Positions 1 through 64,000 of a stretch of 64,000 nucleotides of DNA are shown here, piece by piece; the first letter of the stretch is position 1, and each line of letters opens with the position of its first letter. The position numbers were made by a program, and so were the translations under genes. The notes under the pieces are model-generated. The model was not told where the DNA came from and did not search any database. It saw only the letters and a program-made list of their open reading frames with translations. The stretch comes from Monoplex corrugatus (taxonomy: Eukaryota; Mollusca; Gastropoda; Littorinimorpha; Ranellidae). The DNA lies in assembly GCA_030674185.1 (NCBI GenBank), contig JAPXFY010000013.1, positions 52,218,067 to 52,282,066 on the forward strand, given 5' to 3'.

Positions 1-29
1 ATCTGCTTGGAATAAGATTTGATTTGAGA

Positions 30-295
30 TTACATTTGTCAGCCGTCACTTCCTCTGCAGAGCTTGGTGTCGACTAAGGGGACGAAAAACGAGTCGGACC
101 CATGTGCCTTCTGGCTGCGTACGCTAAAGATCCCACGGTAGTTAAAATCGTGATGAGCAGGATATTGCCCGGCTGCCTTGGTATAAAACATTGGACAGAT
201 AGATTGATTTCTCAGGTCCCACCCCCTTTAAGACCAGTTAGCCTTCTTGCCTTTGTGAAGTCTTTGTAAAAAAATGTGAATATAAATATAAAAAT
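30..295 (+). repeat. SINE-like remnant
   Basis: This stretch carries the module CTAAAGATCCCACGG (about 125-140), which is also found in modified form at 851-867 in a clear tRNA-derived SINE. It ends in an A/T-rich tail (AATATAAATATAAAA, about 278-293) of the sort used by LINE-mobilised SINEs. No A or B box could be placed, so it is probably a 5'-truncated copy. Confidence 0.35.
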
Positions 296-659
296 GAAGC
301 GAGGGAGAGGGGATGGGCGCCGCCGTCGTGGTCCTGGCCCCAGGAAAAAGTTGAGGTCTCTGCCACCTCACTCCCCTACGACCCCAGGGTTATGGAACTA
401 TCTAGGTAGGGCCTCAGGACCTGGCCAGCTCATGGGTTTATGTGCAGGCTTAAGGCTTGTGCCGTGGTCATTCTGGATCTTATCCATCACATGGCACTTG
501 TGACATTAGTGCTTATGGAATTCATTCCGAGCGCGGAGACGTCATCTTCAGAAATTGAAACTGAAACTGGTGTGGAGGGCCTGTTTTGAATCTGTCCTGT
601 TTTCGTCTGTTAAGAAATGAAATCAAGCCTACTCGAACACATTTACTTAGTTGTCTCTT

Positions 660-1010
660 AATATCAAAATCGACGGGCGCAGAAGTGAAGTGGGTAAAAC
701 GTCAGACGTCCAATCTGATGGTCTGGGGTTCGATCCTGCCAGGGTTCCTCCCGCCTGGTGGGTAAAGGGTGGGGATTTTTTGCAATCTCCCAGGTCAAAT
801 GTTAGTGCTTGTTTCCCTTTCGTGTGTATTTCGCAAGCATCATGTATGCACATTAAAGATCCTGTGGAAATATGTCAGTGTCCTGTGGTGTGTGGAGATA
901 TGAAAACGCACGTCCACCAAAGACAGAGTATGCAGACTGTGCAGCAACATACTGCCTGCACACACTACACACTCACTACCACACACCATCACCACATTAC
1001 TCTTCACACA

Positions 1011-1069
<59 letters not shown>

Positions 1070-1080
1070 ACTCATACTTA
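660..1080 (+). repeat. tRNA-derived SINE with CA-repeat tail
   Basis: A tRNA-like head has a good B box (GGTTCGATCC, 727-736) and an A-box-like stretch around 675-690. The body holds CATTAAAGATCCTGTGG (851-867) and a 3' module GCAGACTGTGCAGCAACAT (931-949) that recurs near 1870, 2510 and 6940. The copy runs into a long (CA)n tract at 1013-1061. The short reading frames here are CA-repeat translations, not genes. Confidence 0.6.
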
Positions 1081-1163
1081 CATAACATCAAAGGCAATCA
1101 TAGCGTGTACATCAGTGTATATTATACACTGATGTACACGCTATGATTGCCTTTGATGTTATG
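1081..1163. repeat. Perfect 40-bp inverted repeat (hairpin)
   Basis: Arms 1081-1120 and 1124-1163 are exact reverse complements over 40 bases, separated by only 3 bases (ATT). The arms begin CATAACATCAAAGGCAATCA. The hairpin lies directly between CA-rich tracts. It could be a genuine cruciform-forming palindrome, a tiny foldback element, or a fold-back artefact of sequencing or assembly. Confidence 0.95.
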
Positions 1164-1183
1164 AATTCGTCAAAGGCGGACTA

Positions 1184-1215
<32 letters not shown>

Positions 1216-1320
1216 ACACATACACACACATATACACACACACAAGCACATCACTACCATACACACATACAAACGCACGAGTACACTCGCACGTACAGAC
1301 ACACACCACAATAGGTTACT
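1184..1320. repeat. CA/CG compound microsatellite
   Basis: An alternating purine-pyrimidine run, (CA)n then (CG)n then (CA)n, spans about 1184-1245, followed by a looser CA-rich stretch. Such runs can adopt Z-DNA. About 1320-1860 shows no recognisable feature. Confidence 0.85.
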
Positions 1321-1862
1321 GATCGTGCTCGTCTCTCAAAGGGAGGAACGTCAAATCACCGAGAAAGCCGGAACATCTAGGGGAAACAACTCTCTCAGTC
1401 GTCACAAAAAGAAATCCGTGATTATTTCCCTTGCATCGTACTATCATGCTCTTGGTATTCCCTGGATGGATCTTGAGTCCCAATGATTTTGCGTTGCCTC
1501 TGTTCTGTCTGTCATTTTCTTAATGTCTTAATGTCTTTCTATATCCCGTTTCCAAACTCATTTATATCGTCCAGCCGTTTGATTGATGCTCCAAACCAAC
1601 TTCCCGTGGCTAGTCGCTTGATCACAACAAGAATGGCAGAAGGACAAGTGCGCACCAAAGCCACTTGGCAGAAAAATACTTTTTGTTATGAAAAATGTGT
1701 GTGCTTCCAAAATGCTAAAGGCGAAAAGACACTATCAGAATCCTTTGATGAACTTTAATTCACAATGGAAGGAATCAGATATCGAGATCATTCTCCACTG
1801 TTTCTAAACAGCTTCTCTTTCACCAAATGAAACAGGAAAATACCCACACGCCCACCGAATAT

Positions 1863-1945
1863 GGAGCACGCAGACTGTGTAACAACATACCGCCCGCACT
1901 GTGTGGGCTAAACAGCATGCATACACGCAAATGAGAAAAATCAAA
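1863..1945 (+). repeat. SINE 3' module copy
   Basis: GAGCACGCAGACTGTGTAAC followed by a relative of the stem-like CTGCCTGCAC-GTGGGC block matches the modules at 926-962 and 6931-6985. No tRNA head is seen next to it. Confidence 0.5.
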
Positions 1946-2267
1946 ACGAAAAGCAAGTGGACGGTTTTCGTTTGGTTGGTTGGTTTCGCCTCGAAATGGT
2001 ATACGGCTGGTTGGATTCTTTCCCTGTCAGTAAGGTGGGTGGTATGGCGTTATTGTTCGTCTCTTGATTATCTACTGTCTACATCTATACCCTTCACGTT
2101 GCCGTCGTAATCTATGACGGTGCAGATCAAGTTTTAAAAAAAAAAACTAACCAAACAAATTATAATAAGATTTGAAAAACTCCGAAAGCTGAACCCTACT
2201 CGTTATTTTATGACACTGACAGATAACGTTCACCTTATGATGGGTCAAAGACAAAACAGGCGCGAAG

Positions 2268-2575
2268 ATCGCAATGGCCAAGTGGTCAGGATATCATGCC
2301 ACTATTTCCAGTGGAAAGGTTTGAGTTCAAGTCGGTCGATATCGCTGCATAATGGGTAACACGTGAAGATTTTTTCCATCTTAGAGATCAACAAATCAAC
2401 AGACATGACAATCAGATGTGCACAGTAACGGCTGTATAATGCACGTCAGTGACAGTGGCGTATGGAAACACAAACACGACTCAGCATGCACACTCTCGGA
2501 TGAAAGGTATGCAGACAGTGTTTTAACATAACGCCTGCACAGTATTAGTCAGACAGTATGTATACATCTTCAAGA
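2268..2575 (+). repeat. tRNA-derived SINE copy
   Basis: The head reads like a tRNA: an A-box-like GGCCAAGTGGTCAGG (2275-2289) and a B-box-like GAGTTCAAGTC (2323-2333). The 3' end carries a diverged copy of the ATGCAGACAGTG...CGCCTGCACAG module (2509-2545), linking it to the copies near 930, 1870 and 6940. Confidence 0.5.
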
Positions 2576-2961
2576 GAAAAATTGTTAGGAATGAAAAGAA
2601 AGCAAAGAAACACACTGTTTTTATGTTCCAATTGTATTTTTCCCGATGTTTCTGTGCACTTTGCTTTGCACAGGCACACTGTGCAACACTGGGGGTCCCT
2701 CCTCTGTAACCATATCTTTGGATATTATAGCAAATATGCCTAAGTGTATTCTGAGGTTCTAGTTCTGCGCATTTTATATTCCGTCTTCGGTGTAGGGGCC
2801 TATGTGCATGCTGGCCGTATTTGTGTTTCCATAAACCCACGGACACTGTGACTTGGAAGATCGGAAAAAATCTCCACCCTTTCTTTGCAGAGGTGTATCG
2901 AACACAGGACATTCCCATCAAAAGTGCGACCTTTACCAACATGGCTACTGAACCCGACGGG

Positions 2962-2964
<3 letters not shown>

Positions 2965-3000
<36 letters not shown>
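2965..3000. repeat. (CT)n microsatellite
   Basis: Uninterrupted TCTCTC run. The arginine/glutamate-rich minus-strand frame across it is a repeat artefact. Confidence 0.9.
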
Positions 3001-3001
<1 letters not shown>

Positions 3002-3299
3002 ATTCTGGGCGGCCGATCACTGATGATAATCAGTGTAAGCTAATCAGGGAGTATCGGTGTTGCGTCAGTTCTGCGTCTCCTTTGCAATTGTGTATGTACA
3101 CATGTTGACAGTAAAACTGGTGGCTTGTTTTTAGTTCAGCGTCTGTGGTGACGTATCAAATTTCATGACGTCAACATCACTATAGGGTTTACGATATTGT
3201 GCGTGGTTGAACAAGTTTAAGAACTGAAAAAGATCTGACTCTAACGTTGTCTGATTTAAAGTCCCCTACTCAGATTTCATTGTTCTCCAGTATGGGGTG

Positions 3300-3327
3300 C
3301 GCGCGCGCGCGCGCGTGTGTGTGTGTA
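3300..3327. repeat. (CG)n(TG)n tract
   Basis: Alternating CGCG then TGTG, strictly purine-pyrimidine and Z-DNA-prone. The flanking 3100-3530 shows no gene. Confidence 0.85.
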
Positions 3328-3533
3328 ACACGAGTGAAAGTATAGGAGTATTCACATTTGCACTTTGTGCATTAAATCGTAAACTTCTTTCATTCGTCAT
3401 TATCTACATTACATTATCTACATGGTCAGGACACATCTGGCGATGAATGTGGCTGCCATGAAACGTGAGAGTCAGAGGAACTGTAGTTGGTCATGTCTTC
3501 TATCGCTCCACTTGATAGGGGCGACATCGCTGC

Positions 3534-3660
<127 letters not shown>

Positions 3661-3899
3661 GCAGCTGTTTGGTCTTCTTGTCCTGCGTCCACTGGAGTGA
3701 CAAGACAGACAGGAGGGACCGTCAGTAGGTGAGAGTGGTTCCTGTTGAGGCTCAGGACCTGGCACTGCTCCACCGAAAAGACATCAATAGGCGAGGGCCA
3801 TGATTATGTACACATTTGCCTCTTATTGCGTGTTACCGTAGTTAGAAAGCGCCTGCAGCCCTGTAAGTTTTATGTAGGAGTTGCTCCACCCTTAATCTA

Positions 3900-5216
3900 C
3901 GAGGGTACTTTCCAGTAGAGTGAGACCAACGAACTTATACGTCAAAGACTTACCGGCAAAAAAAAAATGATTCATTTCATCTGTTCGAAGCATTCACCTC
4001 CTGCTGCCACACACTTCTGCATTTGCTCGATCCACTGTAGAAATGCCGCTCTGTAGGCTTCTTTGGGTATATGTGACAGACACTGGAAAACCGCCGTTCC
4101 CAAGGCTGCTCGGCTCTTGAAACTTCTTTCTGCCAGTGATTTCTTCAGATGCGGAAATAGGTAAAAGTCACAGGGTGCAAGGTCTGGGAAGTAAGCAGGG
4201 TGTGGCAAAGTATAGATGTTCTCGGTTGCAAGACATTTTCGTACGAGCCTTGACTTGTCATGAAGAATCTTGATTCTTCTCATGCCTGCAGTCGGTCGGG
4301 AAGTTGCATAAAACTTCTTGATGTCAGACAGTACTGAGTCTCTGTAGAACTTTCCGGTGATGGTCTCTCCTTGTTTGCATGGTTTCTGTGGCACGATCCC
4401 CTTTGTGTTGAAAAAAATGGTGTATAACACTTTCTTTTGCGAACGTTGATGACGAGCGATATGAGGAGGAACCCCACCTTGAGGAATCCAGACCTTGTTC
4501 TGTGACTTTCTCCGAGGTTCATATATGTACACCCAGGTTTCGTCACCTGTCACAATTTTATCCAGCCTCTTATAGTAAATTTTCAGCATATCTTGAAAGG
4601 TACGTAACCTACCCCCCTTATTTTCTGGCGTCAAAATATGAGGGATCCATCTTGATGACACCTTCCTGTAGCCAATCTGATTTCTTAGGATCCTCGATGT
4701 AGTCGACAAATAAATGTCGAGACAATCAGCAATCTCTTCAAGGCTGACTCTTGAATCAGCATCAACCATTGCATTCACACTAGCCACTAACTTTTCATCG
4801 CACTTTTTGCTTTTTCGCATTTCCCCCCTGTGTCTTCAGTGCTGGCCTGGCCACTTGCAAAATGTTTTACCCATCTGAACACAGTTGCTTTCGAAGGAGC
4901 AGAAGGTTGTCCCAAAGCTCTCATGTCCGCAAGTATTTCGGATGCATTCTTTCCGAGGGCGACAAGTAGGCCTACCTTGATGTAGCTGCGATAATCGCTG
5001 TTGAAAACGCCATTTTCTTTGCCATTTTTCAAATCAGTCTCTGACAGGGCCTTGACATACACTGTCAGAACCGTAAGACGGATCAAAGATGAATAACGAA
5101 ATTTGGCACAAAATTACATCATAGAGTGACGTTTTCTGTGACATATTTTTCCATTTTCTGTAAATGCGTTTTCAAGCTATACAGACGTGGTCTCATTCTA
5201 TTGGAAATTACCCTCG
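3900..5216 (-). mobile_element. Mariner-type transposon with TIRs and TA target duplications
   Basis: Terminal inverted repeats start CGAGGGTACTTTCCAGTAGA on the left (from 3900) and CGAGGGTAATTTCCAATAGA read inward from the right (to 5216). They match at 26 of 29 positions. TA dinucleotides flank both sides (3898-3899, 5217-5218), the target duplication expected for Tc1/mariner. The length of 1,317 bp is normal for mariner. The transposase lies on the minus strand and is frameshifted, so this copy is probably dead but structurally complete. Confidence 0.95.
3972..5086 (-). pseudogene. Mariner transposase, frameshifted
   Basis: Two overlapping minus-strand frames make up one transposase. The N-terminal part (4787-5086) holds helix-turn-helix sequence (SAPSKATVFRWVKHFASG). 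The C-terminal part (3972-4820) has TGDETW (first catalytic Asp), HDKSR where the family has HDN (second Asp), and PDLAPCDFYLF (third Asp). The frames meet at a run of six G (plus-strand C run 4826-4831), the likely indel. Between the second and third Asp there are 29 residues, not the 34 of D,D34D mariners, which fits an in-frame loss of about five residues just after HD. The N-terminal frame has no convincing ATG start. Cut-and-paste activity from this copy is unlikely. Confidence 0.9.
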
Positions 5217-5834
5217 TATTGTAAGACAGGCGCCGCAGCATGTTTTGCACCATCTCCATGAAATCTGATGACTTTGTCACAAAAGGTGATGCATCTGTAC
5301 ACCAAGAATAGACAGTTTATGAAAATAAACATAAAGTTATAAACAACGAAAATAAATAAATAAACAAATAAATAAATAAAACAATTAAATGGGCCAAACA
5401 GATTCATCAGTACATCCACCTTCGTCTCTTCATCTTGCACAGTTTGCTTTAGGCTACATATGGCTTGATTTCGTTGTTTGGCTGGGTGTTCCTGTCTATA
5501 GAGAAAATGTTCACTTTTATGTGTACCCTTTTATAGTTTCAATGAAATCCTCTACATAAGAGAAAATAACTCCTGTGCAGATACTGATAATGCTGTGGGA
5601 TTCATTTTCTGATCAAGACTGCGTGACACTGAGAGGTATACTCTACACTTGCTTTCATGATATATACTGGTGTCAACCACGACTGAGAGATACAAACCCC
5701 TAGGGAGTTTGGACATTTTTGCAACCCCGTCATCCACTATGTGGATGAGACTAGAATGTGTGGTCCCAATTTTAGCAATGAGCTCATATTATCACGTTCA
5801 GCTCTTATCATCAACTTTATTATGTCCAGTATGT

Positions 5835-5838
5835 GTGC

Positions 5839-5884
<46 letters not shown>

Positions 5885-6031
5885 TGTGTATGGGTACGTG
5901 CGTACGTGTGTGTGTGTGTGTGTGTGGGGTATGGGTACGTGCGTACGTGTGTGTGTGTGTGTATGGGTACGTGCGTACGTGTGTGTGTGTGTGTGGGTAC
6001 GTGAGTACGTGTGTGTGTGTGTGTGTGTGTG
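5835..6031. repeat. GT microsatellite with embedded minisatellite
   Basis: A (GT)n tract is broken by four copies of a block reading GGGTACGTGCGTACGTGTG or, in the last copy, GGGTACGTGAGTACGTGTG (starts near 5890, 5933, 5965, 5996). Each block is followed by a fresh GT run, so the compound unit is about 30-43 bp. No coding value. Confidence 0.85.
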
Positions 6032-6149
6032 TTGTATGATGTATCAATGTTTCTGTATGTACGATTTTAACACCGTGATATGAGACTTGAAAATGTGTAA
6101 TGTGCAGTGAATCCAAATGATTCTGGAAAATAGCGCGAAACAAAAATGA

Positions 6150-6238
6150 TCTAGTAGTATAGTAGTAGTAGTAGTAGTATTGTAGCAGCAGAAGCAGTAA
6201 TTAGAAGTAGTAACACTAGCAGTAGAAGTAGTAATAGG

Positions 6239-6305
<67 letters not shown>

Positions 6306-6322
6306 GCAGCAGCAATAGTAGT
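6150..6322. repeat. (TAG)n/(CAG)n trinucleotide tract
   Basis: Interspersed TAG and CAG triplets, including about eight uninterrupted CAG near 6238-6263. The poly-Ala/Thr minus-strand frame is a repeat artefact. Confidence 0.9.
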
Positions 6323-6417
6323 AGTGTCGATTTTGGGGCTAAAGTCAGAGGTACCCGACCTGCACAATGTTATAATGGCACCATTACAGTCTCTTTTTTT
6401 TTAATGCACAGGCTGGG

Positions 6418-6418
<1 letters not shown>

Positions 6419-6501
<83 letters not shown>

Positions 6502-6505
6502 GTAT
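6419..6505. repeat. (TA)n microsatellite with TATG tail
   Basis: About 70 bases of pure TA followed by several GTAT repeats. It resembles the TA-rich 3' tail of the LINE fragment at 41.2 kb, but no LINE sequence is visible beside it. Confidence 0.9.
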
Positions 6506-6687
6506 AGTTTTTTTTCTTTTTCATTTTTTTTATGATAAAGCCGTGGACTGATGTTTCGAGCAGTCTCAGTCTGCAGCATTAAAAACTGGCCTGTTCGCTG
6601 CACATCTTAATGTTTCTACCATTCAAACATTAAGATGGGCAGCGTGGAAAAAAAAAAAAAAAAAAAAAGATGGGCAGCGTGCATGCC

Positions 6688-7080
6688 AGTTCACAATGTT
6701 GTGGGCTGGGATTAGACTCGAGACTGAAATCTTGAATCCACGGCTCTGCAAAATATCAACATTTTTTTTTTTTTTAACAAAAGTAACTTTCTGGTTGAGA
6801 CAGACACCGCAGGAAAAAAAAAGTGGAGGTGATAAAGAGAAAGAAAGGTCCTAGGTGACCTGTTTTCGGAGCTTGTCATTGGCACCCCTTTTTGGATAGC
6901 ATAATGGTATCCTGAAAACGCCCACTGAAGACGGAGTACGCAGACTGTGCAGCAACATGCTGCCTGCACAGCGTGGGCAAAACATCGTGCATACATGCAT
7001 CCACGAAAAATCGAAACGCTGAGCAAAATGATTTTTTTTAAAAAGCAAGCAAGCAAACAAACAAACAAACAAACAAATAA
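6688..7080 (+). repeat. SINE-like copy ending in AAAC repeats
   Basis: Positions 6914-6985 match the SINE at 903-962 closely (TGAAAACGC...CACT...AGTACGCAGACTGTGCAGCA). A weak B-box-like GGGATTAGACTCGAG lies at 6707-6721. The copy ends in CAAG/CAAA repeats (7045-7075). Confidence 0.5.
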
Positions 7081-7387
7081 ATATTTAGGTTTGCATGAAT
7101 TAAAGGCAGTGTGTATGTATGTGTATTTTCTCACAGACAAGGTGTTTTTTGTTTGTAATTCTTTAAAAATCTAGATCTAGATGGTCATATAAACTGAGAA
7201 AATCGATTTAGTTAAAAACCAAATTTCAATGACCAGGGTTAAAACTTGAATGGTCGTGGTCTCAGCGCGAGGTAATACTAACAGATGTGCGCATCGAATG
7301 ACCGACCTGGACAGTGGGTCAATCTTCGCACGCAGTGGACATGCCGGCCACGTTCTACATAGGCATTGAATTCTTCTGTCTAGACAG

Positions 7388-7459
7388 GCCGTGATAGTCT
7401 AGTGGTTAGGACCTCGCGTTGTGGCCGCGATAACCCAGGTTCGAATCCTGGTCACGGCA
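7388..7459 (+). tRNA. tRNA-His (GTG)
   Basis: All four arms fold by hand. The acceptor pairs GCCGTGA (7388-7394) with TCACGGC (7452-7458). The D stem is GTC/GAC. The anticodon stem TCGCG/CGCGA (7414-7418, 7426-7430) closes a loop with anticodon GTG (7421-7423). The T stem CCAGG/CCTGG closes the canonical loop TTCGAAT (7440-7446). A 3' discriminator A (7459) and a T-run starting at 7463, a Pol III terminator, follow. There is no intron and CCA is not encoded, as usual in eukaryotes. The perfect stems argue for a functional gene rather than a SINE head. Confidence 0.97.
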
Positions 7460-7922
7460 AAATTTTTCCTCCTATTTTCGATTTCAACAGCATTTGGTTT
7501 TTTGAAGAGTTCCATAGTTATTTGTTGTTTTTTTCCTGCATTTTGTTCCCTTTCTTTTTTTAAGGGGGGATGGGGCACCGGGATGACGGTTTATTTGATG
7601 TGTTTTTTATACGGAAATTGAACTTTTTTCCTGCTTAATTGAACTGTTCTTCCTCCTGCCTTTTTTTTTCTATCCTTTCTTTCTTTTCTTTATTTTTCTT
7701 TCGTTTTTTTTCTCTTCTTTTTCTTTTTTATTCTTTTTTCTTTTTTAGGGAGGGAGGCGTGTGTTTTGAGTGGGGGAAGGGGTGAGAGGCTCTTCCCTCA
7801 GAAAGAGAGAGAGAGGGGGGGGGGTGTCACGGAAGTGAATCATCACCCACTTTTATGTCTGATTGTATTTTTGTTTGTGAAAACTTTTTTTTCCTACAGC
7901 ATTCCGTCAGGGTCACTTCTGC

Positions 7923-7924
<2 letters not shown>

Positions 7925-7998
<74 letters not shown>

Positions 7999-8032
7999 AA
8001 GTGCCCGTGCCGTGTGTGTGTGTGTGTGTATG
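7925..8032. repeat. (GT)n microsatellite
   Basis: About 70 bases of pure GT and a second shorter GT run. Downstream 8170-8270 has a sequence like a LINE 3' end (TGAAGTGCTTAGGGCTCTTG). 8270-9085 shows nothing coding. Confidence 0.9.
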
Positions 8033-9088
8033 TGACAGATTCTTTTTGTAAACCAATAGACATGTACAGTGGATATGTCCTTAAATTTCTTTTTATTGCT
8101 TTCTTAACGTTGTACGAGCACGTTAATCCTTTTCATTTTAGCGATAGGGTACAGGTTGACATGTAGTCTGCTGTACGTGTGTGTCTGCCTTTGCAGTTTA
8201 CATTTTGTGAAGTGCTTAGGGCTCTTGTAAGATTAGGCGCTGAACATGTAGGCCTATCCTATTCTTCTTGTTCTTGTCACTTACAAAAATTTAATGGTGA
8301 GCAGTATTTGGCGTAGTAGTAGTTTCCCTTCCTCATCTTGCCTGTGTGGAGACTGGTTGTGGTTGAGGCTGCGCGCGACCAGAACGTTGTGAAGATTTTT
8401 TTAAAGTGGTAATTGTGGGTGAGGGGGGGGGGGGGAGTATGTCATTTGCAATTGAAAAGCTCAGTTGTTAAACACTAAATGTATTGGCTATGTAAAGCTG
8501 TGTGATGTTCTTATTTGAATAATTTACATAATACTCTGGTCAGCACAGGTGTACAATGTAAGTTATGTAGATGAATTACGAATAAAACTAAACTAAAAGC
8601 ATTCACAAGACATTGCCGCAATCATTATTGCCGTGGACTAATATGTTACATAAAAATTCCAAGCATTGTCAAATAAAATTGTTTGTGCGTTCGATCTTGA
8701 GCAGTTAAGGAGTCGTGGGAAAAGTAATTGTGTTAGTATATTTATAATTACAGAGTTTGTTGAAATGCATTCAAACAAGATGGCCCCTGCCAGCGCGGGA
8801 ACAACATTCAACAGGACAGAAACCACAGATGTGCAGACTTTTCTGGCACATGGACGCAGGGCCGGGCCTAGACGGGGTTCCTGGGATTCTAGACCCGCCC
8901 GCCCCCTCAAGGAAAAAAAAATTAAAATAGGTATGTGACAAAGTTTATTTTCTTGAAAATAGCCTAGGCCTATTTTAGGTATGTCACAATCGGCGATTAC
9001 GCGTGCGCGAAAACTGTAGCGGAAGACTGTTATCGGCGTGGCGGCACATGTGAGAGGGTAGGCAAACAATCGCTGTTTGTTTCGTTAA

Positions 9089-9706
9089 CCCTTTCGCTGC
9101 TATCATGTTTTGCTGAGACACATGCTAAGATTTTTTTCAGAAACAGACAAAAATCACGCTTATTATTTTCAATTGCTTATAATTCAGAAGGCATTGAAGA
9201 TAGATACATAAAAGTATATATCAAATGAAAGGAAATTGAATGAAGATTTTGTTTATGACAATTTCAAAATGAAATAATGTACCAGAGTGTCACATGTACT
9301 CTTTGAAATGCAATAAAAAAAAAAAGTTAAAGTCAATGATGATGTAATCAAGTGATGCAAGAGCTCACAAGCAGTTTATAGCACACTTTGATTTGAAGAT
9401 ATAGACTGTACAAAGGTCAGAAAGCAGTGTCCAGCCACAATATAAGCACAGCCTAGCCACACATAAAATGAAAGGGTTTTATCTCCCAGTGTCTATCCCC
9501 AGTAAAAACGTTTCTGAGTGTGGTATTCTGGAAGCAGTCTTCTAAACACAGTCCTCTCCTTCCCCCTCTTGCTCCCCTTCCCCTTCTAGCAGGCCCAGCA
9601 ACAGCAGGTCCAGGCTGAACATCATCACCATGCTGCATTACCATACCTGTAGCACAGTGAAAGCAAGGATTCAAATTTCCACATATTTTATGAAATAAAA
9701 AAAAAG

Positions 9707-9757
<51 letters not shown>

Positions 9758-10834
9758 TACACACACCCACACTGACATAGGTAGCATGCTACTCCCCCAT
9801 GCCACGCCCCCTTTCATTTTCCTCAAGCAAACACTGCAAAGAAACCCAGTGAGTACTGCTTCTACCAAAGTGACTTCATTACAACATTGTTTCTGTCAGT
9901 ATTATCACTGAATGCTTTCATAGTTTCAATTTCCTATAAAAAGTCACACCAACAGTCTCTCTCTCTCTCTCTTTCTCTCTCTCACACACACACACACACG
10001 CACACCCCTCTGCTCCCACCCTACTCCTCACATAAACACACACAGGCCATGGAGATAGTAGCCTACTCCTCACACAAACACACAAAGGCCAGGAAGATGG
10101 CACAGGGCAGAGGCCGACCAGAAAAACAAATCATCAACAACACACACAGCGTGCAACGAGCGAGCGACGAGTGACACGCCCACAGGTCGAACACACTGCC
10201 CACTCGGTCACTGGTTCGCTCGCTGACCAGGCCCAAACAAAGGGCTCAGCCATACAATACACACACTTAGCTGTTCTATTTATAAATATACTGAGAAGAA
10301 AGCAATACAATCATGTTATAAAATGAATAAAGCTCTCAAATACACCTACCTGCATCTGGAACAATCGGATCTCCATAGCATAGCCTACTCTGATTCAGAC
10401 GATCAGTCACCCAAAGATTCTTCCACATCAAAATCTGGGTCGTTGGCATCAACTTCACGAAGTTCGAAGCCAGCTGGCTTGAAGTCTTCATCTCCACTGT
10501 CTTGATCTCGAAAAATCGCTTCAATAACTTCTGCAACTGTGTAGGTTCGTTGTGGGGCAGCCATAGCGCTTCAAAAACTGAAAGCTCAACTTCATAGCAC
10601 CTTGCCAATCGATCGTGATAAATTATGCAAATGATCTAAATAACTTGAACAAACGGCACTCAAAGAGCGAAGATTGTCAAGGGACCTAATCAAATGATAA
10701 ATAGAACGGTACTGTGATATGCTAGATGAAAAGAGAAAGAGTGTTTGATACGGGACGATCCGCGATCGTCAACAGAGCATTGCAGACGACGGTTTCTATG
10801 ACGATCGTCACTCGTCAACAGCGCAATGAAGAGG
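9089..10834 (-). mobile_element. piggyBac-type deletion derivative
   Basis: TTAA flanks both sides (9085-9088, 10835-10838). The ends are inverted relatives: CCCTTTCGCTGC inward from the left and CCTCTTCATTGC inward from the right. Inside, the minus strand keeps an N-terminal piece starting MAAPQRTYTVAEVIEAIF (10562 down to about 10395; SGDEDF acidic run, then in-frame stops). It also keeps a degraded C-terminal cysteine-rich piece (GLCLEDCF, about 9555-9690). The catalytic core is missing. It also contains CA and CT microsatellites (9712-9752, 9957-10000). Subterminal repeats CGATCGTC and CGTCAACAG occur near 10758-10820. It is likely mobilised only in trans, if at all. Confidence 0.7.
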
Positions 10835-11329
10835 TTAATGTATTCATGTGTCCGATAATTACCGATCTGAATACCGAAGTCCGTACTTTTCCCGTGATGA
10901 TCTGGTCATTTTCACGAGCTTCCTCTGATTTGCTGACATGGCAGTGGTGGTGTGACTTGTGGTGTTTGCGGCCGTATCTCCCAAACTTACAGGTATAATC
11001 GTAACGTCAAGTGAATTAATTACCAATAAGAACATGCATTTTCCTGCTTATGTGTAAAATTTGGTGCAGATTTATTGAAAGAAAACCATTTTAGGCCATA
11101 TTAGTATTACAGATAGTGGGTGTGGTGACCGTTGTTATTGCCTTGTTCACAATGGCCGCAAGACTTTTTAGTGCCGATTAACCGTTTTCTTTTTATCATA
11201 CCAGCTGAACCTATTGGCTTATCGCCTTCATTTTTCACGACATACAAGACAATGCATTTTTAGTGTACTGTGTAAAATTTGGTGAACAATTATTGTCTAT
11301 GACTCGAAATACAAGCTTCAGTTTGACGC

Positions 11330-11393
11330 TGGTTGTCAGCCACTAGCGTCAGTCTAGATCTAGTAGACGCTGGTTGTCAGTCTAGATCTAGAT
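11330..11393. repeat. Short local duplication
   Basis: GACGCTGGTTGTCAG occurs twice (near 11324 and 11365), each followed by CTAGATCTAG-type palindromic sequence. 10840-12250 otherwise shows no gene. Confidence 0.6.
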
Positions 11394-11688
11394 GACTCGG
11401 CAAACTGCGTCGATGGGCAGCCGAACTTCGAAGGTCTGCTGCCCCTCATTATCAGCTTCTAGACTTCTGGACTTCAGATTGTCAGATTGGATAAGATTAA
11501 AACTCATACTACTAGTACTACTAGGCAAGTTTAGCAAGAATCATAGTGTAGATCTAAATAGGACTACAATAGTTAAGGATGGCGAGGGACAATGGATATT
11601 GGTCATGTAGTAGTGTCTCATCTCCTGATATGTGTACACCCACACAACAGTCTTGATGACTGATGTTTGACAGACACAGCTCAGTGAC

Positions 11689-11691
<3 letters not shown>

Positions 11692-11764
<73 letters not shown>
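11692..11764. repeat. (CA)n microsatellite
   Basis: Pure CA run of about 70 bases. Confidence 0.95.
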
Positions 11765-11768
<4 letters not shown>

Positions 11769-12253
11769 CTCACTACACACACACACAGAGTAAATACCCA
11801 AAGGTGTGATGAGCCGATGCACAGTAATGCTGAACTTCTAAATTTAATATTATCACACTGAAAAAATCTTGAATTTTCCAAATTTAAAGCCTAGGTACAA
11901 TGATTAAGATTAATGCTTTAAATGTGATTTTTTCTTATTTCAAATATTCAATATGCCTTTTAAATTGGTGTGAGTCCAACTGAGCTTAGGCCTATAGGCC
12001 TACTGCATTAATGTATGGGCATGACAAACCTCCATCTTTTTTCACTTTAACTAGTTTAAGTTTGTTTTGTTCCTGTCTAAAGTGCACAAGGATGCTTTGA
12101 TATGGACTGTTGGCAATGTATAGGTCTAAATACAATGATTATTAGGTGCTAGTAATTGTGATAACTAGTAGTAGTAGTCCTTGTCTGTCATTACTATTAC
12201 TGTTGTCATTCAAATGTCTCATAGTGGGTAAGGTCTTTATCCATCCAGATAAA

Positions 12254-15200
12254 ATGAGTGACTCCGATGCCACCCTCCGCCCACCTGGGTATGAGTGGGA
12301 TGACTCGGAATGTTTCATCGTCCAGTCACAGACTGATGCCATTGTAAGTGCATATTTTGATAATTTCTGTGCAAGACTTACACATCACATGTAGGCCTGT
12401 ACAGTCAGTCAACTGATCTCTTGCTGTCAAGTGTGTACACTCTAAGGGGACTGGGGTGTGTCTAGGTAATGACACTTGGATACCCTTCCTGTATAATTAT
12501 TTTTTTCCATTTTTGTTATTGTTTAGATTTTCATTTGACATGTTTGGTTTTACACAGATGACTTTCATGATTCCATTCTTAGAATGTCTGCACATATTTA
12601 TAATCTCTTCATTTAGCAAGCTGTAAATGTGACTATGGATTGTGTGCTTTTTTGTGTATGTGTGGACTATTTGTATGTAACTCATGTAAATATGTTTCAG
12701 AATTTTGTTTTTGCAATGTAGCTTATTTTTATGTCTGGTGTTTGTGCGTGTATGTTATGATATATTTCTGCTGATGCCCTTTTCATCTTGTTACCTGTAT
12801 TTATTTTGATATAGCATTATGAATTAAAACACTTGTAACCAAATATTGTCGGTCTTTGTGTTTTTGTTTGCATTTAATTTTGTTTTTTGAGTGATATACA
12901 TATAGATATTTACATAACTGTGTGTGCACACACACATATTTATGTATATAACACATTATCTTTCATGTTGTATGACAGCTTATGAAAAAGTGTGTGATTA
13001 CGCAAGGAAAAAAAACAAAACTTTTTCAAAAAGGTTTGCTTGTCAGGGTAAATATTTGAAAAGATACACTGTCCTTACTACCAGCTGAATTTTTAATTCA
13101 AAATTGCAATATGAACTTTCCAGATGAGCAAGTTATAAACCAATTAAGTCTGTGAATCTTTTTTTCCCCTCAGAACAGCTTAATTAGTAATTAATCTGTA
13201 ATCTCTAGTCTTAATAAAGACTCATTTCAATGTTACCAGGAAACTTGAGTTTTTTTTCAGTGAAATATTCAAACAATTTTCATGTCTATTTTTAAGGGTT
13301 TTTATACTACCATCACAGGCTCTCAATTTTTTATTTTGATTAATCAATATGAATATATTTACATCACATATATATCTATACACACATGTATATGATATAT
13401 AATGATATACATAGGCCTACATATCACTTATAATTATAAACATCTGTATATAAAAACCAAGAGGTATTTAATAAGTACACAGGTTGACAACTTCTTAAAG
13501 GTGGTTGTTCATGAAAAACTGTAATTAATTGATTATTACATAAAGATTCAGCCTAATGGTATTGAATAACTGTTGTAATTTATCATTATAATTATCTTGA
13601 GGCTTTACTCAACAATTTTCAAGTAAGAAATTTGATGATTTTGGAAACTGTAAAGATTTTAGGAATCTCAATTAATTTTCGCTTTAGCCAGTTGAGGCAA
13701 TTAATGAATTAATTTCTAATTAATGCAAAAACCCAGAGATTCATGAAAGTCGTAATCATCTTGGCTAAACAAAGACCTTTCTATGGATACTTGATTTTTT
13801 TCAATCGGTTCAGTCGTTCCAAAGTTATGGTGCTTTTTGTGATGAAACAGCACATACCGGGTCACAGTTTTTGCTATGTAATCCAATGAAGGAAAACGTC
13901 GAAAATTTAATTATTCAAAAAATCATAACTTTCGTCACAGATAATCAATCAAAAGAACTTTTTATACCATTTTAAAGTTCTTTTTTTTTGCTCTTTTCAA
14001 TGATGGTAATTCAGACCTGCCAACCCATACGATTTTGGCGTATTTAGTACGCCAGTTTACTCAAAATACGACCAATACGCCGACTTAATAAAAAATACGA
14101 CGAAAAAAAAATTAAAGATAAAAAAATCAAGTACCATTAGAAAGTGAATTTTTGGGCTCAGAATGCTCTAGATTGCACAGATTTGCACCAATTCTTTAAA
14201 AATTTTCCGGGGGGCATGCCCCCGGACCCCCCTAGTTAGCTTGCGCCTTCGGCGCTGCGCACTCAGAATACACCAATATTTTCAAAAATACTCCATTTTT
14301 CCTGGACAAATACTCCAACTTAAAAGTCAGGGTTGGCAGGTCTGGTAATTGCATATTTATTAAAACTATTTGAAATTTTTTGTAACATACCTATATATAT
14401 TATTAAGTAGGCCCAACTCCCCAAGCCTATCACTGAAAAGAGAGAGAGAGAGGAAAAAAAAAAAGCTTTACATTGGTATGGAAAGGTTTTCATTTGATTG
14501 ACCATAATGAAAGGTACGAAATTTTGAAATAATTAAAAGCTTGGGCCTTTTTAAAGAAAGTGTTTAATACATGGCTCACCGTGATTAGTTGTCGTCATTT
14601 TGTGAAGTGTCTTGTCTTTGGAAAGACTGAACCAAGAACAAAAAACTGAATTAATGAATATCACCAGAAATATCTGTACAAAGTACAAGCACAAGACAAC
14701 TGATGTATTCACAAGTGTAATAATTGCTGATAATTTATTTAGTTAATGAAATGAGCTTTTTAGAAAAATTACATGAAGGTACCAATTACAACTTCCATAA
14801 TAGCTGGAATTCTGGCTCTTAATTTATCACACACAGACTCCAGGTATTATCATGAAAAACTATGATTAGTCATGAGTGTTGGTAATTAGCCCAGTAATTA
14901 ATCACTTCAATGAATTTTAAAACAAACCTTTATGAGAGTCTCATAAAGGCTATAACTTGTATAATAGCTGTTATTGTCACATTGTGGCATATAATTTGCT
15001 ACACACAGACTACAGGTATTTCTCATCATTAGTGATAATAATTGTGGTAGTTAATATGATAATCAACTTAAGTTTGTGAGCTTAAAAATAGTATGTAACA
15101 TTAACAGTCCTTATACCATTTTAAGTTTAATCATAGTTGGAATTCTGGCTTGAAATTTGCCACATGCAGACTCCAGGGATTACTTATAATGAAAAATATG

Positions 15201-16183
15201 ATTAGTCTTAATAGTTTTGATAATTAGCCCAGTAATTAATAATCTTAACAAGCTAAAAAAAAAAAACTACATGAGTCTTGAAACATAACTTCCAATATTC
15301 CATAATATCAGTAGCTGGAATTCTGACTTGTAATATGCTGAATGTACACTTAGAATTTAGATATTATCACCAAAAATGTTGATTGTAATAATAGTTTTAA
15401 TAATTGACATAAGTAATTAATCTAATGTCGTAGTAATGAGCTTAAAAACATTAATCTGACGAATTTGAAAAACACCACATAACAGCCATGAAACCATTTA
15501 AACTTCTACCATAGTTTTGAATTCTGGTTTGTAATTTGCCACATACAGACTCATCATGAAAAACTATGATTTGTCATAAGAGCTTTGGTAAATAGCCCAG
15601 TAATTAACTACCTTAACAAACTAAAGGAAAACTCTACATGTATTTTGCACAATCAAAAAAAAAAGGTGAAACCCCTAAAATATTCACTTTTCACAATTAA
15701 AAGATGGTGAAACCAAACTAAAAAATCCGATTCTCATAAAACTAAAGGCAAAACCTCATTTCACAAAAAAAACTTTCACCCATGTTTCCATGTGTCTTTG
15801 TGTGTGTGTGTGCACGTGCATGTGTGTGTGTGTGTGTTCTATTACTTCTAATTGCTGTAAATTCATTTGAAGTTTTGATTTCTATTGTTGTTGATATTTT
15901 GTTTATGCAGTGTTGTTCTTGTGTTCTTCAAATTGTACAGATTTTCATTTGAATTTTTAATGACACGTATCATGACATACAACTTACAAGTGAATAAAAA
16001 GTGATAGTAATACTCATGGGCTTATTAACTACTTCAGTAAAATGCCAGCATACTTTGTAATTGTTGTTTTTGGTGTATGTGTACATTCAGACGGAGCCAT
16101 CAAGGAAAAGGAAGAGAGGCAGGCCACTGGGCACATGGAGAACTGGCGGAAAAGATGAAGGCAGTGAGCAGGACCTTGACTAG
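12254..16183 (+). CDS. Possible two-exon AT-hook micro-protein gene
   Basis: Exon 1 (12254-12343) encodes MSDSDATLRPPGYEWDDSEC and on to QTDAI, ending at a strong donor GTAAGTGC (12344). Exon 2 (16091-16183) follows an acceptor ending ACATTCAG and continues in phase 0: TEPSRKRKRGRPLGTWRTGG, then KDEGSEQDLD and TAG. The joined product would be 60 residues, acidic then basic, with an AT-hook-like core (KRKRGRP) that in known proteins binds the minor groove of A/T-rich DNA. The 3.7-kb intron contains a small TIR element and a satellite array. The frame stays open upstream of the ATG, so exon 1 may belong to a longer protein. It could instead be a fragment of an unrecognised mobile gene. The exon pairing is inference from splice sites, phase and composition. 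Confidence 0.4.
12344..14005. other. A/T-rich non-coding stretch
   Basis: No reading frame with protein-like composition, no RNA gene and no clear repeat boundary. ATATAT and ATGTATAT motifs cluster at 12890-13450. The block AAAAACTGTAATTAATTGA at 13517-13535 resembles the satellite at 14.7-15.6 kb and may be an outlying diverged unit. Confidence 0.6.
14012..14344. mobile_element. MITE-like element with perfect 15-bp TIRs
   Basis: Ends are CAGACCTGCCAACCC (14012-14026) and its exact reverse complement (14330-14344). The flanks repeat GTAATT, 6 bp, or 7 bp (GGTAATT) if the last element base is counted with the flank. At 333 bp it has no coding capacity. The block GGGGGGCATGCCCCCGGACC (14209-14228) and the CTGCCAACCC terminus are shared with the element at 45576-46592, so the two belong to one group. 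Superfamily is uncertain: hAT-like by its relative's BED finger, although the duplication is shorter than the usual 8 bp. Confidence 0.85.
14690..15620. repeat. Diverged ~165-200-bp tandem satellite, about 5 units
   Basis: The phrase GGAATTCTGG with following TTTGCCACA...CAGACTCCAGG recurs near 14803, 14966 (diverged), 15137, 15314 and 15514. Each is followed by an ATGAAAAACTATGATTAGTC-type block and AGCCCAGTAATTAA. Units are 60-80 percent alike by eye. The region is A/T-rich and non-coding. Confidence 0.75.
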
Positions 16184-16371
16184 ACTCAGGTGGCTTGCTT
16201 AGGACCAAGATGGCTGGAGAAGATTCACAGGCGACAGGCAGTGAAGAAGATTAAGTAAGTGTGTGTGTGTGTGTGTGTTATCAATTAATGCTGTCTCCTG
16301 GATTCATCCATGTCCATTTTCTGCTGTTACTAGTGTTAGGTTGCTCAAATCAAGTATTTCCTGTTATGAAT

Positions 16372-17032
16372 TCAATTACTTGTGCCCACTAAAAGTTTTT
16401 CTTCCTTTTCATTTCGTATGCCAATGCCAAGAAATCCAGCTATGTCATCTACTTTTTCCTGTCCCATTTTAGCATTAAAATCTCCCATTATTATTGTAAT
16501 GTCCTGTGATTTACATTGAGCCTTGGCTGTCTCTAATTGTACATAGAAGTTGTCCATTTCTTCCTTAGTACTTGCAGATGTTGGTGCATATATACTTGGA
16601 TGATGTTGATATCAAATGGCTTGCCCTCCAGTCTAATTAGTAGAACGGGGTCTGATGTTGCCCATTATCCTTTGATAAACTTTGACTTGTCATTGTCCAT
16701 TATGATGCCTATCCCTCTTTCATGTGTGTCCCCACCAGCACATATAATTTTATGCTAGCCCAATGTTATGTATGCTCCCTTTCATCTGACCTCTCCTAGT
16801 CCTAAGATACTGATGTTCATTTGTTCCATGTCTGTCTTGACATTTTCTAATTTTTCCCCTTCTGGAGCATTGTTCTAACATTCCCAGTTGCAATTGTTAG
16901 GTCTTTGATTGCAGTTACTTGATCACCGTCTGGTGTCACCTGCTCAGCGTGACTTCCCCTACTGGACAAAGGTTCTCCAGTGGAGCCCATATTGATGTCG
17001 TTCTTGGAGTTTCTTTTACTGTGTCTGGCCAT
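16372..17032 (-). pseudogene. RTE-type LINE endonuclease fragment
   Basis: Read on the minus strand, the upstream part (16847-17032) ends in IATGNVRTMLQKGKN, the start of an APE-type endonuclease. The downstream part (16372-16557) has MDNFYVQLETAKAQCKSQDI then IMGDFNAKMGQEK and GIGIRNEK, the GDFNAK box being the metal-binding Asn/Asp region. Between them the frame is broken by stops, but YAPTSAS-like sequence is visible near 16575. This matches the RTE/BovB endonuclease (database name craniofacial development protein 2-like). No reverse transcriptase is present. Confidence 0.8.
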
Positions 17033-17639
17033 GAGGTAGTTTGAATGATATCATTCTGATAGTGTTGTCACTGCTGCACTCACAACATATGCATAAACTG
17101 CTGTTTCATTCCTCAATTCCTTTAATTCATTGTGTAGTTGAAGAACATTCTGCTTATTTCTAATAATACACTCTTCTTCCTCTGTGACATGGAAAAGCTT
17201 TAGGCTGTAGAATAAAACTTGGGAATGAAACACCGTCAAAACTTTTTGCTGATCAAAGCATGGCAGTGCTTTGCAGGAAAACTGATATATATATGTATAA
17301 ACTAGCAGCAGATTCTGCTTAAAGAGCTAAGGCACATGTTAAAGTTTGAGAATGCAATCGGCCATCCAAGCTGTCCTAACTGATTGTTTACAGTCACTAG
17401 GCAACAAAAAATCTTTTTTTCTCTCCTTCACAGAAGAATTATTTATCTGTGCATGTGCATGCATAAAGCACAATCAGCAAATACTGAAAATCAAATGAAA
17501 ACTTTTAACTTTAACGTTTCGAATTCATTTTGTAAAAATTTTATAATTAGTGTTAAACTAAGGAGAAGGTAAGCTTTTAGTAGTAAAGTCGTAATTGACA
17601 AAGAAGCATATAGCTACTGTCATCACTGATCTATTGCTC

Positions 17640-17890
17640 TGTTGACTCAGAATGTGGCAGCCTTCACAACACAGTTAGATTGTTCCATTTGTACCACATA
17701 AGCTCTGACTTTCTCGATGTTGGAAGAAGGTGTTGGTCACAAACAGCTCATGTTCTGCACATAGGCTCAGTATGTGATTGCTGTTGTCATTGCATGGGGT
17801 TTTCTTGTCGCAGTGTGGGCCCAAATATCTTATCCACAGTTTCTTTTTTCACCCACTCTGCCGTTAAACTAAGTCTGCCATGGTGATCAG
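17640..17890 (-). pseudogene. LINE endonuclease fragment
   Basis: On the minus strand a short frame reads CNDNSNHILSLCAEHELFVT then NTFFQHRESQ, matching the N.NG..LL.CA..L.ITNT.F segment of LINE endonucleases. The flanks are degenerate. It may belong to the same insertion as 16372-17032 or be an independent fragment. Confidence 0.5.
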
Positions 17891-18157
17891 GCCTTCATTG
17901 TCAGGGATGTTGTTGATGTTATCAGAGACTCTCTCGAAGAACTCTTCCTCTTCTTAAGAAAATCTGTAGTTGTGCACGGCTCAGATCATGGGTACAAGAA
18001 ATGTTACATCCATGAGAAAAAATAAAATTGATTTCAAGGAACTCAAAGTTGATTTGCTGTGTTCTTTAATGTCTTTACCAGTTGAAAACAAATTTTCTAG
18101 AGCAAGAGTTATTATATTTTGACTTTGACAGCCATTTTACGGCAAGACCTTACAAAT

Positions 18158-18527
18158 CTTCTGTTCATAACTTGGTGTCCAAAAGAAAATATCTGTATTA
18201 ATGCTGTTTTGAAAATAATGCATATAATAGCATTTACTCAACTTTAGTTGGTGTATCTAACTCTAAAATGCAAAATAAATGACAAAATTGAAAATCATTC
18301 TTATTTGATACATTAATGAAATGTGGACACCGTTATGAACAGAAGACATGACTTTAGCACTTTTTCTGAAGTGATGATAATTAATGATAAACAGATGTTT
18401 ATCTTTCCAAGTTAAACACTTTACATCAAAAAGAAAGCATGATCATCTCAATGTCAGATGTTTTGAAAAACAAAGTGCTGAAAGCTATTTATTTGATTTG
18501 TCTTCCGTACATAACTTGGACACCATC
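18158..18527. repeat. Palindromic motif copies (3' flank of the 18.6-23.9 kb gene)
   Basis: Three copies of TTCTGTTCATAAC or its reverse complement: 18159 forward, followed by TTGGTGTCC; 18331 reverse, preceded by GTGGACACC; 18502 forward-like, followed by TTGGACACC. The same motif makes the ~200-bp array at 24.28-25.31 kb, on the other side of the gene. Confidence 0.8.
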
Positions 18528-18576
18528 TGCACTCATAACAACAGACCAAAGCAAATGTGTTCAACCACCAAGAAGT

Positions 18577-18582
18577 TTTATT
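18577..18582 (-). promoter_or_regulatory. Polyadenylation signal AATAAA
   Basis: AATAAA on the minus strand lies 8 bases after the TGA stop (18591-18593) of the terminal exon, supporting that exon as the gene's 3' end. Confidence 0.6.
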
Positions 18583-18590
18583 GATAGATT

Positions 18591-18755
18591 TCAGAAAAAG
18601 TGTCTTCCTCTGCCATCAATTCTTGGAGGGGGCAAAATGTCCACAATTTCTTCCCACAAAACGATGAATTTTCGATCAATTGCAGGCAACACATAGTAAG
18701 AACCACTCTTGTCGAGGAACTGGACTTCTGCACCATGTTCTTGGAGTCCTTGAAT
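18591..18755 (-). CDS. Terminal exon of the 18.6-23.9 kb gene
   Basis: Acceptor TGCTGCAG, then 54 codons in phase 0: IQGLQEHGAEVQFLDKSG, SYYVLP, WEEIVDILPPPR and a TGA stop. Together with the preceding exon (TFIGL) this forms a small beta-rich module of the type 'FIGLV...VQFL.KSG.YYVLP', reminiscent of SH3/Tudor-like C-terminal modules (inference only). Composition and splice signals make it clearly coding. Confidence 0.75.
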   Translation of the reverse strand: MQGLQEHGAEVQFLDKSGSYYVLPAIDRKFIVLWEEIVDILPPPRIDGRGRHFF

Positions 18756-19161
18756 CTGCAGCATACAAGGCCATTGCTGTTAGCACACCGAAAAGAAATC
18801 CTTTCCTATAAAAATTAACAGTAAATCATTAATATTAAACTTATGATAATAATGATTCTAATATCTTCAAAAGTGAAGAAAAAAACTTGTCAAACTTGAC
18901 AGCACCAGGCATTTTCTTTAATATTCACCTGCATAGTTAATGGTTTTATTGAAAGAGATTGTAAAATTGCGAGAAAAGCCAATATATATACAAAACAGAA
19001 AAGAAATAGCTGACCACATAAATTATGATCTGAACACTAGGAATTTCATAACCTTTTAATGGTTGGACAAAACTGGAGTTGCCCATATGGTGAAATGTAA
19101 AATGATCGCATTCAGATTTCTTCACTCTCACACACACATTCAATCAAAATCATACTCTTAC

Positions 19162-19243
19162 CAGACCAATGAATGTCTTGGTCTTTGTCAGAGTCCTGCT
19201 TGCAGGAAGAACTTTGGCTCTGATGAAATCACCAAGTCGAGCC
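19162..19243 (-). CDS. Penultimate exon of the 18.6-23.9 kb gene
   Basis: Flanked by acceptor TGTGTTGCAG and donor GTAAGAGT. It encodes ARLGDFIRAKVLPASRTLTK then TKTFIGL. It joins in phase to the acidic exon upstream (AA plus G making Lys) and at a codon boundary to the terminal exon. Confidence 0.75.
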
Positions 19244-19541
19244 CTGCAACACACATAAGAATAAGAGTGACAAATGTTGAGTAGTACTGTACAGCTAATA
19301 AAGTTTTACACATTCGATAAGTTTATGCTTGTTTTGCCTTCATTTATTGATGAAATGTTTACTATTATGATCATGCTGGATTAAAGTTTGTTTAAACCAA
19401 TAGTTTAAAACAAAACATGGCTGAGTATTAGATGATTCCACAAGACAAGACTTCATTCTTGTGTGTAAGAATTAAGATCTTACTTAAATGTGCAATATGT
19501 TCAGGACAATTTTGCTGGCAAGTAAGTTTATCTGTACTCAC

Positions 19542-19862
19542 TTGGAAGACTTTCCTTCAGCGGATCCACACTGGGAGATGCTATGATCCACCTTTGTTGG
19601 CTGGGGCACCTCATCAGGTTGATCCGTCTCAGGTGGCTTGGAACTGTCAGGCTGATCCACTTCTGTTGGCTGGGGCATATCAGGCTGGTCCACCTCTGGA
19701 TGGGGCTCATCGTCAGGCTGGTCCTCCTTTGGCTCATTGTCAATCTGGTCCACCTCTGTTGGATGGGGGCTCATCATCCGGCTGGTCCATTTGTTTTGGA
19801 TGGGGCATGGTCTCACTTTCCGTTGGCTGGTCCATCTCGACATCATTGGCGGGGCAACAGTT
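19542..19862 (-). CDS. Acidic DQPD-repeat exon of the 18.6-23.9 kb gene
   Basis: Acceptor ATTATTACAG and donor GTGAGTAC bound an exon encoding about seven loose copies of a Pro/Asp-rich unit (PTEVDQPD, PETDQPD, HPEVDQPD). The unit is 10-14 residues and probably an unstructured linker. Near its 5' end the repeat reads in another frame (MDQPTESETMPHPKQMDQPD). A one-base indel, perhaps at a C run near 19765, has shifted it. The plus-strand Leu/Trp-rich frame here is a shadow. Confidence 0.65.
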
Positions 19863-21671
19863 CTGTAATAATATGATATACATATTGATGGGTGTAAACA
19901 TAATCAACAATAATCATTTTCATGAATCTAACATATGAGGCACTACTTGTATACTACTAATTGATGTCTTTTTTTTAAACTCTTCACTATTGATTATACA
20001 ATTCCGAGCATGCATTTGTTACGGTAACAGGAGAGCAATTGTGGCCATGTTTCCTGATCTATTATGATGCAGAGTGACAAATTTGTGCCCAAGAGTCAAA
20101 ATGCTTTAAGCAGCAAGATCCTGATCTATTGCGATGTAGCCTGCCCCTTTTTTTCAGAATGAAAATACTTTAAGCAGCAAGAGAAGACTACGTGTACAAA
20201 AAAAGTTCACTGTACAGACTATTTGCACACAAAGAACACACACAAATGTGTGTGTGTTGAAAGAGATATAAAAATAATTAGCTCACCCTTCATGATCAGG
20301 CACATCAGGATTTGCGACAGGAGATTCTGGCTGACCACCAGCAGCAATCCGTCGTCTTGTGGGTCTCAGCTCAGTCACTGTCCACTCTCCAACCAGATCC
20401 TCATTTAAGCATCGCCCATCATTTCTGCATCCATCGCAGAAACAGGAACGCTCCCTCACAGCATTGACGTTTGGCTGGATGCCTTTTATACAGTGCATCT
20501 GCTGTGTGTTTTTCAGTCGTTTGGTGTTTGTGTGGTCTGGTCTGTCCCTGTTTATTTCCTGTGAGTCGACAAAAATAAATCTGCGTTTGGTGTGAGAGTG
20601 GTCTACACCCTCTTGTGGCAGACTGAGCCTTTCACAGCAAACACGGAAAAAGTCATGAACTGAGAGGATGTGAGTCTGTCTTGCCAGAACTGCCCAGTTT
20701 ATGGACTTTTTCAGGACTCCTATTTCACGGTCACAGGGGCCTTTTCCATGCCTAACTTCCAAAGTAGTGCCGTTCAGCAGACACACCAAAATCCTGTGTT
20801 GCAAAAGAGCAGTCAACAAAGTTGATCCTGTTCTTGTACTGTGTCGGTGAGCCATCAGAAAACGACACAATACATGTGAAAGTCAAGCCATCTTGAAGCA
20901 GCAACTCCACAGACTTCCCAAGGAAATGTTGCACTGCGTGGTAGTCGTGCTTCATATCGTTGCTGATGAATATGATTGAGTCTGTGACCACAAACTCATC
21001 ACATTCCAGCCACTTGTATGAGGCAACCACTGGATGGATGGTTGTCTGGGTGTTGTTCCAGCGGCAGCCTTGTGGAGCATCTTGGGGCCGTGACGTATAA
21101 TTTTCTGCAAAGTCCAAGCAAAGAACTATTGTGTTCGCTGGCACAGCACTGGATATGTTCCGGTACTGCTGAAACTGCCACCATGCATTGAACAAATGGC
21201 GTGAAAATGTTGTGAGGTCTGTAACCAGGGCATCCGCCAGCTCCTCAAAAGTACCCTCCTTTTGAACTTTCATCATTCTGGTACTGGCGCTGTTGGTGAT
21301 TGCAACGTTTTCCCACTTGAACCAAGTGACAGAGGCAGTTTTGATGTCATCTCTGTCCAGGGCAGTCTGCAGATGCTCCTTCAGATGATGTGGTCCACAC
21401 TCTCCACATTGTCTATAAATGCAGGCTTTTTTTATACTCTTTACCCGTTTTTTTTGGACAAAGAGTCAGTCTGGATGCGCCATAGTGGTCCTGGATTTTC
21501 AACAAAGGAAAGCCTTCCAGGTGCATATTGACTACGTTGATTTTCAAGTCGATGTTAACACAGTATTCACAGAGGCATTCTCTGAATCTGTGTGTTGTGA
21601 AGGGCATAACATTTTTTGGCTTTAACTTCTTGAATGAAGAAAATGGAATTGATGGGCCATTTTGCTCATTG

Positions 21672-22727
21672 TAATAATAAATAATAATAATAATTACAAT
21701 ATTTATATAGCGCAAAATCTTGATAAAATCAAATCTAAGCGCTGAAGCAGACACACACGCAAGCACGCACGCACGCACACACACGCACGCACGCACACAC
21801 ACACACGCACGCACACGCACACACACACACACACACACGCATGGCTATAAATGGGGAGAAAGAATAAAACCAAGAATAAAACCAATGGAAAATTATAGAG
21901 AGCATAGCATATACAATTATATATTATAACCATGTGATTCCCTCCGAGCGGAGACAGGCTGCAGAGGGGGGGGGGGGGGGGGGGTTGAGTGAGGTTAGGA
22001 TTTTATGCGGAGGAGAAAAGGTGAGTTTTGAGAGCGGACTTGAAGGAGACAAAAGTAGGTTGCTGACGGACTGAGAGAGGAAGTTTGTTCCAGGAGAGTG
22101 GACCAGAAACAGAGAAGGCTCGTGGGCCATAGGTATTGAGCTTAGTGCGTGGAAAGCGAAAAGTCAGAGGATCGGAGGCAGAGCGGAGGGTACGTGAGGG
22201 AACATAGATCACAAGTAGGCTTGACAGGTAGTCGGGGGCTGCGTTATTGAGGCTTTTGTAGCACATGGTGTCTACTTTGTACTGTATGCGCTTTGATACA
22301 GGGAGCCAGTGAAGTTGTGCCAGGAGAGGAGATATGTGGTCAGCTTTTTTCTTTTTGAGTACAAGGCGTGCAGCATTGTTTTGAATGCGCTGTAGGATGT
22401 GAATGGTGGAGGCAGGAAGACCAGACAGGAGTGAATTGCAATAGTCAATGCGAGACATTATGAAGGAGAGAACGAGTTTTGCAGTTGTTTCGACAGAGAG
22501 ATACTTCCTGATCAGCCTTATACGATGGAGATGATAGTAGCAGGATCTGGCAGTTTGAGAAACAAAGTTGTTCATGGAGAGGGTAGAGTCAATGCAGACA
22601 CCAAGGTTTTTAGCTGAATCAGAAATTGGGACTGATGTGTTACATAATGGGAGAGAAAGAGGAGGCAGCTGAGAAAGTTTCTGACGGGTGCCAATGAGGA
22701 TAGCTTCTGTTTTGTCGTCATTAAGCT
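21672..22727 (-). mobile_element. CR1/L2-like LINE, 5'-truncated, copy 1
   Basis: Minus-strand insertion of about 1,056 bp. It has RT C-terminal sequence (LNDDKTEAILIGT near 22700, then the 22003-22575 frame with RSCYYHLHRIRLIRKYLS, DYCNSLLSGLP, NAARLVLKKKK, HWLPV). It ends in a 3' UTR with CA repeats, GCGCTATATAAATATTGTAA and (ATT)n. It matches copy 3 (45066-47609) at roughly 96 percent by eye over 22140-22258 against 45455-45575. There is no target duplication beyond 1 base. Confidence 0.9.
21966..21985. repeat. Homopolymer G20 in the LINE 3' UTR
   Basis: Twenty consecutive G, where LINE copy 3 has only six (45295-45300). It is either a slippage expansion or a sequencing artefact. It could form a G-quadruplex. 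Confidence 0.9.
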
Positions 22728-24274
22728 GAAGTACAGAGTATAAGCTGACTTCAGGGACACTTCCATCACTTTTCTTGGTTTTGCTATGCCATGTTTGATC
22801 ATGCTGCTTTGTGCATCTGGAAAGTCATGACTGACAGTCCCATTTTCAAAAAAGTTTTCAACTGCCTTCACTGTAGTGTCTGCGATTGCATCCTTTCGTA
22901 TTTTCCGTTTCTCCTCCCATCCAACCTCGCTCCAATTTGATGCTGAAACCGTTCTCCACAGTTTTCTGCTTGTTCCTATATGATAAGCAGCAGCTTTGTT
23001 TCTGGCCATCAGTGCTTGTGCATAGAGGCGTCGCTGTCGTAAGTCTTTGACTGAGCGCCGCATCTTCGACTCTGCCATCTGATTTTTTACGGCTTCTGCC
23101 ACTTCTGAGTCAAGTTCCAGTTTTCTTTTTTATCTGGGGCTCTGGATTCCGAGGGATGCATACTGTACAGCTTGCTTTGTTTTCGGAGACAGTGCTTGAA
23201 GTGCTGATTTGATGACTTCAACTCTGGTGTTGGTATTGGATGGCAGACTCCTCAAAAATTCTCTTTTGAAGCGACTTTTTGCCACTCGCGTAGATCCAGT
23301 TGATTTTGACTGACATCCAGTGCTACTGCTTGGGCCATGTGTGCATCTTTCAGGATACTGCTCCTCTCTGTTTGCTGGTGAAGATGGTGGAGTAGTCCAT
23401 GAATGTTCAGCTACGCATGGTATTTGTGGGCAATTGCGCTGTTTTTTGGCAGCATATTTCTCTCTTCTTTTTTTGTTGAGGGCCGATTTTTTCTGATGGC
23501 TGAGGCTGGCTCTGTACTTCTGTTTTTGTTCTCTGTTGATGCACCTTTTCTCTTCCAAGGATTTTCTTGTTTTCGGAACCTTGCTATTAGGTGTTTTACC
23601 TTCCTCCTTGAGTTTCTGCCTGTACTTTTGTTGCCTCTCAACCTCTGTTTTTCCCTGTTGCGCTGTGCAGCTTCTTCAGGTATATTTTTTCGATATGCCC
23701 GTAATCGTTTACATTCTTGCTCCCTATAAATGCTGTAAGCTTCTGGATTGGCCTTCAATCTTTCTCTGTGCTCCCTCGAATAATCCTTTTGAGTTTTCTT
23801 CCTTTTCTCAGGTATACCAACATCAGTATCTTGTACTTCAAGAAGCTTGGGCACCCTCCTTGGCCAAAGGTGGTGCTCTTTATCCATTCTGTCCGCTACA
23901 TGAAGTAAGACACAAATAGATATAATAAAAACCTACTCAAAATCATTTAATTTTTAATCATTACTTACCTGTGCACAACCAAAGTTAACAGTTATGATTC
24001 AAACATGAATAAGACATTATATTAAAATCTGAACGCAGACATCGACGTGTCAATGAGAGCAAGGAGATATGCACTTGTAACTAAGTGTACCAGACAAAAT
24101 GACATGAATTTTGTCTGTCAAAGCTTCATTCTACAGAGTAATGTTTACCATTATTCATAAGACAATAAGCCTATTTAAAAAATAATGATAGCAATGATAA
24201 CAACAACAACAATGATAATAATAATAACAATAACAAATAAATAAACAAGGGAAAAAAAACTGTCAAGTGTTTTT

Positions 24275-25312
24275 TTTTTGTTATGAACAGAAGAAATGGA
24301 AAATAAATAACAGACTCTTTTGATCTTTAAACTGTTACAGTGCCAAGAAAATTAGAAATATTTTTAATAAGTGACTAACATAAAACTAAATCCATTTTGT
24401 TCCCTCTTATGTGCATTAAAAGTTGTCTTATATCAGCTACAGTATGTTCATAACTGGGACACAACAGAATGTGTGTCCTTGTTATGAACAGAAAACAGGA
24501 AGATAATATTAAGAGCAAAATTGTGTTTTAAACATTAAACTATACATCTTTTATTCATTATCATGACAGATCAGACAAATTATTCATAGCAATATTAACT
24601 ATGTTCAGAAAGCATCTATAAACAGCAACATTCTTCAGTTCATAACATTGGACACAGCTGATTATTGCAGGACTGGGTGTCCTTGTTATGAACGGAAGAT
24701 AAAGCAACATTTACTGTATACACCTAAACAATTAGTTCAAGTTGGTAACTTCATGATAACCATTAATTTTGATTGACATAATTATATTTTATTCTGTTAC
24801 CAGTTTTTCTTTCTATCACAAGACTTGACTGTAACAAAACACTTCTGTTCATAACATAACTTCATTGGAGAAGACTACAGTAGTGTCCAAGTTATGCACA
24901 CAATATGAATTTATACATGTTACATTACAGTAACTTATGCCAACATAAAACTATACAAAAATGAACAGATGAATTAAAAGTATTGAAATGTGTTGTCCAA
25001 AATTATGTAATAAAAACAACGTCTGCATGACCTAGGTACTTCTGTTCATAACAAAGCACACGATTTTGATCACTGAATATGGCGTCTTTGTGATGAACAC
25101 AAGATAAATTCACTTTCATAACTTAGCATTCTATTTGAAGCTGTATAATTAAAAGAGCAACAATATTCATTGTCATGAACTGAAGTCGCCGATTTCTCTT
25201 CATATGATCAAACAGCTGTGTGCTAGAAGCGCTATCGACAGTTTCATTCATAACTGAAGACACAACTGTTGGACTTGCATCGTAGTCCTTGTTATGAACA
25301 GAAGAAAAAAAC
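24275..25312. repeat. ~200-bp array with internal palindrome (5' flank of the 18.6-23.9 kb gene)
   Basis: GTTATGAACAGAAG or close variants recur at about 24280, 24480, 24683, 24891, 25090 and 25288, giving a spacing of 198-208 bp. From the second copy on, the inverted partner TTCTGTTCATAAC precedes it by 35-50 bp, usually with GGACAC or GTGTCC in between. Each unit can thus form a hairpin. One more diverged copy sits at 26020-26043 (GGACACGACGG then TTATGAACGGAAG). The array lies just upstream of the gene's start. Confidence 0.85.
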
Positions 25313-26128
25313 AGAAAAGCTCTGAAATCAAATCCATTATGACATGGTGCTATATTATTTTATATTAAAGTCATAAAGATTTATTTACTGGACATCATCA
25401 TGTGGCACACAAGCTCGACGAAAACAAACACCCACTTTATTTAACAATAAAACGGAGAGCACGGATTTTTGAAAATTTGTTTACGATGAACAGATATGCA
25501 ATATAACATGCAATCATCAGATAAAAACGATAAAAACTAAATAAAACTTCAGTGAAATCATAGTTAAAATAACACTTACCTCTGATACAATGATCGGCAA
25601 TTTTGATTTAGCGCTATTGATGAAATTGCTTGATGACCCTCCGTTTCTTACGTTTGTCGCGCGCTTTCAGAATGACCGGACACCAAATGAAACTCGGCTC
25701 GTGACGAAGCAATTCAAAGTGGAAAAGCAAAAACCTGTGACGTAGTTATCATATAACAAGTTGTTGTGACGTAGAGCACAATTTCTCTCTTTACACGAGA
25801 ATGTTGCTCTTAGTACAGTGTTGTATTCCGTTCGTTACGAACTGGACGCGATACACGGTTGGTGAAATCAAAGTTTAATTTCAGCAATATTATCAATCTG
25901 CCGCCGTTTTAAAGATTACACACCAATAAATTATATCATAATTTGTAATAATGGTGTGATTTGCGTTTCCAATTTCTATACTAATGTCGGATGTGATGTT
26001 TCGATTTCACAGAAAGGATCGGACACGACGGTTTATGAACGGAAGCAAAAAATTATGGCGCTGTTAATCGCATGTCAAAGCTTTAGGAACTTTCCACATT
26101 GCTGATGCGGGTTTGTTGATGTTTTATC
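25313..26128. other. Non-coding stretch between array and piggyBac
   Basis: No reading frame of note. It contains GACCGGACACC (25673-25683) and the motif copy at 26020-26043, so the far end of the presumed 18-26 kb element probably lies here. Its terminal repeat was not identified. Confidence 0.4.
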
Positions 26129-26668
26129 TTAACCCTATTCGTACCAAGTAAAAAAGGGGAAAAACACTCCTCCCGCCCAAGTAATTTTTTGTTTTTGACA
26201 TGAAAAGTTGGGTTACCCAAGGAAAAAAATTGTAAAAAAAAAAGTAGTTGTTTGTTTGCTCTGAAATTTTGAATGTTTGTGGCAAAATGTTTGTTTCATA
26301 TGTTACAGCCTTTACAAATCATAAAAACTAAAATTCTTGCAATTCTAATTATTGAAATCAACAAAACAAAACAAAACAAAAACAGAAGCAAGTGAGAAAC
26401 AACACAATACAATACAAACAGTTTCTAACCTGGTTTCTTGTGAAGCCCATAGTAATCCATACTAATCCACAGAAGATTATAATCCAAATTGAAAAGAATT
26501 CCACACAGAAAACACACTGTTCTTGGCAGAAATTGTCACTCTACAGCTGACGCGAAAGAAACAAATTTCTCAAAGTTTGTTGAAAGTCCACACAGCAAGC
26601 ACAATTTACACACTACAAGAAAAAAAGAAAAAAAGCTATGTACACATCTGACTATCCTTTTTCTGTTT

Positions 26669-28958
26669 TCAGCTGTCTCCTCCCTCATCCACCCTGGGTT
26701 TTTTGAAGGCCACATTGGTGTGGTAGCGCTCAAAACATTCCCCAAGGCAGAGTCCCTTGTCGCACTCCCGACACTCATATCTGGATTCCTTTCTCCTCTG
26801 ATACCCCTTCCCCTTCTCTTTTCTGACAGAGCACACCACACACACTCTGGTTGGAAACTGCTTGGTGGCTGTTGCAGGCACTTTAGTAAGGAAGTGCTTT
26901 TCCTTCAATCTTGCTGGAGGGTCAGAGGGCCTACGCTTGAAGGCTTTTGGTGGTGGTGCGTCTGCCAGCATAGCACTTATCAGATCCATGGTGAATTGAA
27001 GTTGGCTTGTTTTCTTTCCTGGATTGTTCATCTTGTAGATGAGGTAGGCTTGCACTTTGGCCAAATGCAGCAAATGAAAACAAGCCCTCTTCCACCATTT
27101 CCAGGTTTTTCTGTTGAATGAATAGTACTGAATATTCTGGTCAAACTGATCCACCCCATTCATGTTGTTGTTGTATTGGTGGACCAGCTCGGGGATCATG
27201 ATGGGTTGGTTAGTTTCCTTGGCCTTCTTGCCACTGTCAATCAGCTTGGCAGTGCTGCAGCTGGATAGCAGGGTGACCATTTTCTTATCATGATATTTGA
27301 CCACATGGAGAGCAGCACTGGTGTCCTTTGGGTCATCTTTCACATGGCGTGATGTTTGCCTTCATCTGCAGAGCCTGACCCTTAGGTATCTTCTGTTCTC
27401 CAAGCTGCCTGGGCAAACCTCGCCTGTCCTTGCGGATGGTACCAGTGAGAGTTGTGCCTTTTTCTCTCAGATCAGTGAACAGATCAAAAGATGAAAAAAA
27501 ACTGTCAATAAAAATAGTGTGTCCCTTCCCATGAAAATCCTCTGACAGTCGTTTGACGACATTCGGCCCATGGTCTTTCTCTCTTTTATCCCCCTTTCTT
27601 CCAGAATAAATTTCGAAGCGACTGACATAAGATGAATCACTCTCACAGCACATGTACATCTTGATGCCGTACCTTATAGGTTTGCTGGGGATGAACTGAC
27701 GAAATCCAACACGCCCACGCCAAGGCATCATGGACTCATCGATCGCCAGGTTCTGCTTCGGGCTGTAAAGTGAAGCAAACTTCTCTTGCAGCTTGGTGAC
27801 AAGAGGTCTTATTTTGAACAGCTTATCATGAGCTGGATCATCTCTTGGCAAATTCTGTGTGTTATCATTGAGATGAAATGCCATCAGAATTGCTTCAAAG
27901 CGGTTCCTGCTCATAGTGTTGCTGAAGATGGGTGTTTCGATGATGGGGTTTGTGCTCCAGTAGCTCTTGATGTCCGGCTTGTCCACCAGGCCCATGGTGA
28001 ACAACAAACCCAGAAACACTTTCAGCTCCTGGGATGTGAGCTCCTTCCAGTCAGCAAGCAGATTATGAGGCTTGATGGCCTCTCCAAGGCTTGCTTTGTA
28101 CTGGGCAGCATACAAATTGGTTTGCTGCACCATCTCATCCATCAGGTCTTCACCGACGAACAGATTGAAATACTCCCAAGGAGAGGCATCAGGACTGATA
28201 TCCACTTGAATACCAGGCTCACCTGTTACACACACACACACACAAAACATTTTTATTTTCAAGAAAGGTAAGTGAAACCATGGTCTGCACTATCAGCACC
28301 TGGAACAAAACTATGCGATCATGATGGTGTGTGTGTATGTGTGTGTGTTGTGTACAGTCTGTGTATACTTGCATGTGTGAGTGTGGGTGGGTGAATGTGT
28401 GTATGTTTACATCTAAACTCAGCCAAGTGTGATTTGAGTACTGATAATAGACCAGTTCTGCTGTAAAATGCATTATTGTTGACAACAATTTCGGTGTACT
28501 GAAACCATTTCATACTGACACGCCCACCTCACACACCCACTTGGACACGTCGGCACACACATCCCACAAAGTGACAAACACACAAATCACATGAAGCTTT
28601 GCTTACCTGTGAACTCAGGTGTATGAGGTGGAACATCAATGCCTTCTTCTGTCCAGAGAATGTCAGCCTGCTGCCTTTGAAGCTGGGGTGCACCTCTTCT
28701 GGTCGGTCTTGACAACGGACCACGACCACGACCCCTTCTGCTCCCCCCTCTAACATTCACGCCGGTCCCTCGTGAAGTCGATGGCTGTGGTTCTAATTCA
28801 AAAGCCACATCAGCCACTTCACTGCCTATTTCTGACGATTCACTGGGCGCATACTCGTCAGAACTCTCCTCAAATTCTTCATGTTCCGATTCGCTATCTG
28901 AATCGAGAACAACTTCATCTTCACGAACTTTGGGGGGTCGAGAAACTCGCTTCGACAT
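26669..28958 (-). pseudogene. piggyBac transposase, two exons, one frameshift
   Basis: Exon 1 (28607-28958) encodes an acidic N-terminus (DSDSESEHEEFEESSDEYAP) and an RG-rich stretch. A 384-bp intron (28223-28606) has donor GTAAGC and an acceptor ending TAACAG. Exon 2 carries NLAIDESMMPWRGR (first Asp), FIDSFFSS (second Asp) and, after a frameshift near 27355, NNNMNGVDQFDQN (third Asp). The C-terminal cysteine domain follows: CVVCSVRKEK, YECRECDKGLCLGECFERYH. All three catalytic Asp are present, so one indel separates this from an intact piggyBac protein. The frame also reads through the intron's 3' end (VCVCVTGEPG), but the spliced form joins EFTG to EPGIQ correctly. Confidence 0.9.
28319..28420. 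repeat. GT-rich tract in the transposase intron
   Basis: Degenerate (GT)n inside the 28223-28606 intron. The flanking short frames are not genes. Confidence 0.6.
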
Positions 28959-29959
28959 CTTCTTCGGCGATCAAACTACGTCGAACAAACGTAAACACGT
29001 TGCAGAGTGATCTCCCTTCACAGCTCATTACTATTCATGAGCTAATGGGTGGTTATCTGCACAGCAGAGGTACAGAACTGAAAGTACCTAGTGGAAACGA
29101 GAGTCTCTCGTTTGCGGTCTGCCGTGACGTCATACGGAAAACGAGAAACTCTCGTTTGCGGTACAAAATGTGTTAAGTGTTTAACATTTAAAAGTTTCTT
29201 GTGACTAGTTTTAATACCTAAAAAAATGTTTTGAATGCAGTCACTGGCGATGTAACAAAATGGAAGTCGCTTTGGGGGCCGAATTGGCAACAACAACAAA
29301 AACGTAATAAATCAATCGCTTCGGTTTTTTTTATGTTTTTTTGCTTTTGCTTACTAGGCCATTCATGCATGCATAAGGGTGTGTTTAAATCACGTGAAGA
29401 TGAAACGTGGTTGTTGAGAAAGTCACGTTTTTGTGATTCACGTGTTGAATGTGCCCATGATCTGAGCCGTGCACAGTTGTAAACAGATCTGTCTGGCAGG
29501 CCTGATTGAAGTCCAACCACCATCAGTTCATTTTGGAATGTCATTATCATTGATGTCTCCAACATAATTTGGATGCTCCAGCCAGCCAGTGTTATTAATG
29601 TCACAAATGTCCCATCCCCTTGCTCCTGCTCAAGTCTGAGATGTGTCTGTCTGACTTGCAGTCACAGCAAGCTTTGATACTAATACAGTTCCACACCACC
29701 TTCTGTCATTATCACTGCTATTTTCACTTTCTTGGGTTGAAAAAGACACGTCAACGACGCCTGTTTGATGATGGTCTTCCTGTTTGAGTCCCCTCCTAGT
29801 TCTCCAGGAAGCCATCTGTCACACTCTACCTGAAATTCACAGGAGACACAGCATTCTCTCCTTTGTTTTCAGTCTTCACAGTAGATGGTGTAGGTGTTGA
29901 CAAAGACCACCTCACACTGTATGGTACCATTTTGAAGACTTGTGTGGATATTATGTGTG

Positions 29960-30050
29960 GAGAAGATACAAAATTTTCACTAGCCAGTTGGGCTAGTGAA
30001 TTTAGAAATTCACTTGCCCGCAGCAGTTTTCACTAGCCCGACATTATTGT
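29960..30050. repeat. Short inverted repeat
   Basis: TTCACTAGCC, then GGGCTAGTGAA after a 4-base loop (29977-30001), followed by a third related piece (TTTCACTAGCCCGAC, 30028-30042). 29180-30150 otherwise has no supported gene. Confidence 0.5.
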
Positions 30051-30149
30051 CTAAATTCTTATAATGCTGTTTCAGTTAGTCTGTACTGAACTCTTCACAA
30101 TTACTCTCTCACACACATTTGTCACAGTCTTTCGCGTCATTGAGCTTTG

Positions 30150-31024
30150 TGCTGTGAATCAAGACTTTGGTTCTGATTCTGAGTCTGTCGCAACAGTGTG
30201 TACATTCTGGCGTCTTCTGCACACTTTCTTCCAGTGGTTGGGCTTTCTGCAACGTGCACATGCAGTTCCCACAGGTGGGCAGTTCCCTCTTGTTTGTGGG
30301 TGTTTCGGATCTCCACCACAACGAAAACAGACATTTGTGTACTCTTTTCCTGTGTTTTGTTTTAATTGTGTCTTTCTGATTACATTGACAACAGGTTTTG
30401 TTTCTTCATCGGTAATACAAGGTTCTTGTTTTGGCGTGTGTGGCGTGCTGTTTCTTGCTCCTGACAACGTGCACATTTACTTCTGATTCGTTATGAACAA
30501 TGCGAAGTTGTTTCTGTGATAGCTCAACCTGCTGACCAATTTCTATGGCTTGTGCAAGAGAGAGCTTCTCCTTTCTCAAGGAGCTTCCCTTGCAGTTTCA
30601 TATCATACACTCCATCGATGATGCAGTCTACCATAATGTCATAGTCTGTGTAGTCACAATCCATCACGATCAGTTTCAGATCCTTTACAAAGTTGTCGAA
30701 GGACTCTCCCTGGTCCTGTTTTCTTTGTTTCAGTTTGTGTCTTGCCACACATTTGTTCTTTCTGGGACAGATGTAGGTTTCAAACTTAGCTAGAACTGCA
30801 TCAGGTTTTTCTGTTTCACCATCAGTCCACTATAGAGTGCAGTAGATTTGCCTACCTTGAGCACCGATCCAAGTTCCTATCCATCCAGCTTTTTGTTTGT
30901 CTGTTAGTGTTGCAAGAGATCCGTCAAACACAAATTCAACGTGGTCTCTGAAACGAGTGAATTCTTGGAATAGATGTGTTGCATCCCAATCAGTAGAGGG
31001 ATGTTCAAAGTTCATGTTTGCCAT
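30150..31024 (-). pseudogene. Gypsy-type LTR retrotransposon gag, broken
   Basis: The ATG at 31024 lies 46 bases after a primer-binding-like site. The protein starts MANMNFEHPSTDWDATHLFQ, then FRDHVEFVFDGSL, and reaches an in-frame TAG at about 30830. It continues past that stop with CVARHKLKQRKQDQGESFDN then FVKDLKLIVMDCDY, the Gypsy gag capsid signature. After a shift it ends in zinc knuckles (CFRCGGDPKHP...CARCRKPNHWKKVC, 30210-30335). Gag packages element RNA into particles. No protease, RT or integrase follows before the piggyBac, so the element is truncated as well as interrupted. Confidence 0.85.
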
Positions 31025-31081
31025 GATTCACTCCTTCACTTTTTATCCAGCAAGTGAGCGAGCTAAAGACTTCTGACACCA

Positions 31082-31122
31082 TGTAACATGTTGATCATGT
31101 GGCGCACGATCAGCATGTTACA
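31082..31122 (-). repeat. Collapsed LTR remnant next to a primer-binding-like site
   Basis: A 41-bp near-palindrome begins TGTAACATG and ends CATGTTACA, with TGATC/GATCA inside. TG...CA are LTR-type ends. On the minus strand it is directly followed by TGGTGTCAGAAGTC (31068-31081), a sequence like common Gypsy primer-binding sites, then gag. It looks like an LTR reduced to its terminal inverted repeats by deletion. Confidence 0.55.
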
Positions 31123-31737
31123 CTGTGTAAGTTGGTTCTTAAGCGTCCATCAGTTCTTTCACTTTCCACAAGGGATACTTGGCATTTATTTTGATGAATG
31201 GGAATGTAAGTTAGTTTATACTACATGTTTGATTATGATGATGCTGATGATATACACTCATCATTTCCTTTTGCTCTCTGGGCATCTTTGAGTTGATACA
31301 CATTCCATGGTCCAGTGATGTCTACCCTGGTGCACTCCTTTCCCAAGCCCCCATCACAGGCTTAGCTAAAAGTAAAACAGCTGTGCTCTCTGTAGGAAAT
31401 GATATATGGCTGAATGGCTGAAACACAAGAGTGTTGCTGCCTGGTCTTCTGAAGAACTTTCAAGTGTTGTGTCCGATTTATTCTGTCTCTGATGATCTTC
31501 TCTTTCTGGACATGAAAGAAAGTCTTCTGTAGTGGGAATGGTCATCATTGTGTTGTGGCCGGTTGTACTCTTTCTGGCAGAAATCAAACAGTTCTCCCCG
31601 AGAATCTATGTCTGCACATGTATTCTTGATCTGCAGATCAAGTGATTTTCTTTAGTGTTCCAAATTCCTTGTCACGGGTTTTTTTCCCACAACAAGAGCC
31701 GAAAATGTGTCTTTCTGCAGCCACCCCAAAATCATTT

Positions 31738-32960
31738 TCAAAGTATGAGAGGTCTGCAAAAGTGATCTTTGTATTGGGCTGGTGCCTCATCGGAAAAGAT
31801 GATAATTTTGTTGAATTCCAGGTGTTGATGGTCTTTTAGGTGTTGCAACATGAGGCCATTGAAGTAATGAACTGCATGCTTGTTGTTTTTAGAGTCATCT
31901 GACACAAACACCATGGCCTCTGTCGTCCTTTGCTGGCAACCTTCTATTGGACAGTTGTATGATGCCACATTTGGATAAAGTGTCACATGGGTGTGCTCCT
32001 TGTACTTTATCTTGCATTTGAAATTCTCTGCAAAATCCTGGCAGATGACAACAGCACCAGTTGGAACATTTTTGGAAACAAGAGTCATACTATTGACCGT
32101 GCCAGCTTGCATCAAAAAGATGTTTTGAAACAGGTTTAACCTCTTGCGCAAGCTCACTAACAAATTCAGCAGCCTTGACAATTTTCTGGGTCATGCGTTT
32201 CTTGGTGACTCCTTGTGTCCCCATCGCTTGAAGGTAATAACTTTGTCAGAGTCAGCATCAGCTGTGATTTCTGTACAGTGGCATCATTCTGCAGTTGTGG
32301 CAGATTCTCTGAAGGCATTCTCTTTTGTTCGGCCAGATGTTCCCTTTGGGCAAAGTGTTGCACGCGAGAGGTCATACTTATCAACAAAAGTGAGTTCACA
32401 CTGCCTGTGTGATCCTGCAAACTGCTGGATGGTTTCCAAATGCAGATCGCTGTTGGTGCAGTATATGCACATGTAGTCACTGCTTCTGTTGGATGTTGAT
32501 GGCATGACATTTGTTGGGCGCATCTGTGCAAACATTGCACATGAGAGGTGAATATCTGGGTTTTCTTCAGTGAAGAGGTGGAATGCAGATTTAATTGACC
32601 TCTCCATTACTTTTTGGCTAATCAGATACTTGTGTTTTTTTTTTGTTTTTGTTTTGTTTTGTTTTTACTCCTCTTGCATCTGGCAGTGCTCTGGAGATAT
32701 CAGGCTGCCTGTAAAATTCATCATTCCTGCACTGTAAGTCCTCGCTGAAGGCATCTTTTCTTTTCTTCCTGGTATTAAGCTGGGAAAGGTCAAACGCCTC
32801 TTTGGCTCTTTTCAGCAGTTTCAAACCAAGGCCAGTTTCCTTCTTTAACCCTCTTAGCACTGACCTAATTTTTTTTGTGTTGACCACATACTGGCCTAAA
32901 TTCTGAACTTCAGAGCTGTCGTTGGGTAGGATTAGTAAAGAGCTCCTCTGCTGAACAAAA
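31738..32960 (-). pseudogene. Second copy of the DFAEN/QYK transposase-like family, truncated
   Basis: In order on the minus strand: VLRGLKKETGLGLKLLKRAK, FSEDLQCRNDEFYRQPDISR, MERSIKSAFHLFTEENPDIH, MRPTNVMPSTS...YMCIYCTNSD, VDKYDLSRATLCPK, VICQDFAENF, YPNVASYNCP, FVSDDSKNNKHAVHYF, IIFSDEAPAQYKD. These align with the 18.6-23.9 kb gene (MEVSLKSAYTLYF, LKPKNVMPF, CLCEYC, LCLDFAEN, HPVVASYKW, FISNDMKHDYHAVQHF, FSDGSPTQYKNR). The frame shifts near 32600, 32300 and 32170 and breaks off after QYK, losing the HGKGPCD part and everything downstream. It is clearly paralogous but a different subfamily, and dead. Confidence 0.8.
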
Positions 32961-35900
32961 TCATTGAAAGCTGAGATTCCACACTGTTCGCATTGAAGGA
33001 GGTCTTCCATAACTTCTGGTGGTGCTGGCTTGCCAGATGAAAGACAGAATAAAGCCTCTCTGTCATCAGTGTCAAATGACTGGAAAAATTCTGGAAAGAT
33101 TCCAACACTTTTTGCACATCTTGCTCTGTCTTTCTTATTTCAGATGGCCTGGTATCTTTGTGGGATGTTTCCTCTTCATCCGTCATTCCTGCCAACTCCA
33201 TTGCTGCAGCAAGAAAACTGCCTTCATGTGCCGTGTCACACACCATCTGTAGTAGGCAGCAAAATTTCTACTGAACCCAATGATACCACCATGGGACTTT
33301 GCATGTCTGTTTATTGTTTGTTCAATTGTTTGATCCACAGCATTGCGAGAAGTAGCTATGTCAGATCTTGACACACTGAGTCCTCCATCCTGAAGAAGTT
33401 TGTCAGCCCCTGGATGAGTGTGTTTTATGTTCAAGAGAGAAATGAAGTAGACACTAAGATACTTGGCATAATTCATGTGGTCCATCGCAAACAACAACGG
33501 ACACATCTCTTGCAGGCAAGTAAGATGTAAATCCACATTGTTCTCTTTCGTTGCCCTCAGGAACCTCAAAACAAGCCAAATCATGTCCATGTAGTAAAGC
33601 CACAACTGTGCTGTTTTGCCAAGCAGGCCATCTCTTACTTTGACCTTGAAGAGGGAATACTGTTCATACAGCTGTTGGCATGCACCATTTTCCACAACAG
33701 ATTGCAGCTTGTCCTTACCAGGATTGAACAGAGTAGCCACTGCATTCTGCACTTCTTGAAGTTCTTCACCTTCACCTGTAGCCAGAAATTTGATAAGCAG
33801 TTGCCTCTCTAATGCTTCAAGGACTATTTGTGTACTCGAAGAGCACGATTGTATTGCTTGCCAGCAAACACTTACTCAATTGACCCACTTGCACAGATAG
33901 CAGACTGAATGACTATTTAATAAGTAAGACCAGTTCCCCTCATCAGTTTGCCAACAGCGCCAAGGAAAGAGCAGATTGTGTGGAAGCTTCCCAGTCTGAC
34001 AAAGATGTCTTGGAAGAGATTGTTCTGCCACACCAAGTTATACGCTTTCCTCGCTACTGCTAAGTCAAATGTAACTAATGTTACATCTTGTCCCACTTGC
34101 TTTGTTGCTGTCTGTGACACTTTGAGGACATGCTGGACTGTGGAATTTTCCGTGATGGGGTGGTGGATGGGTGGCATGTAGTCAACAGTAGACTGCATCT
34201 TTTCTATGCCTTCTTCTCCTGTGAGAGACACCCATCCTCCCCATCCAGGCACCAGTTGATTTCCATCTTTGGCCTCAAATCTGGAGAAAATCCACCAAAA
34301 GTCAGCAACTTTAGCTTTGTAGACTGCCTCTGGGTTTGAGAAATGAGTGTCGACAACATTCAGCTTGGGTTCTGCCTTTTCTTTTGCAAAGCAGGGTGGT
34401 ACGTTTCTTGGTTCATACTGCACAGAGCATTGGTGGTTTTGAGGAGCAGGAGGTAGTTCTGTTTGAGACGGAACTGTGTCATGCACTGTGTCTCCTGTCA
34501 CCTCTTGAATAACTATGCCATGAGTGGAGTGGGTGGTGTCAGCTCCTGAAAGGGTTTCTTCGTTCAGGTCAAAGTTATCCCAGCAGAAATGAATCACCTT
34601 GTTCTGTCCCAAACTCACGTTGAAGGCAAAAGACTAGCACACTGATGTACAGAGTTGGCCATAGCAGTCTCAAGTCGTACAATTGTTTTGTATCCAGCAA
34701 CGTGCCCAAAACGATTCAAGAGACTTAGAACTTCAGAGCTACCAGTAACATGTCTGACAGACATTCCAAGTAGAAGATGTTTGGGCATTTTCCACTTTCC
34801 CCCTGTCAAAGAGTAGCATATGTCCTGGCCAATGGAGGATGCTAATCTGGTGGTTTTGTTTTGCTCCACAGTAGTACTCTTTCCAGACAGCAGATTTTGG
34901 AGAAAGTCTGTGAGAATAGCTGGAGGATGGACAGCATCAGACTGAAGGTACTCTGCAGATGGAGGCCAAGGCATGTCAGGTGCAGCTCTAAAAGCATCCA
35001 TGATGTGTCGATGAAGGACATATGCAGATTCCTCATGTCGCCTTTCTTCTGAAGCTGCTGATACAAACGCTGTCTCAACTGCCTGACCTCGGGCAAGTTC
35101 GTCACAATAAACAAGTTCACTACGATGGTTTGGAGCCCAGAATTTTATTCTAAAGCCAAAACGTTTCATTATCTTTTCTTTCAGTTTGTAAGTCTTGTAT
35201 CCTGGGTTGTAGAAGTCAGGGGAATGTTGTTGCATGTATCCACAGTACTTCTCCCTCAGCATGGTCATTCTCTCCACCTGTGCACCTCTGATCAAGGCAT
35301 TTTCAATGTACTCACATATGTACTCAAATGCCCTCTCATGTGCCTGTAGCTGCTCAGCAGATGTCTGGCCTGTGGATGTTTCAGCATGCCTGCCTTCATA
35401 TCTCACATAGTCTTTCCTGCAACCCTCATGATAGTGAGCTTCACGTGCTACCAGATGTACATCTTGATAATGAGTGAAAACGTCATCATGCTTAGTTTTT
35501 GCTGCATCCTTTATAGAATGTTCTTGGTGACACATTGTACAAGTTTGTCAAAACATGCAACTCCTTTTGAAGCTTTCTTCTTGAATTTTTTGTTGCAAAA
35601 AATGCATCTGTCATTTGGAAGCAATGGGCCTGATGAAACAACAGCAGTCCTCTTTGGTTTAGATGGTCCTGCAACTTCTTCACTCTGTCTCATGTTTCCT
35701 TTTCCTGGCAAATTTCACATTGGTAAACCGTGCATAACAGCTTCTGTGATAACCATGGTGAGTAAAGTCCATGTCTTCTGGAATACAATCACAAATCTGA
35801 TCTCGTCTATGACATGCTACATTTGAAGCACGTCTCAAATGGAGAGACTTCTGGATAGTTTTTTTTACTTTCTTCAGTTAGTGGGGTTATAGTCTTCTCT

Positions 35901-36004
35901 TTTCTGTTGTTTTTGAAATGAATTATACATGTTCTGCCATCTCTTGAACATTTTCTTTTGCATTTGGGTGTGCTTTTAAAGGTCACTGGTTGTTCATCTG
36001 CCAT
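32932..36004 (-). pseudogene. Unassigned mobile-type gene (WDNFDLNEET family), frameshifted
   Basis: Minus strand, 5' to 3': an exon-like start MADEQPVTFK...CKRKCSRDGRTCIIHF (36004-35807); CIFCNKKFKKKASKGVACFD (35711-35515); then DVHLVAREAHYHEGCRKDYV (35535-34615), IVRLETAMANSV. A new frame (34618-33917) has WDNFDLNEETLSGADTTHST, VTFDLAVARKAYNLVWQ, VRLGSFHTICSFLGAVG. Finally (33752-32932) GKTAQLWLYYMDMIW, NYAKYLSVYF, AVDQTIEQTINRHAKS, YRWCVTRHM. WDNFD, TFDLA and the Glu of DQTIEQ are candidate D, D, E catalytic residues (inference). I know this set of motifs from many multi-copy invertebrate proteins without an agreed function. Frameshifts occur at least near 35535, 34618 and 33240, so this copy is dead. 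Confidence 0.65.
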
Positions 36005-36659
36005 GGTGCAAATCTGAATTCACACAGGACGTGTCTCATGGAGAAGATGACATATTTTTAATTACAGTGTAGTTAGAGACTGCACACCTGCCCATTCTCA
36101 ATGACCTGAAACAAAACGGTTAAAAACAAACGGATACTATTATGCGGCAAAGCGGTTTGCCCTATTCATACACTTTGTCAAACTTAGTGGTGAAGAATGC
36201 AGAACTAAAACTAGCAACGAACTCAAGCAGCGGTTTTTCTAAGGCGTGTCAGAGGTTCTCCAGCAACCCCATCAGAAAAGCGCATCTTGCGCTGTGACAG
36301 TGAGTACCATCTGCTATAATTATAATCTATGCTACACGTGCTTAGCACAGGAGTCTGGCCGAAATAATGAGACACGCGCAGTAGACGGGATGGGCAGAGG
36401 TGTGTAGAAGAGATGTGCATGAACGCTTTACACTGAGACACACACACACACACGCACACACAGAGGTGGGGACGGGGGTGAGGTGGGTTTACCAAGAACA
36501 TGATTACGTCATGTTGCAGACAGAGATCACAGTAAAGCACGCAATGGCATGCACACATGACTGCTTTGCATGTTTGATTTCTTTACAAAGGCAACACTGA
36601 TTTAGCGACAAGAAGCGGAAGAAAATACACATGCTCCTTCGTAAGATAGGTGTGACTTG

Positions 36660-36722
36660 AGAGACAGAGACATTCATGGCATTATTATTATTATTATTTA
36701 TTATTATTATTTTATTATTTAT
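36660..36722. repeat. (ATT)n microsatellite
   Basis: ATT/TTA repeat with small interruptions, within 36005-37820 where no gene was found. Confidence 0.85.
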
Positions 36723-37826
36723 GTCAGTTGTTCCAAATCACTGGTTCATGTTGTTGAATCTCTCACCACTAGAGAAACATTGACTCAACGCGCTGTCGTA
36801 AACGCATTACTTTCAGCGCCACACCTATCTGATGACGTTAACGAATGTTACAATACTTACTTTTCGTAGACATTCTCTGATCACAATAATGAAATCTTGA
36901 TCTAGGCCTAAGTGAACATAAGCTGTTTTGTGATACACACTGAAATGTGGAGACACAAACACTAGCAAGAAACGTGTGGAAAAGTGTCGGCTGCTGAACT
37001 TGCGCGTGGGAACAGAACAGCGCACAGCTGTGGTTGAGTGGTAGGACAGATTTCAGCTGCATGCGATTCGGATGCCCATGTACAAACATCATCACTGTAT
37101 CGCTTTTTGTAAAATACCAGCAGAATAGTGTGCAGATATATCGAGGAAATTTGTCTTAGATGCCATTCACGACAAACCTATGAGATATCAAGCCAGATTA
37201 TGTGTGACAAACATAGAGTGAACACACCCACCCCATAATGCTAAATACAAGGCGCAAAGAGGAAAAAATACACTATTAATGCAGCTCTCACTGCCAAAAT
37301 AACCTGTTTACCAGAGGGTAACATGTCAAATGTTTCCTCCCATATCATAAGCTTTCTAGAAAACCAAGTCAAAAATTCCCCCCAGACCAAGGTCTATCAT
37401 AACGATGAAAAAAAAAACGAAGAAAATATCGAAAATGTCAATCGAATCGCAGTGTTTTCACCGGAAATACTTCGGCAGGAAGTTTAGCTATACTGAGAAG
37501 CTGATTGGTCAAAGAAAAGCAACTTTACGATTGGTGCTAGGCGCAGTTTCCCGGGAGATACAAACAGTGCCAAGATATTGGCTCCTCGTACGCTACCGGG
37601 ATAGCCAAAAAAGTGGCTCGTCGGGTCAAGCGGGTTAACCATTGTTAATTAACTTCATCTCAGAAAGAGGACATAAATTTTGAGGAACAAAGGATCACCG
37701 TGAGAGGTTTTAATTTTGCATGAAAGGAGACTCCAAGGATACAGACATAAATTTAGGCAGCAATCCTGCATTTGCTTAATAGCCCATTGTACTCTATAAT
37801 GATGTACAAATTTGCATGTACAGAAA

Positions 37827-37985
37827 TTATAATAATAATTACAATATTTATATAGCGCAAAATCTTGATAAAATCAAATCTAAGCGCTGAAACAGACACG
37901 CGCACACGCACACACACACATACACATACACGCGCGCGCACACACACACACACACCGCACACGACGGCTATAAATGGGGAGAAAG
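37827..37985 (-). mobile_element. CR1/L2-like LINE 3' end, copy 2
   Basis: Only the 3' UTR remains: ATTATAATAATAATTACAAT, then the reverse of GCGCTATATAAATATTG, TCTAAGCGCTGAA, a CA/CG repeat and GGCTATAAATGGGGAGAAAG. It is the same tail as in copies 1 and 3. Extreme 5' truncation is typical of LINEs. 37990-38590 shows nothing. Confidence 0.9.
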
Positions 37986-38598
37986 AAATTGTTGTACAAA
38001 CAAAAGATATTGTGTCAGATGTGTAAGATGATCAGGCAAAAACAGTTCATCTGTACACAGTAAGTTCACAGGCAAAAAGCACATAACACAGAGATAGCCC
38101 AGTGTTGCATGCACAAACACAGCAGCCGAGTCAAGTCTTTCAGGGGTTAATATAGTTTTCCTGAGAAATGTCTGTTGTCTGAGCAAATTCAGAACAACGG
38201 CTGGTCTTGGTGCAGTAAAAACAGCTTTACAATGACATTATTTGTTTGTAGGTTGATAATACTAGTATCAAAAATGCAGGAACATTGTCCTTTTAGAACA
38301 TTATTCCAGTTTTATCATTATTCGTCTTGTGTTTTTGAACCCTGAATCACTGCTTACTGTGAAAGTGAGGGCTCCTCAATCTTTCTTTCTGTCTTCTGGG
38401 CCAAACCAGTTATATTTTGCCATTTTCTTTTTTACTTGTGTAATATGGATGTAATCAGCAAAGACAGCTTGATTAAAGAAACGACAATTGGAATCTGAAA
38501 TAATCCTGATGAAAGTAAAATTTAGTGGAAAACACAGTCACTGACAACGCCTTTTACATAGGGGAAAGAGAAGGAATGGGCTGCAACTGTGGCAACCC

Positions 38599-39598
38599 CT
38601 AAGAGGAGGGATATGAGGGATCGTGTGGCTGGCAGAAACTAAACAGGTAAAATGTGCCCATTTTTGCTTGCCGTGGCGGATCTTCTGCTGCCTCAACTGT
38701 TTCCAAGATGGTTACAGGGGATTGTGCAGACAGGAATCGATCTTCTGGGGAAAGGTTGACAATCCTCATGAAGTGTGATGTTGAATCTCTGCTGACAAGT
38801 GTTGGAGCCACCATCAGGCCACCTGGAAGGGGTTTCAACCAAGGCGATGCCAGAAGATGGGAGGATGAGTGTGGAATAGTTACTTTGATGAAGGCCATGG
38901 AGTAGGCAGGGATGGAGTGGGGAGTTTTGTTTTTTCTTGACTTCCTAGGTAACAGCTTGTAGGCAGGGGAGCAAATCAGAAGGAGACTTGGCAAGGCAGG
39001 GACCAAGGACATTCATTTCCAGCAGAAATGGCAGTCGCTTTTTGTGGTCCTGCTTGAATTAGGTTGGAGTTTGGTCACTTTCTTTTGTGATTTCTGAAGT
39101 TCTTTTATCAGTTTTTGTCTGTCACTGTCATACCAGTCAGCTGAAGCCACCAACAGGTCATGTCTTCGTATGTGGAACCAGGCTCTGGCTTTTTGAAAAT
39201 TTGTAGGTCCTCATCAGTTGAAATGTTGGTGGTCTATATGGCAGAACATGTCCATCCAGCAGCTGTTGTCGATTTACTCCTTGCAGAGACAGTCCAAACT
39301 TTCAATGTCAATTTCAAGTTTCTTAGACAGAAATGACTTTCTTTCCTCATGAGTTGTCAGCTTAAAGGCTTTCTGCTCTGCAGAAACAAGAATGTAGCGC
39401 AGTCTTGTCAGTGGAGAACTTGTTCCTTTTGGGACAAGCGGAGAAGAAGGCAGCAGTATCGTCATAGGTTTTTCTGCCATCAATCCTCAGAATCAGTAAC
39501 TGTATCTGAAGGCGGTTTGTCAACTCAACTGCTGGAAGTGCTGGTCGGCTCCCTTTCCAGAAGCAAGAAAGACAGATTGCAGCATCGTAAACACCCAA
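38599..39598 (-). pseudogene. Unrecognised coding-like remnant
   Basis: Minus-strand frames overlap in pieces: VYDAAICLSCFWKGSRPALP...LTNRLQIQLLILRIDGRK (39362-39598), VSAEQKAFKLTTHEERKSFL (39274-39483), and ARAWFHIRRHDLLVASADW near 39160 in a third frame. Composition is protein-like and the pieces follow each other in order, so this is probably a decayed mobile-element gene. I do not recognise it. Confidence 0.35.
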
Positions 39599-39599
39599 T

Positions 39600-41215
39600 C
39601 ACCTGACGGAAATAGAAAAAAAAATGTTCCAAATGAAAAAAAAAAGTTGCATTGGGTTCATGAGATGTGAGGGTGGATATGTTTTCAATGTTGGTGTAAA
39701 ATTTTTACTATTAAATTTCAGCTGCATTGGCATTTACTATCAATTATCAACTTTTTGTTATTTGTCACTGTGTGTGTTAAACTTTGTGTGTTTTTAGGTT
39801 TTACTTTGTATTTTTAAAACTTAATTTTAAAATGCAGAGAGAGAGAGTACTACAGGCATATGTATATCTGCCTGCTGGTATAAACTACTGTGCTTAATAA
39901 TGCTGTTTTCACAATTAATTTAATCTCTGCAGCTCAGCTACACAGAATGTTAATTCCAACTCAAAGTAGTTTAAAAAAATCACTGATGATCAGAGTGCCA
40001 TTAAAGTATGTATGCATGATGCTAAATTCTGGCTAACAGCAATAAATATTGTTTTCCTTACTTATTATCGTTTATTTTGAAGTATAATGAATATAAACGT
40101 AAACTCGAGCCCATGTTAAGCATATTTGAAAATGATCGAGTCCATAGCAGATAGAAGTTACTGCCCCTGACACACACAGTCGATTACAATTTTCTTGTTT
40201 TACAGACCTAAAACACCAAATAACAAAGTAAAAAAAAAATAAGCAAGCAGTACAAACATAAAACTTTTAAGATGAGAGCTGTTTTAAATCATATTTGTCC
40301 ACTATTAGAGAGAAGTTTGTAAAAACATGGCTTTTTATCCACTTCCGGTTAAGGTCACTTTGATCGCACCACATCGTTCAAACCCGATACTTTATCAGCA
40401 AATAGCTACGAATATAACACAAAATGACTGTTATATAATACTGATCTTGCCAAAAAATGCCCTAAAATATAATATCTAGCAATACTTACCAACGTCACTG
40501 CGAAAACTTGCCAGATCTTGCTGCTTGAAGTTTGAATAGCACTCTTCATTGTTCTGTGTTGCCTCGCTATGTCATGGAGCATGTTTGTGTGAACCCGCTC
40601 TATGGTACGCTTGTTTTGATTGGCTTATTGAGGTCAACAGGTCATGAATACATTAACCCCGTACCTCATTCAAAAGAGTACGGATTCTACTTTGTTCCGA
40701 TTACACGAAGTAGGTATATTCGATCATTTTTTCTGTCCAAAAATCATGAAAAACTACGGTAATGCCCACAAAACTTAGGATTGCTCTTTTATGGATCTTC
40801 AATTCAATTTTCCACTCAGTCCATTCAATTCTACAATTTGTTACCTTCATTTTGAAACCAAATATACCCATGTACGATGTCCGTACAATTTAATGTATGG
40901 TAAAGAAAATTACTTTGTCAAAGTCGGTTCGGTGGCGGACAGTGATTGCCCTGGATGCGTGACCGATTTGGGCTCAGCACACACCTCATTCTCTCGTTCA
41001 TATTTATTTAGTCACACATCTTTTGAAATTGCAAAGATACTCAGTAAAAAGAGGAAAAAATGAACTTTATTTTGACATGTCATTCCAATCAAAGCATGCG
41101 ATTGCAAGTTCATAAAGCTGCAGTGAAAAAGAGCAAAAATCAGTGTTGATTCATATTGATGGTAGCACGCTGACGAGGCTGCCGCTACCTACTTGAATGG
41201 ATCTGTTGGTTCCTT
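39600..41215. other. A/T-rich non-coding stretch
   Basis: No supported gene. TTAACCCCGTACC at 40653-40665 has the form of a piggyBac end and may be the far end of the damaged element at 41.8-42.8 kb, but the match to its right end is weak. Confidence 0.4.
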
Positions 41216-41220
41216 GACCA

Positions 41221-41268
<48 letters not shown>

Positions 41269-41701
41269 ATATATTATTATAATATATATATATATATAGC
41301 CATCCTTCAGTCTCAGAAGACTATGGAGTTGCGCTCTAGGTGTTTATTCTGGTACAGCGTCGGGTGTGGCTGGCCAGTCCGACGCGGGAATGACAGTCCC
41401 TGTGGCAGAGGGTACAGATGAAGTCTGACACTGGTCTGTCTGCCTGGGCTGCAGCCTTTCTTCTCATTCGCTTTTCCTCGTGCTGCTGAGCGAGTGTCTC
41501 TTCGAACTTGGAGAGACCTTTCTGCACAGTCTGTCTCCAGGCTGACCGTTCGAGGGCTCTTGCTTCCCAGTTGTTCTGGTCGATGTTCAAGGCTTTTAGG
41601 TCCCTCTTCCACACGTTATTGTATTCATATCTAAATGTATCCTTATAACTCATGCATCCTATGTATACAGGATATATTTTAGTTATAAAGGTATGGATCA
41701 A
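41221..41701 (-). mobile_element. LINE 3' fragment with C2H2-like tail and (TA)n end
   Basis: Minus strand: VWKRDLKALNIDQNNWEARA, LERSAWRQTVQKGLSKFEE, HEEKRMRRKAAAQADRPVSD, then a zinc-finger-like FICTLCHRDCHSRVGLASH TRRC. This is the end of a non-LTR retrotransposon ORF2. It is followed by a short 3' UTR (CATAGTCTTCTGAGACTGAA reading toward 41300) and a (TA)n tail (41221-41298). The clade is uncertain. The endonuclease and RT are missing. Confidence 0.75.
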
Positions 41702-41795
41702 TACAAGAAAATAAAATGTACACTCTGGTCTCCTGTATCAGATGCATTGGGAAAAAATAAAGCTATGAAATGAATTATGAACTGTTATTGTATTA

Positions 41796-42758
41796 TCACC
41801 ACACATATTTGCTCATATGATAATAAAATAACATACCTTGTCGGAATGCAAGAACAGTGCCACGCTCCACTGGGGCTGAAAGTTCTCTCTTTGGAAGGCC
41901 CTGATGATTGGCACGAACCATCCTGACACAATGTGTTTCCCTGTCGACTAGCTTGTCAGCAAGCTCTGGGCAGCAGTAGTAATTATCAACGTAGCACAAC
42001 GTCCATGGTCCAGGAGGGGTTCAGCCAGCCTCATCACAACATCAACAGGTTTGTTGCTGATCCGGGGGTCGGCAGCGAAGATTTCAAAATCAAACACATA
42101 GGCAGAGGTTGATTCACATAGTTCATAGAGTTTCATCCCCCATCTCACTGGTTTGTCCTTCATATAAACTCTAAATGCAACTTTTCCTCTCCATGGACAT
42201 ATCGCCTCATCAATGCAAATGTTCTCATCAGGCACATACAGTTCCTTGAATTTGGTGCGGAGATGGTTGTAGACTGGCTGAATCTTGGGTTGTGGTCTGG
42301 TCTACCTCTGGGGATAAATTCAGCATTGTTGCTGACATGAAGCATGGCAAGGATGAGTTGGAATTTGTCCCTACTCATGATGGCTGGTGCAAATGAAGAC
42401 TGCATAGTGGGGTCAGTTGACCAGTAGTCTGACACTTCAGGCTTGTGCACCAGACCCATGTGCACCAGTATAGCAAAGAAGCCAACCAGTTTTTTTTTCT
42501 GAAATGGCACTCCACTGCCGAAATAAACTATGGGGAGGTAGTGCTCCTTTGGCATCAATGTTCTCCTGGGCATAGCGGTTGGTCTCGCGCTCAATGACCT
42601 GCATAAGTGTCTTGTCGAAAATCTTGTTGAAGAATGCGAGGGGGGCATGGTTTTCCATAACTCCAAGATGCAGTCCTGCTGTGTCTGCGATCGCAGTGCT
42701 CAGTAGGCAAGCGGTGTAAGGGAGAGCACTGCGATCGCAGTGCTTAGCACGGAGTGAG
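41796..42758 (-). pseudogene. piggyBac transposase fragment with intact right end
   Basis: Four overlapping minus-strand frames give one transposase: VIERETNRYAQENIDAK, MGLVHKPEVSDYWSTDP, MSRDKFQLILAMLHVSN, ENICIDEAICPWRGKVAF (first Asp), CYVDNYYCCPELADKL (second Asp). It ends at a possible donor (CAAG/GTATGT, 41837). The third Asp and the Cys-rich domain are absent. The right end is at 42758 with TTAA (42759-42762). Just inside are two copies of the palindrome TGCGATCGCA. Confidence 0.8.
42684..42744. repeat. Two subterminal palindromes
   Basis: TCTGCGATCGCAGTGCT (42684-42700) and the perfect 20-bp palindrome AGCACTGCGATCGCAGTGCT (42725-42744) lie 14 and 58 bases inside the right end of the piggyBac copy. 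These are likely transposase-binding sites by position. Confidence 0.8.
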
Positions 42759-43224
42759 TTAATGCAACAAAACAAGACAGGCGCTAAATTATACGGAAAT
42801 ACAAGTTCTCAAAAAAATAAATAAATAAATTTTAAAAAATAAAAAAAGATTAATTCAGCCTTCAAACAAATGAAATATTTTAGTTTTGAGCTCTGTTAGT
42901 CCCTAAAAATGTACACAGAGCAAAGTTTTGCACTTACCGTGTTGCAAATGCCTCCTCCGTGTTCGACGCATCCATGAAAAAGGTTTGGGACACGTCATCA
43001 AAAATGTTCCGCAAGTAAAGTCATGTGATGAATTTCGTGTAGAAACATCATAGGTTTGTGAGAACATGTAGGTAGAATGTCTCACTCATCAAAAGTTGTA
43101 TCAGTGTTTTGTTGGTTCTGCTGGTAATGGCCACAATCAACTGGTTGGTTATTCTGCCATTGAGAGCGCATATAAAAAATTTAACCGGTTTAAAAAAAAA
43201 TAAAAAAAACTTCACCCTTCTTAT

Positions 43225-44054
43225 ACACTGGACTTACGTTGGCACTCCTCCATTTCCTCTTTTAACGTATCCCAATTGGCCTTCTTATAAAGGGGAATAA
43301 TTCTGGGGTTTCTGGGTGTTCTTGAGTGCAGCAGTGTCTAATTCCGCAAACACAATATCGTGATCAGATATTCACGGTATAGTTTATACTCTGTTAAACT
43401 TTGAGGGGTTGTTTGTAACAATCAAGTCCAAGGTGTTATCTTCTCTTGTTGGTTCCTCCACGATCTGCACTAAACCGTTGTCATCTAGCAAGTCTGTAAA
43501 TTTATAATGATTACCGATGTACGATGTGTTTGGTTTAATTGTCTTTGTTTTCCAGTTCCAACCCGGTAGGTTGAAGTCTCCCGCAATTACGATACTAGCA
43601 TTTCGAATTTGACACACACGACTAATACTTTACCAAGTTCATCAAGCGACTCCTCGTTAGCTGTCTTAGGGTTGTAATAAGCAGCTATGTACAGATCTCG
43701 ATGTCCTACGAGGCTTATCTTAGTCCATATGATCTCACAATCTGATTGTAATTCAGGTACTGGAGAGCTCAGATGGTCTTTCTTTACGGCTACAAGCACT
43801 CCACCTCCTACTGCTGCTCGATCTTTACGGTACAGATTATACTGTGTCGGAAATATCTGGCAATCGGTAATGGTAGGATCCACCCACGTCTCTGTGCAGA
43901 CGACTATATCGGGGTCCGTACTCTCGTCGTGTCCCAGTGAGTTGTGTGAAACATTGAGCGATGATATGCAACTGAATCTTTCAGATGCAACACTAAGCAG
44001 CTTGAAATAAAGTTTGCATCTACAAATGACTATTCTAGTATCAATTAACAGCAA
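43225..44054 (-). pseudogene. CR1-type LINE endonuclease fragment
   Basis: Minus strand: DPDIVVCTETWVDPTITD (catalytic Glu of TETW), LYRKDRAAVGGGVLVAVKKD, YIAAYYNPK, IVIAGDFNLPGWNWK (GDFN box), PTREDNTLDLIVTNNP and GISDHDIVF, the SDH catalytic triad end. It then runs into KKANWDTLKEEMEECQ near 43240. All endonuclease boxes are recognisable, with frameshifts near 43600 and 43380. No RT follows. CR1-like EN domains nick target DNA. Confidence 0.8.
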
Positions 44055-44237
44055 AATGTTTGAGAAACTGATCTTTCAATGAAAACGAAATCGTCGGACA
44101 AGATGCTGAAGTGGTTTGATTTACTATGCCGCTGTCTTTCTGGAGTGGAGGCATGTCCTGGTCTCATATAGTCATTGGAAGTTGGACTAGCGATGGACTT
44201 GTTGGACAAGATGCTAAAGTGGTTTCACTGTATGATC

Positions 44238-44308
44238 AAAGTCTACACAGCACAAAGACTGTTGTAGTTGACATCATTTTGCATCTCACATAGCTCTTCA
44301 GATCTTTT
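44238..44308 (+). repeat. Direct repeat A (71 bp)
   Basis: AAAGTCTACACAGCACAAAG and the following 51 bases recur at 44827-44897 with one substitution. 44060-45060 has no supported gene. A second pair (GGACAAGATGCTGAAGTGGT at 44096, GGACAAGATGCTAAAGTGGT at 44204) lies just left of this copy. Confidence 0.9.
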
Positions 44309-44826
44309 CGATTTGTGTGAAGGGTAGATACTGTATGATCAGATTGTTGTTGTTAAGCAAACAAATTATGTGTTTTCTTGTAAATGAAATGTAAATTTCA
44401 ACCAAATAAGGCTTTGTGTTGCTGTTGTATGCCTTGTTGTTAGATGAGGTATACGATTCAATTTTGCCGACGCCATTTTCGGCCACATTTTGGTGTTTTT
44501 TTGCAATTTTCTTCGAAATAAGGCACAAATCCGCTTCAAATCACACCAATTTATAGAATATTCATTATACATTTCATTTCAGTGAAGGCATTCATTCTGA
44601 GGCCTTTGCTTTTTCACTATTTTAGCTAGAATCTCAGTGACCCCTTTTCCAGACCAAGACTGGAGAACCACTCATATATACCTACAAATGAAATGCAGTG
44701 ACGACACTGCAAGACTGCAGGCGAATAGACTCGCTAGAACCCCAGAAGGGCTAGATTTTCTTTTCTTCATGCAAGGTCAGCGATGTTTATCTTGTGATCC
44801 ATATAACAAATATAAACATACATGAG

Positions 44827-44897
44827 AAAGTCTACACAGCACAAAGACTGTTGTAGTTGACATCATTTTGCATCTCACATAGCACTTCAGATCTTTT
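44827..44897 (+). repeat. Direct repeat B (71 bp)
   Basis: Same sequence as 44238-44308, 589 bp away, one base different. The pair brackets about 520 bp that includes a large-subunit-like non-coding stretch with no recognisable gene. Confidence 0.9.
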
Positions 44898-45575
44898 TTG
44901 AGAGGCAGGATGGAGCCCATTGACAAAGGTGTCTCGTAGTACATCAGAGCAAATCAAAACTATGAATGATTTAAATTGATGAATAAATCTTGCTGATTCT
45001 AGCCGTATTTTTAAATTATTCAACCAGTTTATATTAATCAAGAAAAATGTCAAATAAATAGATGTAAATAATAATAATAATAATTACAATATTTATATAG
45101 CGCAAAATCTCGATAAAAATCAAATCTAAGCGCTGAACATACACTTACGCACGCGCGCACACACACGCACAAGCACACTCACACATGGCTATAAATGGGG
45201 AAAAAGAATAAAAGCAATGGAAAATTATAGAGAGCATATTATATACAAATATATATTACAATGTGATTCCCCTCCGAGTGGAGACAGGCTACAGAGGGGG
45301 GATGAGTGAGGTCAGGATTTTATGCAGAGGAGAAAAGGTGAGTTTTGAGAGCAGACTTGAAGGAGACAAAAGTAGGTTGCTGACGGACAGAGAGAGGAAG
45401 TTTGTTCCAGGAAAGTGGACCAGAAACAGAGAAGGCTCGTGGACCATAGGTATTGAGCTTAGTGCGTGGAAAGCGAAAAGTCAGAGGATCGGAGGCAGAG
45501 TGGAGGGTACGTGAGGGAACATAGATCTCAAGTAGGCTTGACAGGTAATCGGGGGCTGTGTTATTGAGGCTTTTG

Positions 45576-46592
45576 CATAGCTGCCAACCCTCCCGAATTT
45601 TTCGGGAATGTCCCGAAATGTGTGAGCTGCCCGGAAAATCCGGTAAATCGATGAAAATTCCCGAATTTTAAATTTTCGATTTTGATATTTTATCCGGTTA
45701 GCTCTGTTTTCGTCAGAACGCGGTAAAAAGACAGCTGCGTGAAAGCGAAACTTCCGTCACACATGCGCGTGCGCAGAGGGCCATGTAAACAGCTCCTGCG
45801 CGCCAGCTTTCTTGCACAATGGCTTCGAAGAAGACAGACGCGAAAGCTGTAAAAGCGAAAGCAAAAGTGAAGTTTTCGAAACATTATGCGGAAACGTACG
45901 ACTTCATCACAGCCTCGGACAAAGGAGACACCTTTGCTTTCTGTAAATCGTGCCGATGCGACATAAACATCGGTCATGGTGGCAAGAAAGACATCGACCT
46001 GCATGCCTCCTCAGTGAAGCACCGAAACTATCGGCAGAGTACAGCGTTTGTTCAGCCAAGTCCGAAAAAACAAGACGGACTTCAGAGGATCATTGCAATC
46101 ATCCACGCTCAGTGCAATGATGGTTGCCAAAGCCAATATGATTGGACCTTGCTACAAGCAAGTTTTCTCTCCTGACTTCTTGAGAAAGGCCAAGTCTGCT
46201 ACTGTGACAGCGCTTAAAGGCAAGGAGAAAGAGAAGGGAGACAAAGACATGGAACAAGACGAAGCCTGCAGTTCTTCCCATTCCAAGTAGATCTAAACTT
46301 GAAGAGGTGAGGGGACTTGGGAGTTTAGAGTGAAAACTTCTTGAATAAAAAAAATATCTGAACCTTTTACACAAGAGATTTAGACTAGCAGAATTTGAAG
46401 GAAAGCTTACAATACATGCTTTGTTACATTTTTCAGTTTGAAATGCATGGAAATACCAGTTTAGCATCTTCATTTGATAGAAAATCTTCAGCTTCTGGGG
46501 GCGTTGCCCCTGGACCCCACCGGGGGCCTTCCGTGGCCCCCGGACCCCCGCCTCTTGTCAGGAATTTTTTTTCAGGAAAGTTGGCAGCTATG
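45576..46592 (+). mobile_element. BED-finger (hAT-like) TIR element inserted in the LINE
   Basis: The terminal repeats are CATAGCTGCCAAC and its exact reverse complement (46580-46592). The target duplication is CTTTTG (45570-45575 and 46593-46598), or 7 bp if the preceding G is counted. The uninterrupted site is visible in LINE copy 1 (22246-22258). The left end CATAGCTGCCAACCC and the GGGGGCGTTGCCCCTGGACC block (46497-46516) tie it to the MITE at 14012-14344. At 1,017 bp it is probably an internally deleted derivative. Confidence 0.9.
45819..46290 (+). CDS. BED-type zinc-finger protein remnant of the TIR element
   Basis: From ATG 45819: MASKKTDAKAVKAKAKVKFS, KHYAETYDFITASDKGDTFA, FCKSCRCDINIGHGGKKDID then LHASSVKH. 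C..C followed by H....H matches BED-like fingers found at the N-terminus of hAT-type transposases, where they bind transposon ends. After about residue 85 the frame drifts, and a second frame (46048-46290) continues with VFSPDFLRKAKSATVTALKG and a charged tail. The catalytic RNase-H and dimerisation regions are missing. It might act as a DNA-binding repressor if expressed (inference). Confidence 0.65.
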
Positions 46593-47855
46593 CTTTTGTA
46601 GCACATGGTGTCTAGTTTGTACTGTATGCGCTTTGATACATGGAGCCAGTGAAGTTGTGCCAGGAGAGGAGATATGTGGTCAGCTTTTTTCTTTTTGAGT
46701 ACAAGGCGTGCAGCATTGTTTTGAATGCGCTGTAGGATGTGAATGGTGGAGGCAGGAAGACCAGACAGGAATGAATTGCAATAGTCAATGCGAGACATTA
46801 TGAAGGAGAGAACGAGTTTTGCAGTTGTTTCCACAGAGAGATACTTCCTGATCAGGCTTATACGATGGAGGTGATAGTAGCAAGATCTGGCAGTTTGAGA
46901 AACAAAGTTGCTCATGGAGAGGGTAGAGTCAATGCAGACACCAAGGTTTTTAGCTGAATCAGAAATTGGGACTGATGTGTTACATAATGGGAGAGAAAGA
47001 GGAGGCAGCTGAGAAAGTTTCTGACGGGTGCCAATGAGGATAGCTTCTGTCTTGTCGTCATTAAGCTGAAGTTTGTTGAACGTCATCCAGTTCTTAATGT
47101 CCGAGTAACACTCAGTGGTGCGAGTCAAGAGGCGCTGTATATTGTCTGGTGTGTCACTGTCTAGAAGTTGGGTGTCATCAGCATAGAAGTGGTGTTTTAT
47201 AGAGTGGGAGTTGATGATGGTGGACAGGGGGTAGGTGTAAAGAGTGAAAAGAACAGGGCCAAGGACAGATCCTTGTGGAACACCACAGGTCAGGCATGCA
47301 GGTTGAGAGTAAGTGCCATTAATGAGACCAGTTTGTTTTCTGTTTGACAGATATGAAGTGAACCAGGAGAGAGCAATGTCAGAGATGCCAAAAGTATGAT
47401 GAAGTCTAGAAAGGAGAATACCATGATCAGTGGTATCAAAGGCTGCAGACAGATCAAGGAGTGTGAGGAGAGAGACTTTGCCAGTATCAGTTGCAAGGAG
47501 GAGATTGTTGAGATTGTGTAGCAGGGCAGTTTCAGTGCTATGGCACTGGCGGTAGGCTGACTGGAAAGGATTGAGAAGATTGTTGGCAGACAGGTGAGAG
47601 ATGATAACTCAGGAGTTTATGTGAACATATTTTTAATAGGTAAATCAACCATTCTGCACAGAAATCAGTCAGTGAATAGGCGATAGAAAACGCATATAAT
47701 TTTGGTCTGGGCATGCATAGTTTGGTCACAATGTTGAATTCCAGAATCTCTTCTGATACTTCAGTAGTTGGCAACAATTTATGGCAATATTAGTTCTGTT
47801 TACAAAAGAGGTAAGAATGTAAATAAAAACTTGTTCCTGTAATTGTGTATTTTAA

Positions 47856-48186
47856 CCCTCTCCCATTTGTATAAGCTCGCAGTGAAACTTCCCCTAGTAT
47901 TCACCATCTTTCTCGCGTTCACACAAAGACAAGAATGGAATGCGGTCATTTCCTTCTTCTGTCTTGTGAATGATGCAGTGGTGGCGTCTTAATTTAGTGT
48001 TAACAGTCATTGGTCCTTCGTGGACCTACCACCAAATTTCATCCATTCAGAGTGAGCTAGCTCATGGTTACAGCGTGATGGAAAAGTACTGGCCCTGTGT
48101 GCAAACATGCGGCCGGCCACGACCGGAGTGAGCATATACAGGAGAGCTGTGTTTGGCCGTAAGCAACCGGAGTGAATGGGATAGGG
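47856..48186. mobile_element. piggyBac-type MITE
   Basis: TTAA flanks both sides (47852-47855, 48187-48190). The inverted ends are CCCTCTCCCATTTG and CCCTATCCCATTCA (read inward from the right), 11 of 14 alike. At 331 bp it has no coding capacity. Probably mobilised in trans. Confidence 0.85.
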
Positions 48187-48190
48187 TTAA

Positions 48191-49018
48191 GTCTGACTTT
48201 GAACTTTTAGAATTTGATTTTACGTTCCTGACAAATGATGGTCATTTAGCCAGTTTGGTGCAGCATGACTTGGTCTGAACTTGCTTTGATACATGCTTAA
48301 ACCTACTAATTACAGCTATGATGTGGTTCAGATGAAAGACAGGAGTGATGAGATCTGTCACTGTAGAGCGCTGTGCATTGCTGAAGCTTGCTGATGTTGT
48401 CATCTGTTGCAAATACCAAAATTTCCCAGTTGTTGTTGCAGTGCAAGAGAACCTGTCTCACAACTACATCTCAGCTGAGGGTCCGTTGATATCTATATTG
48501 TCTTGGTATGTGTGGGATCACGATCTCTCTTGTTCTGTACATAAGAAGATCTGATGGACTGGAACCTTATGACTTGCTATCTGTCGCTTCCACCTTGTCT
48601 ACACAATGTTGCCATCTCTGCATCAAGCACCCTTCAGATGGCTCATAAGAGATCTTGCTTATCTGCAGATTTAAGAACCTTGCGAAAGGATTCCATTTTG
48701 CTGAGATTTGTCAGCAGGGTGACTGTGAAATTCAAACCTGTTTATTGATGGCATTCTGGCTATCAAGATCGAAAATGTTTGTTCGAACTTTCACTGAGCG
48801 AACATTGCACTGCCATCATATCCACATCCTTACAGAAACAGTTCAGAGACGTTCCTCCAGATGCAATGTTTAAGTTTTTACAAAAGATCGGTAGATTTCA
48901 TCGTCTGTGAAGACATATGGGAAAGATTTTAAAATGCATTTTCGGCTTGAGAGGATGATCGAGAGCTTGTTGTTTTTTTTTTACTGTTTTTTTAAATTAA
49001 TTGAATTTGGACTTGTTT
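48191..49018. other. No recognisable feature
   Basis: Short frames only, without protein-like conservation signs. A/T content is ordinary for the window. Confidence 0.5.
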
Positions 49019-50308
49019 TTAACTCTTAACTTCCCATACTGATTTCTCAGGTTCCAGCCTTCTGTCCCATAAGGATTTGCTAGAAATAAGCTAAAAAGCA
49101 GTACCAAAAAATTCTTAAAATCTTGTTTGTGGGTGGATTGCCTTGAAACTTGGAAATTTCATAAATGGAATGATGGTGTTCATATTAGTTTCCCCTATAC
49201 CCATCAAAATGTTTTTTTTTATATGTAATAAATTTGATTAATTATGTAATACGTAATAGAAAAAAAACCAGGTATGTTCAAGAAAGATTGAAAAAAAATC
49301 ATGTGTGATGCGTATGTTAGTAAACATGCAGACAGTTTTTAGTCACTAATATGCTCACAGAAACCATCACAAGTACAAAACATGTTGATCACTGACCTTG
49401 TAATAGGTAATCCACAGCTAATCCACATGTAATTATCCAGACACATGAAACGCCTTTTTTTCCACACTACACAGTATATTTCAAAGTATTTTGTACAAAC
49501 AACTACACAGAATCATGGCATTCTTCATAGGGAATGTCTATATATACATGTATCTATAGTGTCACAACCCAGAGGACACATCTGGGACACTATACAGGTA
49601 AGCACAGGTGAGCACAAGTAAATATATATATTATGTACAGGGAAAGTCATTTTTCAATGAAGAGCTTAGTGCTGGTAATTATGGAACATGGCAAAACAGC
49701 CTCTGTCCTTGCACAGGGCCACACCACACTTCTTGCATTCAAAGGATGTCTGGATCTTGTTGCCTGCAGGTGTACGGTTGGGGCCTTTTGAACACACCAC
49801 ACAGTTTCTCATGCCTCTCTTTGTCTCAATCTTGGAGATGTCATGGACAGATGGCTTTTTGATGACTGGGGCTGTGGGAGAGACATCCAGATAAGCCTTC
49901 CTTTTTCTGGAGCTGAATTCATTGATCAGCCCCAAGGCTACTTCCAGGTGGAACTCAAGATGTGTGTATGGCTTACGTTTGGGTCCTCCTGGAGCGTCGC
50001 GGTACAAGATGTACGCATTGATGACAGTGACATCCAGGATGAACCAGAACCAAGGACTACTATAAAACAGGACGCGCACAGCTCAGTCTCTGACTTCGCT
50101 AGCGGAGGCCATTGCCATCTAACACTTTCTACTTCTCTAAATGTGTTTAAACTGGATTTTGACTACAATGAAAGTGGTTATGAAGGTTGTTAATGCAAAT
50201 AAAATTAATTTTATGTGTTTTTATGCTTTGAAACAAGTGAGCAAGCAAAGAAAACAGACAAAAACACATAACAAAAAACAAATAAACAAACTCACCAAAC
50301 CGCAGCAG

Positions 50309-53088
50309 TTAGTCAGCTAACCTAGCCTTCTTCACAGAGGTCTGCAGCAGGACAGCATTCTTCTGGTGATCTTTCTCCAGATTTTGCAATCCATGAAGCA
50401 ACACATTGGACAGATGTCTATACAGTTTTGGGCAGTCAATGTCAATGTCGTTGAAGCTGGCCAGTGTTGACAAGATAGTCATCAGTCTTCTGCGGCAGCA
50501 TGCACAGTGACGCGCCTTCTTCAGAAAGCAAAGCCCAAGCTTCACTAGCTCGAAGGTAATGGCATGAGGAATGCGTAGGGAACCTCTCGACACAGTGTCC
50601 ACAAAGTCCTTGACCTCACTGGTCACAAGAGGTTCTTCCTCGTTGAAGATCAGGTCACCCACACACTTGTTTTCCAGCCAGCCTGCCACATACGCCGCAC
50701 TGCTCTCTTCATTCACCGTCAAAGTGACTTCTGCTGTGCACCTCTCGATAGAAGCTGCATCCTCCAATACAATGGCAGTGCCCAAGCATATGTGCTCCTT
50801 TGGCTCGGGTTGGACATCGATAGACTGGAGGTACGAGGCAGCGTATCTAGCAAGACGTTTCTTGCAGGCAGAGAGCACGTCCCCTGTAGTCATAAAGGAG
50901 TTTGCTCCCGTTGACTGCCTGTATACAGAGAATTCCCCCTCAAGCCTGTCGCTCTGTATTTCCCGCAGCAGCACATACTCAAAGCCTTCAGACATCAGCA
51001 AATAGTTGCAAAGGGCGACCAACCCTTGCATAGTCTGAACCAGGGCCTTCTTCGTGTCATGGGTAAGGCACTGTATGCGACTTGCTCCGTGCTGGAAAGT
51101 CCTCAGAAATGTGCTGAGATTGGTAGAGCTTGGCCCTTGAATGGCACGATGGGGTTCGTTGAGGCGTAGATCCTGTCCTTTCCCAGACACATTCACTGCA
51201 TTCCACCAGTCGATGATGGTTTGTACGAAGCCGGCAGTCTCATGGCAGCCTTTGAGTTTCAGCGCAGCCACAACCTTGTCATTGAAAACTCTCAAGACAT
51301 GCTGCACATTCTGCAACTGAAGTCTGGAAGGGTTGACAGCGGCCTGGGTGAGAGGGGTAGTCTTCAGAATGCTGTTTTTCTCTTCTTCGTAGACTTGCTT
51401 GACGTCAGCAAACGATGCCGTAGTTTGGTTGTCAAGACTGATCTGGCACTTTTCGCTGAGCCAGTTGTTTCGAATGCACTTCAGGAGATGCACAGTGTCA
51501 AACAGCAGAAACCAAACACGTCTGTCGTCCAGTGGATGCTTGGCTGTTGCACTACACTCTCCTGGTCGGTCAAACAACTTGCAGTACTGTTGGTTCACCT
51601 TGTGATTGTCTGTGATGGAACCTATCACGCGCCCACCGGACCTCTCAACTGCAGCTGCCGCCTCTTTCACAATATCCAGCTGAAATGCTGCTGTCAACTT
51701 GTGCACAGGTGTGATGGAAATCATCAGAGATGGCCCTTCAAGAGATAAAAGAACGCTTTTAACAACAACAACAACACAGCAACACTAACAACAACACCAT
51801 CATCATCATTATCACCAGCACGCACAAGAACAATAACAACTACGAAAAATAATAACAACAACCATGATAATAATAATAATAATAATAATAATAAATGAAT
51901 AATAATAATATGATGATGATGATAATGATGAGGATGATCATAATAATAATAATAAAAAATAATAATAATAATAATAATAATAATTACCTTTTTGCAATGA
52001 CTTCATCATGACAGCCAACATGTGGGTTGCTTTGCAGTCTGGATTATTCTTTGCCATGCCACTCAGCACCCCACCAGAAAATGCCACAGTTGGTCGAATC
52101 TGGACTTCATCCACCAAGAGAAAAACATTTTGCTGTTGCGGTTTCTGCAATTTATTGAAGAAAGTTTTCCGCAGCACTTCATCTTTGTCCACAGATGCCA
52201 CACAGGACTGAATCTTGCGCTTACTTGGCAGCACCAAGTAGTCTCTTAGCTGGTCATAGCTGCAGTGAGGAAATATTTCCATGGCCAAGCAAAAGTCATG
52301 CATAGAGAACTGTTTTTGTGCCAGGAGTTCCAACTGACGAACCAAAAACACCAACTTTTTCTCTTTCTTTGTGTCCCTACACCCTAAGCTACAGTCTGAT
52401 GTGTGAGCTTGAAGCACAGTCACAACATTTTTTAGCACATCATCTATTGGAAGATCATAATTTACTGCCAAACGCACGGCTTCGTGAAACTGGGAATAAG
52501 ATCTCAAACCTTGTTAGGATGTAGTATCTTACTCAGTGGAACTTTGATGCCATTTTTGAATGCTGTGAGGGTGAGTGGAGTGGAGAGTGTCGGCTTGTTT
52601 TCCACAATGACTGAAATTCTACACTCATGAAAGTTTTCTGTCATAAACAAGCACACAAATCTTTCTTCTGACCTTGATATTATTACATTGTTGTACTTTT
52701 TGTGAAGGTCTCTGTCAGGAGTGAATGTGGCAAATGAAGAGATGGTATCCTTCTGCATGAAATAACGAAGTTGTTGATCTTCCCTTTTCGCCGGACGAGA
52801 TGAAGGCTTCACAGTTGGCAGGCATGATGTCCGCACATTTTTAAAAACACTAGGAGGGATCGCAGGTCGTGTAGAACCACCAGGCAGTTTGACCATAGGA
52901 GGATCAACACCCCAATGTCTTTCACAAATGAAAAACTTGTCAGGATCGACAACAAAGTTTACACGTGGTAGAAGCACATCAAGCCACTTTTGCCTATCAC
53001 TGGCGTCTTTTGGCAGTCGAAACACACGGCACCTGTTATCCTTGTTGTAATTACCGGTACACTGCACTACACCACACTTGTTTGGCAT
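50309..53088 (-). CDS. P-element-like THAP transposase
   Basis: The ATG at 53088 starts MPNKCGVVQCTGNYNKDNRC. This THAP domain (C-x4-C, PKDASDRQKW, FICERHW as C-x2-H) is the DNA-binding module of P and THAP9 transposases. Block 2 (51988-52507) has LLVDEVQIRPTVAF, the first catalytic Asp region. Block 3 (50309-51735) has GSITDNHKVNQQYCKLF (second acidic site), DTVHLLKCIRNNW and SDRLEGEFSVYRQSTGANSF, matching the P/THAP9 Glu motif LE..F...R...G.N. A 252-bp intron (51736-51987, donor GTAATT, acceptor TTGAAG) joins blocks 2 and 3 in phase. Blocks 1 and 2 overlap by 4 bases in different frames near 52505. That is either a one-base indel or an unseen small splice, so full function is unproven. Confidence 0.88.
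51736..51987 (-). other. Transposase intron made of AAC/AAT/ATC repeats
   Basis: GT..AG intron in phase 1, almost wholly trinucleotide repeat ((AAT)n 51867-51985, (AAC)n near 51762). The poly-Tyr frame running out of block 2 is the intron read-through. Confidence 0.8.
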
Positions 53089-55087
53089 CTTGAAATCGCA
53101 AAAACAACAACAAACTTCGTAAACAAATTGAATTTCCCACCTGGGCCTAGATCTGATGTTTTGAAACAAGCCGAAGAATAACCATTTCCGGCGGTTCACC
53201 TTCCGCAAAACAAATAGTGCTTATTGTGCGCCGCTAAAACTAAAGAAACACGTTCGGAAACAAACATTATAGCTTTTCAATGTTTTGTTTGTATCATTAC
53301 AAATCATTGACATGTAATTTTAGAGATTAACAAAATGCATTTATAAATCAGTAAATCAGTCCGTGTTCCTACGCCACGCAGTAAAAGTAGTCCTCAGCCA
53401 GCGAAGTGTCTGACCACTGCCCGAACTGGCCTCCGCTAGCGAAGTCAGAGGCTGAGCTGTGCGCGTCCTGTTTTATAGTAGTCCTTGACCAGAACATATA
53501 TTTCCACCATTTTTTTGCCTTGGTGGCAACCCCATAGTAGGATCGCGTTTTCCTTTTCTGATGATGGTGATATTGCCGGTCTTGTTGGCTGTGGATAGAA
53601 CACTGACTTGGCGCTTCTTTTCACACCAAGTCACTGCCATCATTCTGCCATTTTTCATTTTTTTCATTTCTCCACTCTCCTTCAGCTTGCAGGTCTTTAT
53701 GGGGACAGGAAGGCCCTGGCGGTTCAGGCGGACAGTCCCACAAGCATCGGTCTTGTTTGCCAGCAGAGTCTCCAACAAATCCACGGAAGTGAAAAAATTA
53801 TCAAAATATACGTGGTGGTTTCTGCCATAGTAGCCCTGTATACAAGATCAGTGACTGCACGTGTGCCTAGGGGTAAATTCTGCTGGGCCATTTCCTTACC
53901 AGTGTAGATATTGAAATCTACGAGGTAGAATGACTCGGAGTCTGCCAGTGCCCATGCCTCGACGCCCCATTTTGTCGGCTTGGATGGTATATACTGCAGG
54001 AAAGAGCATCTCCCCTTGAATTTTATCATGGCTTCATCCACACTGATGTTTTTGTGTGGCAGGTAATGTGCAGAAAACTTGGCCTTTGCATTGTCAAGTA
54101 TAGGGCAAACCTTGTGTAGCTTGTCATGGTTGGGGCTGGTGCGTGGTGGGTTGGTGGTTTTGTCGTTGAGGTGGATGTACTGAGTGAGTTTTTCATATCT
54201 GCCTCTGGTCATGACTTCAGCAATAACTGGATTTCTTAGCTCTCTCCTCTTACTCCAATAGCATCGATAGTTTGGGAGCTGGTTGACGCCCATCAGCAGT
54301 AGAATGCCCAGGTAGGCGGCTATCTCCTCTTCAAAAGTTGGAGCAAAGTTGACAGCTCCCTGCTGAATAGCATACCGATTTGTTTCCACAGCAATGATAG
54401 CAAGCAAAAACGAGGGAAAAGTTGAAGAAAGTACTCCACTGGCTTTGCATCTAAATGTAGAGGCACTGTAGGGCCCACAAAATGCCCAAAAGGTGAAGGA
54501 TCGGGATCGACGACTGTGTCCGACCACTCAGCAGGTGAAACTTCAGGTGAGGAATCACCAGAAAGCTCTAAATCGTAATCGATCGTCTGCTCTGACGACC
54601 CACTGCTTTCAACACTCACATTACTCTGTTGATCTTCGCCCAATCCTATTTCTCTTTCATTGCTCAATTCATCATTGAAATCATCATAATCCTCATCGTT
54701 GATAACTCGACAAGCGGCCATCTTGATGAAAAAATTCACTTCCAAAAACTCCGAACAAAATCGACCAAAATGCAAAAGCAGATGAATTGGCGCGAACGCA
54801 TGGTAAACAAACGGAAAGCAGAACGCTTTACGGCAGTCGTTAACCGATTTTCACGACACTGAAGAGCCCCAGCCTCCTTAGTAACAGCTCTGTTTAATGT
54901 ATGTCAGATGTAGCGGTTCGGGCATGGCGGCACTAGCGGATACGCGCGGTTGAAGACGTTAAGAGTTAATGTGTGTTAGCCCTGATATGGCTCTAGAAGC
55001 TGGCTGGGCTATAAGCAATATGAACATGAACATGGATGGTGACATGAGCACTAAGTTCTGTCATGTAGATTACTGTGCGTTGCTTAA

Positions 55088-56120
55088 CCCTCATACTGCT
55101 GTTAATAATAAATTGTACTTCCAGAAATGTTGCTTAAAATGAACAGGAAGATGGCCGACACTACCTATGTCCACTTTTAAAGCTATTCTGTTGCTACTAC
55201 TTATCCTAGATAGGTAAAACTATACATTTTTGGAAAGAGGAGATATTGCAAATTCTGATAAAAGCAAGAAAAAGACTGTACCTGTCATGTATATTGCAAA
55301 TTCTGATAAAAGCAAGAAAAAGGCTGTACCTCTCATATAGTTGAAGATAATCCTCAATATGTATCCAATAAAATTTGTGCGCGAACAAAAAAAAAATCTG
55401 CCAGATTGTTCCAACATGAGAACTAGTCGTATGCAGAGTCCAAATGCTAAAAACTGGTATAAAAATGTAGAACAATATGTCTTTCAAGCTCACAAGAAAC
55501 AGTTAGTGCCTGGGTCTCTTATGGTGGGCTGCAAAACATTCAGGACAAAGTCCTATGTCACAGCCGCAGCACTCCCACCCAAATCGCATGCGAGCGGCAT
55601 GGCCAGCTACACAGTTTCTCTTCCTCCTTGGAGGCAGTTTGATGAGGTCATGTCCATCCAGGGGGTGTGCAGGACCTGCCTGAAGTGCTGCAGCTTGTGG
55701 AGATTGAGGGTTGGCTCTGGCAGCTTGAATTTCAGCGGCAGTGCGTCTTCGACAAATCACCTTCTGGGGATGGTGGTTCCCAGTCAGAGTTTCCATGACA
55801 GACACCATGAACATGTGCCTGGTCAGTTTGGGAGCATCTGCAGTATGCTGCAGGTAGATCAGGTAAGAGTTGAGGACAGCTCTGCCAAATAGTGAAAAAG
55901 CCACTTTAATGGTCCATTTATCGTTTTCCTGCGAAAGTAAAAGCCACTTAATGGTCATTTTATCGTTTTCTCCGCGAGGTACAGATACAGCTTGGCGTCA
56001 CTGAGATTGACATCACCCATTGAACTGTTGTAAGTGCAGACAATGTTTGGCTTTTGCGCCATGTTGCCCCTCCTGTTCTGAACTTGAGTAAATCCACCTG
56101 TGGAAGCTGTTGACAGAAGC
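55088..56120 (-). pseudogene. Another piggyBac, C-terminal half only
   Basis: A piggyBac-style end TTAACCCTCATACTGCTG lies at 55084-55101. On the minus strand, from about 56105: GGFTQVQNRRGNMAQKPNIV then YNSSMGDVNLSDAKLYLYLA. The usual GVD..D motif with the third catalytic Asp reads DVN here (Asn at 56006-56008). Next come IKVAFSLFGRAVLNSYLIYL and the Cys-rich end FGWECCGCDIGLCPECFAAHH (55503-55958). A duplicated segment (CATTAA.TGG..TTTATCGTTTTC) at 55905-55932 and 55949-55973 breaks the frame. The N-terminal half was not found up to 57.08 kb. Confidence 0.75.
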
Positions 56121-56124
56121 ACAG

Positions 56125-57080
56125 GTTTTCTACGGCCGTCCTAGTACGCTACACACAGAAGCGGTCCTCTTCATCAAGTTGGCCAAACTCCAGGTTCCTC
56201 TGCTGGTTCATGAAGGGACCAACTCTATATCTGACGAAATGATGTGCTTTCTGTGGACTACATCATGTTATTCTCTCCTAAAAAGGTTTATCTTCCTTCT
56301 TTCGTACAGCGTTTATGTCTTTGAGAAGACCAAAAGCCTGAGGCACAAAAGACAACACCAGATTTCCTAAAAGAAGCTGTGAACGTGAAAGTCCAGTCTC
56401 TTCAAGGAAAGGGCTAACACTCAAGAGTTATCTCCACAGTCTGAGAAAAAAGGCTGTTCTCTGAGATGGATGTGTAGTCTTCAAATTTGTCTCAGAGTTT
56501 TGATGGAGATAGCATAGTATGGAAATTTCAGCAGATGGAAACAGTTGCTGGAGAAACTGTGCTGCCTCATCGAATGACTTATTGCCCTGGCTACACACGA
56601 AGTGGTCAGGCACTAACAGGTCTACAGTTAAGTTCACCTTGGGGATGGGGAATATCTCCACCTTTCAGTATTTAGCCATCAGACCCAGACAGGATCCAAA
56701 CTGTAGATATTCCCATTAAGTTTTGATGCTCTGACTACCTGGTACTTGATTATCATACCCATCATATGCAATCAATGTTTAAATAAATAATTGTTTCAGT
56801 AAAATACAGGGACAGAAAGGGGAGATGAGATAGCTGAATGTTTTTGTTTTTTTACTACAGATGAAAATTTGATGAAAATCAACCCATGAACAGCTGAGAT
56901 CTCTCTCCTGACAATAAAACATTATCTTTACCCACACATACTTCTTCTCAGTCTTCTTGATATGATACATTGTCCCATTTTGAATTTAAAAAAATGGAGA
57001 TGTTTGCAAATTCACTTATGTGCACTTGTCATAATTTTGCTTTTTGCAATCCACGCTATATTTCCCCCCTTCCCCATTTT
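56125..57080. other. Coding-like debris, unassigned
   Basis: Minus-strand pieces such as VGPFMNQQRNLEFGQLDEED near 56170-56240 have protein-like composition and may be the missing middle of the adjacent piggyBac, but no diagnostic motif is visible. The rest holds nothing recognisable. Confidence 0.35.
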
Positions 57081-57085
57081 ATTTA

Positions 57086-59147
57086 ATACCCTGCCTCGCC
57101 CTCTGCCCTTCTGGAAACATCATGTACAGCCATGGTCCTGTTGGTGAGAAAGGAGCGGATGAATTGAAATAGATTAGATGAGATGCCAGCTTCCTTAAGG
57201 TGATGTAAAAGTTTGGCATGCTACCAGTATCAAAAGCTTTGGCAATGTCAAGGAAGCGAGAAAGCATAATCTTTTTTTTGGCTAAGGCTTTGCAGATGTG
57301 TTCACCAAGACGAACTAAATGGTCATTGACACTACGTCCTTTTTGAAATCCAGCCTGGGAAGTAAGGAGTAGTCCTTTCTTGGCAATAAAAAATCGAAGT
57401 CGATCTTGAATGATGCGTTCATACACCTTTCCAAGATGTGAAGTAAGAGAGATAGGTCTGTAGTTGTTGATTTGATTACAGGGCTTGTTGACTTTCGAAA
57501 TTGGGATGACAATGGCCTCCTTCCAGGATTGAGGAATGGTTCCGTCTGTCCAACATTCGTTAAAGAAGGTTAAGATTGTTTTTAGGAAAGAGGAAGGTAA
57601 TTTCTGAAGCAAGGGATAGGTGAGTAAATCACCTCCTGGAGAAGATTTAGTTGATTTAATTTGATGAAGAGCTCTAAGTAACTCAAAGAAAGTGAGAGGG
57701 TCATCTTGACCGGTTGGAGGGGACAAATCCATAGTTCTTGAGCCTGTCTAAACTGTTGTTCCTGAGGAAGGTGGCTAGTCAGGCTGGCACAGGCGAAATG
57801 ATGAAGAAAGGCTTCAGCCTTCTCTTGTGAGGTAGTTAAGACCTTGCTGTCCAATGAAGAGATGTTGTGATCAGGTGGATTGTAGCTTCTTCATAAAAGC
57901 TTAAGATGTTTCCACGTAGTCGTGAGATCTCCACTGCAAGAGTTAGCCTTGTCAGTCCAGTAGTGAAGTTTAGCTTCAGCAATGATTTTCTTACTAGATA
58001 CATTCGCTTCTTTCATGGAAGAATAGCTTAACTGTATGTCTTTGATAGTAGCTTGACACTTTCTCAGACGTAAGTATTGACAATAAGCACGGCGTTTATG
58101 TTGGACAGCTAATTTACAGGCAGGTGTCCGCCAAGGGTGTCCTCATCGTTGAGACGGCCGTTTCATCAATGGGATTGAAACTTTGGCAGCGTTGAAAATA
58201 TGATTTGTAATCTGGGCATTTCAGTCATCAATGGTTTGGTTGAGATCTAGTAGAACCTCTGTTGATAACAGGGATTTAAAACGAATCCAGTCTGCTTTCT
58301 CCAGATTTAAGTGACGTGGTGTAGGAGGATTGTGATGACAGGGAGTAAGTTGAAGAACAACTTCTATTGGAAGATGATCCAAAGACAAGGATCATCAGAA
58401 CGTCATGTAACTACCCCAGTTTGGCGATGTGAAGGAACATCAAGAACATCCATGTAACTAGACCACCAGTGTTGGCTGATGTGAAGGAATCATCAAGAAC
58501 AGTCCATGTAACTAGACCACCAGTGTTGGCTGATGTGAAGGAATCATCAAGAACAGTCCATGTAACTAGACCACCAGTGTTGGCTGATGTGAAGGAGAGG
58601 CCAATAGCAAAAGGGGAGTGGCCAGCAATATCAGGAAATCTGGTGGGACTCCCATCATTTAGTAGGATAATGTCAGCATTCTGAATCTGTTCTCCAATGG
58701 CAGGGAAGAGCCAGAATAATTGTATTTCCAGAGTGCATCACGACTGTTGAAATCACCAACGATGATCCAGTTATCAGGAAAGTTAGAGAGCCAACTGAAG
58801 TCAGCAGTGTGGGTAGGGTTATAGTGGTTAAGAATATGAAGATCCTGGCCCAGAGTTGTTTGTATCGTGACAATTCCATATCCAGCTGGTAAGGTTGATG
58901 CAGGCAAAGAACCTTTTCTCGCAGAAAGTCCCTCAAGGACATAAGTGGCTGCTCGAACTGCTCCAGTTTCATCTTGGACCTTGAACGGAGGATAATGATA
59001 ACCAGGAAGCTTTTGGAGATGACAAGAAGACCTCGTGAGAGACTGTAAAGCAAGGACTTCATATGTCTTGATGGAGAGATGTTGGATCAGCAAATCCAAG
59101 GCGGATGATATGGCCCAACAGTTCCATTGAAGAATTCTGACAGCCAT
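57086..59147 (-). pseudogene. LINE ORF2: endonuclease plus partial reverse transcriptase
   Basis: Minus strand. The endonuclease begins MAVRILQWNCWAISSALDLL (59147), then LHILNHYNPTHTADF, NWIIVGDFNSRDALW (GDFN box), and after a shift NADIILLNDGSPTRFPDIAG. A 54-bp tandem repeat (58451-58612) multiplies FTSANTGGLVTWTVLDDS in frame, then the frame reaches DHLPIEVVLQ near 58350. The RT (57079-57732) has SSPGGDLLTYPLL, NNYRPISLTSHLGKVYERII, SQAGFQKGRSVNDHLVRL and FLDIAKAFDT. In another frame it continues SSNLFQFIRSFLTNR to a stop at 57086, before the YADD box. Organisation and motifs fit the Jockey/I group. Confidence 0.8.
58451..58612. repeat. 54-bp tandem repeat, three copies, inside LINE endonuclease
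   Basis: Units start at 58451, 58505 and 58559 with CATGTAACTAGACCACCAGT. A diverged partial unit lies upstream (about 58397-58450). 54 is a multiple of three, so the LINE frame is kept. Confidence 0.95.
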
Positions 59148-60666
59148 GATGAGTGGAGGTGAGGAATGTCTGAAGAAGGGCTAGGAAACTTTTGATTAAG
59201 CAGAGAACCATAGGATCAGCTTCGGCGTATTGAGGTTTAAGACCTTCAATAGTAGATTTGATTACTTCGACAACTTGAAGTATAGACTGATTTTTTGGCT
59301 GGTGTTTTGATCTTGGTTTGGCAGTGGGAGAAGGTTTGAAGGATGTAGCTTGATTGTCATCTCGGTTTGAGATCCTTGGAAGTTGATGGCTGACAGCAAT
59401 AGATTTCTGGCGGTTTTTTGGGTTTCTTGGAGATGGAATGGAGAGTGGATGATCCTTCGTCGCTGGTTGACTTGGTAATTGACTCGGCGAAGAATTGTGA
59501 GAAGGAAGGTCAATGCAAGGCTGAGAAGAAGTTGTCTCAACATGATCAGTGGATTCGACGTTGGTATTATGAGCAGGAGAATGTTCGGAAGGGCTAGGTT
59601 CAGGTGGAACTGATTGACTTTGCTGTCTCAGTCTGCCTGAGGGAATGTGGAAATTCTGGTCCATATCGTCCGTAGCTTTTTTCTCACTGTACCATTTGGT
59701 TCGAGCCATGTGAAGGGCCTCACCAAAGGGAACGTATTTGGTGTTTTTCAGTTAATGTGCAAGTTTACGTATTTTAATTTCAGGGCGTCTGGAGGCAGAA
59801 GCAGCATGGGAACCACAACAGTTAACGCAAAAAGGATGCTGACTTTCACAGCTGTTGGTCGTATGGGACTTCCTGCACTTTGCACAATGAAGTGTACGTC
59901 GGCGACATTCCGACTTGCTGTGGCCCGGTGTTTGGCAGTTGGTGCATCGTCGGATGGGAGGAATGAAAGGTGACACTCTATGTAAAGAGTAGCCGAATAT
60001 CAATGTCAGGTAGGCTGTCGCGTAGAAAGGCAACCCGAACCGAGCCAGTAGGAGTACCATATTTGGTATTCAGCTGTTGAATTGAGTCAGTGGAGAGGCC
60101 TTGGGCCTTGAGATTGTCACGAAGTAGTGTGTTGGCATTGTCCTCCATGGGCACTGTCATCTTGTCTCGCCACCGATTGAATTTGATGACCATAGGCTTA
60201 GGCTGATCACCTGTAGCTTGACCCACACGATGTGCCCTAATAATGTCTGCTTCCTCCCATGTTTTGGGGCCCTGCACACTGTTCAAAACATCAGTCACTG
60301 CAGACCACACGAGTCATAGTCTTCTCTTTCACTACTTTGTGGAACACCATACATTCTGAGGTTATCCTGACGGGAGAACTCTTCTAGCCTATCAGTCTCT
60401 GTAGACAGAGACCTAACCTCCTCAGTCAGATTATTCACTGCCATAGTTAGCCTCCCTGTTTTTTCCTTTCTCTGTGTAGTGTCAGCAAACAGGTAAGACA
60501 TATCTGATGTAATGTTTTCCATGGCTGCAGCTAGTCGATTCTCTCTCTCTCTTCCCATCACTTCTCTGACTAATACACTCGCACTTTTCCTTGACTTCGC
60601 ACAGTTCGCTCTTACAGGGAGACCTGGCAACACTTCATATTTGTTGTAGATTAACATGCAAATCAT
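59059..60666 (-). pseudogene. LINE ORF1 with coiled coil, RNA-binding region and zinc knuckles
   Basis: Minus strand. The N-terminus (60295-60666) is helical (ENRLAAAMENITSDMSYLFA, TEEVRSLSTETDRLEEFSRQ) and leads into DNLRMYGVPQSSE, typical of L1-type ORF1 (Transposase_22). Then IIRAHRVGQATGDQPKPMVI KFNRWRDKM (60160-60240), GTPTGSVRVAFLRDSLPDID (60000-60060), and three knuckles in another frame: CTNCQTPGHSKSEC, CAKCRKSHTTNSC, CVNCCGSH (59790-59960), typical of Jockey/I gag. A long Ser/Pro/Gln-rich tail follows (59059-59709). Frameshifts occur near 60300, 59980 and 59745. ORF1 proteins coat LINE RNA. Confidence 0.75.
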
Positions 60667-61265
60667 TATATTTCATTAGTTTGTGATAGAAAACAATGAA
60701 ACAAAGTAAAAAAACATGACAGAAAACACGATTATTGAGTACAAATGGCTGAAAATGTGCTGAATCAGCAAAAATATCTACTTTCTGTCAAACGGTCTCA
60801 CAAGCAAACAACTTCACCAATCACTTTCCTGTTTTTTTTTTAATCTGACAAATAACCCAAGTTCTTGAATTGTGTGCAAGGACATAGACATTGCTTGATC
60901 GATTCTGAGAATTTACTTCCAATATGAAAAAATAAAAAAACGGATGGGGGGTACCTTAGTATTCTGGCATCAGATTACATTTCCAGGCTACTTGGCTGTA
61001 TATCCATTCACAGAAAGGACCATCAAACCCTTTGGAAGTGAAATTCCAAGTTTCATAGCGATCTGTGCAACTGTTCAGTAGTTATGACATTTTAGGTTGC
61101 GTTCTCTGTCAAAAATGCACATTTTGAGAAATTAGGCCGTAAAGTTCCAGAACAAATAATAAACAATTTGTACAAGTTTCAGAGGTGTGCAACTGCAATA
61201 TTAAGTATGTAGTGTATGTATTATGTCTGCCCCTGTTATCAACAGAAAAAGAGTTTTTTTTTCAC
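60667..61265. other. No recognisable gene
   Basis: A/T-rich, without protein-like frames. It could hold the 5' UTR of the LINE (plus side) and the 3' flank of the Mutator-like gene. Confidence 0.4.
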
Positions 61266-62466
61266 CTAAAACTGTCCAGCACCATACTGCACCCCCTCCT
61301 CCATTTCAAGATGCGCAAGTGCCTGGCGGTTGGCTTGGTGACGTGACTGCCTTGCTTCCTTCACCAAAGCTTCTGAAGCTTTCTCAGCTTTCTTGATCCT
61401 CTTTATTTCTTGCTGCTGCAAGTGAAGGGCCTGTTTTTGAGACACTTTAAGTCCAAGGATTTTCATTTTCGAAGAAAAAGACTCCGATCCAGCATTGAAC
61501 TGGCAGACTGCTGTCTGGACAGCACTCAGTAGTCGTGGTCTCCCAACAAACACATTTTTTGAGCGGTACACCCAGATGAGGTTATTTAAAACTCTCATTG
61601 GCATTTTGTGTGGCTCCTGTTATCATTCTTTCCAACAAACTGTCATCTGACATCCTGCGATAAATGGGAATAATGTGCTGGGAGACCTCTCTGCTAAGCC
61701 ACGTTGATATTGTGCTGGGGCCATGCTTCGGCATTTCAGCACCCACAGCTTCTGCCTTCCTGAAAATACACCAGCTGTCTGCACCCATAGAACATCTAGC
61801 ATGATGAGGGTCATCATCTGTTGAGGCTGAATGAAAAAAGCTGGCCCAAATACATTTTTCATGGCAGCAGGGTTACCTAAATTCTGTCGAATGGCACGGC
61901 CATAATATTTTTGAAGTTTGCTGGCTTTGGCATTTGTGAGATGCCCCTGACCATTACCACCTAACTTGTGTTGTACAGTGGCCTTCCTAAGTGCAGTGCC
62001 CATTCTTTTGTCAGCATGATTGACAGTCCAGCTTTGAAATAAGGTGATCTGGGCCATATGGTTTCAGCTGTTCAAGCATGGAAAATGTGCTGGCATCTCC
62101 ATTGCACACAATGCTTGTATAGCGCAGATTGTAGCGCTCAATAGAGCGCAGCCAAATTCTTCTGGCAGCCTCTGCTTCCATAGCTTTTGCAGATCCAGTA
62201 AAATTTGCATCACAATTTCTATGTTTTTTCTGCCATTCCTCAAACTCAGGGGTGTTACTGCCTAACCTGGTTCTTGCAAGGCAACAAGAATGGCAATAAT
62301 TTGATAGAACTTCAAAATCAATGACCAAACCGGTCTGTACCTCAATAGCAATTCCCACACCATGATGTGACGAAAAACCTCTCTTCTGCCACGTTCCATC
62401 AAAACTCACGGTGACATCCAAAATATCTTCACTGTCCGTGTCTAAATACTTGAAGCACGTTAACAT
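61266..62466 (-). pseudogene. Mutator-like transposase, frameshifted
   Basis: Minus strand, four overlapping frames in order: VSFDGTWQKRGFSSHHGVGI (first Asp in SFDGTW), TGLVIDFEVLSNYCHSC, WQKKHRNCDANFTGSAKAME, YTSIVCNGDASTFSMLEQLK (second Asp in GDAST). Then VNHADKRMGTALRKATVQHK, LQKYYGRAIRQNLGN, GADSWCIFRKAEAVG, IIPIYRRMSDDSLLERMITG ATQNANESFK (Glu candidate in NANES), and IWVYRSKNVFVGRPRL with a basic helical end. These are the landmarks of the Mutator-like transposase domain proteins common in invertebrates. Frameshifts lie near 62040, 61800 and 61600. The N-terminus is missing, and no TIR or 9-11-bp duplication was found. Confidence 0.85.
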
Positions 62467-62857
62467 CTTTTACAGACTGCAGCTGCATAGCTGCTGTCGT
62501 TCAACATGCTCTTGAATTTTTGCTTTGCTGCTGAATCAGGAAAATATTCATTTTATTTTGCAAAAAAAATGGTTACATTAAAAAAAAAATAATTAAACTA
62601 CCTAATATCTAATAAAGTATATATTTTCTTGAAGAAAAATAAACTGGCTATTTATTGCAGATGTTTTTTTGTCAATCCAAGCACAGATAATTCCAGGACA
62701 AGGGGGATAATTTACTTTTCAAAAGATAATTAGGAGTTGATTAAAAAACACACACATAAAATTAATGTGAATGTTTTATAAAGATTATTGTTGGCAGAAA
62801 TGATGAAAAATGGTGTACAATTTATAATCTTGGAGGAGTTTGGCATTATCGAATACT

Positions 62858-63300
62858 TTAGAATTTGTACAATTTTATAAACAAGCAGTACAGTTTCATC
62901 AGAAAACAAGTCAAAAAGGTCCACACAACGTGCATCCAGTGGCAGGAACTCAGTAGGTCCATGGTGGCGGTGGTAAGTGGGGTACTCCTTTGGAATGTCA
63001 ACATCAAAAGTATCGTCTGCTGCAGAACAAACACAGCTCGGTTCACTCCTAGCACGGCCACATGTCTGTCCATGACTTGATCAAACACGCCCATGACAAT
63101 GCCTACCTCTTGAGGTATCGGAATGTCAACTAAATCCTCAGGGTAATCACTGTCCAAACTAGAATCCTCTGTTGGTTGAACAAAAGTGGCATCTCCATCA
63201 CCACGACCACCACTTTCATCACCAGAACTGTCCTGATTATCAGGTAAATCCATCAAAAATCGAGCTACTTCCTCAGCAGATAGCGTCTGGATGCCGTCTT
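62858..63300 (-). pseudogene. piggyBac transposase N-terminal fragment
   Basis: On the minus strand IQTLSAEEVARFLMDLPDNQ leads into an acidic region (SSGDESGGRGDGD, EDSSLDSDYPEDLVDIPIP). In another frame it continues FLPLDARCVDLFDLFSDETV to about 62850. This is the N-terminal layout of piggyBac proteins. The catalytic core is absent. Confidence 0.6.
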
Positions 63301-63407
63301 GGACTTCAATATGGTCAGCACTTTTTCAAACGAAAAAAATCCAATTAAAATCGGCCCAAAACTTCCCGAATAAGAATATGTGTCCCATGCACAGAAGTGT
63401 GCTCTGG

Positions 63408-63429
63408 TCATGTGACTGCAGTCACATGA
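63408..63429. repeat. Perfect 22-bp palindrome
   Basis: Half-site TCATGTGACTG followed directly by its reverse complement. It lies upstream of the piggyBac fragment's N-terminus (on its minus strand) and contains two CATGTGA-like E-box halves. Confidence 0.95.
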
Positions 63430-63476
63430 TTTCAGCTTACTTTCCATTTCATAGTAGTGTTAGAGTACAGCGACCC

Positions 63477-64000
63477 CTATACCGCGCCTACTTCGTTGTT
63501 GGAAGTGAAAGGCTTAATGGCACTCAGGTCTTTCTTGATTTCATCATTTTGTTGTTTGTGCTCCTGCCTCTGATCATTTATTGCTTTTAGAATATCTTTA
63601 GCCCAGTCTGGTGGATTGCTACTGTTCTCTACTTTTTCATTCATATTTTCATTTGCTTCATGTGTTTCTTCAGATGCTTCAGTCACTTCCGGCCCAGGGT
63701 TTTGCTCCACGTCATTGCTTAGCTTCACCCTCCACAGTGAAAACACAGCATTGACTGCACACAGTGTGACAAGCACAGGCACATGCAAGATGGCATGTTG
63801 ACACACATTCTCACTGTCATAACTGTCCAGCTCGGCTGTGGACACAGTTCCTTGAAAGCTATTGTATTCTTTGAATGCAGAAAATTCAGAGTTGAAAGGC
63901 AGGGAAGCATTATCATCGAGGCAGACTCTGCTGAAGTTATCAAGTCCACTCCAAAACAAAAACAGTATGAAGCAGCCACACATGTAGGTCACGATGACAT
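63477..64000 (-). CDS. LINE-ORF1-like protein with 2A-like motif, partial at window edge
   Basis: Minus-strand frame, open to the window edge; first ATG at 63983, so the start may lie outside. A hydrophobic start (MCGCFILFLFWSG) and a second hydrophobic stretch (HAILHVPVLVTLCAVNAVF, 63735-63785) precede DVEQNPGP (63690-63713). This is the consensus 2A ribosome-skipping motif D-V/I-E-x-N-P-G-P, with Gly-Pro as the break point. A charged, probably coiled-coil region follows (DILKAINDQRQEHKQQNDEI). 2A-like motifs in this position are known from non-LTR retrotransposon ORF1 proteins of invertebrates. The GDVE consensus has NDVE here, and skipping strength cannot be judged. It could also be an NLR-type host gene, but the coiled coil favours a LINE. 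Confidence 0.6.
   Translation of the reverse strand, partial: VIVTYMCGCFILFLFWSGLDNFSRVCLDDNASLPFNSEFSAFKEYNSFQGTVSTAELDSYDSENVCQHAILHVPVLVTLCAVNAVFSLWRVKLSNDVEQNPGPEVTEASEETHEANENMNEKVENSSNPPDWAKDILKAINDQRQEHKQQNDEIKKDLSAIKPFTSNNEVGAV

Follow-up and report, generated by a model that had tools for sequence, protein, structure and literature searches.

A probable dead copy of an intron-containing DNA transposon with paired motif sites near its ends

We analysed a 64-kb stretch of Monoplex corrugatus DNA (the window) that holds a broken gene on the minus strand (18591..23887). The gene is disrupted by frameshifts near 23.64, 21.43 and 20.75 kb, by a stop at 23130-23132 and by a LINE insertion. 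Its catalytic part (20755..21465, minus strand) carries the first and second aspartates (LDFAENYT, FSDGSPTQYKNR), and the continuation (20286..20753, minus strand) carries HGKGPCD, with the third aspartate, and a C-terminal cysteine cluster. Spliced 3' exons lie on the same strand at about 19880-19545, 19245-19165 and 18765-18591.

The three aspartates form a DDD triad (D421, D508 and D549) present in 53/53, 52/53 (with one gap) and 53/53 aligned relatives, respectively. VIA-align, on which the fold claim rests, predicts an integrase fold that resembles retroviral integrase, Mos1 and TnsB at 8-16% identity in the aligned stretch. Foldseek by itself is weak, with one match under E 1e-3 (NurA) and none in the other Foldseek runs. 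Structures of hAT, RAG/Transib and MULE are not among the VIA-align matches listed, which excludes nothing. As predicted from sequence and structural model, the gene product is a DDD-type, integrase-fold transposase, with catalysis itself a prediction. No shared or convincing family for the transposase was found in Pfam or NCBIfam, and a PDB sequence search returned nothing convincing, giving weak matches to the basic N-terminus only, one of them to Helraiser at E 0.27. There is no near-identical protein among the best 10 matches in the protein database (highest 69%), and a profile search of proteins added at least eight relatives, none with a superfamily name. Family members occur in molluscs, echinoderms, hemichordates, hagfish and an eel, and the databases list them as uncharacterized. 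The relative from Littorina saxatilis (P0002) is one example of an intact member. Prokaryotic genome contigs and viral contigs contained no transposase relatives and no exact motif of the kind described below; for plasmids, none were found.

The gene is flanked by a motif of the approximate form GKGTCC-NN-GTTATGAACAGAAGA, with 3 copies on one side and 12-13 on the other. With up to 2 mismatches, GTTATGAACAGAA has 18 matches in the 64 kb versus 3.17 expected, and 0/100 shuffles reach 18. The first-pass annotation had confined the motif to the gene flanks, which holds for the 15 of 18 matches that fall within 18159-26044 and fails for an isolated near-match at 61235 and a similar score at 16363. 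When the GTGTCC part is added (up to 3 mismatches), all seven matches in the window lie inside the two clusters (0 expected). GGACAC or GTGTCC does adjoin most copies, as had been noted: it is exact in 9/16 aligned copies, has 1-2 changes in 4/16 and is absent from 3/16. A weight matrix built from the 24.28-25.30 kb array alone ranks the 18.16-18.51 kb copies 1-3 in the remaining window. Placing the motif on both sides of the gene therefore involves no circular argument, and the clustering is confirmed. The further copy proposed at 26.03 kb is weak when judged within the window (the 14-bp matrix puts it at rank 4, and adding the flank drops it to 873), but a GTGATGAACGGAAG-like site stands there in all five other genomic copies read.

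The left subterminal array (18158..18516) consists of copies at 18159 (-), 18332 (+) and 18503 (-), approximately 190, 360 and 530 bp from the element's left end. The large array (24280..25304) has plus copies at 24280, 24481, 24685, 24891, 25090 and 25291, minus copies at 24442, 24634, 24843, 25040 and 25242 (the last degenerate), and an extra plus copy at 25172. A lone diverged site (26032..26045, plus strand) lies ~390 bp from the right end, the nested piggyBac discounted. With 25172 left out, the 11 copies of the large array strictly alternate in orientation, a feature that the first-pass annotation had not noted, making five inverted site pairs at a pitch of ~200 bp. The plus copies are separated by 201, 204, 206, 199 and 201 bp, a regularity equalled in 0/200,000 random placements. 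Hairpin folding of the five pairs against shuffles gives z scores of -5.8, -7.9, -2.9, -0.3 and -1.4; since two fold far better than shuffles, one moderately and two little or not at all, conserved hairpins at the site pairs are unlikely.

Seven other copies of the element were found in the same genome, and comparing them yielded its ends, terminal repeats and target duplication. The whole element spans 17971..29475 (gene on the minus strand; 11,505 bp including the nested piggyBac and LINE): six other copies begin at the equivalent of 17971, and five extend to 29474-29475. Its size is ~7.4 kb without the piggyBac and LINE, 8.5 kb with the LINE and 11.5 kb with both. The terminal inverted repeat is 26 bp long (TGTGCAYGGCTCAGATCATGGGTACA), and the C14 copy (L010) shows the consensus form at its right end. 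The left repeat (17971..17996, plus strand, TGTGCACGGCTCAGATCATGGGTACA) starts at the base from which the copies' flanks diverge outward, and the right repeat (29450..29475, minus strand) matches it at 25/26 bases. GT is duplicated at 17969..17970 and 29476..29477, and a 2-bp match flush with the terminal repeats occurs in four of the five two-ended copies (GT, TA, TG, CA), being absent from the C2 copy. The motif is subterminal, not terminal. The ends placed earlier at 18158 and 26045 (~7.9 kb) are therefore wrong, and the right end at 29475 is hidden by the nested piggyBac. An earlier trial placed the ends on motif copies (18158 paired with 24293, 25304 or 26045), which would split the array and is superseded by the real ends; it gave one flush 4-bp match, AAAT (18158/24293), with 0.09 expected in 16 pairs.

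The nested piggyBac (26133..29172, minus strand, 3,040 bp; DDE_Tnp_1_7, E 2.6e-81) lies between two TTAA, of which the one at 26129 is its own, and is absent from five other copies (L009, L010, L013, L014 and L019), which are uninterrupted. The 5'-truncated LINE fragment (21670..22740, minus strand, borders approximate) is 92% identical over 170 aa to a LINE at 46.4-47.6 kb; similarity of the gene breaks off and then resumes around it, and no target duplication was identified for it. A second, strongly decayed member of the transposase family (31275..33166, minus strand, ~25-36% identical) has no visible motif array.

Motif sites are found on both sides in six of the seven other copies, and the C27 copy, read on the left only, has sites there. 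One internal deletion is common to five copies, and the deleted copies, one of them 2.6 kb long, retain two of the five site pairs. Only the C27 copy has a recognisable transposase gene, so the link between gene and motif can be judged from the window, from part of C27 and from a diverged relative on another contig, C30. Among these, gene copies lacking the motif, which the first-pass annotation had named as a refutation, did not occur. Motif columns are not conserved above average among the copies (0.972 vs 0.980 for the rest; 0.967 vs 0.976), as expected for dead copies, yet this gives no support for function.

The transposase of the C30 relative is 52-56% identical. Next to a terminal repeat of this relative lie three motif sites; it also has five pairs at distances of 181-223 bp, and several of the plus copies score only 7-11 and are recognised by position. 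The two arrays are on opposite sides of one terminal repeat; either an inverted locus or two copies may be involved. Thus, the array arrangement recurs in a diverged relative, with pairs at ~200 bp even though its spacers no longer align to those of the window.

With terminal inverted repeats, a target duplication, copies at other places in the genome and a DDE/D transposase, the element has the features of the cut-and-paste DDE/D class. We conclude that the locus is probably a dead copy of a cut-and-paste DNA transposon whose gene contains introns and in which the sites are putative transposase-binding arrays. The seven copies, the C30 relative and the DDD transposase support the central proposal of the first-pass annotation, that a nuclease-like gene lies between subterminal arrays in a large DNA transposon. 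We infer that the transposase would bind the GTTATGAACAGAAG sites as dimers, one per inverted pair, probably via its basic or zinc-binding N-terminal regions. Loading would be unequal, since one end has three sites and the other has five pairs and the lone site. This inequality might serve to recruit the ends and pair them; the DDD domain would then cut at TGTGCA and insert with a 2-bp stagger. The ~200 bp pitch looks to be held by selection and, on the simplest reading, may match the nucleosome repeat, with a single site pair in each, or reflect a fixed looping unit. The AT-rich composition of the spacers in the array (GC 0.25-0.34) does not favour nucleosomes there.

It is possible, if somewhat doubtful, that the element falls in a superfamily that already has a name (Sola, for example) and an entry in Repbase, and that it is missing only from the curated libraries used. 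The consulted parts of one source describe Sola as having DDD transposases, 4-bp duplications and most elements of 2-9 kb (PMC10741241), so that the DDD triad, size range and animal hosts are alike; Sola2 is likewise described with 4-bp duplications in the consulted part of another (PMC3627910). Against this, a 4-bp duplication is found in 0/5 copies here and a 2-bp duplication in 4/5, which sets Sola apart by duplication length. The titles and abstract openings searched and the consulted parts of PMC10294476 and PMC4455052 contain no description of the transposase family. A stronger claim, that this is an undescribed animal superfamily (DDD, TGTGCA termini, 2-bp duplication) whose five pairs, spaced one per nucleosome repeat, form a selected ruler for a transpososome assembling on chromatin and not on naked ends, is unlikely as a whole, and newness at the superfamily level is unproven.

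We also regard it as improbable that the sites, although borne by the element, are bound by a host factor and serve the transposase gene as a promoter, an enhancer or an array that positions nucleosomes. With possible splice donors at 25582 and 23971, the large array lies either in a first intron or directly upstream of where coding begins, and its pitch is of nucleosome length, both as this would predict; however, three sites are close to the opposite terminus, past the gene's 3' end, and gene-less copies retained sites on both sides and spread. Less probable still is that the array arose long ago by tandem duplication of a 200-bp unit and that its spacers then decayed, leaving the pitch as a functionless relic. 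A regular pitch would follow, and a few of 42 spacer comparisons score z 3.0-3.9, but adjacent window spacers in the same orientation show no mutual resemblance (z -0.2 to 1.5), and C30 has five pairs at a like pitch with spacers unalignable to the window's. Such decay would need to have spared the sites and distances alone, which disfavours the relic. Chance, or a satellite repeat unrelated to the gene, is a negligible prospect: 15 of 23 fetched motif places are unrelated to the element, but 10 of the 22 genome-wide matches listed (up to 2 mismatches) belong to the element, either in the window or in another copy, the unrelated places include three weak-match clusters, each of a single orientation, within different repeats of C1 and C17 with no terminal repeat, transposase or inverted pairs found, and the motif is rarer genome-wide than a reversed control pattern (153 vs 216 matches with up to 3 mismatches), so it is not the widespread satellite that the first-pass annotation had named as fatal to its proposal.

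With the locus read as a dead transposon carrying putative transposase-binding arrays, a likely mechanism can be given for a large uncharacterized animal protein family, along with its ends and cis sites. The arrays seem to be a natural example in which the distance between sites is kept and the intervening sequence is not, and they make the search of a transposase for its ends in chromatin directly testable.

Several known systems share parts of this design. In CACTA (En/Spm) elements, which have CACTA termini, transposase sites with a short crowded motif lie in both orientations and form unequal arrays at the two ends; the present element resembles them in its unequal two-end arrays in both orientations and differs in its TGTGCA termini and spaced pairs. 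Retroviral termini start with TG, as do those of the element, and the predicted catalytic fold is like that of retroviral integrase, Mos1 and TnsB, whereas the other domains differ. The hAT elements make an 8-bp target duplication, and we set them aside: an 8-bp duplication is seen in 0/5 copies, and neither a BED finger nor a hAT dimerisation domain is among the Pfam families matched by the 53 relatives (E 0.1). Tc1/mariner, with its TA target duplication, does not fit duplications of GT, TA, TG and CA. KolobokP, in the part of the source consulted, is also a large DDD/E transposon and occurs in animals that include molluscs (PMC9587614). The TTAA target duplication of Kolobok and KolobokP is not found in the flanks of five copies, which have 2 bp instead, nor are the long terminal direct repeats of KolobokP (~450 or 660 bp), homology between copies stopping at the inverted repeats; the longest direct repeat at 17.5-26.5 kb is 44 nt among the families listed (20 of 32). 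Similar in layout are the subterminal repeats of Hermes, a hAT element, which the consulted part of PMC10368747 describes as bound by BED fingers and asymmetric, with some quasi-palindromic pairs; its 4-bp AAGT/AAGC sites cluster towards the tips, whereas the sites of the present element are 14-25 bp long and repeat at a pitch of ~200 bp.

A first-pass annotation had described a palindromic motif on both sides of a nuclease-like gene, and the motif proved both real and confined: 15 of the 18 window matches with at most two mismatches fall within 18159-26044, whereas 3.17 matches are expected for the entire window. Its core is GTTATGAACAGAAGA, often preceded, two bases off, by GGTGTCC. Under a matrix built solely from the large array at 24.28-25.30 kb, the three copies at 18.16-18.51 kb take the top ranks outside that array. 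Within the array, 11 copies follow a strict plus-minus-plus-minus orientation without exception (25172 left out), the plus copies being spaced 202 +/- 3 bp apart and facing copies separated by 134-147 bp of AT-rich sequence. Most of 42 spacer comparisons, downstream spacers included, were at shuffle level (top z values 3.0, 3.2 and 3.9).

The window's own assembly (3.018 Gb) was searched for the motif, and seven of the nine places first fetched hold copies of the element, with main blocks 89-97% identical. In six copies (loci L009-L012, L015 and, within L020, the C2 copy) the first base corresponds to window 17971. On the right side, copies run on past 26132, where the window has TTAA-CCCTATT; from there a 3,040-bp piggyBac nested at the TTAA occupies the window (26133-29172; its transposase frame changes near 27.35 kb, with two overlapping frames), and element sequence picks up again at 29173. 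This break is absent from five copies (L009, L010, L013, L014 and L019), and five reach a common right end at 29474-29475. The terminal repeat is TGTGCAYGGCTCAGATCATGGGTACA. Flush flanks are identical over 2 bp (GT, TA, TG and CA) in four of the five copies with both ends read, the C2 copy being the exception (chance probability ~1e-4); none of the five agree at any other length from 1 to 10 bp.

Window 19129 is fused to 24934 in L009, L010, L011, L013 and L014, indicating that the junction is a single deletion that later spread. These copies retain the left sites (only the third in L013; the first interrupted by an insertion in L014) and, in the parts read on the right, two pairs, an extra site and the lone site, with 25090 mostly gone in L010. 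Since they keep such reduced arrays, we infer that short arrays would suffice for a helper transposase to move an element. In L012 the junction differs. L015, the sole copy with a recognised transposase, contains a gene part (247 bp at 94.7%); its right end was looked for in L018 and not found.

Ten further motif places were fetched, then four more that included three clusters of weak matches. Among these 14 and the two left from the first nine, only one, on contig C30, shows kinship to the element, and the 23 fetched places comprise 7 copies, 1 relative and 15 unrelated loci. The three clusters are one-orientation matches inside other repeats; L034 (C1:9561000-9570900) and L035 (C1:102664500-102674000) each hold 8 to 10 weak matches in a single orientation without element homology, several of those in L035 within tandemly arrayed 36-bp units.

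Over two matched stretches of 59 and 155 aa, the C30 transposase is 52-56% identical to the family protein P0001; the DNA of the locus can be aligned to the window over 37 bp of terminal repeat only. At distances of 211, 394 and 562 bp from the terminal repeat at 1360172 there are three sites in alternating orientation, and on the opposite side of this repeat five inverted pairs are followed by a lone site, as in the window: minus copies at 1360658, 1360851, 1361044, 1361225 and 1361437, plus copies at 1360688, 1360891, 1361081, 1361275 and 1361498, several of the plus copies scoring just 7-11 and recognised by position. Eight matches score >13 in 28.9 kb of C30, all inside 1.8 kb; eleven other fetched loci have 18 in 101 kb. 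With sites masked, C30 and window array spacers align no better than shuffles. Because the N-terminal and C-terminal parts of the gene are on opposite strands with the terminal repeat between them (L022, C30:1355500-1365400), the locus represents either a single element that carries an inversion or two copies, overlapping or one inserted in the other. A terminal-repeat-like match at C30:1366458 may be its right end; its end-to-end architecture is provisional.

That the site, its pairing, the number of pairs and their pitch all recur while the spacers are free to vary points to protein binding under a distance constraint. The transposase would be the natural binder, since there are sites to either side of the gene and copies that lack the gene still have them. 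The ~200-bp pitch fits a nucleosome repeat, but a strict requirement for one is disfavoured because spacers are AT-rich and deleted copies exist.

An exon of proline/aspartate-rich tandem repeat lies at 19541-19880; in several relatives, other low-complexity repeats follow the same C-terminal part. A second member of the transposase family, heavily decayed and without the HGKG residues, occupies 31275-33166, adjoined by a long reading region on the minus strand (33.2-35.5 kb) with no Pfam match. P0053, a member of this animal family found in a metagenome bin named Sedimenticola, is probably host contamination. The window further contains P-element-like fragments (50312-53220; a THAP domain, plus a match below threshold for the TNP-like GTP-binding insertion domain), a piggyBac fragment distinct from the nested one (53727-54527), Mutator-like (62014-62469) and mariner-like (Transposase_1; 3975-4835) transposase fragments, LINE reverse transcriptase fragments (46436-47608 and 57082-57747) and a tRNA-His gene with anticodon GTG (7388-7459).

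No description of the family was found in the literature searched, a comparison that covered papers and not Repbase entries. We file the element as a new variant among cut-and-paste DNA transposons; there is a fair chance that it represents an unnamed superfamily. Among named superfamilies Sola comes closest in triad and size, but the element does not fit it in target duplication.
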